In this document: positions 1-36,287 of the stretch, one piece after another | How positions within the stretch are numbered: the stretch's first letter is position 1 | Layout of the letters: each line of letters starts with the position of its first letter | Origin: Marinitoga hydrogenitolerans DSM 16785 | GTDB lineage: Bacteria > Thermotogota > Thermotogae > Petrotogales > Petrotogaceae | DNA length: 36,287 nt | Assembly: GCF_900129175.1 (NCBI RefSeq) | Contig: NZ_FQUI01000021.1 | Span: 1-36,287 of the forward strand | Direction of reading: 5' to 3' | Program-made: the position numbers and the translations under genes | Notes under the pieces: generated by a model | Database searches by the model: none | The model's input: the letters and a program-made list of their open reading frames with translations, nothing else | Told to the model about the DNA's origin: nothing

Positions 1-1
1 A

Positions 2-226
2 ACACTTGAATTAGAATTAGAAAAAAACAACATAGAATATTCTCATGATAAAATAAGAATTGCTTTGAAAAATATGGAATACATAGAATTTAAAACAGCA
101 AAACAACATTTAATAGTCCGAACAAAAATAAATAAGTTAGGACAAAAGATATTAAAAGTATTAAATATCCCATTGCCAAAAATAATAACACCTTATAATG
201 AATTTAAAGAAAAATATAAAATTTAG
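2..226 (+). CDS. Transposase, C-terminal fragment (5' end outside window)
   Basis: An open frame enters from the left edge and stops at the TAG at 224-226, giving 74 residues without a start. The tail contains LIVRTKINKLGQKILKVLNI followed by PLPK. This resembles the C-terminal end of IS1634/IS4-type DDE transposases, where a short beta strand carrying 'yyvRTeI' is followed by a helix ending in a 'lgi.lP' motif. That resemblance is from memory of the family and was not tested by search. The catalytic DDE residues would lie upstream of the window, so activity cannot be judged. The 3' end of the element should lie between the stop codon and the terminator that begins near 333. It could instead be another lysine-rich protein tail. 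Confidence 0.5.
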   Translation, partial: TLELELEKNNIEYSHDKIRIALKNMEYIEFKTAKQHLIVRTKINKLGQKILKVLNIPLPKIITPYNEFKEKYKI

Positions 227-332
227 GGGGTGTGGTGACACTTTTGCTTTTAATAAAAAGTTAACAATCGATATTTTTCGCTATATTTCAGCGTTATCTC
301 TTTTTCTAAAAAAAACAACTGTCAAAGTCAGG

Positions 333-370
333 AAAAACAGCCGTATGTTAATATATATACGGCTGTTTTT
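333..370. terminator. Bidirectional intrinsic terminator
   Basis: A perfect 14-bp inverted repeat (333-346 with 357-370, 10-nt loop) has A-rich and T-rich flanks on both strands. It lies just past the end of the reverse-strand ferritin gene and would also stop transcripts leaving the transposase. Confidence 0.8.
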
Positions 371-376
371 TATTTA

Positions 377-886
377 TTATTCAGTTGCTGGCGGTTGAAA
401 AGTTCTTGCTGCCAATTCTCTATCTAACATAAACAGAGCATTTGGATTATCTTTTATCAATTCTAATTTAGCAATAATTTCTTCATCATTTGCTTCTTCT
501 TCAACTTGTTCATCAATATACCATTGTAAGAAATTAAATGTTGCTCTATCATGTTCTTTTTCTGCTAAATCTACAAGATCATTAATACATTTGGTTATAT
601 GCTTTTCATGTTCTAACGTTTCTTTAAAGACTTCTAAAGGAGAATTCCATTCGTTTTTAGGTTCTTTTATTGCAAGTAATTTAACTTTTCCCCCTCTTCC
701 TAATAAATAATTATACATTTTCATTGCATGAAAAGTTTCTTCTTGATATTGCACATTCATCCAATTTGCAAATCCTTTTAACCCTTTTCTTTCAAAATAT
801 GCTGACATAGATAAATACAAATATGCAGAAAATAGCTCCTCATTAATTTGCTTATTCAATGCATCTTCCATTACTGCTGATATCAT
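377..886 (-). CDS. ftnA: Ferritin (non-haem iron storage)
   Basis: This is a 169-residue ferritin that would form a 24-mer shell oxidising Fe(II) and storing iron in the cytosol. The ferroxidase ligands are visible: E17, E50 and H53 in a YQEETFH motif, E94, and Q127 in a DEQVEEE motif. This numbering matches E. coli FtnA when the second ATG (886-884) is taken as the start. That ATG lies about 7 nt after the GGAGGG sequence, whereas the upstream in-frame ATG at 892 abuts it, so 886 is the better start. The gene is monocistronic, reads towards the terminator at 333-370, and has a divergent promoter region upstream. No Fur box could be recognised with confidence. Confidence 0.93.
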   Translation of the reverse strand: MISAVMEDALNKQINEELFSAYLYLSMSAYFERKGLKGFANWMNVQYQEETFHAMKMYNYLLGRGGKVKLLAIKEPKNEWNSPLEVFKETLEHEKHITKCINDLVDLAEKEHDRATFNFLQWYIDEQVEEEANDEEIIAKLELIKDNPNALFMLDRELAARTFQPPATE

Positions 887-915
887 ATACATCCCTCCTA
901 TATAGTTATTTCACT

Positions 916-943
916 ATTATAATTATATCATTTTTTTTCTTAA
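916..943 (-). promoter_or_regulatory. Probable ferritin promoter
   Basis: On the reverse strand a TATAAT (921-916) lies 16 nt after TTAAGA (943-938) and upstream of the ferritin Shine-Dalgarno sequence. The -10 box and the following AGTGAA are an exact 12-base inverted copy of 975-986 in the divergent promoter. The -35 box is weak. Confidence 0.45.
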
Positions 944-951
944 TTTTGAAG

Positions 952-980
952 TTGACATCTCGAGATTTTTATGATATAAT
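952..980 (+). promoter_or_regulatory. Consensus sigma-70-type promoter of the first attenuator and transporter operon
   Basis: TTGACA (952-957) and TATAAT (975-980) are both exact consensus and are separated by exactly 17 bp. They lie 28 nt upstream of the leader peptide ATG at 1008. A promoter this strong suits an operon whose real control is by transcription termination in the leader. Confidence 0.9.
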
Positions 981-1007
981 AGTGAAAAATTACCCGGAGG
1001 GAAGATT

Positions 1008-1100
1008 ATGAAAAAAAATTATTTAAGTTTTGCTAATAATATAAATTCAAATATAATATTAAGACATCGCTCAAGGTGTGGCTTCATGCTGACACCTTGA
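1008..1100 (+). CDS. Leader peptide with arginine control codons (30 aa)
   Basis: This small ORF is too short for standard gene calling. It has a strong Shine-Dalgarno sequence (CGGAGGGA, 995-1002) six nt before the ATG and reads MKKNYLSFANN, then INSNIILRHRSRCG, then FMLTP. Residues 19-23 are Arg-His-Arg-Ser-Arg (AGA CAT CGC TCA AGG, 1062-1076), directly before and into the first arm of a set of alternative hairpins. The TGA stop (1098-1100) falls inside the second arm. CGC and AGG look uncommon in this AT-rich DNA, which would sharpen stalling. The role is inferred: the ribosome acts as an arginine sensor, and the peptide itself probably has no function. Confidence 0.8.
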   Translation: MKKNYLSFANNINSNIILRHRSRCGFMLTP

Positions 1101-1161
1101 GTTGTCATATTAACTCAAGGAAAATCAGAAGCCACACCTTGTAAAGGTGTGGCTTTTTTTT
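1070..1161 (+). promoter_or_regulatory. Ribosome-mediated transcription attenuator, arginine type
   Basis: Four mutually related elements are visible. Arm 1 (1070-1079) pairs perfectly with arm 2 (1092-1101). Arm 2 extended (1095-1103) pairs perfectly over 9 bp with arm 3 (1112-1120), loop GTCATATT. The terminator pairs 1131-1140 with 1144-1153 and is followed by eight T residues. An antiterminator is possible because 1073-1085 is perfectly complementary over 13 bp to 1128-1140, the terminator's 5' arm. A ribosome stalled at the Arg codons would block 1:2 and leave the distal part of arm 1 free to capture the terminator arm. A ribosome reaching the stop codon would cover arms 1 and 2 and let the terminator form. 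The mechanism is inferred from pairing only. Confidence 0.8.
1131..1161 (+). terminator. Attenuator terminator of leader 1
   Basis: GCCACACCTT (1131-1140) and AAGGTGTGGC (1144-1153) form a 10-bp GC-rich stem with a GTA loop and a T8 tract. It lies 40 nt upstream of the first structural gene, so it must be conditional. Confidence 0.9.
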
Positions 1162-1200
1162 ATACAAAAATAAATTTAATTATATGGAGGTGTGGTTGAT

Positions 1201-1977
1201 ATGAAAAAGTTTATTGGTATCTTATTAGTAGTTATTTTTGCACTTGTTGGTTTTAGTGGAAAAATTGAGGAAATTCAAAAACGTGGTGTTTTATTAGTTG
1301 GTCAAGATCCAGCCTATGCTCCTTTTTATGGTGTAAATGAAAAAGGTGAAAGAATTGGATACGAAATTGAATTAGCAAAAATGATGGCTGATGTTTTAGG
1401 TGTAAAGGTAAAATTTGTTATTACAAATTGGGATGGAATCATTCCTGCTCTATTATCAAATAAATTCGATTTTGTTTTAGCTGGCATGACAATAACCCCT
1501 GAAAGAGCTTTAAAGGTTAACTTTACTACAGCGTATTATGAAACAGGACAAACTGTTTTTTATAATAGCGAAAAATATCCTAACGGTATTACCTTTGAAG
1601 ATTTAAAAAAGATGGGTAGTAAGGTTAAAATAGCTGTACAACTTGGAACTACAGGAGAATTTACAGCAGAAAAATTATTCCCAGAAGCTAAAATTTTAAC
1701 CTTTGAAACAGTAGATGCTGCAGCATACCAAATAATCACTAAAAAAGCTGATATTTTGATTTTTGATGAATTATATTATGGTTCCATTTCAAAAAAATAT
1801 CCATCAATTAAGGTTTGGAATAAACTCTTAAATAAAGAAAAACTTGGAATTGCTGTAAAAAAAGATAACCTGGATTTATTATTATGGTTAAATACTTTTA
1901 TAGAATGCAAAAAAACTGACGGTACTTTGGAACAATTAAAACAAAAATGGATGGTAGACTACGATTGGGGTGAATAA
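1201..1977 (+). CDS. Polar amino acid ABC transporter, substrate-binding protein 1 (predicted arginine/basic amino acid)
   Basis: This 258-residue periplasmic binding protein belongs to SBP family 3. A signal peptide covers about residues 1-19 (MKKF then a hydrophobic stretch ending VGFSG) and there is no lipobox cysteine. Family hallmarks are the VLLVGQDPAYAPFYG segment at the first strand, NWDGIIPAL, and MTITPERALKVNFT, whose Arg102 normally binds the ligand alpha-carboxylate. The start at 1201 is preferred over an upstream GTG at 1192 that touches the GGAGG; with 1201 the length equals that of its paralogue at 3616. It is the first gene of the operon, overlapping or abutting the permease. 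Arginine specificity is inferred from the leader codons and not from pocket residues. Confidence 0.88.
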   Translation: MKKFIGILLVVIFALVGFSGKIEEIQKRGVLLVGQDPAYAPFYGVNEKGERIGYEIELAKMMADVLGVKVKFVITNWDGIIPALLSNKFDFVLAGMTITPERALKVNFTTAYYETGQTVFYNSEKYPNGITFEDLKKMGSKVKIAVQLGTTGEFTAEKLFPEAKILTFETVDAAAYQIITKKADILIFDELYYGSISKKYPSIKVWNKLLNKEKLGIAVKKDNLDLLLWLNTFIECKKTDGTLEQLKQKWMVDYDWGE

Positions 1978-1978
1978 G

Positions 1979-2719
1979 TTGAACAAAAATTACTTACAAA
2001 AATTCATAGCTTATGCTGTATTAATATTCATATTAACTGTTTTTTATATGGAAATGTCTAAAACATATCCTTTTAACTGGCAAAGAGTACCATTTAAATA
2101 TATGAATTTATATCTTCAAGGATTTTATATGACGTTAAAAATTTCTGTTTTTTCTGTTTTATTCGCATTGATTATCGGCATTATATTTGGTGTAATGAAA
2201 ACATCTAAATATCAAATTTTAAAAGAATTTGCCAACACTTATACAACTATTTTTAGAAATATTCCATTATTGGTAATTATTCTCATTGTATATTATGGCA
2301 TTGGTTCTATGATTGAAATAAGTGCAACAATTGGCGCAATTGTATCATTATCTTTATTTGAAGGTGCTTATATATCAGAAATTATTCGAGGTGGCATAGA
2401 GGCTGTGTCAAAAGGGCAGGTTGAAGCGGCAAAAACCATAGGATTAAATACCTTTTATTTATATATAGACATATTATTACCACAGGCTTTTAGAACAACT
2501 TTACCTGCTTTAACTGGACAATTCATAAGTCTAGTCAAAGATAGTTCTCTTGCATCTGTTATAGCTTTACAGGAATTAACTATGGTCGGGAGGCAGATTG
2601 CCACCTCCTCCTTTGCATCATTTGAATCATATATAACGGTAGCTATATTTTATTTTACGATAACAGCACTTTTACAATTATTAGGTAAATATTTCGAGAG
2701 GAGGTTTGCAATAATATGA
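1979..2719 (+). CDS. Polar amino acid ABC transporter, permease
   Basis: This 246-residue inner-membrane protein is of the HisM/GlnP type, with about five membrane segments. The cytoplasmic EAA loop is visible as EAAKTIGLNTFYLYIDILLP, the coupling segment that docks on the ATPase. I take the TTG at 1979 as the start because GGGGTGA (1967-1973) is spaced correctly for it; a GTG at 1970 lacks a ribosome site. One permease gene is present, so the transporter would use a homodimer. It follows the first binding protein almost without a gap and overlaps the ATPase gene by ATGA. It probably also serves the second binding protein downstream, which has no permease of its own in this window. Confidence 0.9.
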   Translation: MNKNYLQKFIAYAVLIFILTVFYMEMSKTYPFNWQRVPFKYMNLYLQGFYMTLKISVFSVLFALIIGIIFGVMKTSKYQILKEFANTYTTIFRNIPLLVIILIVYYGIGSMIEISATIGAIVSLSLFEGAYISEIIRGGIEAVSKGQVEAAKTIGLNTFYLYIDILLPQAFRTTLPALTGQFISLVKDSSLASVIALQELTMVGRQIATSSFASFESYITVAIFYFTITALLQLLGKYFERRFAII

Positions 2720-3411
2720 TAGAAATAAAAGGTCTAGAAAAAAGTTTTGGCAAGTTAGAAGTATTAAAAGGCGTAAATCTAAAGGTTTCAAAAAGTGAGG
2801 TTTTAGTAATTATGGGGCCTTCTGGATCTGGCAAATCTACATTATTAAGATGTATTGCTGGATTAGAAGAATATGAAAAGGGTATCATAATATTGGAAGA
2901 AAAAAATGTATTAGATTATACAAGAAAAACATTAGTTCAAAAAATAGGGTTTGTTTTTCAACAACATAATCTTTTTCCACATTTAAAGATAATTGATAAT
3001 ATTTCATTAGGCTTAATTAGAACAAAAAAAATGAAAAAAGATGAAGCCTATGAAAAAGCTTTAGACGTTTTAGATAAAGTCCATTTAAAAGATAAAGCTT
3101 ATAATTATCCTTCTCAATTATCCGGAGGACAACAACAAAGAGCTGGTATTGCAAGAGCATTAGCAATGGATCCTGAAATTTTATTATTTGATGAACCAAC
3201 ATCTGCTCTTGATCCAAGTTTAGTATATGAAGTAAAAGAAACTATGGTTGAATTATCGAATATGGGAAAAACAATGATTGTAGTAACTCATGAGGTTGAT
3301 TTTGCAAAAAAAGCTGGAGATAGAATTATATTTATGAAAGATGGAAAAATATTAGAAAATATGGATCCTGAAACTTTTTTTAAAAACGAATTAAAATACG
3401 AAATAGCATAG
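2716..3411 (+). CDS. Polar amino acid ABC transporter, ATP-binding protein
   Basis: This 231-residue ATPase is of the HisP/GlnQ type. Walker A is GPSGSGKST (residues 34-42), the Q-loop is in FVFQQHNLFPHL, the ABC signature is LSGGQQQRAGIARAL (from residue 135), Walker B is ILLFDEPTSALDP (about 155-167), and the switch histidine is in VVTHEV. It is slightly shorter than the roughly 240-residue family norm, but all motifs are intact. The start overlaps the permease stop (ATGA) and is preceded by GAGAGGAGG, implying translational coupling. The next element, 20 nt after the stop, is the second leader peptide, so transcription of this gene probably continues into that attenuator. Confidence 0.94.
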   Translation: MIEIKGLEKSFGKLEVLKGVNLKVSKSEVLVIMGPSGSGKSTLLRCIAGLEEYEKGIIILEEKNVLDYTRKTLVQKIGFVFQQHNLFPHLKIIDNISLGLIRTKKMKKDEAYEKALDVLDKVHLKDKAYNYPSQLSGGQQQRAGIARALAMDPEILLFDEPTSALDPSLVYEVKETMVELSNMGKTMIVVTHEVDFAKKAGDRIIFMKDGKILENMDPETFFKNELKYEIA

Positions 3412-3431
3412 AATGAAAAGGAGGAAATAAT

Positions 3432-3521
3432 ATGTATAATATCGCTAAATATTATTTATATTTAAAAAATACAAATTCATTACATCATCATTTAAAGTGT
3501 GGCCTAAGGCTGACACTTTGA
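3432..3521 (+). CDS. Leader peptide with histidine control codons (29 aa)
   Basis: A 29-codon ORF with an AAAGGAGGAAA ribosome site lies 20 nt after the ABC ATPase stop. It reads MYNIAKYYLYLKNTNSL, then HHH, then LKCGLRLTL. The three consecutive CAT histidine codons (3483-3491) sit immediately 5' of the first hairpin arm. The TGA (3519-3521) lies in the second arm, the same geometry as leader 1. Three tandem histidines in a short leader are the classic sign of histidine-responsive attenuation. I see no separate promoter, so it probably responds to read-through from the upstream transporter genes. Confidence 0.83.
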   Translation: MYNIAKYYLYLKNTNSLHHHLKCGLRLTL

Positions 3522-3583
3522 GTTGTCATATTAACTCAAGTGTAATCAGACAATGGCCACACCTTAAAAGGTGTGGCTTTTTT
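3492..3583 (+). promoter_or_regulatory. Ribosome-mediated transcription attenuator, histidine type
   Basis: Arm 1 (3492-3500) pairs with arm 2 (3513-3521), including one G-U pair. Arm 2/3 pairing uses 3518-3524 with 3533-3539 and the loop GTCATATT, identical to leader 1. The terminator pairs 3556-3565 with 3568-3577, followed by T6. The alternative antiterminator pairs GTGTGGCC (3497-3504) with GGCCACAC (3555-3562), which includes most of the terminator's 5' arm. The layout repeats that of leader 1, including a shared 21-base block (1099-1119 equals 3520-3540), so the two are duplicates whose control codons diverged. It would uncouple the second binding protein from the upstream transporter genes. 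Confidence 0.8.
3556..3583 (+). terminator. Attenuator terminator of leader 2
   Basis: GCCACACCTT (3556-3565) pairs with AAGGTGTGGC (3568-3577), followed by six T residues. It stands 33 nt before the second binding protein gene. Confidence 0.88.
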
Positions 3584-3615
3584 AATATTATAAAAAACTT
3601 TATGGAGGTGTTAGT

Positions 3616-4392
3616 ATGAAAAAGTTTATTGGTATTTTAGTAGTAGTTATTTTTGCATTTGTTGGTTTTAGTGGGAAAATTGAGGAAATTCAAAAACGTG
3701 GTGTTTTGTTAGTAGGGCAAGATCCGGCTTATGCTCCTTTTTATGGAATAAACACAAGTGGCGAACGAATAGGTCACGATATAGCTTTCGCAAAAATTTT
3801 ATCTGACTTTTTAGGTGTAAAAGTAAAATTTGTCATAACAAATTGGGATGGAATTATCCCCGCACTAATGACAAATAAGTTCGATATTATTTTAGCTGCA
3901 ATGACAATTACCCCAGAAAGAGCTTTAAAGGTCAATTTTACTATACCTTATTATCAAACAGGACAAGCTTTAATGTATAATTCAAAAAAGTATCCTGACG
4001 GACTTTCTATTAAAAAAATTAACGAGATGGGAAAAAAAGCTAAAATAGCTGTTCAATTAGGTTCAACAGGTGAAATTGCAGCAAGAAAATTTTTCCCTAA
4101 TGCTAGTATATTAACATTTGAAACAGTAGATGCCGCAGCATATCAAATAATTACCAAAAAAGCTGACGCAATTATATTCGATGATTTATATTTTGGCAGT
4201 TTATCAAAAAAGTATCCTTCAATTAAAATGTATGATGAGTTATTAACAAAAGAAAATCTTGGAATTGCTGTAAAAAAAGATGATATTGATTTGCTTCTAT
4301 GGTTAAATACAGTTATAGAGACCTTAAAAACTGATGGAACATTAGAACAGTTAAAACAAAAGTGGATAATAGACTATAGCTGGGATAAATGA
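3616..4392 (+). CDS. Polar amino acid ABC transporter, substrate-binding protein 2 (predicted histidine)
   Basis: This 258-residue SBP family 3 protein is a close paralogue of the product of 1201-1977. The two are near-identical in the signal peptide and over long blocks such as KIEEIQKRGVLLVGQDPAYA and TFETVDAAAYQIITKKAD. Differences cluster where the ligand should lie: FDIILAAMT against FDFVLAGMT, TIPYYQTGQALMY against TTAYYETGQTVFY, and GSTGEIAARKFFP against GTTGEFTAEKLFP. That pattern fits duplication followed by a change of substrate. It has no adjacent permease or ATPase of its own, so it most likely shares the upstream ones, as HisJ and ArgT share HisQMP in enteric bacteria. Histidine specificity is inferred from the HHH leader. 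Confidence 0.87.
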   Translation: MKKFIGILVVVIFAFVGFSGKIEEIQKRGVLLVGQDPAYAPFYGINTSGERIGHDIAFAKILSDFLGVKVKFVITNWDGIIPALMTNKFDIILAAMTITPERALKVNFTIPYYQTGQALMYNSKKYPDGLSIKKINEMGKKAKIAVQLGSTGEIAARKFFPNASILTFETVDAAAYQIITKKADAIIFDDLYFGSLSKKYPSIKMYDELLTKENLGIAVKKDDIDLLLWLNTVIETLKTDGTLEQLKQKWIIDYSWDK

Positions 4393-4442
4393 TTAAAATA
4401 AAATTAACATTAGATTACCAAAATATAATTGTAAAAAAACTC

Positions 4443-4471
4443 TTGACTTTTTATAATATATATGCTAAAAT
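4443..4471 (+). promoter_or_regulatory. Promoter of the glutamate/proline operon
   Basis: TTGACT (4443-4448) and TAAAAT (4466-4471) are separated by 17 bp, with a TGC extended -10 motif at 4463-4465. They lie 46 nt upstream of the third leader peptide ATG. Confidence 0.82.
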
Positions 4472-4516
4472 GTAATAAAGGTTATCTTTACTATTTATAG
4501 GTGATTGGAGGCCATT

Positions 4517-4621
4517 ATGTTCTTTCTAACAATTAAATCTCAATATAATATAACAAATACATTAAATAATCAACCCGAACCCAAGGTGTGGTCTTTGCAG
4601 CACCTTAAGTTCGGTGTATAG
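4517..4621 (+). CDS. Leader peptide with proline/glutamate control codons (34 aa)
   Basis: A 34-codon ORF follows a TTGGAGG ribosome site. It reads MFFLTIKSQYNITNTLNN, then QPEP, then KVWSLQHLKFGV. The Gln-Pro-Glu-Pro codons (CAA CCC GAA CCC, 4571-4582) directly precede the AAGGTGTGG element, the same place as the control codons of leaders 1 and 2. CCC looks like an uncommon proline codon here, since CCT and CCA dominate the neighbouring genes. The downstream operon makes glutamate precursors and proline, so the codons match the product. Its TAG (4619-4621) lies beyond arm 2, in the loop of the 2:3 hairpin. Confidence 0.8.
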   Translation: MFFLTIKSQYNITNTLNNQPEPKVWSLQHLKFGV

Positions 4622-4683
4622 TTAAATTTTAACTTAAGGCAATCAAAGGCCACGCTTTTAATCAAAGTGTGGCCTTTTTTTAT
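4575..4683 (+). promoter_or_regulatory. Ribosome-mediated transcription attenuator, proline/glutamate type
   Basis: Arm 1 pairs with arm 2 as CCGAAC (4575-4580) with GTTCGG (4609-4614) and AAGGTG (4583-4588) with CACCTT (4601-4606). Arms 2 and 3 pair perfectly over 9 bp (4603-4611 with 4631-4639). The terminator pairs 4645-4658 with 4664-4677, 14 bp with one G-U, followed by a T tract. The antiterminator pairs 4583-4596 with 4645-4658, 14 positions with three G-U pairs. This is the same four-part logic as leaders 1 and 2 with partly diverged sequence, so the pairing has been kept while bases changed. Confidence 0.8.
4645..4683 (+). terminator. Attenuator terminator of leader 3
   Basis: A 14-bp stem (4645-4658 with 4664-4677) with loop TAATC and a T-rich tail ends just before the citrate synthase ribosome site. 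Confidence 0.88.
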
Positions 4684-4698
4684 ATTTGAGGAGGTGAA

Positions 4699-5829
4699 AT
4701 GATGGATATTGATTTTGATGTAAAACATGGCTTAGAAGGTGTTGCTGTTGCTATTAGTTCAATATCTTATATTGATGGTGAAAAAGGAAAACTGGTTTAT
4801 AGAGGTTTCGAAATAGAAGATCTGGTAGAAAATTCACATTTCGAAGAAACTGCTTATTTAATATGGTTTAGTTCTTTACCAAATGAAAATGAAATTGATT
4901 TTATTACTTCAATGTTAGCAAAAAAAAGAACCTTACCAAAAAAAATTATAGAAATGATGAAATCATTTCCAAAAAATGCTCATCCTATGGGTGTTTTAAG
5001 AAGTGTTGTTTCTTTATTGGGAATGTATTCTAAAAAAGATAGTTCTACTTTAGAAAATGCTATTAATCTAACTGCTAAAATACCAACTATTATTGCATAT
5101 TGGTATAGAATAAAAAATAATCTCCCATTAATCCCACCAAAAGAATCTTTAAAACATTCTGAAAACTTTTTGTATATGATGTTTGGTGAAATTCCAAAAC
5201 ACTCTGATTTATTTGATAAAGCTTTGATACTACATTTAGAACAGGGAATGAATGCTTCAACATTCGCATCTACTGTTACAGCATCAACATTATCAGATAT
5301 ATATTCAATTATTACTACTGCCATAGGAACTTTAAAAGGCCCTTTACATGGGGGAGCAAATGAAAAAGTTTTAAATATGTTTAAAGAAATTAAATCCGTA
5401 GAAAACGTTGAACCTTACATATACACTTTAATATCAAACAAAGAAAAAATCATGGGATTTGGACATAGAATATATAAGACGTATGATCCAAGAGCTAAAA
5501 TACTAAAACACTGGATAAAAGACTTATTTCTAAAAGATAATGTTGAATATTTTGAAATCGCTTTAAAAGTTGAAGAAATTGTAATTAAAGAGTTCAAAGA
5601 GAAAAAAATTTTTCCAAATGTAGATTTTTATTCTGGAATATTATACAACTATTTCAATATTCCTTCAGAATTTTTCACAACAATATTTGCTATGGCTAGA
5701 ATAGTTGGTTGGACAGCTCATGCCATGGAGTATAGAAAAAACAATAGAATATTTAGACCAAGATCTATTTATAACGGACCTAAAGGATTGAAATATAAAG
5801 AAGTGAAAGGAGTTGAAAAGAATGGGTAA
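4699..5829 (+). CDS. gltA: Citrate synthase
   Basis: This 376-residue short-type citrate synthase (oxaloacetate + acetyl-CoA to citrate) is of the length found in archaea and Gram-positives. The catalytic residues are visible: His217 in GPLHGGANE, His256 in GFGHRIYKTYDPRA and Asp309 in NVDFYSG. A GAGGAGGTG ribosome site precedes two adjacent ATGs (4699 and 4702); either could be used. It is the first structural gene after the Pro/Glu attenuator and overlaps the aconitase gene by 8 nt. In this operon its job is most likely biosynthetic, feeding 2-oxoglutarate for glutamate and proline, and not a full citric acid cycle. A 2-methylcitrate synthase role cannot be excluded but does not fit the neighbours. 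Confidence 0.92.
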   Translation: MMDIDFDVKHGLEGVAVAISSISYIDGEKGKLVYRGFEIEDLVENSHFEETAYLIWFSSLPNENEIDFITSMLAKKRTLPKKIIEMMKSFPKNAHPMGVLRSVVSLLGMYSKKDSSTLENAINLTAKIPTIIAYWYRIKNNLPLIPPKESLKHSENFLYMMFGEIPKHSDLFDKALILHLEQGMNASTFASTVTASTLSDIYSIITTAIGTLKGPLHGGANEKVLNMFKEIKSVENVEPYIYTLISNKEKIMGFGHRIYKTYDPRAKILKHWIKDLFLKDNVEYFEIALKVEEIVIKEFKEKKIFPNVDFYSGILYNYFNIPSEFFTTIFAMARIVGWTAHAMEYRKNNRIFRPRSIYNGPKGLKYKEVKGVEKNG

Positions 5830-7072
5830 AAATTTAGCTGAAAAAATTTTAAGTGAGCATGTGGGACGAGATGTTGTTCCTGGTGAAATAATTGTTGCAG
5901 ATGTTGATTTAGCTTTTGTTCAAGATGGCACAGGACCTTTAACTGTTGATCAATTTAATTATTTAAACTTTGATGATGTGAAAATTAAATCTTTTGTTTT
6001 TATAGATCATGCTTCACCTAGTCCAAGAAAAGAATTATCAAACACGCAAACCAAATTAAGAAATTTCTGCAAAAAAACTTCTGCTAATATATATGATATT
6101 GGAGAAGGAATCTCACATCAAATCGTAGCTGAAAAACATGCTAAACCAGGTGATATTGTGGTAGGAGCTGATTCTCATTCTTGTACGGCTGGCGCATTAG
6201 GGGCTTTTGCTACAGGAATGGGTTCAACTGATATTGCTCTAGCTTATGGCTTAGGAAAGGTCTGGTTAAAAGTTCCTAATTCATTTAAAATTATATTAAA
6301 TGGAAAATTACCTTTTGGTGTATATGCAAAAGATATTATTTTATATTTAATCGGAATGATCGGTGCAGATGGTGCAACATATAAAGCTTTAGAATTTGCA
6401 GGTGACGGAGTTAAAAATTTATCCATGGAATCACGCTTAACCATATCTAATATGGCTGTAGAGGCTGGTGCTAAAGTGGGATTATTTCCTACTGATGAAA
6501 TAACTAAAGAATATTTAAAATCACAAGGTAGAGAAAAGGATTTTAAAGAATTATCTCCTGATGAAGATGCTAAATATGAAAAAATTATTGAAATAGATGT
6601 ATCAAAAATCGAACCACAAATCGCATTTCCTCATACAGTAGACAACACAAAGAACATTAAAGAAGCTATTGGAATAAAAATAGACCAAGTTTATATCGGA
6701 ACATGTACAAACGGAAGAATTGAAGATTTAAGAGTAGTTGCTTCAATATTAAAAGGAAAAAGAAAAGCAAAAGATGTTAGATTAATTATTGCTCCTGCTT
6801 CTAAAGATGTATACTTACAAGCATTAAAAGAAGGTCTAATAAACATATTTATAGAAACTGGCGCAACAATTTTACCTCCAGGTTGCGGCCCATGTGTTGG
6901 TGTTCATGCTGGTGTTCCAGCAGATGGAGAAAAATTATTATCCACACAAAACAGAAACTTTCACGGTAGAGCTGGTAATCCAAATTCAGAAATCTATTTA
7001 TCTTCTCCTGCCGTGGCAGCAGCAACAGCCATTACAGGATATATCACTGATCCAAGGGAGGTGTTGAAATGA
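5822..7072 (+). CDS. Aconitase/LeuC-type hydro-lyase, large subunit
   Basis: This 416-residue large subunit belongs to the two-subunit aconitase/homoaconitase/isopropylmalate dehydratase family. The three cysteines that hold the [4Fe-4S] cluster are C295 in GTCTNGR and C355 and C358 in GCGPCVGVH. DSHSCTAGALGAFATGMGSTDIA is the typical substrate-side signature. The ATG at 5822 is preferred over an in-frame TTG at 5813 that touches the AAAGGAG. By sequence it looks LeuC-like. Its position between citrate synthase and isocitrate dehydrogenase genes indicates citrate to isocitrate isomerisation. It overlaps its small subunit gene by ATGA. A leucine-pathway role is the main alternative. Confidence 0.88.
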   Translation: MGKNLAEKILSEHVGRDVVPGEIIVADVDLAFVQDGTGPLTVDQFNYLNFDDVKIKSFVFIDHASPSPRKELSNTQTKLRNFCKKTSANIYDIGEGISHQIVAEKHAKPGDIVVGADSHSCTAGALGAFATGMGSTDIALAYGLGKVWLKVPNSFKIILNGKLPFGVYAKDIILYLIGMIGADGATYKALEFAGDGVKNLSMESRLTISNMAVEAGAKVGLFPTDEITKEYLKSQGREKDFKELSPDEDAKYEKIIEIDVSKIEPQIAFPHTVDNTKNIKEAIGIKIDQVYIGTCTNGRIEDLRVVASILKGKRKAKDVRLIIAPASKDVYLQALKEGLINIFIETGATILPPGCGPCVGVHAGVPADGEKLLSTQNRNFHGRAGNPNSEIYLSSPAVAAATAITGYITDPREVLK

Positions 7073-7569
7073 TATTAAAAGGGAGAGTTTGGAGATTTGG
7101 TGACAATATTTCTACAGATCATATAGCTCCTGGAAGATATTTCCATTTGCGCTCTAATCTCAAAGAACTGGCAAAACATGTCTTAGAAGATGCAAGGGAA
7201 GATTTTGCGCAAAAAATTGAAAAAGGGGATATTATTGTTGGAGGGCAAAATTTCGGATTAGGTTCTTCAAGAGAACATGCTCCAAGAATTATTAAAGTTG
7301 CTGGAATTTCATGTGTCATAGCAAAATCCTTTGCCAGAATTTTTTATAGAAATTCTATCAATATAGGATTACCTGTAATTGAATTAAAAGAAATCGATGA
7401 GATAAATGAGGGGGATATATTAGAAATAGATACAGAAAAAGGTATTATCAAAAATATAACTCAAGAAAAAATATATACATTTATCCCTTTTCCAAAATTT
7501 ATAAATTCAATATTAGAAATTGGTGGTATTGATGAATATATAAAAAAATATGGGAATTATGGTGTGTGA
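7069..7569 (+). CDS. Aconitase/LeuD-type hydro-lyase, small (swivel) subunit
   Basis: This 166-residue swivelling-domain subunit pairs with the preceding gene product. The substrate-recognition loop is GQNFGLGSSREHAPRI, followed by AKSFARIFYRNSINIGLP, which are strong hallmarks of LeuD/aconitase C-domains. The start overlaps the large-subunit stop (ATGA), as expected for equimolar subunits. Length is normal for the family. The loop that distinguishes substrates (YLRL in isopropylmalate dehydratases) appears here as YFHLRSNLK, so substrate choice cannot be settled from sequence. Operon context supports aconitase activity. Confidence 0.9.
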   Translation: MILKGRVWRFGDNISTDHIAPGRYFHLRSNLKELAKHVLEDAREDFAQKIEKGDIIVGGQNFGLGSSREHAPRIIKVAGISCVIAKSFARIFYRNSINIGLPVIELKEIDEINEGDILEIDTEKGIIKNITQEKIYTFIPFPKFINSILEIGGIDEYIKKYGNYGV

Positions 7570-7573
7570 TAAT

Positions 7574-8353
7574 ATGAATATTGGAATAATAGGTGTCGGA
7601 AATATAGGTGGTATGATTTTAGACACGTTATATAATGAAAAAAATAATTTTAATATAATTAATAGAACAAGATCAAAAATAAAAAAATATGAAAATATAA
7701 AAAATATTACTATTTGTAAATCAATAAAAGATGTTTATAAAAATTCTAAATTTATCTTTATTGCAGTAAAACCTCAACATATCGATGAAGTCTTTGAAGA
7801 AATTTCTAAAATTGAAGAAAAAGAAAATTACATAATAAGTACTGCTGCTGGAAAAGAATTAAAAGAAATCACTGAAAAAACAGGAAAAAGTAATGTTGTA
7901 AGAATAATGCCTACAATAGTCTCAAAAATAGGAAAAGGTGTAACTGCTATTACCTTTAGTCAAGCAATAGAAAAAGATATAAAAAAGGAAATTATAGAAT
8001 TGATGAAACCACTTGGAAAAATGTTAGAGTTAGAAGAAGAAAAGTTTGATGCTTTTACTATATTAAATAGCAGCGGACCTGCTTTCGTTGCTTTTATACT
8101 TGAAAGTTTTATAGAAGGTGCTATAAACATAGGACTACATGCTGAAACTGCTAAAGATATTGTTTTAAAAACATTTGAAGGTTCAATTAAATTCATAGAA
8201 AAAGAAAACATTGAACTATCAGAATTAAAATACAAAGTTTCATCACCTGGTGGCGTTACTATAAAAGGATTATACGAACTCGAACAAAAGGGTGTGAAAG
8301 GCGCTATTATGAAATCAGTATATGAATCATATTTAAAAAACAAAAAATTGTGA
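7574..8353 (+). CDS. proC: Pyrroline-5-carboxylate reductase
   Basis: This 259-residue enzyme makes the last step of proline synthesis (pyrroline-5-carboxylate + NAD(P)H to proline). The N-terminal Rossmann motif is MNIGIIGVGNIGG, and the C-terminal helical dimerisation domain carries SSGPAFVAFILESFIEGAINIGL and SSPGGVTIKGLYELEQKGVKGA, both typical of ProC. The ATG at 7574 places the Rossmann strand at the N-terminus and is preferred over an upstream ATG at 7550 inside the preceding gene. The gap to the small aconitase subunit is 4 nt, so the genes are co-transcribed. Confidence 0.93.
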   Translation: MNIGIIGVGNIGGMILDTLYNEKNNFNIINRTRSKIKKYENIKNITICKSIKDVYKNSKFIFIAVKPQHIDEVFEEISKIEEKENYIISTAAGKELKEITEKTGKSNVVRIMPTIVSKIGKGVTAITFSQAIEKDIKKEIIELMKPLGKMLELEEEKFDAFTILNSSGPAFVAFILESFIEGAINIGLHAETAKDIVLKTFEGSIKFIEKENIELSELKYKVSSPGGVTIKGLYELEQKGVKGAIMKSVYESYLKNKKL

Positions 8354-8362
8354 GGTGAAAAA

Positions 8363-9607
8363 GTGAGTGAATTACTTGATAAAGCCAAAAAAATAAAAAA
8401 AGCCTCTGAAATCTTAAAAAAAATGAATGCTGCAGAAAAAAATAAGACTATTATGGAAATAGCTAAAGAAATTAAAAAAAATAAAGATTACATACTCAAA
8501 GAAAACCAAAAAGATGTTTTATTAGCAGAAAAAAAAGGATTAAAAAAATCGTTAGTTGATAGATTAGTTTTAAATGAAAAAAGAATTCAGGGAATGATTA
8601 ATGCTTGTAATACTGTAATTAATTTAAAAGATCCTGTTGGAGAAATATTCGATTCTTTTTTAAGAGATGATGGATTAAGAATTAGTAAAGTAAGAGTACC
8701 TTTAGGCGTTATAGGAATAATTTATGAATCTAGACCTAATGTCACATTGGAAGCCACTATATTATCATTAAAATCTGGAAATACTGTATTATTAAGAGGT
8801 GGTTCTGATGCTATAAATTCAAATAAAGCTATAGTTAAAACCATTAAAAGTGGATTAAAAAAATCCAACATACCTGAAAGTGTCATTGAAATAATAGAAG
8901 ACACGAATAGAGATATTGTAAATGAAATGCTAAAATTAAATGATTATATAGATTTAATTATACCAAGAGGTGGTAAAGGGTTAATAGATTTTGTTGTAAA
9001 AAATGCAACTGTTCCTGTTTTAGAAACCGGTGTTGGAATTTGCCATATATTCGTTGATGAATCTGCAGATATAAAAAAATCTATAGATATCATAGATAAT
9101 GCTAAAACACAGCGACCTGGCACATGTAATACTGTTGAAACTGTTTTAATACACAAAAATATAGCCGAAAAAATATTGCCTGGTTTAAAAAACAGGTTAG
9201 AAGAAAAAAATGTAGAAATACGCGGCTGTGAAGAAACTTTAAAAATAATCAATGTTAAAAAAGCAACTGAAGAAGACTGGAAAACAGAATATCTTGATCT
9301 AATTTTATCAATTAAAATTGTAAACGAAATAGACGAAGCTATTAATCATATAAAAACATATTCAACAGGGCATTCAGAATCTATTCTAACAGAAAATTAT
9401 TTTAACGCAATGAAATTTATAAACGAAATAGATTCAGCTGCTGTATACATAAATGCTTCAACAAGGTTTACAGATGGGGGGGAATTCGGACTTGGCGCAG
9501 AAATGGGGATAAGCACTCAAAAAATGCATGCAAGAGGCCCTGTAGGATTAAAAGAATTAACAACGTACAAATATTTAATTTTTGGAAATTATAACGTGAG
9601 GGAATAA
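8363..9607 (+). CDS. proA: Gamma-glutamyl phosphate reductase
   Basis: This 414-residue enzyme reduces glutamyl 5-phosphate to glutamate semialdehyde with NADPH. It belongs to the aldehyde dehydrogenase superfamily. The catalytic cysteine is C255 in RPGTCNTVET. The cofactor region includes GVIGIIYESRPNVT and LRGGSDAINSN, and the C-terminal FTDGGEFGLGAEMGISTQK is a ProA signature. The GTG start at 8363 follows GAGGTG (8352-8357). The gene sits between proC and proB; the order proC-proA-proB differs from the common proB-proA. Confidence 0.95.
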   Translation: MSELLDKAKKIKKASEILKKMNAAEKNKTIMEIAKEIKKNKDYILKENQKDVLLAEKKGLKKSLVDRLVLNEKRIQGMINACNTVINLKDPVGEIFDSFLRDDGLRISKVRVPLGVIGIIYESRPNVTLEATILSLKSGNTVLLRGGSDAINSNKAIVKTIKSGLKKSNIPESVIEIIEDTNRDIVNEMLKLNDYIDLIIPRGGKGLIDFVVKNATVPVLETGVGICHIFVDESADIKKSIDIIDNAKTQRPGTCNTVETVLIHKNIAEKILPGLKNRLEEKNVEIRGCEETLKIINVKKATEEDWKTEYLDLILSIKIVNEIDEAINHIKTYSTGHSESILTENYFNAMKFINEIDSAAVYINASTRFTDGGEFGLGAEMGISTQKMHARGPVGLKELTTYKYLIFGNYNVRE

Positions 9608-9608
9608 T

Positions 9609-10655
9609 ATGGAAAAAATTGTTATAAAAATAGGTAGCAATCTTCTTATAAAAAATAATGAAATTAATAAAAGATTTATAATTAATTTAAGTTCTATAAT
9701 TTCGACTTTAATCGACGGAGGAAAAAAAATTGTTATTGTATCTTCTGGAGCAAATGCAGCTGGATTAAAATATTTAAATTTACACCCTTTAAAAAGCTTA
9801 TCACAAAAACAAGCGTTATGTGCTGTTGGGCAGGTTCAATTGATGAAAATATACGAACAGGCTTTCAACTTTTATAATAAAAAAATAGCACAAATATTAT
9901 TAACAAGAGATGATTTTTCTAACAGATATAGATTTTTAAATTTAAAAAACACTCTTATAGGTTTAAACCAATTAAATATTATTCCTATAATAAATGAAAA
10001 TGATACTATATCAATTGAAGAAATTAAATTTGGAGATAATGATTTACTTTCAGCTTATTTCGCTGTTGGTTGGGGTGCTGATGGATTAATAATATTAACT
10101 TCTGTTGATGGAATTTATGATAAAAATGGCGAGATAATTGATGAATACAACGATTCTATAAACTTATTAAAATTAAAGAAAACTTCATTTGGAACTGGAG
10201 GAATTAATTCAAAAATATCTGCAGGAAAAATGGCTTCATATTCAGGAATAAAGACATGTATATGTAATGGAAATTATTTAGAAAATATTAAAAAATTTAG
10301 TTCAGGTGAAAATCCCGGAACTATTTTTCTACCAAATAAAAAGATGAAAAACAAAAAAGCATGGATAGCTTTTCTTTCAAAAAGCAAGGGGAAAATATAT
10401 GTTAATGAAGGTGCAAAAGATGCGATCTTAAAAAGGAAAAGCTTATTACCTGTTGGTATTGAAAAAATTGAAGGCGATTTCACAAAGGGAGATCCTGTTA
10501 ATATTTTTTTCAAAAATAAATTAATCGCTAAAGGTTTAGTCAATTTCACAAAAGATGAAATCGTTTCTTTAAAGGGTAAAAAAAGTAATGAAATATTAAA
10601 GGATTTTGATTATGAAGAGTTTATTCATGCTGATAATCTGGTTATTATGAATTGA
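9609..10655 (+). CDS. proB: Glutamate 5-kinase with PUA domain
   Basis: This 348-residue kinase phosphorylates glutamate, the first committed step of proline synthesis. The amino-acid-kinase fold is seen in IVIKIGSNLLI, IVSSGANAAG, QALCAVGQVQLMKIYEQ, INENDTISIEEIKFGDNDLLSA and GTGGINSKISAGKMA. A PUA domain occupies roughly residues 255-345. Feedback inhibition by proline is usual for the family. The start is one nt after the proA stop, with GAGGGA inside the proA end as ribosome site. The enzyme would be controlled both by this feedback (family knowledge) and by the proline codons of the leader (inference). Confidence 0.94.
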   Translation: MEKIVIKIGSNLLIKNNEINKRFIINLSSIISTLIDGGKKIVIVSSGANAAGLKYLNLHPLKSLSQKQALCAVGQVQLMKIYEQAFNFYNKKIAQILLTRDDFSNRYRFLNLKNTLIGLNQLNIIPIINENDTISIEEIKFGDNDLLSAYFAVGWGADGLIILTSVDGIYDKNGEIIDEYNDSINLLKLKKTSFGTGGINSKISAGKMASYSGIKTCICNGNYLENIKKFSSGENPGTIFLPNKKMKNKKAWIAFLSKSKGKIYVNEGAKDAILKRKSLLPVGIEKIEGDFTKGDPVNIFFKNKLIAKGLVNFTKDEIVSLKGKKSNEILKDFDYEEFIHADNLVIMN

Positions 10656-10667
10656 GAGGTGAAGAAA

Positions 10668-11792
10668 ATGGAAACTATAACAATATTATATATAGAAGGC
10701 GATGGAATAGGTCCATACATAATGAATGCTTCTATAAATGTTTGGAATAAAGCCGTTGATTATGTTTATTCAGGAAAAAAGAAAATTATATGGAAAGAAA
10801 TTTATGCTGGAAAAAAGGCCTTAAAAAAATTTGGTTCTCTTTTACCAGATGAAACACTTAACCTATTGAAAGCATACAAAGTTGGAATAAAAGGTCCTCT
10901 TGAAACACCTGTGGGAAGCGGTCATAGAAGCTTAAATGTCACATTAAGACAAACTTTAGATCTTTACGCATGTATAAGACCTGTAAAATACATTAAAGGT
11001 ATTGAAGCTCCTGTGAAAAATCCAGAAGACGTTGATATAATAATTTTTAGAGAAAATACAGAAGATGTTTATGCTGGTATTGAATGGGAAGAAAACTCAA
11101 AAGAAAGCGAAGAAATAATTAATTTTTTAAAAGAGCGTTTTAGAATAAAATTAAACAAATCTGCAATAGGTATAAAACCCATTAGCGAGTTTAAAACCAA
11201 AAGATTAATGAAAAAAGCAATTAAATATGCCATTGAGAACAATAGAAAAAAAATAACCATAGTTCACAAGGGGAATATTATGAAATATACTGAAGGAGCT
11301 TTTAGAAAATGGTGTTATGAGGTTTCAGATGAATTTAAAAAATCATTAGATGAAAATCAAATAGAAATAAATGACGTTATTGCTGACAATATGTTCCAAC
11401 AACTATTAATTAATCCTAAAAATTATGATATTTTAATAACTCCTAACCTAAATGGAGATTATTTATCAGATGCTGCAGCAGCACAAGTTGGAGGAATTGG
11501 AATAGTTCCTGGCGCTAATATCGGAGATAACATTGCATTATTTGAACCGACCCACGGAACGGCACCTGGAATTAAAAATCCAGAAATGGCTAATCCAACT
11601 TCACTTATTTTATCCGGAGTTATGATGCTAGAATATATCGGATTTTCAGAGGCTGCTAATGTAATAAGAAATTCACTCGAAAAAGCCATTTTAGAAGGAT
11701 ATGTTACTCAAGATATATCAAAAAATCCAGAAAAAGCTCTTTCAACAAAAGAGTTTACCAACAAAATAATAGAATATTTTTCTAAAAATTAA
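10668..11792 (+). CDS. icd: Isocitrate dehydrogenase
   Basis: This 374-residue enzyme converts isocitrate to 2-oxoglutarate. LETPVGSGHRSLNVTLRQ, with Ser88 at the substrate site, and IIFRENTEDVYAGIEW closely resemble E. coli Icd. Later motifs include ITPNLNGDYLSDAAAAQVGGIG and EPTHGTAPGIKNPE. The residues after HGTAP are Gly-Ile, where NADP-dependent Icd has Lys-Tyr, so NAD use is plausible. The ATG at 10668 has a GAGAGGTG site 7 nt upstream; an in-frame GTG at 10659 lies inside that site. It is the last gene of the operon and supplies the precursor for glutamate and hence proline. Isopropylmalate or homoisocitrate dehydrogenase is less likely given the Icd-specific substrate loop. Confidence 0.9.
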   Translation: METITILYIEGDGIGPYIMNASINVWNKAVDYVYSGKKKIIWKEIYAGKKALKKFGSLLPDETLNLLKAYKVGIKGPLETPVGSGHRSLNVTLRQTLDLYACIRPVKYIKGIEAPVKNPEDVDIIIFRENTEDVYAGIEWEENSKESEEIINFLKERFRIKLNKSAIGIKPISEFKTKRLMKKAIKYAIENNRKKITIVHKGNIMKYTEGAFRKWCYEVSDEFKKSLDENQIEINDVIADNMFQQLLINPKNYDILITPNLNGDYLSDAAAAQVGGIGIVPGANIGDNIALFEPTHGTAPGIKNPEMANPTSLILSGVMMLEYIGFSEAANVIRNSLEKAILEGYVTQDISKNPEKALSTKEFTNKIIEYFSKN

Positions 11793-11804
11793 TTACAGCT
11801 AGAT

Positions 11805-11834
11805 AAAGGCACCTTTTTATTAAAAGGTGCCTTT
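11805..11834 (+). terminator. Terminator of the glutamate/proline operon
   Basis: A perfect 13-bp stem (11805-11817 with 11822-11834) has a TATT loop. The trailing T tract is short (CTTTATTTAA), but its position directly after icd and before the next promoter supports the call. Confidence 0.75.
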
Positions 11835-11856
11835 ATTTAATTGAATAGATTTAACT

Positions 11857-11885
11857 TTGTAATAATTATAAAAGTGTGATATAAT
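11857..11885 (+). promoter_or_regulatory. Promoter of the nqr operon
   Basis: TTGTAA (11857-11862) and TATAAT (11880-11885) are 17 bp apart and about 30 nt upstream of the nqrB start. The block TTTGTAATAAT at the -35 recurs in the promoter at 17772. Confidence 0.7.
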
Positions 11886-11915
11886 TTATACAAATAAAAA
11901 AATGGGGGTGGTTAA

Positions 11916-12809
11916 GTGAAAAACACTTTTTTCTTAAAACAGCCTATGATGCGACGAGTTCTGTATGCGTTAACCCCAATTTATTTATTCTCTTTATATT
12001 TCTATGGGGTAAAATTGGTGATTTTAAGTATTGTAGTTTTTGCAGGAGGTATTTTAACAGAATATATCATGGAAAAACGCGTGAATAAAAAAGTTTCAGA
12101 AGCCGTTTTGGTAACTTCTTTGCTATTTGTATTATCCTTACCTCCATTAACTCCATGGTGGATAGCTTTAACAGGAATAATTTTTGGGGTATTATTTGGA
12201 AAAGAAGTTTTTGGTGGATTTGGAAGAAACCCTTTCAATCCAGCTATAGTGGGAAGATTATTTATTTATATTACATTTCCCAATATAATGACATATGGTT
12301 GGATGGAACCTGGAAATTTTGGTATTAACGCAATAACAACTGCAACACCTTTAAAATTAATGAGAAGTGGTGAAGGTATATTTGATGTATTTAAAATGTT
12401 TTTTGGATTTAGAGCTGGATCAATAGGGGAGAGTTTTATTTTTTTAATAATACTTGCTGCAATTTATCTTATTTACACAAAAACTGCTAGTTGGAAAATT
12501 ATTTTATCAACCTTTTTTAGTGCTACTATTTTAACCTACCTTTTTTATTTTTCAGGTTTTATAAACTATCCTATTCAATTTTTACTATCTGGTAGTTTGC
12601 TTTTTGTTACGGTATTCATGGCAACAGATCCTATTAGTGCCCCAAAAAACCAAATGGCTCATTGGTATTATGGTATTTTAATTGGTAGTGTAACTGTATT
12701 AATAAGAACTTTTTCTTTATTTCCAGAGGGAACAAGTTTTGCTATTTTATTAGGCAATACTTTTGCACCTTTAATGGATGAACTCATTAAAAATAAGAAA
12801 AAAATATAA
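11916..12809 (+). CDS. nqrB: NqrB/RnfD-type membrane subunit of a sodium-translocating oxidoreductase
   Basis: This 297-residue polytopic membrane protein belongs to the NqrB/RnfD family. The covalent FMN site is seen as TTATPL, with Thr144 the likely phosphoester-linked residue. The family blocks FGGFGRNPFNPAIVGR and FMATDPISAPKN are present. It is much shorter than a typical NqrB (about 415 residues) and nearer to RnfD length, so this gene alone does not decide between the two. The downstream subunits look like Nqr. The GTG start at 11916 follows GGGGGTGG. It would conduct sodium (or protons) and pass electrons across the membrane. Confidence 0.82.
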   Translation: MKNTFFLKQPMMRRVLYALTPIYLFSLYFYGVKLVILSIVVFAGGILTEYIMEKRVNKKVSEAVLVTSLLFVLSLPPLTPWWIALTGIIFGVLFGKEVFGGFGRNPFNPAIVGRLFIYITFPNIMTYGWMEPGNFGINAITTATPLKLMRSGEGIFDVFKMFFGFRAGSIGESFIFLIILAAIYLIYTKTASWKIILSTFFSATILTYLFYFSGFINYPIQFLLSGSLLFVTVFMATDPISAPKNQMAHWYYGILIGSVTVLIRTFSLFPEGTSFAILLGNTFAPLMDELIKNKKKI

Positions 12810-12821
12810 GGGGGAATTTTA

Positions 12822-12881
12822 ATGAACAATTTAAAATCTTTTTTTGACAAATCATGTCAAAAAAAGAAGGTGAAAAAATGA
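12822..12881 (+). CDS. Possible 19-aa upstream ORF coupled to nqrC
   Basis: After the nqrB stop, GGGGGAATTTTA is followed by an ATG at 12822 that opens a 19-codon frame (MNNLKSFFDKSCQKKKVKK). Its TGA (12879-12881) overlaps the nqrC start as ATGA. A perfect 11-bp inverted repeat lies inside it. It looks like a translated leader that opens the nqrC ribosome site by coupling. Whether a peptide accumulates is unknown. Confidence 0.5.
   Translation: MNNLKSFFDKSCQKKKVKK
12839..12865 (+). promoter_or_regulatory. Hairpin in front of the nqrC ribosome site
   Basis: TTTTTTTGACA (12839-12849) and TGTCAAAAAAA (12855-12865) form a perfect 11-bp stem with a 5-nt loop, ending one base before GAAGGTG, the nqrC ribosome site. 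It is not terminator-like because no T tract follows. Confidence 0.55.
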
Positions 12882-13495
12882 AAGATAGTAAATTATATGT
12901 TATTCTATTCACCTTTATTATTTCTTTTATATTTGTTTTTATACTCGCCTTAGCAAATGAACTAACTAAAGAAAAAGTTAAAATAAATGAAGAATTGTTT
13001 CAAAGAAAAGCAATTTTATCTGCAATGGGAATAGAATATAAAGATGATAATGATGCTTATAACATTTTCAACGAAAAAATAAAAGTAAAAAAAGTAAATG
13101 GTATAGAATTATATACTTCAAATGTTGATGGAAATGATGTTTATGCTGTTATTTTCGTAGGAAATGGTTTATGGAGTACGATTAGAGGCGTTTTAGCTGT
13201 AGATAAAAATTTAACAGAAATAGTGGGAATTGACTTTATTACTCAAAGTGAAACTCCTGGTTTAGGTGGAAGAATAGAAGAAAAATGGTTTAAAGACCAA
13301 TTTAGATTTGAAAAAATAAAAGATGGAAAAATACATATGATTATAGGCGGAATAGGAAAAGGTGACTTTGACCATGAAAATGGAGAATTTGAAGCAATCA
13401 CCGGTGCAACAAGAACTTCTGAATCTGTTGCTTTAATGCTAAATAAATATTTGTCCATATTAAAAGACCTCTTAGGGGGGGATTTAAATGAGTGA
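12878..13495 (+). CDS. nqrC: NqrC/RnfG-type FMN subunit
   Basis: This 205-residue protein has one N-terminal membrane anchor (about residues 5-27) and an extracytoplasmic FMN-binding domain. The flavinylation motif ITGATRTS is near the C-terminus, with Thr178 as the probable FMN acceptor; ApbE-type transferase would be needed and is not in this window. TPGLGGRIEEKWF is a conserved family block. The ATG at 12878 has GAAGGTG six nt upstream; a longer frame from the ATG at 12854 has no ribosome site and starts inside a hairpin. It overlaps nqrD by 8 nt. Confidence 0.85.
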   Translation: MKDSKLYVILFTFIISFIFVFILALANELTKEKVKINEELFQRKAILSAMGIEYKDDNDAYNIFNEKIKVKKVNGIELYTSNVDGNDVYAVIFVGNGLWSTIRGVLAVDKNLTEIVGIDFITQSETPGLGGRIEEKWFKDQFRFEKIKDGKIHMIIGGIGKGDFDHENGEFEAITGATRTSESVALMLNKYLSILKDLLGGDLNE

Positions 13496-14090
13496 ATATA
13501 ACAAAATATTAAAAGAAAACGTATGGTATAACAATCCTGTTTTTGTTCAAATTTTAGGTATTTGTTCTGCTTTAGCTGTAACTAATAATTTAACAAACAC
13601 ATTTATTATGACTATTGCTGTAAGTTTAGTAACAGCTTTTTCAAGTTTAACTGTATCTATTATCAAAGGTCTAATTCCTAGAAAGGTTAGAATGATTGTC
13701 CAAACGTTAATTATTGCTTTTTATGTTATTATTGTTGATATTGTTTTAAGAGCCTATTTACCAGGCATTAGTAAATCTTTAGGTCCATATGTTGGATTAA
13801 TAATTACAAATTGTATTATTATGGGAAGAGCTGAAGGTTTTGCTCAATCAAACGGGCCAATTGTCTCATTTTGGGATGGATTTACTTCTGGAATTGGTTA
13901 TTTAGTAGTATTAATGGTTGTTGCTTTTTTCAGAGAATTATTGGGTTTTGGAACTTTATTTGGTTATAGAGTTTTACCAGAAGGATTTATATCTTGGACT
14001 ATTATGTTAATGGCTCCAAGTGCCTTTTTTATGCTTGCAATTTTCATATGGGTTGCAAAAGGAATAATGTTAAGAAAGGAGGCTAAATAA
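13488..14090 (+). CDS. nqrD: NqrD-type membrane subunit
   Basis: This 200-residue protein has six predicted membrane segments. NPVFVQILGICSALAVT near the N-terminus, LIITNCIIMGRAEGFA in the middle and APSAFFMLAIFIWVAKG at the end match the Vibrio NqrD pattern better than RnfE. The Nqr and Rnf versions are homologous. In the complex, NqrD and NqrE form an inverted-repeat pair that is held to bind an intramembrane iron-sulfur centre. The GGGGGGG ribosome site lies inside the nqrC end; the stop overlaps the nqrE start as TAATG. Confidence 0.88.
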   Translation: MSEYNKILKENVWYNNPVFVQILGICSALAVTNNLTNTFIMTIAVSLVTAFSSLTVSIIKGLIPRKVRMIVQTLIIAFYVIIVDIVLRAYLPGISKSLGPYVGLIITNCIIMGRAEGFAQSNGPIVSFWDGFTSGIGYLVVLMVVAFFRELLGFGTLFGYRVLPEGFISWTIMLMAPSAFFMLAIFIWVAKGIMLRKEAK

Positions 14091-14686
14091 TGGCTCCTGA
14101 TATAAGCCCTTTCATATTATTTTTTGCATCTATTTTTACAAGCAATATATTATTAGCCAATTTTTTAGGAATGTGTTCTTTTATTTCAATATCAAAAGAT
14201 ATAACTTCATCAAATGGTTTAGGAATGGCCGTAACTATGGTTATGACAATAACAACAGCCTTAAATTGGATTGTATATAACAAAATTATTATTCCCTTTG
14301 GCTTGGAATATTTAAGATATATCATATTTATAATTGTAATTGCTGCTGTAGTACAAATACTTGAGATGCTTATAGACCGTTTATCTCCTAATTTATACAT
14401 GAGTCTTGGTATCTTTTTACCTTTAATAACTGTTAATTGTGCAATACTAGGCGTTTCATTATTTATGCAATTAAGATATTATACTTTCATTCAATCTATT
14501 TTTTACGGACTTGGTTCTGGCCTTGGATGGTGGCTTGCTATTATGGCATTAGCAGCAATAAGAAAAAGAGTTGATAAAAGTCCTAATGTTCCTGCTGCTT
14601 TGAAAGGGCCTGGATTGACACTAATTATTATAGGTATTATGGCTATGGCATTCATAGGTTTTTCTGGAATGCTTAACGTACAGTAA
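14090..14686 (+). CDS. nqrE: NqrE-type membrane subunit
   Basis: This 198-residue polytopic protein is the partner of NqrD. NILLANFLGMCSFISISK, VQILEMLIDRLSPNLYMSLG, IFLPLITVNCAILGVSLF and GSGLGWWLAIMALAAIR follow the Vibrio NqrE pattern along the whole length. The cysteine in LGMC and the one in VNCAI are the conserved pair expected at the intramembrane iron-sulfur site. The ATG follows AAAGGAGG with good spacing. The gap to nqrF is 13 nt. Confidence 0.9.
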   Translation: MAPDISPFILFFASIFTSNILLANFLGMCSFISISKDITSSNGLGMAVTMVMTITTALNWIVYNKIIIPFGLEYLRYIIFIIVIAAVVQILEMLIDRLSPNLYMSLGIFLPLITVNCAILGVSLFMQLRYYTFIQSIFYGLGSGLGWWLAIMALAAIRKRVDKSPNVPAALKGPGLTLIIIGIMAMAFIGFSGMLNVQ

Positions 14687-14699
14687 GCGAGGTGATTTG

Positions 14700-15815
14700 A
14701 TGAGCAATATTATATTAGCTCCTTTAGTTGTTTCAATTATAAGTAGCGTACTTGCAGCAATAATAGCTATTGTTGATGGTATTGTTAATAATTATGGAGA
14801 AGTAAAAATAAATATAAATGGAAAAAAAGATATTACTGTAAAAGGTGGTGCTTCGCTTTTAACAACTTTATCTGAAACAGGTATTTTTGTTCCATCTGCA
14901 TGTGGCGGACGTGGAAGTTGTGGCGCCTGTAAAGTAAAGGTTTTATCTGATGTTGGACCTCATCTTCCAACAGAAACACCTTTACTCACACCAGAAGAAA
15001 TGAAAGAAAATGTTAGACTATCATGTCAAGTTAAGGTAAAAAAAGATATTGAAATTTGGCTACCTGAAGAATTATTCAATGTTAAAAAGTATAAAACAAG
15101 AATTGAAGCTATTAAAGATGTTACTCATGATATCAAAGAAGTAAAATTTAAATTATTAGAACCAACAGAAATTAATTTTAAGGCCGGTCAATATATGCAA
15201 ATTGTGATACCCCCTTATGAAAAAATAAAAGAATCTACTCAGAGAGCTTATTCTATTTCTTCATTACCATCACAAAAAGATTCTTTTGAATTATTAATTA
15301 GATTAGTTCCAGGTGGTATCGCAACAACATATGTACATAATTATTTAAAAGAAGGAGATATTATAGAAGTCATAGGTCCATTTGGAGATTTTTATTTAAG
15401 AGATACAGATGCTGATGTTATTGGTGTTGCTGGTGGTTCGGGAATGGCTCCTTTAAAATCTATAATTTTTGATATGTATGAAAAAGGAATTACAAATAGA
15501 AATGTGTGGTATTTTTTTGGTGCTCGTTCTTTACGTGACCTTTATTATGTTGAAATGTTTAAAGAATTAGAAAAAAAATGGCCAAATTTCCATTTTATTC
15601 CTGCTTTATCTGAACCGTTACCAGAAGATAATTGGGAAGGAGAAACTGGATTTATAACAGATGTTTTAGATAAATATATTAAAGAAAAAATGGATCCTAA
15701 TACGCCTAAAGAAGGCTATCTTTGTGGAAGCCCCGGAATGATTGGTGCTTGTGTTAAAATAATGACAAATAATGGTATTTCTGAAGATAAGATTTATTAC
15801 GACAAATTCGCTTAA
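14700..15815 (+). CDS. nqrF: NqrF-type NADH dehydrogenase subunit ([2Fe-2S] and FAD)
   Basis: This 371-residue electron-input subunit has an N-terminal membrane anchor (about 4-27) followed by a plant-type ferredoxin domain with C68, C74, C77 (CGGRGSCGAC) and C109. Then come the FAD-binding RAYSISSLPS and GGIATTYVH segments and the NADH domain with GVAGGSGMAPLKS and YLCGSPGMIG. It oxidises NADH and passes electrons to NqrB/C/D/E. The presence of this subunit, absent from true Rnf complexes, is the main reason to call the cluster Nqr-like. It is somewhat shorter than Vibrio NqrF (about 408). The ATG at 14700 follows GAGGTGA. Confidence 0.92.
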   Translation: MSNIILAPLVVSIISSVLAAIIAIVDGIVNNYGEVKININGKKDITVKGGASLLTTLSETGIFVPSACGGRGSCGACKVKVLSDVGPHLPTETPLLTPEEMKENVRLSCQVKVKKDIEIWLPEELFNVKKYKTRIEAIKDVTHDIKEVKFKLLEPTEINFKAGQYMQIVIPPYEKIKESTQRAYSISSLPSQKDSFELLIRLVPGGIATTYVHNYLKEGDIIEVIGPFGDFYLRDTDADVIGVAGGSGMAPLKSIIFDMYEKGITNRNVWYFFGARSLRDLYYVEMFKELEKKWPNFHFIPALSEPLPEDNWEGETGFITDVLDKYIKEKMDPNTPKEGYLCGSPGMIGACVKIMTNNGISEDKIYYDKFA

Positions 15816-15831
15816 AAAAGGGGGATTATAT

Positions 15832-16290
15832 ATGAAAATGACTCCTGAATTTCAAAAGGCTCAAGCCAATATGCAACCTGGAATAATAACTGCAGATGGG
15901 TTTCTTGGTAATGATGAAAGAAATTTAGTAGATATTATTATGGAAGACGAAGAAATATTAATAAGTTTGAATTGCACTATTGAAAAAATCATTAAAAAAA
16001 TGCTATATTTAAAAAAAGCTGGAGAAAAAGGTTTAGGAGAACCTATTACTGTTGATGGCAAATGGGAGGTTCAAGTAGGTGAAGCTAGAGGACATCTACC
16101 ATGTCCTTTTGAAGATGGAATATTTAGAAAAGTTGTTACAAAGGTTACAAATCTTGAAAACAACGAAAGTATTATATTTAGCGATTTATCAATACATTTA
16201 ATTGAAAAACATCTTTTTTTCCAAGGGAAAGGGTCACCTTTTAGACTTGATCCTTTAAAATTAATAAAAGTTCTTGATATTTGTAAATAG
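15832..16290 (+). CDS. Conserved-looking protein of unknown function
   Basis: This is a 152-residue soluble protein with no signal peptide or membrane segment. I do not recognise a named domain. The N-terminus MTPEFQKAQANMQPG followed by IITADGFLGNDERNL looks like a strongly conserved block, and a second lies at GEARGHLPCPFEDGIFRK. Three cysteines (in LNCTI, HLPCPF and DICK) are spread out and do not form an obvious metal motif. It sits 16 nt after nqrF, has its own GGGGG ribosome site, and is 14 nt before the FAD oxidoreductase gene, so it is probably co-transcribed. Function as an accessory or small-molecule-binding partner of either neighbour is only a guess. Confidence 0.75.
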   Translation: MKMTPEFQKAQANMQPGIITADGFLGNDERNLVDIIMEDEEILISLNCTIEKIIKKMLYLKKAGEKGLGEPITVDGKWEVQVGEARGHLPCPFEDGIFRKVVTKVTNLENNESIIFSDLSIHLIEKHLFFQGKGSPFRLDPLKLIKVLDICK

Positions 16291-16304
16291 AGGTGAAATT
16301 TTTT

Positions 16305-17771
16305 ATGTACGATATAACTATAATTGGAGCCGGTGTTGTTGGATGCGCTATTGCAAGAGAATTATCAAAATACGATTTAAAAATATTATTACTTGAAAAA
16401 ACAGATGATGTGAGTAATGGCGCCTCAAAGGCTAACAGCGGTATTGTTCATGGAGGTTATGCTGCTAAACATGGAACTTTAAAAAGTAAATTATGTTTTG
16501 AAGGAAACAAAATGTATGATCAACTAAATAACGAATTAAATTTTGGCTTTAAAAGAACCGGCGCTTTGGTATTAGGGTTCGATGAAGAAGATGAAAAAAA
16601 CATCAACAAATTATATGAAAACGGCCTAAAAAACGGAGTTGATAAGAAAGATATTAAAATAATATATAAAGACGAAATATTAAATTTAGAACCAAATGTA
16701 TCAAAAAATGTAAAAATTGCATTATTAGCTAATGATGTGGGTATTACTTCCCCATATGAAATGACTATAGCCCTAGCTGAAAATGCTATAAAAAATGGAG
16801 TTGAATTAAAATTAGAAAATGAAGTTATTAACATTGAAGAATTTTCTGATTATTTTAACATTATTACAACTCAAAATACCTATAAATCCAGATATATTAT
16901 AAATGCTGCTGGTGTTTATAGTGATAAAATTTCAAATATGCTCGGTATAAACGATTTTCATATAATCCCAAGAAAAGGACAATATATTATTTTTCATAAA
17001 GGTTATGGAAAAATAATAAATAGGGTGATTTTTCAAACTCCTACAAATAAAGGTAAGGGGATTTTAGTAACCCCCACCTTCCATGGTAATTTAATGATAG
17101 GTCCAAATGCTGATGAAATATCTAATAAAGAAGATGTTACTACTGATATAGAAACACTAAAATATATTATAAAAACGGCAAAAAAATCCGTGCCAAATAT
17201 TGACTTAAGAAAGGTTTTAACATCTTTTTCTGGAATAAGACCTACTCCTTCAACAGGAGATTTCATTATAAAAGAGGCAAAGGAAAGATTTATCAATGTT
17301 GCAGGCATAGAATCTCCTGGCTTAACTTCCTCACCTGCTATTGCTAAAATGGTTATTGGTATTTTAAAAAATTCCGGATTAAATTTAACTAAAAAAAATG
17401 ATTTTGATCCTTACAGAAATCCTATTATCATACCAAAAAAATTATCTTATAAAGAAGTTAATAAAATGCTTGAAATAAACTCTGATGAACAAATAATATG
17501 TAGATGTGAAATGGTAAGTAAAAAAGAAATCATTGATGCTTTAAATAGAGGAATTCCAATTAAATCTATTGATTCTGTAAAAAGAAGAACAAGAGTCACC
17601 ATGGGTTTTTGTCAAGGAGAATTCTGTATTCCAAGAGTTAAAAAAGTTATCGCAGAAACATTAAATATAAAAGAAGACGATGTCCCAGTAAGAGAAAAAA
17701 AAAGCGGGATCTTACCTAAAAAGGTAAATCTAAATTACTTTAAATCCATTTTTGATAATAAGCTTCAATAA
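16305..17771 (+). CDS. FAD-dependent oxidoreductase (GlpA/LhgO-like) with C-terminal [2Fe-2S] BFD-like domain
   Basis: This 488-residue flavoprotein has an N-terminal dinucleotide fold with IIGAGVVGCAIAREL and NSGIVHGGYA, typical of the DAO family that includes anaerobic glycerol-3-phosphate dehydrogenase and L-2-hydroxyglutarate oxidase. INAAGVYSD and VAGIESPGLTSSPA are later FAD contacts. The C-terminal part has C399 and C401 (ICRCE) and C436 and C441 (GFCQGEFC), the pattern of a bacterioferritin-ferredoxin-like [2Fe-2S] domain. The ATG at 16305 begins right before the FAD strand and has AGAGGTG upstream. It would oxidise a hydroxyacid or glycerol phosphate. Placement after nqr genes suggests electron exchange with that complex or with a pool it shares, which is inference. 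Confidence 0.82.
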   Translation: MYDITIIGAGVVGCAIARELSKYDLKILLLEKTDDVSNGASKANSGIVHGGYAAKHGTLKSKLCFEGNKMYDQLNNELNFGFKRTGALVLGFDEEDEKNINKLYENGLKNGVDKKDIKIIYKDEILNLEPNVSKNVKIALLANDVGITSPYEMTIALAENAIKNGVELKLENEVINIEEFSDYFNIITTQNTYKSRYIINAAGVYSDKISNMLGINDFHIIPRKGQYIIFHKGYGKIINRVIFQTPTNKGKGILVTPTFHGNLMIGPNADEISNKEDVTTDIETLKYIIKTAKKSVPNIDLRKVLTSFSGIRPTPSTGDFIIKEAKERFINVAGIESPGLTSSPAIAKMVIGILKNSGLNLTKKNDFDPYRNPIIIPKKLSYKEVNKMLEINSDEQIICRCEMVSKKEIIDALNRGIPIKSIDSVKRRTRVTMGFCQGEFCIPRVKKVIAETLNIKEDDVPVREKKSGILPKKVNLNYFKSIFDNKLQ

Positions 17772-17772
17772 T

Positions 17773-17801
17773 TTGTAATAATAACAAAAAGAATATATAA
17801 T
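17773..17801 (+). promoter_or_regulatory. Promoter of the EamA transporter gene
   Basis: TTGTAA (17773-17778) and TATAAT (17796-17801) are 17 bp apart, directly after the oxidoreductase stop. A second TATAAT overlaps at 17801-17806. Confidence 0.65.
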
Positions 17802-17836
17802 ATAATAGATTTATAAAATTTATTGGAGGTGATTAT

Positions 17837-18709
17837 TTGCATTATTTATTAGCTGTACTTTCAGCATTTTCATCTTCTGTGACTTCAGTTTTAGGAAAGT
17901 ATTCTTTTAATATAGGAGCAACGGTATCTCAGATTTTATTTCTGAGATTTCTTTTTTCATTTTTGATATCTGGAGCTATTTTTGTATTGGTTGGATATAA
18001 ATTTCATTTTAAAAAATTTATTTTTTTCTCATTTCTTGGCATTATAAATTATGGTATTGCTGCATACGCATTTTTTGTTGGACTACAATATCTTAACCCA
18101 GCTTATGCTACTGTTATATACTTTACAAACCCTATTTTTGTATCTTTGCTTCAAACCAAAACTACAAATAAAAAATTAAATATTGTAAACGCTTCTGCTG
18201 TTGCTTTATCTTTTGTAGGAGTTATAATAGCAAATATAGGCGAAAAAGCTTTTTTATCAAATCAAAGCATTGTTTTTGGTACTTTAATGGTATTATTTAG
18301 TTCATTTGTAAATGCTTTATTTGTTGTTTCTGTTAGTAAAAAAATAAAAGAAAAAAAATCAAATCCTTTTGAAAATGCTTTTTATACGTTTGCAGGTACT
18401 TTTATTTATTATTTTATATTAGTTATATTAAATGAAGAAGTTAACACATTAAGCGGTAAATTTTTATTATCTGGTTTTGTATTGGCTGTATTAGCTACAT
18501 TTGTTCCTTTAACTTTAAACTATATATCTTTAAAAAAACTTCAATCGCATACATTATCTTTGATAATGCCTTTAGAATTGGTTTTTGCTTCAATATTGTC
18601 AGTAATAATTTTTAAGGAATCCTTTAATGCTTTAAAAATTATAGGATTTTTAATGGTTGGATTAGCTCCAATTATTGATATTTCAAATGTTGAATCACAA
18701 TCTTTTTAA
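17837..18709 (+). CDS. EamA/DMT-family transporter
   Basis: This 290-residue integral membrane protein has about ten hydrophobic segments in two repeated halves, the EamA (drug/metabolite transporter) layout. Each half ends with the typical pattern, for example NPAYATVIYFTNPIFVSLLQ in the first and SLIMPLELVFASILSVIIFKE in the second. Substrates in this family include amino acids, nucleotide sugars and metabolites, and the sequence does not show which applies. The TTG start follows GGAGGTGAT, a strong site. It has its own promoter and is followed 55 nt later by the helicase gene. Confidence 0.85.
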   Translation: MHYLLAVLSAFSSSVTSVLGKYSFNIGATVSQILFLRFLFSFLISGAIFVLVGYKFHFKKFIFFSFLGIINYGIAAYAFFVGLQYLNPAYATVIYFTNPIFVSLLQTKTTNKKLNIVNASAVALSFVGVIIANIGEKAFLSNQSIVFGTLMVLFSSFVNALFVVSVSKKIKEKKSNPFENAFYTFAGTFIYYFILVILNEEVNTLSGKFLLSGFVLAVLATFVPLTLNYISLKKLQSHTLSLIMPLELVFASILSVIIFKESFNALKIIGFLMVGLAPIIDISNVESQSF

Positions 18710-18764
18710 ACTATTGATTATTATGAATAGAAAAATAAAAATGCTAAAAAAGTGGGTGTAATAA

Positions 18765-20579
18765 TTGTTAGAAGGTATTAAAGTATGTCCTGATTGTGAT
18801 GAAATTGTTGAAAATAGCGAAAAAATATGCCCTAATTGCGGTTATTTTTTTCTAAGGAAAAAATGTCCGAAATGTGATGAAACAATGAAAGATAACATAA
18901 AAAAATGTTGGAATTGTGGATGGAATTTTATAAATACAAAGAAAAAAAACATACCCAAAAAAATTAATTTTTATGAAAGTTATTTAAACGACATAAAAAA
19001 CACTACTTTTAAAAATCATACATCACCAAAAAACAAAAAAAACTATATCAAATTAACAACAGAACAAATGGAAATTATAAAAAAAGCTGAAAACAGCAAC
19101 TTAATAATAAACGCTTTCGCTGGATCAGGAAAAACAACAACTTTATTAAGTATTGCTTATGCATTAAGAAATAAAAGTTTCCTTTTCCTTGCTTTTAATA
19201 GATCAGTTAAAGAGGAAATTGAATATAAAATTAGAAAATCTAAATTAAATAATATAAAAGTATTAACCACTCATGGCTTGGCTTATAAATTTGCAAAAAA
19301 CGATTTAAAATTCGAAAAAGTTGGAAAGGAATTAAACACTTTAGAAATATCTAAAATTTTAGATATTGATATTTTTATCGCAGATTTAGTAAAAACCGCA
19401 TTTAATGATTTTTGTAATGGTGATTATATTGATATTTCTGATGAAACAATAGAGGAAATATTAAATTCAAATCAGAAATTAAGATTTATAAGAGAACAAA
19501 AAAAATATTTAAAAAATAAAATATCAAAAATTTGGAATTTATACATGAAAAACAAATTAACTATGACACATAATGTTTATTTGAAATTTTTTCATCTCAA
19601 TTTAGAAAAATATGTAAATTATATAAACTTTGATTATGTTCTTCTTGATGAAGCTCAAGATACAAATGAAGTTGTGTTAGATATTTTCAAAAAATTAAAG
19701 GGTAAAAAAATTATTGTAGGAGATCCACATCAACAAATATACTCTTTCAGAGGTTCAATTAATGCTATGTATAAAATTAGAAATGAAATATCAGCTGAAA
19801 TTTTATATTTAACTGAATCTTTTAGATTCCCAAATCATATATCCAATAAAGCTAATATTATTTTAAAAAATTTCAAAGGTGAAGAAAAAGATATTATCTC
19901 CTTTGATCAAAATAGTGATAATAATATAAGCAATTTGTGTTTTATAACAAGAACAAATGCTACTCTTATAAAATTAATTGATACTTTAAAAACTCTTGAA
20001 ATAAAATTGGTAAGATCTCCTCAGGAAATATTCCATCTTCCTTTAAATATTTATTATTATATTAAGTATTTAAATGATAATAAAAATAGAGAAAAAATTA
20101 GAGAAAAATGGCTTTTTAACTTTGATTCTATAGATGAATTAAAAAATTATGCTGAAGACTTTGAAGATTATGAATTAATTTCAGCAATAAATATAGCCGA
20201 AGAATATGGCGAAAAATTATTTTCCCTTTTAAATACTGCAAAAGAAAAATATGAAAAAAATAAAGGAAAAATATTTCTTACAACTGCTCATACAAGCAAA
20301 GGTTTAGAATGGGATAAGGTTATAGTTTGCCATGATTTTCAAGAAATTATCGATTTATTAAAAAAAGAAAAATATAAAAAAGTAAAAGACTTTCAAAAAG
20401 AATATATTAATCACATTAATAAGGTAATTGAAGGTAAAAATGGCTTTTTTAAACATCAATATATTATCGATGAAATCAATCTTCTTTATGTTGCTATTAC
20501 CAGAGCAAAAAAACAATTAATTTTATATTCTAACCAAGATATCTTTAATATTGATATAAACAAAAAGCTTGAGATATAA
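18765..20579 (+). CDS. Superfamily I (UvrD/Rep-like) helicase with two N-terminal zinc ribbons
   Basis: This 604-residue protein begins with two zinc ribbons: C8/C11/C22/C25 (CPDC, CPNCG) and C34/C37/C48/C51 (CPKC, CWNCG). A linker to about residue 100 is followed by a helicase core: Walker A AFAGSGKTTT (GSGKT 120-124), motif Ia with LTTHGLAYKFA, Walker B LLDEAQD (D295), motif III VGDPHQQIYSFRGS, motif IV SFRFP, motif V TTAHTSKGLEWDKVIV and motif VI LLYVAITRAKKQL. All ATPase motifs are intact. The core resembles the FBH1-like branch more than classic UvrD/PcrA, and it is shorter. The TTG start follows GGGTGTA. The ribbons may bind DNA or a protein partner. A role in repair or anti-recombination is inferred. 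Confidence 0.85.
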   Translation: MLEGIKVCPDCDEIVENSEKICPNCGYFFLRKKCPKCDETMKDNIKKCWNCGWNFINTKKKNIPKKINFYESYLNDIKNTTFKNHTSPKNKKNYIKLTTEQMEIIKKAENSNLIINAFAGSGKTTTLLSIAYALRNKSFLFLAFNRSVKEEIEYKIRKSKLNNIKVLTTHGLAYKFAKNDLKFEKVGKELNTLEISKILDIDIFIADLVKTAFNDFCNGDYIDISDETIEEILNSNQKLRFIREQKKYLKNKISKIWNLYMKNKLTMTHNVYLKFFHLNLEKYVNYINFDYVLLDEAQDTNEVVLDIFKKLKGKKIIVGDPHQQIYSFRGSINAMYKIRNEISAEILYLTESFRFPNHISNKANIILKNFKGEEKDIISFDQNSDNNISNLCFITRTNATLIKLIDTLKTLEIKLVRSPQEIFHLPLNIYYYIKYLNDNKNREKIREKWLFNFDSIDELKNYAEDFEDYELISAINIAEEYGEKLFSLLNTAKEKYEKNKGKIFLTTAHTSKGLEWDKVIVCHDFQEIIDLLKKEKYKKVKDFQKEYINHINKVIEGKNGFFKHQYIIDEINLLYVAITRAKKQLILYSNQDIFNIDINKKLEI

Positions 20580-20591
20580 TTCTCAAGCTTT
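20564..20591. terminator. Convergent terminator overlapping two gene ends
   Basis: A perfect 11-bp stem (20564-20574 with 20581-20591) has a TATAAT loop. The helicase stop codon lies in the loop, and the last codons of the reverse-strand regulator lie in the other arm. T-rich flanks are modest. Confidence 0.6.
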
Positions 20592-21701
20592 AATATTTAT
20601 TCCTTTGGTTAAATATTTTGATAGCTCAAATAAAAATTTCTTTTTATCCTTTATCGTATTTTCAAATAAATATTCAATACCTGTATAATGAGAGATTCCC
20701 ATTAAATACATAGCTGTTACTTCTTTGTTTTTATTTTTAATATTTCTTAAATGTTTTATATAACCCTTTTTAAATTCTGCATAATATTCTCTTACTTCAT
20801 TATTAACTACAAATTCTGCTTCTCTGATTATTTCATAATAGTTTTTATTCCGTTTAAAAAACTCCAAGAATAAATATATACCTATTAATTCCTTTTCTAA
20901 TCTGTTTAAGTCTAAAGGTAAATTCTTTGATATGAATAATCGCGTTTTATGCCCTATTTGTCTAACAATTTCTTTTAAAAATTCTTCCTTACTAGGGAAA
21001 TATATATAAAATGTTCCCACTGCCAAACTTACATAATTAGTAATTTCAAATATTTTTACCTTGTAATACCCTTTTTGGCTAAATAAATCTATACCTGCAT
21101 TTATTAATAACTGTTTTGTTGTTTTTTCTTCTTCTTCACATTCTTTGATATCAAAATCAAACAATTTATTATCATTAGTTTTTTCAAAAAAAACTCCGTT
21201 AAATACTATATCAAAAAAATCTTCCACATTCATATTAATCCAACCATATGAAGACATAATACCTAAAAATCTTAAACCACCAATTATGTAAATATAATCG
21301 ACCTCAGTTATTTCTCTATCTAAAATCCTTTTTAGTATATCAATATATAAATTCCTTAGTTCTTTTTCATATTGGGGGAATCTATATTGTCCTTCTCTAA
21401 AAATTGTGACTAATGTTTTATACTTTTTGGCTGCACCAAATACTATATTAAAAAAAGATTTAAGTTTCTCTTTTTTAGTATTACCAGAATATTTATAAAA
21501 TTCATTTTTAAGAACCTCTAATAGATAATTAAGTAAATATTCAAACAATTGTTGTTTGTTTTTGAAATAATTATAAAACACTCCGTTTGAAAGATTTGCA
21601 TTTCTACAAATCTCTGCGACTGACACTGTTTCATACCATTTTTTTGAAAATAATTCTATAGCTGAATCAATTATTTTTTCCCTTATATTAGCTTTTCTCA
21701 T
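20583..21701 (-). CDS. Tandem (double) TetR-type transcriptional regulator
   Basis: This 372-residue protein carries two complete TetR-like units. The first DNA-binding domain is at about residues 5-53 (IIDSAIELFSKKWYETVSVA, ending SNGVFYNYFKNKQQLF). The second is at about 193-241 (LLINAGIDLFSQKGYYKVKI, ending AVGTFYIYFPSKEEF). Each is followed by an all-helical ligand-type domain. Ordinary TetR proteins have one unit of about 200 residues and dimerise, so this looks like a duplication fused in one chain. The ATG at 21701 has GGAG 8 nt upstream. It is the last gene of the Liv/KAS III operon, 18 nt after the hydrolase, and likely regulates it. The ligand is unknown; an acyl-CoA or the transported compound is plausible. 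Confidence 0.85.
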   Translation of the reverse strand: MRKANIREKIIDSAIELFSKKWYETVSVAEICRNANLSNGVFYNYFKNKQQLFEYLLNYLLEVLKNEFYKYSGNTKKEKLKSFFNIVFGAAKKYKTLVTIFREGQYRFPQYEKELRNLYIDILKRILDREITEVDYIYIIGGLRFLGIMSSYGWINMNVEDFFDIVFNGVFFEKTNDNKLFDFDIKECEEEEKTTKQLLINAGIDLFSQKGYYKVKIFEITNYVSLAVGTFYIYFPSKEEFLKEIVRQIGHKTRLFISKNLPLDLNRLEKELIGIYLFLEFFKRNKNYYEIIREAEFVVNNEVREYYAEFKKGYIKHLRNIKNKNKEVTAMYLMGISHYTGIEYLFENTIKDKKKFLFELSKYLTKGINIKA

Positions 21702-21719
21702 AATAACAACTCCAAACTT

Positions 21720-22472
21720 TTAAAAATTTCTCAACTCATTTATAAACAACTCTGGATCCTCTACAATAATTGAATGTCCAATATGATCAAACATTTTTAA
21801 TTCTCCATTTAAATATTTCAATGTTTCTTTAGCCATTGCTTCTGTAATTAATAAATCTTTTTTACCAAGTATAAATAATACCTTATTTTTATAGTTTTTT
21901 GCAATATCTGTATAATCATATTTTTCTAAAGCTCTGGCATTTCCCGCAAAACAGTTTTCGTTCATCAAAAGAGCATCATTTGTAAGTTCATCCAATAATT
22001 TTTCATCCTTATTTTCTGGCATAATAGATTTTAACGCTGTTTTTAAAAGAGTTTTATTACCCTTATACATTTCTAAAACAGGATAATTCTCTTCTGGTGT
22101 TTTTAATCCATTTATAGGGGAAGAATCTATTAAAAGCAGTTTTTCGCTTTTTTCAGGATATCGAAAAGAGAGAGATTGAGCTACAGCACCTCCCAACGAG
22201 TGTCCTACAATTATAGCTTTTTCAATTTTTAATTTATCCATAAACATTTTTACATAATCAGCATATAAATCTATATCACACTTTTCTATTCTATCAGATC
22301 TTCCAAAATTTGGCAAATCCAAAGCAAATATTTTAAATCCTTCAATATTCATAACTTTTTGAAACCATCGTGCAGATGCAAAATTCCCATGTATCATTAT
22401 AACAGTTTTCCCATTTCCATTTTCATAATAATAAATATTTTTTCCATTAATTTTAACATATTTTCCATTCAT
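21720..22472 (-). CDS. Alternative internal start: stand-alone alpha/beta hydrolase
   Basis: The ATG at 22472 within the LivM-hydrolase frame has a near-ideal TGGAGGGA upstream and would give a complete 250-residue hydrolase with Ser92, Asp206 and His233. The fold begins right at this ATG (KYVKINGKNIYYYENGNGKT). Whether the cell makes the fusion, the free enzyme or both cannot be read from DNA. The substrate is unknown; context suggests an ester, amide or lactone related to what the transporter imports. Confidence 0.6.
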   Translation of the reverse strand: MNGKYVKINGKNIYYYENGNGKTVIMIHGNFASARWFQKVMNIEGFKIFALDLPNFGRSDRIEKCDIDLYADYVKMFMDKLKIEKAIIVGHSLGGAVAQSLSFRYPEKSEKLLLIDSSPINGLKTPEENYPVLEMYKGNKTLLKTALKSIMPENKDEKLLDELTNDALLMNENCFAGNARALEKYDYTDIAKNYKNKVLFILGKKDLLITEAMAKETLKYLNGELKMFDHIGHSIIVEDPELFINELRNF

Positions 22473-23420
22473 CTTTTTATCCCTCCATAATTTCTTTTTA
22501 AAGGCCACATATGGTATTTCAAAATATTTAAAATACGAAATAATTAAGCCATACATAATGCCTTTTGGAAAAAACAAAACAAAAATTATCAGCAACCCTC
22601 CAAATATCAAAGACATTGGTATGTTTGATCTAGAAAAAATAAATGGCAATCCTGTAATTACAATAGCTCCTATTAGCCCACCATGTATTGACGATATTCC
22701 ACCTATAATAATCATAGCCAATAAATTTAATGATGTTGCTAATCCAAAATCCGTTGGTGAAATATACCCCATTGTATGAGCATACAAAGTACCTGCAATT
22801 CCTCCATATATTGCACTAATGATAAAAGCATGAAGTTTTATATAAGATATATTAATCCCATACGCCCTTGAAGCTATTTCACTTTCTCTAATCATTTTAT
22901 ATTTTAATCCAATTGGCGATTTTGTCAAAACAATAGCAAAATAAGATAATAAGACATAAAAAATTAAATTTATTATGTATATGCCAAAATCATTTTTTAT
23001 TAAAGGAGGTATATCTCTTAATCCTACATGTCCTCCTAAAAAATCAAAAGCTCCTATTAATTGTTCAACAGCTATTCCAAATGCCATTGTTGCAATAGCT
23101 AAATAAAATCCTCTTAATCTCAATGCGGGTAAACCTATTATAATTCCTAAAATTGCAGATAATAACATCGCTATAATTAAATTAATAAAAAAAGGTATAT
23201 TATATGTAAGGGTTAAATATGCTGTGGTAAAAGCTCCTATTGCCATAAAGGCACCATGCCCTATAGAAATCTGTCCTGTATATCCAGAAATTATATTTAA
23301 ACCCAATGCTGAAATAGCAAATATTAATATACTTGATAATATCAATAATATAAAAGGTTTTGATAAAAATAAAATTCCTATTAATATCCCTATAAATAAT
23401 ATATAAATAGATTGCTTCAT
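21720..23420 (-). CDS. LivM-type ABC permease fused in frame to an alpha/beta hydrolase
   Basis: One open frame of 566 codons encodes a LivM permease (about residues 1-316) joined to an alpha/beta hydrolase (about 317-566). The permease part has NIISGYTGQISIGHGAFMAIG and IIIGGISSIHGGLIGAI, family hallmarks. The hydrolase has HGNFASARW (oxyanion region), the nucleophile elbow GHSLGG (Ser408), Asp522 in GKKDLL and His549 in HIGHS. There is no stop codon between the parts. A TGGAGGGA ribosome site stands 7-8 nt before an in-frame ATG at 22472, so a separate 250-residue hydrolase could also be made. The ATG at 23420 is preferred over a TTG at 23438 because it is preceded by GGGAGAG and lies one nt after the livH stop. 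Confidence 0.85.
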   Translation of the reverse strand: MKQSIYILFIGILIGILFLSKPFILLILSSILIFAISALGLNIISGYTGQISIGHGAFMAIGAFTTAYLTLTYNIPFFINLIIAMLLSAILGIIIGLPALRLRGFYLAIATMAFGIAVEQLIGAFDFLGGHVGLRDIPPLIKNDFGIYIINLIFYVLLSYFAIVLTKSPIGLKYKMIRESEIASRAYGINISYIKLHAFIISAIYGGIAGTLYAHTMGYISPTDFGLATSLNLLAMIIIGGISSIHGGLIGAIVITGLPFIFSRSNIPMSLIFGGLLIIFVLFFPKGIMYGLIISYFKYFEIPYVAFKKKLWRDKKMNGKYVKINGKNIYYYENGNGKTVIMIHGNFASARWFQKVMNIEGFKIFALDLPNFGRSDRIEKCDIDLYADYVKMFMDKLKIEKAIIVGHSLGGAVAQSLSFRYPEKSEKLLLIDSSPINGLKTPEENYPVLEMYKGNKTLLKTALKSIMPENKDEKLLDELTNDALLMNENCFAGNARALEKYDYTDIAKNYKNKVLFILGKKDLLITEAMAKETLKYLNGELKMFDHIGHSIIVEDPELFINELRNF

Positions 23421-23421
23421 A

Positions 23422-24300
23422 TTAAACTCTCCCTTCAAAACCTTTTGAAAAAATGCCAGAAGGTTTAACTATAAGCATTACAATAATTAATATTAAAATT
23501 ATTGATAATTGAAAATCTGGTGAAATATAAATACCAACTATTTTTTCTAAAACACCTAAAATAATTCCACCGAATATTGCCCCAAACAAGCTGGAAAAAC
23601 CTCCTAAAACACCAGCAGTAAAACCATATAATTGCATATTAACCATCATATTAGGATGAATATATTCTTTTGGAGCTATTAAAACAGCTACTAAAGAAGA
23701 TAACATTATTCCTATACCCCATACTATTGAATCTATTTTATCTACACTAATACCTACCACTTCAGCACCAACTTCGTCCTGAGCTCTTGCTCTAATAGCT
23801 ATACCCAATCTCGTAAATTTTAAAAAAAATGCCATTATTATAGCTATTGAAAAAGCTATTATAGTTATCCAAAAATCATTAATAGGCATAACCAATATAT
23901 TTTCTCCTAAATTTATTATTATTGGCATTCCTGTAAACAATTCTGGAAAAGATTGATAATCTGTACCCCATATCAATACACTTAATCCTTCAAATATCAT
24001 TAATAGTCCCAAAGTAACTATTAGCATTCCACCATGAGAAATATGCTTAATAGGTTTTAATAATTTATCTATTAAAAAACCAAGAAAATAACCAAATATC
24101 AATGCTGATAAAATGGAAACAATCAAACTATGTGTTAATGTATAAATCGAAAAAGCAAAAAATGCTGCAATCATTCCTGCATGTCCATGTGCAAAATTCA
24201 TTACACCTACTGTGTTAAAAATAATTGCAATTCCAAATGCCATTAATCCATATAATGCTCCCTGAGGAATTCCTAAGATTATCCCTTGGAGAATCCACAT
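23422..24300 (-). CDS. livH: Branched-chain-type ABC transporter permease LivH
   Basis: This 292-residue inner-membrane permease has GIPQGALYGLMAFGIAIIFN and GVMNFAHGHAGMIAAFFAF near the N-terminus and GFTAGVLGGFSSLFGAIFGG near the C-terminus, the LivH hallmarks. The ATG at 24300 has AGGTGAG upstream; a TTG at 24315 lies inside the livF end and has no site. The gene is 4 nt from livF and 1 nt from the LivM fusion, so translation is coupled. Members of this family move branched-chain amino acids, amides, urea or aromatic acids, so the substrate is open. Confidence 0.9.
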   Translation of the reverse strand: MWILQGIILGIPQGALYGLMAFGIAIIFNTVGVMNFAHGHAGMIAAFFAFSIYTLTHSLIVSILSALIFGYFLGFLIDKLLKPIKHISHGGMLIVTLGLLMIFEGLSVLIWGTDYQSFPELFTGMPIIINLGENILVMPINDFWITIIAFSIAIIMAFFLKFTRLGIAIRARAQDEVGAEVVGISVDKIDSIVWGIGIMLSSLVAVLIAPKEYIHPNMMVNMQLYGFTAGVLGGFSSLFGAIFGGIILGVLEKIVGIYISPDFQLSIILILIIVMLIVKPSGIFSKGFEGRV

Positions 24301-24304
24301 GATC

Positions 24305-24997
24305 TCACCTACCAAGATAAGCTTTTTTTATTTTTTCATCGTATAATAATTCTTTTGATATGCCAGAATGTACTATTTTACCTGTTTCTAAGATATAGGC
24401 TCTATTGCTTATTTTTAAAGCTTTTATTGCATTTTGCTCTACTAATAATATTGAAATCCCCTGTTTTTTTAACTCGATTAAAACATTAAAAATTTCATCA
24501 ATAATTATGGGTGCTAATCCTAATGAAGGTTCATCAAGCATTAAAACTTCTGGATCCCCCATTAACGCTCTACCTACTGCAAGCATCTGCTGTTCCCCAC
24601 CTGACAAAGAACCTGCAATTTGTTTTTTTCTATTTTTTAAAATTGGAAAAAGATTATATACTTTTTCCAAATTATTTTTTTCATCTCCTCTAATAAAACT
24701 TCCCATTTTTAAATTTTCTTCAACTGTTAATCCTGGAAAAATTCTTCTGTTTTCAGGACACAATATCAATCCTCTTTTTACTAACTTTGTAGTCTTATCT
24801 TTTGATATATTTTCTCCTTTAAAATATATTTCTCTATCACTTTTTACTATATTCATAATCCCCATTAATGTAGAAGTTTTGCCTGCTCCATTAGAACCTA
24901 ATATTGAAACTATTTCTCCTTTTTCTAATCTAAAAGATATGCCTTTTACAGCTTTTACATGTCCATAATTTACAAATAAGTTTTTTATTTCAAGCAT
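24305..24997 (-). CDS. livF: Branched-chain-type ABC transporter ATPase LivF
   Basis: This 230-residue ATPase has Walker A GSNGAGKTS, signature LSGGEQQMLAVGRAL, Walker B LMLDEPSLGLAP and switch region LLVEQNA, all intact and in the LivF form. Length is normal for LivF. The start overlaps the end of livG by 8 nt and has GGGGGAGA as its ribosome site. It works as a heterodimer with LivG on the LivH/LivM permease. Confidence 0.93.
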   Translation of the reverse strand: MLEIKNLFVNYGHVKAVKGISFRLEKGEIVSILGSNGAGKTSTLMGIMNIVKSDREIYFKGENISKDKTTKLVKRGLILCPENRRIFPGLTVEENLKMGSFIRGDEKNNLEKVYNLFPILKNRKKQIAGSLSGGEQQMLAVGRALMGDPEVLMLDEPSLGLAPIIIDEIFNVLIELKKQGISILLVEQNAIKALKISNRAYILETGKIVHSGISKELLYDEKIKKAYLGR

Positions 24998-25748
24998 TTT
25001 CTGTCTCCCCCAAATATACTTTTATTACTTGCGTATTATTTGCAATTTCATCCGGCGTTCCTTCTGCAATTTTTTCACCAAAATTCATAACAGTTATTTT
25101 GTCAGAAATTTTCATCACTAAACTCATATCATGTTCAACTAACAAAATAGTAATCTGTTTTTCTTTATTAATTAATTTAAATATATCCTCAATTTCCGAT
25201 GTCTCTTGTGTATTTAACCCAGCAGCCGGTTCATCAAAAAGTATTAATTCTGGTTCTGATACAATAGCTCTAGCTATTTCTATTCTTTTTAGCACACCAT
25301 AGGGTAATTGAGAAGGGTATGATGATAATCTATTTTTCAACCCCAATAATTCTGATATTTCTAATATTTTTATTTTTATCTCCTCATCAAACTTTTTTGA
25401 TTCTCCACTTAAAATTTGTTTTATATCTCCTTTAAAGTTATAAGCTATCCCTGTATATATATTTTCATAAACATTTAAAAAATTAAATAATTGTAAATTT
25501 TGAAATGTTCTTGTTATACCTTCATATATTATTTTTTCTGGTTTTAAATCCAATAAATTTTTATTTTTGTATATAACTTTCCCATTTATAGGTTTAACGA
25601 CACCAGTTATAACATTAAATAATGTAGTTTTACCTGCACCGTTAGGTCCTATTAATGAATGTATTTTCCCTTTTTCTATTTTTATATTCATGTTTTTTAC
25701 TGCTACTAATCCACCAAATTTTACACTTATATCTACAATTTCAAGCAT
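24990..25748 (-). CDS. livG: Branched-chain-type ABC transporter ATPase LivG
   Basis: This 252-residue ATPase has Walker A GPNGAGKTTLFNVITG and the LivG-type signature LPYGVLKRIEIARA, where LPYG replaces LSGG; this is normal for the family. Walker B is LILFDEPAAGLN and the switch histidine is in LLVEHDMSLV. GAGGTGAG precedes the ATG at 25748. A strong hairpin lies between this gene and the upstream binding-protein gene. Confidence 0.93.
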   Translation of the reverse strand: MLEIVDISVKFGGLVAVKNMNIKIEKGKIHSLIGPNGAGKTTLFNVITGVVKPINGKVIYKNKNLLDLKPEKIIYEGITRTFQNLQLFNFLNVYENIYTGIAYNFKGDIKQILSGESKKFDEEIKIKILEISELLGLKNRLSSYPSQLPYGVLKRIEIARAIVSEPELILFDEPAAGLNTQETSEIEDIFKLINKEKQITILLVEHDMSLVMKISDKITVMNFGEKIAEGTPDEIANNTQVIKVYLGETENA

Positions 25749-25765
25749 TGTCTCACCTCATTTTT

Positions 25766-25796
25766 AAAATTAGCAGGGATTATCCCTGCTAATTTT
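25766..25796 (-). terminator. Intercistronic hairpin between binding protein and livG
   Basis: A perfect 14-bp repeat (25766-25779 with 25783-25796, 3-nt loop) begins at the binding-protein stop codon. The 3' arm ends in TTTT, so it can act as a partial terminator or as a 3' stabiliser, giving more binding protein than transporter. Confidence 0.7.
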
Positions 25797-26967
25797 ATTT
25801 TTCATAATAGATCCAATTTGTCATCTGAGACCATACGCCTTTTCTAACTCTTAAAACATACATAGACTGTTTACCTAATCTACATGTATTATCCTCAGGA
25901 TTATACGGCTTATATGTAATCTCATGTGCTAACATTCCTGTCCATTTATTCATACTTTCTAATGCTTTTACTAAATTTTCTCTTGTTAAATCTTCTCCTG
26001 CTCTAGTTACTGCTTCTACAAAAACCTCTGCTGCAATCATTCCTGCTATTGCATATGCATTTGGCATTTGATCAAAATATTTTCGATATATTTGAAATAC
26101 TTTTAAATCAGGTTTTGAAAAATCCACATTTACCCAAGCCATAGCTTCTACACCTTCTGCAGCTTCTTTAGCTAATAAAATATAAGAAACATCTGAATTT
26201 GCATATGTTAATACATATTTTTGCCTTTGTAATCCATATTGCTTTGCCTGTTTTACAAAATTAACAGATTGTGGAATGAATAACATAACTGCTATAGCAT
26301 CCGGTCGTTTTGCTATTAATTTTGTTATTTCTGTCGAAAAATCATTTGCTATTGGATTAATAGCTATTGTTTCAACGGGTTTCATATTATATTTATTTTT
26401 TAATGTTTCAACAGCAGAATTTAAAAATTCCTTCCCTGCATCATCATTTCTATATATTATTGCAATTTTTTTTGCTCTCTTTGTTTTTACTAAATAATTC
26501 ATTACTATATTTCCTTCCAAAGTATAATTTGGTTGTACAGGAAATATATATTTCTTTGGTGGTATTGCTAATAATGAAGAACCACTTGCTTGATAAACAT
26601 ACGGCACTTTGGAATTATTTACATAATTCATAACAGCAAGATTACCCGGTGTACCTAAACCTCCAACTAATGCAAAAACCTTATCATTTTCAACTAATCT
26701 TTTTACTTCTACAGTAGTTTTAGCCGGATTAAATTGATCATCAGCAATAATTAGATTGATTTTTCTTCCAAAAATTCCCCCATTATCATTAACATAGTTA
26801 AAATAAGCATTCATACCATTTGCAACACTTTGACCAATAACTGCAACTGGTCCTGACATTGCTTGGAATGTACCTATTTTAATTTCTGTATCGGTAACTC
26901 CTACTTCGGCATAAACTATTGACAACATCAAAATAATACTAAAAACTACTAATAATACCTTTTTCAT
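25795..26967 (-). CDS. Branched-chain-type ABC transporter substrate-binding protein
   Basis: This 390-residue periplasmic protein of the LivJ/K (peripla_BP_6) family has a signal peptide over about residues 1-20, cut near VYAE. EIKIGTFQAMSGPVAVIGQS and GRKINLIIADDQFNPAKT mark the first lobe. ALVGGLGTPGNLAVMNYVNN and PYVYQASGSS are ligand-side segments. Length is normal. GGGGG precedes the ATG at 26967. In this family the ligand may be an amino acid, amide, urea or aromatic or aliphatic acid. The neighbouring CoA-transferase and KAS III-like gene make a carboxylic acid plausible, but this is inference. Confidence 0.9.
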   Translation of the reverse strand: MKKVLLVVFSIILMLSIVYAEVGVTDTEIKIGTFQAMSGPVAVIGQSVANGMNAYFNYVNDNGGIFGRKINLIIADDQFNPAKTTVEVKRLVENDKVFALVGGLGTPGNLAVMNYVNNSKVPYVYQASGSSLLAIPPKKYIFPVQPNYTLEGNIVMNYLVKTKRAKKIAIIYRNDDAGKEFLNSAVETLKNKYNMKPVETIAINPIANDFSTEITKLIAKRPDAIAVMLFIPQSVNFVKQAKQYGLQRQKYVLTYANSDVSYILLAKEAAEGVEAMAWVNVDFSKPDLKVFQIYRKYFDQMPNAYAIAGMIAAEVFVEAVTRAGEDLTRENLVKALESMNKWTGMLAHEITYKPYNPEDNTCRLGKQSMYVLRVRKGVWSQMTNWIYYEK

Positions 26968-26986
26968 GATTTTTACCCCCTTTTTA

Positions 26987-28300
26987 TTATAAATATTCCA
27001 ATCTTTTTGCTTCTTTTGCTAACTCTTCTCTAAATTCAGGATGCGATATGTTTATTAATGCTTTTACACGTTCTCTAAAACTTTTACCTCTTAAATGCGC
27101 AATACCATATTCAGTAACAACATAATCCAAATCTTGCCTTGGTACTGTTACAAAAGAACCTTGAGGTAACATTGGAACTATAGTTGATATAGTTCCTTTT
27201 TTAGCAGTTGACCTTAATGCTATAATCCCTTTTCCATTTTTACTCATTACAGCTCCTCTATGAGTATCAAGCTGCCCTCCTGTTCCAGAATATTGTTTCG
27301 GACCTATTGATTCAGAACATACTTGACCTGTTAAATCTACAGTTATCGCAGTATTTATACTTACCATGTTTTCATTTTTTGATATAACATATGGATCATT
27401 TACATAATTTCCTCTCATTATCCAAACACCAGGATTATTATCTAACCATTCATACATTCTTTTTGTTCCCAATGCAAATGTACATATAAATTTTCCTTTC
27501 CATAATGTTTTTTTCATATTGGTTATGACTCCAGCCTCAAATAAATCAATCATCGATTCAGTAAACATTTCTGTATGTATTCCCAAATCTTTTTTATGAT
27601 TTAAAAGTTTTGCTACTGCATTAGGTATTCCGCCTATTCCAATTTGCAATGTTGAACCATCATCAACCAATTCAGATATATATTCTGCAATAATTTTTTC
27701 TGTTTCAGAAGGTTCGACTATTGGTAATTCTGGAATCTCCCATGAATTTTCAACAATATAATCAACTTGTGAAATGTGTACTTGAGTTTCTCCATGAGTC
27801 CAGATGAATTTATCATTTACTTCTAATATTACTATATCTGCTTTTTCTAAAACCTCCATTTCATATACATTGGAAATACCTAAATTAAAATATCCTGTTT
27901 TCTCATGCATAGGAGTCACAGTTCCCCAAAAAATTACAATATTTCCATTCTCTTTTTCAGACATTAATTTATCTGTACCAGCCATATGTAAATTGTTTGG
28001 AACGAAATCTACTGTCTTTAATCCTAATTTTTTAGCTTTTCTTGTTGGCGGACTTAAAAACCATGAATGATTATTATAAACATTCTCATATTCTTCATTC
28101 ATAAAAAAATCATATTCTTTCATATTCAAACAAGTTACTACTTTCAAATTTTCGAAGTGCGACTTGTATTCATGTAAATTTCCCAATAAACCTTGTGCTT
28201 CAGCAGAAGCCAATCCTGTAATTATAGTTGCTTTTTTTGGCAAAGATAATATAGCATCTTCAATACTTCTTAATTTTTTATTATATTCATCTTTCCACAT
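26987..28300 (-). CDS. Acetyl-CoA hydrolase/CoA-transferase family protein (4-hydroxybutyrate/butyrate CoA-transferase-like)
   Basis: This 437-residue enzyme would move CoA from a donor such as acetyl-CoA to a carboxylate. IGIGGIPNAVA is the CoA-binding glycine-rich segment, and the likely catalytic glutamate is E244 in GIHTEMFTES. GQVCSESIGPKQYSGTGGQ is the family signature in the C-terminal half, and TEYGIAHLRGKSFRERV follows. Length matches 4-hydroxybutyrate CoA-transferases. The ATG at 28300 has GAGGGGTGA 4 nt upstream; the longer frame from 28315 starts inside the preceding gene. It lies 19 nt upstream of the binding-protein gene, so it probably activates the compound the transporter imports. 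Confidence 0.85.
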   Translation of the reverse strand: MWKDEYNKKLRSIEDAILSLPKKATIITGLASAEAQGLLGNLHEYKSHFENLKVVTCLNMKEYDFFMNEEYENVYNNHSWFLSPPTRKAKKLGLKTVDFVPNNLHMAGTDKLMSEKENGNIVIFWGTVTPMHEKTGYFNLGISNVYEMEVLEKADIVILEVNDKFIWTHGETQVHISQVDYIVENSWEIPELPIVEPSETEKIIAEYISELVDDGSTLQIGIGGIPNAVAKLLNHKKDLGIHTEMFTESMIDLFEAGVITNMKKTLWKGKFICTFALGTKRMYEWLDNNPGVWIMRGNYVNDPYVISKNENMVSINTAITVDLTGQVCSESIGPKQYSGTGGQLDTHRGAVMSKNGKGIIALRSTAKKGTISTIVPMLPQGSFVTVPRQDLDYVVTEYGIAHLRGKSFRERVKALINISHPEFREELAKEAKRLEYL

Positions 28301-28304
28301 TTTA

Positions 28305-29318
28305 TCACCCCTCATATTTGCCCCAATGTACTACCGCAGAAGCCCATACAAAACCCAATCCTGCTCCTACAAGAACTACTTTATCTCCAGATTTTATTTT
28401 TCCACTTTTTAAACCTAATTCTATAGACAGCACCTGATCATTTTGCCCAATATGTCCATATTCTTCCAAATATGTACTTTGAGATTTTTTTAATCCTAAT
28501 TCATCAAGAACAGATAAATGTGCAGATCTTTTAAAATGTAAAATAGCTAAATAATCAATATCTTTTCTTTCAAGGTTTGACTTTTCCAAAGCTTTATCTA
28601 TTACATAATAGAAATTCGGCATTGTTTTTTTCTTTAATTTTTCTTTAAAGCTTTCCGCATCCTTAACAACAAAATGAAATTTTTCTACATCTTCTTTTTT
28701 CATAGGCCAATTTTTTGTTCCGCCAACCTCTACAACACAATCCTCGGAAAAAGAACCATCACCTTTAAAGGCTGTACCTAAAATAACATTTTCATTATAA
28801 TCCTTTTTTAAAATCATGGCGGCTCCACCTGCACCTATGTCAAACATAAAAGATGTTTCTTTTACATTATAATTAATTAAATCACCATTTCTGTAGCCAC
28901 TAACTAATAATACAATTTTTAAATCTTCATTTGCTAACATCATTGATCTTGCAACTTCCATAGCGCTCATCATTGAGCCACACATAGCTTCCATATCAAA
29001 TGACCATGCATTTTTAGCTCCTAATACATCCGCAATCTTCAGCCCAGCTAACCAACATGGATAATCTTTATGTTGACCACCATTCCATATAACTAAATCT
29101 ATATCTTCTGATTTTATTCCTGCTCTTTCTATAGCTTGTTGTGCTGCTTTAATCCCCATATAACTCGTTGTATCTTTCGGACCAGGAATTGGTTTTTTTA
29201 TAACTCCAAATTTCTCTTTTATTACATCAACTGGTATTTTTGTTTTTTCAGAAATTTCTTCTGCTGTAATAAAACTTTCTGGAAGGTATATCCCTATACT
29301 TAATATTCCAACATTCAT
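28305..29318 (-). CDS. KAS III/thiolase-fold synthase with altered active site
   Basis: This 337-residue protein has the beta-ketoacyl synthase III fold. The nucleophile is C113 in MEAMCGSMMSAM, and the likely second residue is H261 in AILHFKRSAH. At the position where FabH has Asn (GNTS), the sequence is YGHIGQND, so the usual asparagine looks replaced by H289. The C-terminal VVLVGAGLGFVWASAVVHW is a normal KAS III end. The difference from FabH, and the company of a CoA-transferase and a Liv transporter, argue against housekeeping fatty acid initiation. It more likely condenses or cleaves a beta-keto acyl thioester. GAGGTGATC precedes the ATG at 29318. It is the first gene of the reverse-strand operon. 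Confidence 0.8.
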   Translation of the reverse strand: MNVGILSIGIYLPESFITAEEISEKTKIPVDVIKEKFGVIKKPIPGPKDTTSYMGIKAAQQAIERAGIKSEDIDLVIWNGGQHKDYPCWLAGLKIADVLGAKNAWSFDMEAMCGSMMSAMEVARSMMLANEDLKIVLLVSGYRNGDLINYNVKETSFMFDIGAGGAAMILKKDYNENVILGTAFKGDGSFSEDCVVEVGGTKNWPMKKEDVEKFHFVVKDAESFKEKLKKKTMPNFYYVIDKALEKSNLERKDIDYLAILHFKRSAHLSVLDELGLKKSQSTYLEEYGHIGQNDQVLSIELGLKSGKIKSGDKVVLVGAGLGFVWASAVVHWGKYEG

Positions 29319-29336
29319 ATGATCACCTCAATTTCC

Positions 29337-29365
29337 ATTATACAAACTTTTAATAAATACAAATA
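29337..29365 (-). promoter_or_regulatory. Tentative promoter of the KAS III/Liv operon
   Basis: On the reverse strand TATAAT (29342-29337) is well placed about 15 nt upstream of the ribosome site. The -35 at 17 bp (29365-29360, TATTTG) is poor, which would suit an activated promoter. Confidence 0.45.
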
Positions 29366-29370
29366 AATAT

Positions 29371-29407
29371 GAATCATTTCTCATGAATGATGAACCACTT
29401 CTCATTA
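29371..29407. repeat. Two 16-bp direct repeats, possible operator
   Basis: GAATCATTTCTCATGA (29371-29386) and GAACCACTTCTCATTA (29392-29407) match at 13 of 16 positions with a 21-bp repeat period, two helical turns. They lie between the divergent KAS III and hydrolase genes, upstream of the tentative -35. Confidence 0.5.
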
Positions 29408-29524
29408 TATCTCTTTTTACATTTTTTATAAAATCGCTTTATAACTGATTAAAGCAGATTCAACAATTATATTCTTATTTATAAAATAAAATCTTCAATT
29501 TAAAAAGATTTATGTTATGTTAAT

Positions 29525-29550
29525 ATGTGTTATAATTTTTTATAACACAT
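29525..29550 (+). promoter_or_regulatory. Extended -10 promoter overlapped by a palindrome
   Basis: TGTTATAAT (29528-29536) is an extended -10 box upstream of the second hydrolase gene; a -35 is weak. A perfect 10-bp inverted repeat (29525-29534 with 29541-29550) covers it, as an operator would. Confidence 0.5.
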
Positions 29551-29568
29551 TTTTGAGAGGTGATTCAT

Positions 29569-30351
29569 ATGTTTTTTGAAAAAAAAGGGATATATTATGA
29601 AATTTATGGTGAAGGAAAACCACTTATTTTGCTTAATGGTATAATGATGAACACTTTAAGTTGGGCATCTCATATTAAAGTTTTGAGTAAATATTTTAAA
29701 ATTATTGTATATGATATGAGAGATCAGGTAAGATCAGAAAAATTAGAAGAAGATTATGACATATCCATTCATGTTGAAGACTTACATAATTTTATAATTC
29801 ATCTTGGTTTAGAAAAAGTAAATATTTTAGGATTATCATATTGAGGTCAGGTTGCAGAATTATTTGCTATAAAATATCAAAAAATGATAGATAAATTGAT
29901 ATTATCAAATACTACTTATAAAATTGATAATTATCTATATGCAATTGGCGAAGCATGGAAAATTGCTGCAAAAACGTATGATGGTGAAATTTTTTTTGAT
30001 TTGGCTTTACCTTTTATATACTCTAAAACTTTTTATAATGAAAAATTGGAATGGTTGATGAATAGAAGAAAGTTATTTAAAGATATATTAACAAAAGAAT
30101 GGTTTGATTCTTTTATTAGACTAATTTCTTCGAATACTACTTTTGATGTTTCAAATAAAATAGAAAAAATTAATGTACCAACATTATTGATTGCTGCAGA
30201 AGAAGATATTCTTACTCCTGTTAAGGATATGGAATATATTAATTCAAAAATCAAAACATCAAATCTTGTTGTTATAAAAAATTCAGGTCATGCTGCATTT
30301 TTAGAAAAATTTAAAATATACTGTAATCTAATTAAAGGATTCCTATTATAA
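29569..30351 (+). pseudogene. Alpha/beta hydrolase interrupted by an in-frame TGA at its nucleophile elbow
   Basis: A hydrolase of 260 residues would run from the ATG at 29569 (GAGAGGTGAT upstream) to the stop at 30349-30351, but codon 92 (29842-29844) is TGA. The flanks read ILGLSY, stop, GQVAELFA. The expected elbow is G-L-S-Y-G-G, so the change is GGA to TGA, one base. The other catalytic parts remain in frame: Ser90, an Asp in AAEEDILTP and a His in NSGHAAFLEK. Everything else is intact, suggesting a recent nonsense mutation or a base-call error. It is divergent from the KAS III operon and might act on a related compound. I see no support for selenocysteine. Confidence 0.8.
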
Positions 30352-30377
30352 AAATCCCCTTATTTAAGGGGATTTTT
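30350..30377. terminator. Bidirectional terminator between convergent genes
   Basis: AAAAATCCCCTT (30350-30361) pairs perfectly with AAGGGGATTTTT (30366-30377), loop ATTT. It ends both the broken hydrolase gene and the reverse-strand gene that stops at 30360. Confidence 0.9.
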
Positions 30378-30995
30378 ATAATACAAGTCTATTATTAATT
30401 TTATTTCTCCAGATCCTTTATCTAACATTTTTGCAATTTCATTTATACCCATGCCTTTATTATAATATTCAATAATTTTTTCTTTTAATATTTGCTCAGG
30501 ATTTTTGTTTTTTTCTTTTGATTCACTTTGAATATCTGAAGAATTTGAATTTTTGAAACTATTTTGAAGATGATAATATTCATTCACAAAATGTTTTTCT
30601 TCTTTTTTTACGGGCTCTGGAATTTCTACTTTTTCAGAATCAACTGATGAAAAATGTGATCTTTCTCTTTTTGCTCTTTCAACTGTTTTAACTCTTTTTA
30701 ATTCATCATTTTTCTTTTCTAAATCAGTAAGCATTGAAAATGACTTCATATATGCTTCATCTGCATCCCTAATTAATTGATCAAGTATTTCTATTTTATT
30801 ATCTAATGCACGCAATCTAGAAGAGGTTATTTTTTGAAACCTTGCCAACAACGTATTCGATTGATCTTCTATAGAAGAATCAATTGTTATTGAAAAATTA
30901 TTAAATTTTTTCCATAAGGAAATCAAAAGAGATAAATTAATTAAAGAAACGACAGACAATATAATTAACCATATAAAAATAATAAATGTTACCAT
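30360..30995 (-). CDS. Membrane-anchored coiled-coil protein with C-terminal helix-turn-helix-like segment
   Basis: I do not recognise a named function. The 211-residue product starts with one membrane segment (MVTFIIFIWLIILSVVSL, to about residue 27). A charged helical stretch likely to form a coiled coil follows (about 40-110), then a low-complexity linker rich in Glu, Lys and Ser. The last part, ILKEKIIEYYNKGMGINEIA followed by KMLDKGSGEIKLII, resembles a small helix-turn-helix unit found at the end of some membrane-linked proteins. The ATG at 30995 has AAAGGAAAT upstream and puts the membrane helix at the N-terminus; the frame extends upstream to 31052 without a ribosome site. It lies 2 nt after the next gene, so the pair is one operon. 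Confidence 0.7.
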   Translation of the reverse strand: MVTFIIFIWLIILSVVSLINLSLLISLWKKFNNFSITIDSSIEDQSNTLLARFQKITSSRLRALDNKIEILDQLIRDADEAYMKSFSMLTDLEKKNDELKRVKTVERAKRERSHFSSVDSEKVEIPEPVKKEEKHFVNEYYHLQNSFKNSNSSDIQSESKEKNKNPEQILKEKIIEYYNKGMGINEIAKMLDKGSGEIKLIIDLYYKNPLK

Positions 30996-30997
30996 TT

Positions 30998-31606
30998 TTA
31001 TTTCCTTTCTAAAGTAATTTTTGGAAATTGAATTTCTCCTGTATTCTTCCATAAAAGATAATTATCTGTAATTTCAGTTGGATTTGGAATAACTTTTATA
31101 AATTCCCAATTATCTGGTTTATAAACATATAATGTGGCATTTTCTAAGTTTATTTTTTGATCCATTAAAGAGAATTCATATCTATTATTTCCTATATTTT
31201 GAACAAATCCTTTTATTTCTGATTTTTCAATAACTTTAATTTTATATCTATCACTAACAGTTACCGTTGTTTGAACACTAATTAATTCAAATATTCTTCC
31301 CGTTTTTTTAGTTAAATTATCTATAAAATCTTCATAGACTTTTCTTTTTTCTGAATCTGGTTTTTTATAACTGGACAACAAATTATTATAAGATTTTTCA
31401 TCTTTGGCTTGAACAACAACTTCTGATAACATTGTAACATTTCCATTATCTTGAATATAATAATAATTATCATTCTCTACTATATCAAAATTAACTTTTG
31501 CACTTCTGGCCATAAATATATTAATAATACTAATCCCGGCAATAAATATTAATCCTATTATTATAAAATTTGATGAACTCATTTTTCTTTGTGGATTTTC
31601 TGACAT
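30998..31606 (-). CDS. Single-pass membrane protein of unknown function (Thermotogae-type)
   Basis: This 202-residue protein has a short cytoplasmic lead (MSENPQRKMSSS), one membrane helix (about 13-33) and an external domain rich in beta-strand-forming residues. Its sequence may belong to a family restricted to Thermotogae (perhaps the group labelled DUF4897), but that is from memory and uncertain. The outer part has regular strands such as TTVTVSDRYKIKVIEKSEIK and RYEFSLMDQKINLENATLYV. GGAGGTATC precedes the ATG at 31606. It is transcribed divergently from trpS and paired with the coiled-coil gene. A joint role at the cell envelope is inferred from pairing only. Confidence 0.65.
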   Translation of the reverse strand: MSENPQRKMSSSNFIIIGLIFIAGISIINIFMARSAKVNFDIVENDNYYYIQDNGNVTMLSEVVVQAKDEKSYNNLLSSYKKPDSEKRKVYEDFIDNLTKKTGRIFELISVQTTVTVSDRYKIKVIEKSEIKGFVQNIGNNRYEFSLMDQKINLENATLYVYKPDNWEFIKVIPNPTEITDNYLLWKNTGEIQFPKITLERK

Positions 31607-31649
31607 TAAAGATACCTCCCTAAATTTTTATATTTTCTTATTATATAAT

Positions 31650-31664
31650 ACCACAAAATGTGGT
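31650..31664. promoter_or_regulatory. Small palindrome between divergent promoters
   Basis: ACCACAAAATGTGGT is a perfect 6-bp inverted repeat with a 3-bp spacer. It lies between divergent genes; TATAAT-like boxes (31644-31649 forward, 31645-31640 reverse) abut it. It could be an operator. Confidence 0.4.
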
Positions 31665-31703
31665 AAAATTAAAGAAGTATTTAGAAAAAAGGAGGAGGAT
31701 TCT

Positions 31704-32681
31704 GTGAGAATATTAAGTGGTATGCGCGCAACAGGAAAATTGCATTTGGGACATGTTTTAGTTTTAGAAGATTGGAAAAAATTGCAAGATAATGGAAATG
31801 AAACTTTTTTCTTTGTTGCAGATTGGCATGCTTTGACTACACATAAAGAAGAAAGTCATATTATATATCAATCAACACTTGATATAGTTAGAGGGTATTT
31901 AGCTACTGGACTTGATCCAGAAAAATCTGTGATTTTTGTTCAATCAGCTATAAAAGAACATGCAGAATTATATTTATTATTTAATATGCTTGTTTCTGTA
32001 AATAGATTGGAACGAATTCCAACATATAAAGAACTGAAGGAAAATCTTTCAAATAGAGATCTATCTACTGCTGGATTTTTAACATACCCTGTATTACAAA
32101 CTGCTGATATTTTGATTTATAAAGCAACTGGTGTTCCTGTTGGTGAAGATCAATTATATCATATTGAATTAAGCAGAGAAATTGCAAGAAGATTTAATAG
32201 CTTATATAAAGAAATTTTCCCAGAACCTAACCCTATTGTTACACGAATACCAAAACTTCCTGGCACAGATGGAAGGAAAATGTCAAAGAGTTATGGTAAT
32301 ATTATAATGATAGATGAAACAAGTGATTCTTTAAAGAAAAAAGTTATGCCCATGATGACTGATCCTGCAAGAATGAGAAGAACAGATCCAGGAGATCCTG
32401 AAAAATGCCCTGTTTGGGATTATCATAAGGCATTTACATATAATCAAGAAGAACTTGATTGGGTTGTAAAAGGTTGTAAAACAGCTGAAATTGGATGCGT
32501 TCAATGTAAAAAATTATTATTAAAAAACATGGAAGAAAGATTAAAACCTATATGGGAAAAATACGAAAAAATTTCTGATGAAGACGTATTAAACGTTATT
32601 CATGATGGTAACAAAAAAGCCTCTGAGGTTGCTAAAAAAACATTAACAGAAGTCAGGGAGGCAATGAATCTTAGGTGGTGA
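31704..32681 (+). CDS. trpS: Tryptophanyl-tRNA synthetase
   Basis: This 325-residue class I synthetase charges tRNA-Trp. The HIGH-type motif is GKLHLGH (residues about 11-17) and the KMSKS motif is DGRKMSKSYGN. ADWHALTTHKE and GVPVGEDQLYHIELSREIAR are TrpRS-specific substrate segments. CPVWDYHKAF and the Cys pair in GCVQCKK follow the pattern of TrpRS versions that carry an iron-sulfur cluster in Thermotoga. The GTG start follows AAAGGAGGAGG. It is first in a run trpS-scpA-scpB-rluB with small or negative spacing. Confidence 0.94.
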   Translation: MRILSGMRATGKLHLGHVLVLEDWKKLQDNGNETFFFVADWHALTTHKEESHIIYQSTLDIVRGYLATGLDPEKSVIFVQSAIKEHAELYLLFNMLVSVNRLERIPTYKELKENLSNRDLSTAGFLTYPVLQTADILIYKATGVPVGEDQLYHIELSREIARRFNSLYKEIFPEPNPIVTRIPKLPGTDGRKMSKSYGNIIMIDETSDSLKKKVMPMMTDPARMRRTDPGDPEKCPVWDYHKAFTYNQEELDWVVKGCKTAEIGCVQCKKLLLKNMEERLKPIWEKYEKISDEDVLNVIHDGNKKASEVAKKTLTEVREAMNLRW

Positions 32682-32687
32682 AAACAT

Positions 32688-33365
32688 ATGTTTTCTGATT
32701 TAAACATTGAATTGGATATATTTTCAGGTCCTTTTGAAGTTTTAGTTCAACTAATTAAAGAAAAAAAAATTCCTGTGAGGTTATTGTCTGTTTCTAAAAT
32801 TGCTGATATTTTTAACGCTTATGTTGAAAAAAATTATGATAACCTTGATGATATTGGCGAATTTTTGAGAATCGCTTCCTACTTAACTTTATTGAAATCT
32901 AAAGAGTTGTTACCGAGCGCTGAAGAAGATAAAGAATTTACACGAGAAAGAAATACTCTTTATAATATTATTGAAGATTATGAAAAAATAAAAGAAACAA
33001 TGGAAAAATTACAAAAAGATTTCGGAAAAAATAATTTTAAAAAAACTGTAAGAATAAAAGCTTCAAGGTTCGATAAAAATAAAATACATAATCAATTAGA
33101 ATTATATATGAATGATTATTTACAAATCCAACAAAAGTTAGAAATATTAAGAGAAAGTTTCACTGTTGAAGAAGCTATTGAAGAATTAAAAGTCAAAGAT
33201 AAGTTTACTTTAAAAGAATTATATATAATTTCAAATAAAGAAAGACTAACATTTATAGTTTATTTTCTTGCATCTTTAGTTCTTGTTAGAAATGGTTTAC
33301 ATTATGTAAATGAAAATTATGAATTTATAAAAAATGCAGAAGAGGTGGCGGCAAGTGCAAAATAA
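32688..33365 (+). CDS. scpA: Segregation and condensation protein A
   Basis: This 225-residue kleisin subunit of the SMC-ScpAB condensin bridges SMC heads during chromosome organisation. The N-terminal ELDIFSGPFEVLVQLIKEKK and ASYLTLLKSKELLP are the characteristic ScpA blocks. The C-terminal winged helix (about 160-220) contacts SMC. The start lies 6 nt after trpS with AGGTGGTGA upstream. The end overlaps scpB by 11 nt, the usual coupling of these two genes. Confidence 0.92.
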   Translation: MFSDLNIELDIFSGPFEVLVQLIKEKKIPVRLLSVSKIADIFNAYVEKNYDNLDDIGEFLRIASYLTLLKSKELLPSAEEDKEFTRERNTLYNIIEDYEKIKETMEKLQKDFGKNNFKKTVRIKASRFDKNKIHNQLELYMNDYLQIQQKLEILRESFTVEEAIEELKVKDKFTLKELYIISNKERLTFIVYFLASLVLVRNGLHYVNENYEFIKNAEEVAASAK

Positions 33366-33885
33366 GCATCTTATGCCTATTATAGAAGCTATGCTTTTTT
33401 CTAAATCATCTGGATTCACTTCAAAAGAAATTGCTGAAAAGTTAAACGAAACCGAGGAAAAAATAAATTCCATCCTTATAGACATATGGGAACATTATAA
33501 TTCTGAAATACATGGCATAGAATTAGAGAATTTCGAAGGAAAATATAGATTTACAATAAAAAATGAGATTAAATCTATTTTAAATCCACGACCAAGAGTT
33601 TTTTCACTTACTGAAGCTCAATTTGAAATATTAGCTATTCTACTTTTAAATGGCCCATCCTCTACTGTTGAAATAGAAAAATCCAGAGGAAAATCTTCTT
33701 ATCATCAAATTAAAAAATTGATGGAAATGGGGTTAATTGTGAAAAAAAGAAAAGAAAATACCAAAAATAGATATATATATGATCTCTCAGAAATGTTTTT
33801 TGAATTATTACCTGAAAAAACTATAAATGAATTAAGAGGTGCTAAAATTGATAAAGCTTCAAACATTCCTTCAAAAAATAGGTGA
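33355..33885 (+). CDS. scpB: Segregation and condensation protein B
   Basis: This 176-residue partner of ScpA has two winged-helix domains. MPIIEAMLFSKSSGFTSKEIA at the N-terminus and LTEAQFEILAILLLNGPSST in the second domain follow ScpB. The GTG at 33355 follows GAGGTGG with normal spacing and is preferred over the ATG at 33334, which lacks a site. The stop lies inside the next gene, an overlap of about 38 nt. Confidence 0.9.
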   Translation: MQNKHLMPIIEAMLFSKSSGFTSKEIAEKLNETEEKINSILIDIWEHYNSEIHGIELENFEGKYRFTIKNEIKSILNPRPRVFSLTEAQFEILAILLLNGPSSTVEIEKSRGKSSYHQIKKLMEMGLIVKKRKENTKNRYIYDLSEMFFELLPEKTINELRGAKIDKASNIPSKNR

Positions 33886-34591
33886 AGGTTCTAGAAGAGA
33901 AATTGGTAATTTAATTGTATCTGGTAAGATTAAGGTTAATGGGGAAATTATTAGAGAACCATGGTTTAAGGTTGTTGAAGAAGATATAATAGAAATTCAT
34001 GGAAAAAAAATTCATGTGAAAGATAAAATTTCAGAGGCTGAAAATTATGTATATTATTTAATTCATAAACCTATTGGTTACCTATCTGCTTTAAAAGATG
34101 ACAGAGGTAGAAAAACTATAACTGATTTAATACAAGGAAAAATAAAAGAAAAAGTTTTTCATGTTGGGAGATTGGATTATAATACTTCTGGATTAATGCT
34201 TTTAACAAATGATGGTGATTTAGCAAATTTACTTCTTCATCCAAAAAAACGAATATATAAAACTTATAAAGCTTTGTTAAATAAACATATTAAGGAAAAC
34301 AATTTAAAAAAATTAGAAGAAGGTATTATTATTGAGGGTGGATATAAAACTCAACCAGCTAAAATTGAAAAAGCACAAAAAAAAGGAAAATATTCAGAAG
34401 TCACTTTAAGCATACATGAAGGGAAAAAACGTCAGGTCAGACTTATGTTCAAAGTTCTTGGTTTTAATGTTTTAAAATTAAAACGTATTAAATTTGGCCC
34501 ATGGTCAATTAAGGAAGTTGTAAATCCTGGAGATATTAAAAAATTGAATCCAGAAGATATTAAAAAGTTAAAAGAATATTTGAAGAAATAA
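33848..34591 (+). CDS. rluB: RluB/RsuA-family pseudouridine synthase
   Basis: This 247-residue enzyme converts a uridine in ribosomal RNA to pseudouridine. An S4 RNA-binding domain begins at residue 2 (KLQTFLQKIGEGSRREIGNL, then SGKIKVNG). The catalytic Asp110 is in GRLDYNTSGLMLLTNDG. IHKPIGYLSALKDDRGRKT and the KKRQVRLMFKVLG block confirm the family. The TTG at 33848 has GAGGTG 7 nt upstream and gives the normal S4 start; the GTG at 33839 lies within that site. 23S or 16S specificity is not certain; RluB is the common neighbour of scpAB. Confidence 0.9.
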   Translation: MIKLQTFLQKIGEGSRREIGNLIVSGKIKVNGEIIREPWFKVVEEDIIEIHGKKIHVKDKISEAENYVYYLIHKPIGYLSALKDDRGRKTITDLIQGKIKEKVFHVGRLDYNTSGLMLLTNDGDLANLLLHPKKRIYKTYKALLNKHIKENNLKKLEEGIIIEGGYKTQPAKIEKAQKKGKYSEVTLSIHEGKKRQVRLMFKVLGFNVLKLKRIKFGPWSIKEVVNPGDIKKLNPEDIKKLKEYLKK

Positions 34592-34592
34592 A

Positions 34593-34631
34593 AAAATCAG
34601 GCTTCTCTAATTTTTAAAGAAGCCTGATTTT
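34593..34631. terminator. Bidirectional terminator between rluB and alkaline phosphatase
   Basis: A perfect 14-bp stem (34593-34606 with 34618-34631) with an 11-nt loop is flanked by A and T tracts. It serves the two convergent genes. Confidence 0.9.
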
Positions 34632-34641
34632 AATTTTAAAC

Positions 34642-35955
34642 TTAATGCGCTCCTGATGCTGGAAGCTCAAAAACTGGATAAATCACTGGATATCCTGCTA
34701 ATCTACCTATAATTCTAACTATTTCTGTATTATCGTAAAAACCGTTGAAATTTTCTGCTCCTGCACCAAAAGCATATACAGCTACTGGTGCCCCTGTATG
34801 AGCAAATGTTGTCCAACCTAAATGTGCTTTTTTGCTAACAACTCTACCTATAGAATTTGGGAAAGCATAATATGAACCACTTTGTTCTTTCATCAAACTA
34901 TCAAAATATTCCATATCTTCATCTGTTAATTCAATACCATAATATTTTTTTACTAAGTCTACAAGTTTAGCTTTATCTTTATTTGATTGTTTAGAAATAA
35001 AGTCTGTATTTTTAGTAAATTTTCTTATCATTTCAACATCAAAGTAATATCCACCTGTTGAAAGACCTAATCCTCCAGTTTCGTGATCAGCTGTCACTAT
35101 TACTAATGTATCTGGATTATTCTTAACAAATTCCATAACAACATCAAATGCTTTTTCAAATTCTAATACCTCTTTCCATAATCCATAAGGATCATTTCCA
35201 TGAGCTTCCCAATCAATTTGAGATCCTTCAACCATTAAGAAGAAAGGATCGTTGTCTTTAGACAATACTTCTAATGCTTTCTTTGTCATGTCTGCTAACA
35301 TTGGCTCATTAACTCTATCAGAAGCTGCTGGAAGATGACTATAATTAAATAAACCTAAAACTTTTTCACCTGTGTAATTTAATAATTCTTCTTTAGTATT
35401 AATGTAATCAAAGCCTTTTTCTTTAGCTAATTTTATTAGATCTTTTCCATCCTTTCTTTTTCCACCAGTTGGTATAAAATGTCTCCATCCACCTCCAAAT
35501 GCAACAGTTATTGGACTATTTACTAATTGTTCTGCTAGAGTGTTTTCGTCTCCTCTACTTTCTACATGACCATAAACTGCTCCAGGAGTAGCATGTGTTA
35601 TTCTGGATGTTGATATAACACCTATTTTTACACCATTTTTAGCTGCAATTTCAGCAATTGTTGGAACAACTGTTCCATCTGGTAACATACCAATCATTCC
35701 GTTATTAGTCTTAAATCCAGAAAATAGTGCTGTACCTGCAGCTGCAGAATCCGTAACATTACTATTTGCAGAAAAAGTTGTAACAATTCCTATGTTTTGT
35801 GTTTTCATAAAATTCATTAATCTTCCTTCTAAATAACTTGCAAGCATAGCTTGATTAATTCCCATTCCATCTCCAACCATATAAATTACATTTTTCACAA
35901 CAGAAAATCCCAAAACAGAAATCACTAAAAGAAAAACTACCAATAGTTTTCTCAT
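34642..35955 (-). CDS. phoA: Alkaline phosphatase, secreted
   Basis: This 437-residue periplasmic phosphomonoesterase has a signal peptide over about residues 1-18 (MRKLLVVFLLVISVLGFS). Asp29 in YMVGDGMG binds metal. The phosphorylated serine is Ser70 in VTDSAAAGTALFSG. Further metal ligands are in VEGSQIDWEAHGND and VTADHETGGL, and the C-terminal HTGAPVAVYAFG carries the last histidine. Length is normal. The ATG at 35955 follows AAGGAGGGG; a longer frame to 36000 would run into the region before the transposase and would bury the signal peptide. Only about 40-130 nt separate it from a transposase gene, so its promoter may lie at or across an insertion boundary. Confidence 0.92.
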   Translation of the reverse strand: MRKLLVVFLLVISVLGFSVVKNVIYMVGDGMGINQAMLASYLEGRLMNFMKTQNIGIVTTFSANSNVTDSAAAGTALFSGFKTNNGMIGMLPDGTVVPTIAEIAAKNGVKIGVISTSRITHATPGAVYGHVESRGDENTLAEQLVNSPITVAFGGGWRHFIPTGGKRKDGKDLIKLAKEKGFDYINTKEELLNYTGEKVLGLFNYSHLPAASDRVNEPMLADMTKKALEVLSKDNDPFFLMVEGSQIDWEAHGNDPYGLWKEVLEFEKAFDVVMEFVKNNPDTLVIVTADHETGGLGLSTGGYYFDVEMIRKFTKNTDFISKQSNKDKAKLVDLVKKYYGIELTDEDMEYFDSLMKEQSGSYYAFPNSIGRVVSKKAHLGWTTFAHTGAPVAVYAFGAGAENFNGFYDNTEIVRIIGRLAGYPVIYPVFELPASGAH

Positions 35956-36018
35956 AAAACCCCTCCTTAATGAAAATATATTTAATTTTAGGACGTCCAA
36001 TTAGTAAGAAGCAAAAAA

Positions 36019-36090
36019 GGCACTCCTTGATTCAATGTAGAAACATTGAATTGAGCCAAAAAACAAAAGAAAGGAGTGCCCAATTCAATG
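36019..36090 (+). promoter_or_regulatory. Ribosome-site-sequestering leader of a transposase gene
   Basis: GGCACTCCTT (36019-36028) is perfectly complementary to AAGGAGTGCC (36071-36080), the transposase ribosome site. ATTCAATG (36030-36037) pairs with CATTGAAT (36044-36051) inside that loop. Alternatively 36044-36053 pairs perfectly with 36081-36090, which includes the start codon. Either fold hides initiation signals. Confidence 0.7.
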
Positions 36091-36287
36091 TTAGCACAAA
36101 AAAGAATAGAAATCAATACATCTTTTGTAAAAAAAGAAATTTTATTTATTTTCAATATTATAGATATATTTTTTAACGAACCGAAATACTCATTTGGTAG
36201 AAAAAAAGAATTTTCAGATAAAGCTATTCTTAAAATTCTAATGTTGTTAAAAATGGCTAAAAAATCATATAGAAAAGTTCAAAAATT
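36088..36287 (+). CDS. Putative transposase, N-terminal fragment (3' end outside window)
   Basis: The ATG at 36088 with AAGGAGTG upstream opens a frame that reads to the window edge (66 codons). The peptide MLAQKRIEINTSFVKKEILF continues through FGRKKEFSDKAILKILMLLK to MAKKSYRKVQK. Lysine-rich N-termini with a 'k.eFsD..ilk.l.l..' helical pattern are usual in small DDE transposases of the IS4/IS5/IS982 groups. No catalytic residue is inside the window, so the family is not settled. It differs from the fragment at 2-226. The inverted-repeat leader supports a mobile element. The left terminal repeat could not be defined, as the other end is not visible. Confidence 0.5.
   Translation, partial: MLAQKRIEINTSFVKKEILFIFNIIDIFFNEPKYSFGRKKEFSDKAILKILMLLKMAKKSYRKVQK

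Follow-up and report, generated by a model that had tools for sequence, protein, structure and literature searches.

Do the three short reading frames found between positions 1008 and 4621 of the window (the whole 36,287-nucleotide stretch of Marinitoga hydrogenitolerans DSM 16785 DNA analysed here) encode leader peptides whose translation decides whether the genes behind them are transcribed? Our answer, drawn from sequence analysis, is that all three leaders are probably ribosome-mediated (leader-peptide) transcription attenuators in which amino acid starvation would cause read-through, a reading that we hold at a probability of about 0.86.

Each short ORF, on the forward strand like all features described below, is preceded by a Shine-Dalgarno sequence of the GGAGG type. 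The ORF of leader peptide 1 (L1; 1008..1100, 30 aa, MKKNYLSFANNINSNIILRHRSRCGFMLTP) carries the control codons AGA CAT CGC TCA AGG (RHRSR) at 1062-1076, part of an RH[HR]SRCG motif conserved in 7/7 Marinitoga genomes, and lies behind a TTGACA-17-TATAAT promoter (952..980) that has TG before the -10 element and matches the consensus at 12/12 positions. Leader peptide 2 (L2; 3432..3521, 29 aa, MYNIAKYYLYLKNTNSLHHHLKCGLRLTL) has its His-His-His control codons at 3483-3491; since this ORF begins 20 nt past the stop codon of an ATPase gene and no convincing promoter was seen at the L2 locus, we consider it intra-operonic. Leader peptide 3 (L3; 4517..4621, 34 aa, MFFLTIKSQYNITNTLNNQPEPKVWSLQHLKFGV) contains CAA CCC GAA CCC (Gln-Pro-Glu-Pro) at 4571-4582 and has a likely promoter, TTGACT-17-TAAAAT with TG before the -10 element, at 4443..4471 (10/12 consensus matches). 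In every case the control codons stand just 5' of a shared stem block. The first-pass annotation, which had claimed three leaders with a Shine-Dalgarno sequence, an ORF of 29-34 codons and control codons, was thus correct in these elements and in their positions. If residues were drawn at background amino-acid frequencies, a 30-residue peptide would contain HHH with a probability of 9e-5 and an R/H-rich pentad with one of 1e-4; for four consecutive Q/P/E residues with at least two P the value is 1.4e-3.

L1 is followed by genes for a substrate-binding protein of the cationic amino-acid type (SBP1, 1201..1977; closest PDB structure AncCDT-1, 3k4u, best NCBIfam match a Lys/Arg/Orn family, below the cut-off), a permease of a polar amino-acid ABC transporter (1979..2719; HEQRo_perm_3TM above the cut-off) and an ABC ATPase of the GlnQ/HisP/ArtP type (2716..3411). 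L2 precedes SBP2 (3616..4392), a paralogue of SBP1 with 75% identity whose predicted role is histidine import. Behind L3 lies a glutamate/proline operon (4699..11792) of citrate synthase, aconitase-family large and small subunits, proC, proA, proB and an ORF named as IDH-family from its sequence alone. Both hisG and argH are apparently missing from 7/7 Marinitoga genomes, so that these bacteria apparently cannot make arginine or histidine; with HisG and ArgH seemingly absent, L1 and L2 would therefore sense imported amino acids, and a switch of His/Arg import would be tied to the genus having apparently lost its own His and Arg synthesis.

A covariance model finds exactly these three leaders in the strain's own 2.3 Mb genome, when those with stems like the model's are counted. 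Its reverse-strand matches, including two in this genome, are echoes of the palindromic leaders, and the matches of model R1 designated L094, L102 and L107 in genome G003 look like ordinary terminator-like hairpins without control codons. The seven Marinitoga genomes compared, all of a single genus, hold 17 leaders, each with a short ORF and a ribosome-binding site, in conserved synteny. Loss of the small ORFs or control codons among relatives had been named beforehand as evidence that would count against the attenuator reading; both are kept, L1 and L3 in 7/7 genomes and L2 in 3/7, namely those with both binding proteins. The control codons read RH[HR]SR in 7/7 L1 leaders, HHH in 3/3 L2 leaders and QPEP in 6/7 L3 leaders, the seventh having EPEQ.

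The RNA structures follow one plan. In L1, segment A (AAGGTGTGGCTTC, 1073..1085), placed by paired-cell conservation and folding of leader transcripts, is the predicted 5' arm of an antiterminator and lies inside the ORF; segment 2 (1092..1103) can pair either with A and the control region or with segment 3 (1112..1120) in a nested 2:3 hairpin, both segments being supported by RNA folding and alignment pairing; and an intrinsic terminator (1127..1157), identified by terminator search and by pairing across the 17 leaders, is formed by B (1128-1140) and D (1144-1156) and followed by a T tract. L2 has segment A (AAAGTGTGGCC, 3494..3504; repeat count, alignment pairing), a 2:3 hairpin at 3513..3543 (3513-3524 with 3533-3543; RNA folding, alignment pairing) and a B:D terminator at 3555..3578 (terminator search). 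The counterparts in L3 are segment A (AAGGTGTGGTCTTTG, 4583..4597; repeat count, alignment pairing, folding), a 2:3 hairpin at 4600..4639 (4600-4611 with 4631-4639; alignment pairing, folding) and a terminator at 4644..4677 (B 4644-4658, D 4664-4677; RNA folding, terminator search). The terminators of all three leaders were recovered independently, that of L3 at 4645-4677, each between the leader ORF and the first gene. The 9-mer AAGGTGTGG occurs 17 times with at most one mismatch against 3.1 expected, a count attained in 0/100 shuffles, and the fold energies lie well under those of shuffled controls (z = -7.1 for L1, -5.8 for L2 and -6.8 for L3).

Across the 17 Marinitoga leaders the conserved paired cells number 206/221 for A:B, 138/153 for 2:3, 192/221 for 1:2 and 209/221 for B:D, and compensatory changes are present in all four helices. 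One of them, a G-C to A-U change in the 2:3 stem of L3 relative to L1 and L2, bears out the earlier remark that the stems of L3 differ in sequence from those of the other two while the pairing is kept. The 1:2, 2:3 and terminator hairpins of the first-pass annotation are all present, but the long-range pairing A:B (1:4) that encloses 2:3 had been overlooked. The segment that pairs with the terminator's 5' half has its midpoint +6 to +8 nt past the control codons in 17/17 leaders. A:B and B:D use the common strand B and are thus mutually exclusive as antiterminator and terminator, both pairings being conserved. Transcripts ending before D are predicted to fold as A:B enclosing 2:3; at full length most adopt 1:2 together with the terminator. 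The leader stop codon lies 9-18 codons 3' of the control codons, in or past segment 2, and a ribosome positioned there covers A and 2, reaching B in one leader alone (L103, a borderline case).

These structures suggest how the switch may operate. If the cognate charged tRNA runs short (Arg/His for L1, His for L2, Pro/Glu/Gln for L3), the ribosome would stall on the control codons with its footprint on the 5' part of hairpin 1:2, leaving segment A free; segment 2 would then pair with 3, and A with the terminator half B. As A:B would have formed before D is transcribed, RNA polymerase would read through. With the amino acid plentiful, the ribosome would proceed along the last 9-18 codons of the ORF, traversing A and 2 and masking A up to the stop codon, after which hairpin 1:2 would hold A, so that B:D would form and transcription would end. 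L1 would in this way gate the transporter operon, L2 would act as a second gate within it, a His-specific check on SBP2, and L3 would gate glutamate-to-proline synthesis. Folding of transcripts that end before D agrees with a choice of structure set by the ribosome's position. Equilibrium folding at full length, where the sharp cut-off is partly built into the calculation, does not of itself yield the switch: the terminator is mostly preferred even when a ribosome occupies the control codons, and the switch would for this reason have to be kinetic.

The role of antiterminator had earlier been given to the 2:3 hairpin alone, whereas we assign it to the long-range 1:4 pairing, A:B. Attenuation by the classical logic, with 2:3 itself as the antiterminator and A:B a by-product of the sequence repeat between A and D, appears unlikely to us. 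The good conservation of 2:3 would fit it, as would the classical layout of the Petrotoga-type trp leaders of the same family. Segment 3, however, overlaps arm B in 0/17 leaders, so the strand shared by the classical II:III and III:IV pairings is not found and 2:3 has no means of blocking the terminator by itself. A:B, moreover, is not only kept in Marinitoga but recurs with unrelated sequence in 13/13 transporter leaders of a sister family and in 9/9 Petrotoga-type his leaders.

The sister family, also of the Petrotogales, has HHH or KKHVK leaders before the orthologous transporter at 13/13 loci with usable upstream sequence, and these show the layout of A:B around 2:3 as in Marinitoga, with unrelated stem sequence. 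Petrotogaceae genera related to Marinitoga have HHH leaders at their his operons and a WWW leader upstream of trpE at their trp operons, and His leaders were found again in other Thermotogota. The proposal that control codons track the downstream genes therefore holds for QPEP and the pro operon, HHH and his, and WWW and trpE, the transporter substrates being our predictions. A Trp leader was not seen upstream of trpE at the three Marinitoga loci inspected, where trpE directly follows another gene, and no Leu leaders were found upstream of leuA. A like scan in 16 other genomes, reaching up to 1.5 kb ahead of proB, found no Pro leaders, and none of 14 genomes from further Thermotogota families has a candidate leader with control codons upstream of its distant SBP homologues (32-38% identity); we count both results for the attenuator reading.

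A structure as strong and conserved as this might also belong to an RNA switch, protein-free or protein-binding (a riboswitch, a T-box or an attenuator bound by an RNA-binding protein), the ORFs being incidental or encoding small functional proteins. The codon-position bias is mixed, L1, Kosmotoga-like and his leaders showing an excess at the third position that L3 and Mesotoga-like leaders lack, which leaves some room for this explanation; RNA structure could conserve part of the L1 and L3 control codons because these codons also sit in the 5' arm of 1:2. We nevertheless judge it very improbable: among the 4227 models of Rfam release 15 none has a gathering-score match in the window, no leader, T-box or riboswitch family appears at that score or at E<=1, related loci give spurious matches alone at E<=1, and the control codons vary with the regulated genes (HHH, WWW, KKHVK, QPEP). 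Constitutive intergenic terminators whose read-through fixes the ratio of operon parts, with translated but non-regulatory ORFs, can hardly be credited, even though L2 is intra-operonic, where partial terminators are common, and equilibrium folding favours the terminator, as a plain terminator has no need of conserved A:B, 2:3 and 1:2 pairings, control codons and compensatory changes.

The interpretation as paralogous leader-peptide attenuators in Thermotogae is thus supported by conserved ORFs, codons and structures. On balance, we favour the view that they form a distinct architectural class, common to Petrotogales and recoded in evolution, in which the antiterminator arm sits within the leader ORF, immediately 3' of the control codons, and 1:4 encloses 2:3. 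Duplication of a cassette of leader and binding protein would have been accompanied by retuning from Arg/His to His, sister genera would use Lys/His or His codons for the orthologous transporter, and a single leader would sense Pro, Glu and Gln jointly, gating the combined glutamate-proline pathway; together with the His leaders of several Thermotogota families, this would make ribosome-mediated attenuation an old and general control mode of the phylum. Leader-peptide attenuation would then reach a phylum of thermophiles, which would imply close transcription-translation coupling there. The orthologous transporters with recoded control codons may serve as a natural series for substrate prediction.

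The trp and his attenuators of enterobacteria, with canonical regions I:II, II:III and III:IV (PMC1183508), resemble the Marinitoga leaders in the short ORF with a Shine-Dalgarno sequence, tandem control codons, exclusive hairpins, an intrinsic terminator before the structural genes and predicted read-through on starvation. They differ in that the Marinitoga antiterminator is 1:4, with an arm inside the leader ORF just past the control codons that nested 2:3 pairing would free, that 9-18 codons separate the control codons from the stop of the leader ORF, which falls within segment 2 or after it, and that transporters and a mixed Pro/Glu/Gln operon are among the targets. The layout, in which passing ribosomes would directly mask the antiterminator, comes near a design principle put forward from theory (PMC1183508). 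Such attenuation, described earlier as best known from enteric bacteria, is no longer confined to them, leader-peptide attenuators being known also in Actinobacteria (PMC1262725) and Firmicutes (PMC2965389, PMC9413887). The candidate his attenuators of Firmicutes (PMC9413887; hisS/hisZ leaders, PMC2965389), which are comparative-genomics predictions, are by description similar in having His-codon runs upstream of attenuator/terminator hairpins outside Proteobacteria, but belong to another phylum. Nearer at hand, the Petrotogaceae trp leaders found in this analysis (L120-L128) are the same kind of device in the same family, with a WWW leader and the terminator GGGCATCCC/GGGATGCCC; their layout, however, is classical, with the stop 9-12 nt past the Trp codons and the antiterminator arm after it. 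Proline sensing is known from the Salmonella mgtCBR leader (PMC3641672), where by description translation of an ORF in a long leader region likewise controls operon transcription, but that operon serves Mg2+ transport and virulence, not proline or glutamate synthesis. In the open-access literature we found no report of leader-peptide attenuators in Thermotogae, in agreement with the earlier impression that such a family is not well described there. The mechanism class is already known; the topology, the specificities and the taxon look new.

The three leader ORFs reported by the first-pass annotation are present where it placed them: L1 at 1008–1100 (peptide MKKNYLSFANNINSNIILRHRSRCGFMLTP), L2 at 3432–3521 (MYNIAKYYLYLKNTNSLHHHLKCGLRLTL) and L3 at 4517–4621 (MFFLTIKSQYNITNTLNNQPEPKVWSLQHLKFGV), all preceded by a strong Shine-Dalgarno sequence. 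The promoter of L1 (952–980) is a perfect match and that of L3 (4443–4471) a good one. A promoter scan found none of credible quality belonging to L2, which starts 20 nt past the ATPase gene and is therefore probably an intra-operonic attenuator. An independent scan recovered the three intrinsic terminators, the leaders fold 6–7 standard deviations better than shuffled sequences, and a 30-residue peptide would seldom carry one of the control blocks by chance (probability 9e-5 for HHH, 1e-4 for the R/H-rich pentad and 1.4e-3 for the Q/P/E block). The control codons include rare ones (CGC 0.8, CCC 1.2 and CAC 1.7 per thousand in the window genes). Taken from sequence and folding, L1–L3 are predicted to be attenuators.

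The window comprises contig C21 from a genome of 2.3 Mb (completeness 100%), and its tentative placement in Thermotogae was correct, the nearest named relative being Marinitoga lauensis (citrate synthase 83% identical). The covariance-model search that had been proposed was run over 38 genomes of the order, with a model built from the three window leaders and their M. lauensis counterparts. With reverse-strand echoes set aside it hit three leaders and no more in the window's genome; among the seven Marinitoga genomes (this one and six more), L1 and L3 were found in all and L2 in three. The control codons are kept: L1 has RHHSR in six genomes and RHRSR in that of the window, L2 has HHH in all three, and L3 has QPEP in six of seven, with EPEQ in genome G027. 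The N-terminal part of the peptide varies in length and sequence, the SD-ATG remaining in frame with the control codons throughout.

The hairpins 1:2 and 2:3 and the terminator (arms B and D) described earlier do exist, but they cannot switch by themselves, as segment 3 and the terminator share no bases; the pairing that had been missed is A:B. Segment A immediately follows the control codons; its sequence complements B, which is the terminator's 5' half, and differs little from D. In folded transcripts ending before D, A:B encloses 2:3; in most leaders the complete transcript folds into 1:2 plus B:D. The partner of B is centred 6–8 nt past the control codons in 17/17 Marinitoga leaders, in which pairing is kept in all four helices with compensatory changes: C-G to U-A and others in the terminator, G-C in L1/L2 versus A-U in L3 in 2:3, G-C to A-U in the 1:2 core of the window's L2, and two positions in A:B.

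The leader ORF runs 28–54 nt beyond the control codons, across A and 2, and a ribosome that has reached the stop would cover both and end short of B (one borderline exception, leader L103). A would be free with the ribosome on the first control codons and not free a few codons further; the codon-position test had a mixed outcome. Even with a stalled ribosome, the terminator is usually preferred when the full-length transcript is folded at equilibrium, so the mechanism would depend on A:B pairing before D has been transcribed, which would allow read-through.

L3 lies 5' of citrate synthase in 7/7 Marinitoga genomes, and the window operon continues with proC, proA, proB and an isocitrate-dehydrogenase-family ORF. 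The Gln, Glu and Pro control codons fit such an operon, as it would encode the route from citrate through glutamate to proline.

HisG was not found in any of the seven Marinitoga genomes, and ArgH gave paralogue-level scores only (best 82 bits, cut-off 279.5); import is thus predicted in Marinitoga for His and Arg, which leaders 1 and 2 read. LeuA likewise was not found in Marinitoga. The closest PDB entry to the paralogous substrate-binding proteins SBP1 and SBP2 is AncCDT-1, an arginine-binding protein; among NCBIfam models both score best with the Lys/Arg/Orn family, though below its cut-off, and the substrates assigned to both are putative. The locus reads L1-SBP1-permease(-ATPase) in G025 and G026, is of the L1-permease-ATPase-SBP2 type in G024 and G027, and reads L1-SBP1-permease-ATPase-L2-SBP2 in G000, G022 and G023. 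L2 is confined to genomes with both binding proteins, a pattern suggesting that L2 and its binding protein are a duplicated, retuned cassette. The deposited M. lauensis SBP1 (L001:2900-2960) is split by a frame change, possibly a sequencing error or gene decay. Elsewhere in the window, by eye, one ORF (20583–21701) apparently holds tandem TetR-like regulator halves with two similar N-terminal motifs, and another (21720–23438) resembles a LivM-type permease fused to an alpha/beta hydrolase. An alpha/beta hydrolase-like gene at 29560–30351 apparently lies in two ORFs, perhaps through breakage or sequencing error.

In the sister family, a second family of Petrotogales, a leader precedes the SBP1 orthologue (46–51% identity) in 13/13 assessable loci; a fourteenth locus, L158, whose contig may not reach far enough 5', showed no leader and stands outside this count. 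One group has the control codons HHH (HHR in one genome) and another has KKHVK; the terminator reads CCGGGC/GCCCGG, and A:B around 2:3 recurs from unrelated sequence. The same layout is found in HHH leaders 5' of the hisG region in nine Petrotogaceae genomes. Nine Petrotogaceae genomes carry trpE leaders ending ...NWWWHL(G) or ...TWWWHL, and a tenth the trp leader peptide MKTLKNNWWWKIRVRR; Trp leaders 5' of trpE lie at loci L120-L128 and L129. Throughout the family, then, control codons track the pathway that is regulated, which is what the first-pass annotation had proposed to look for, and this comparison is independent of how the covariance model was built. His leaders also occur in further Thermotogota families (e.g. 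LVHHHVFDPVASPPGV and HHHHRFGPAVSPPGV), where A-to-B complementarity does not clearly exceed that of shuffles, leaving the layout outside Petrotogaceae tentative. Peptides with HHH or HHHH were seen 5' of the hisG region at L131-L139 and L178-L193, in several Thermotogota families.

Leader-peptide attenuators have been reported in Proteobacteria, Actinobacteria and Firmicutes (PMC1262725, PMC2965389, PMC9413887); we found no report of them from Thermotogae in the open-access literature. The trp leaders of the nine Petrotogaceae genomes have the classical layout, in contrast to the A:B around 2:3 of Marinitoga and of the Petrotogaceae his leaders. Whereas the canonical attenuator pairs regions I:II, II:III and III:IV (PMC1183508), the Marinitoga leaders instead place A:B around 2:3 and keep segment 3 off the terminator.
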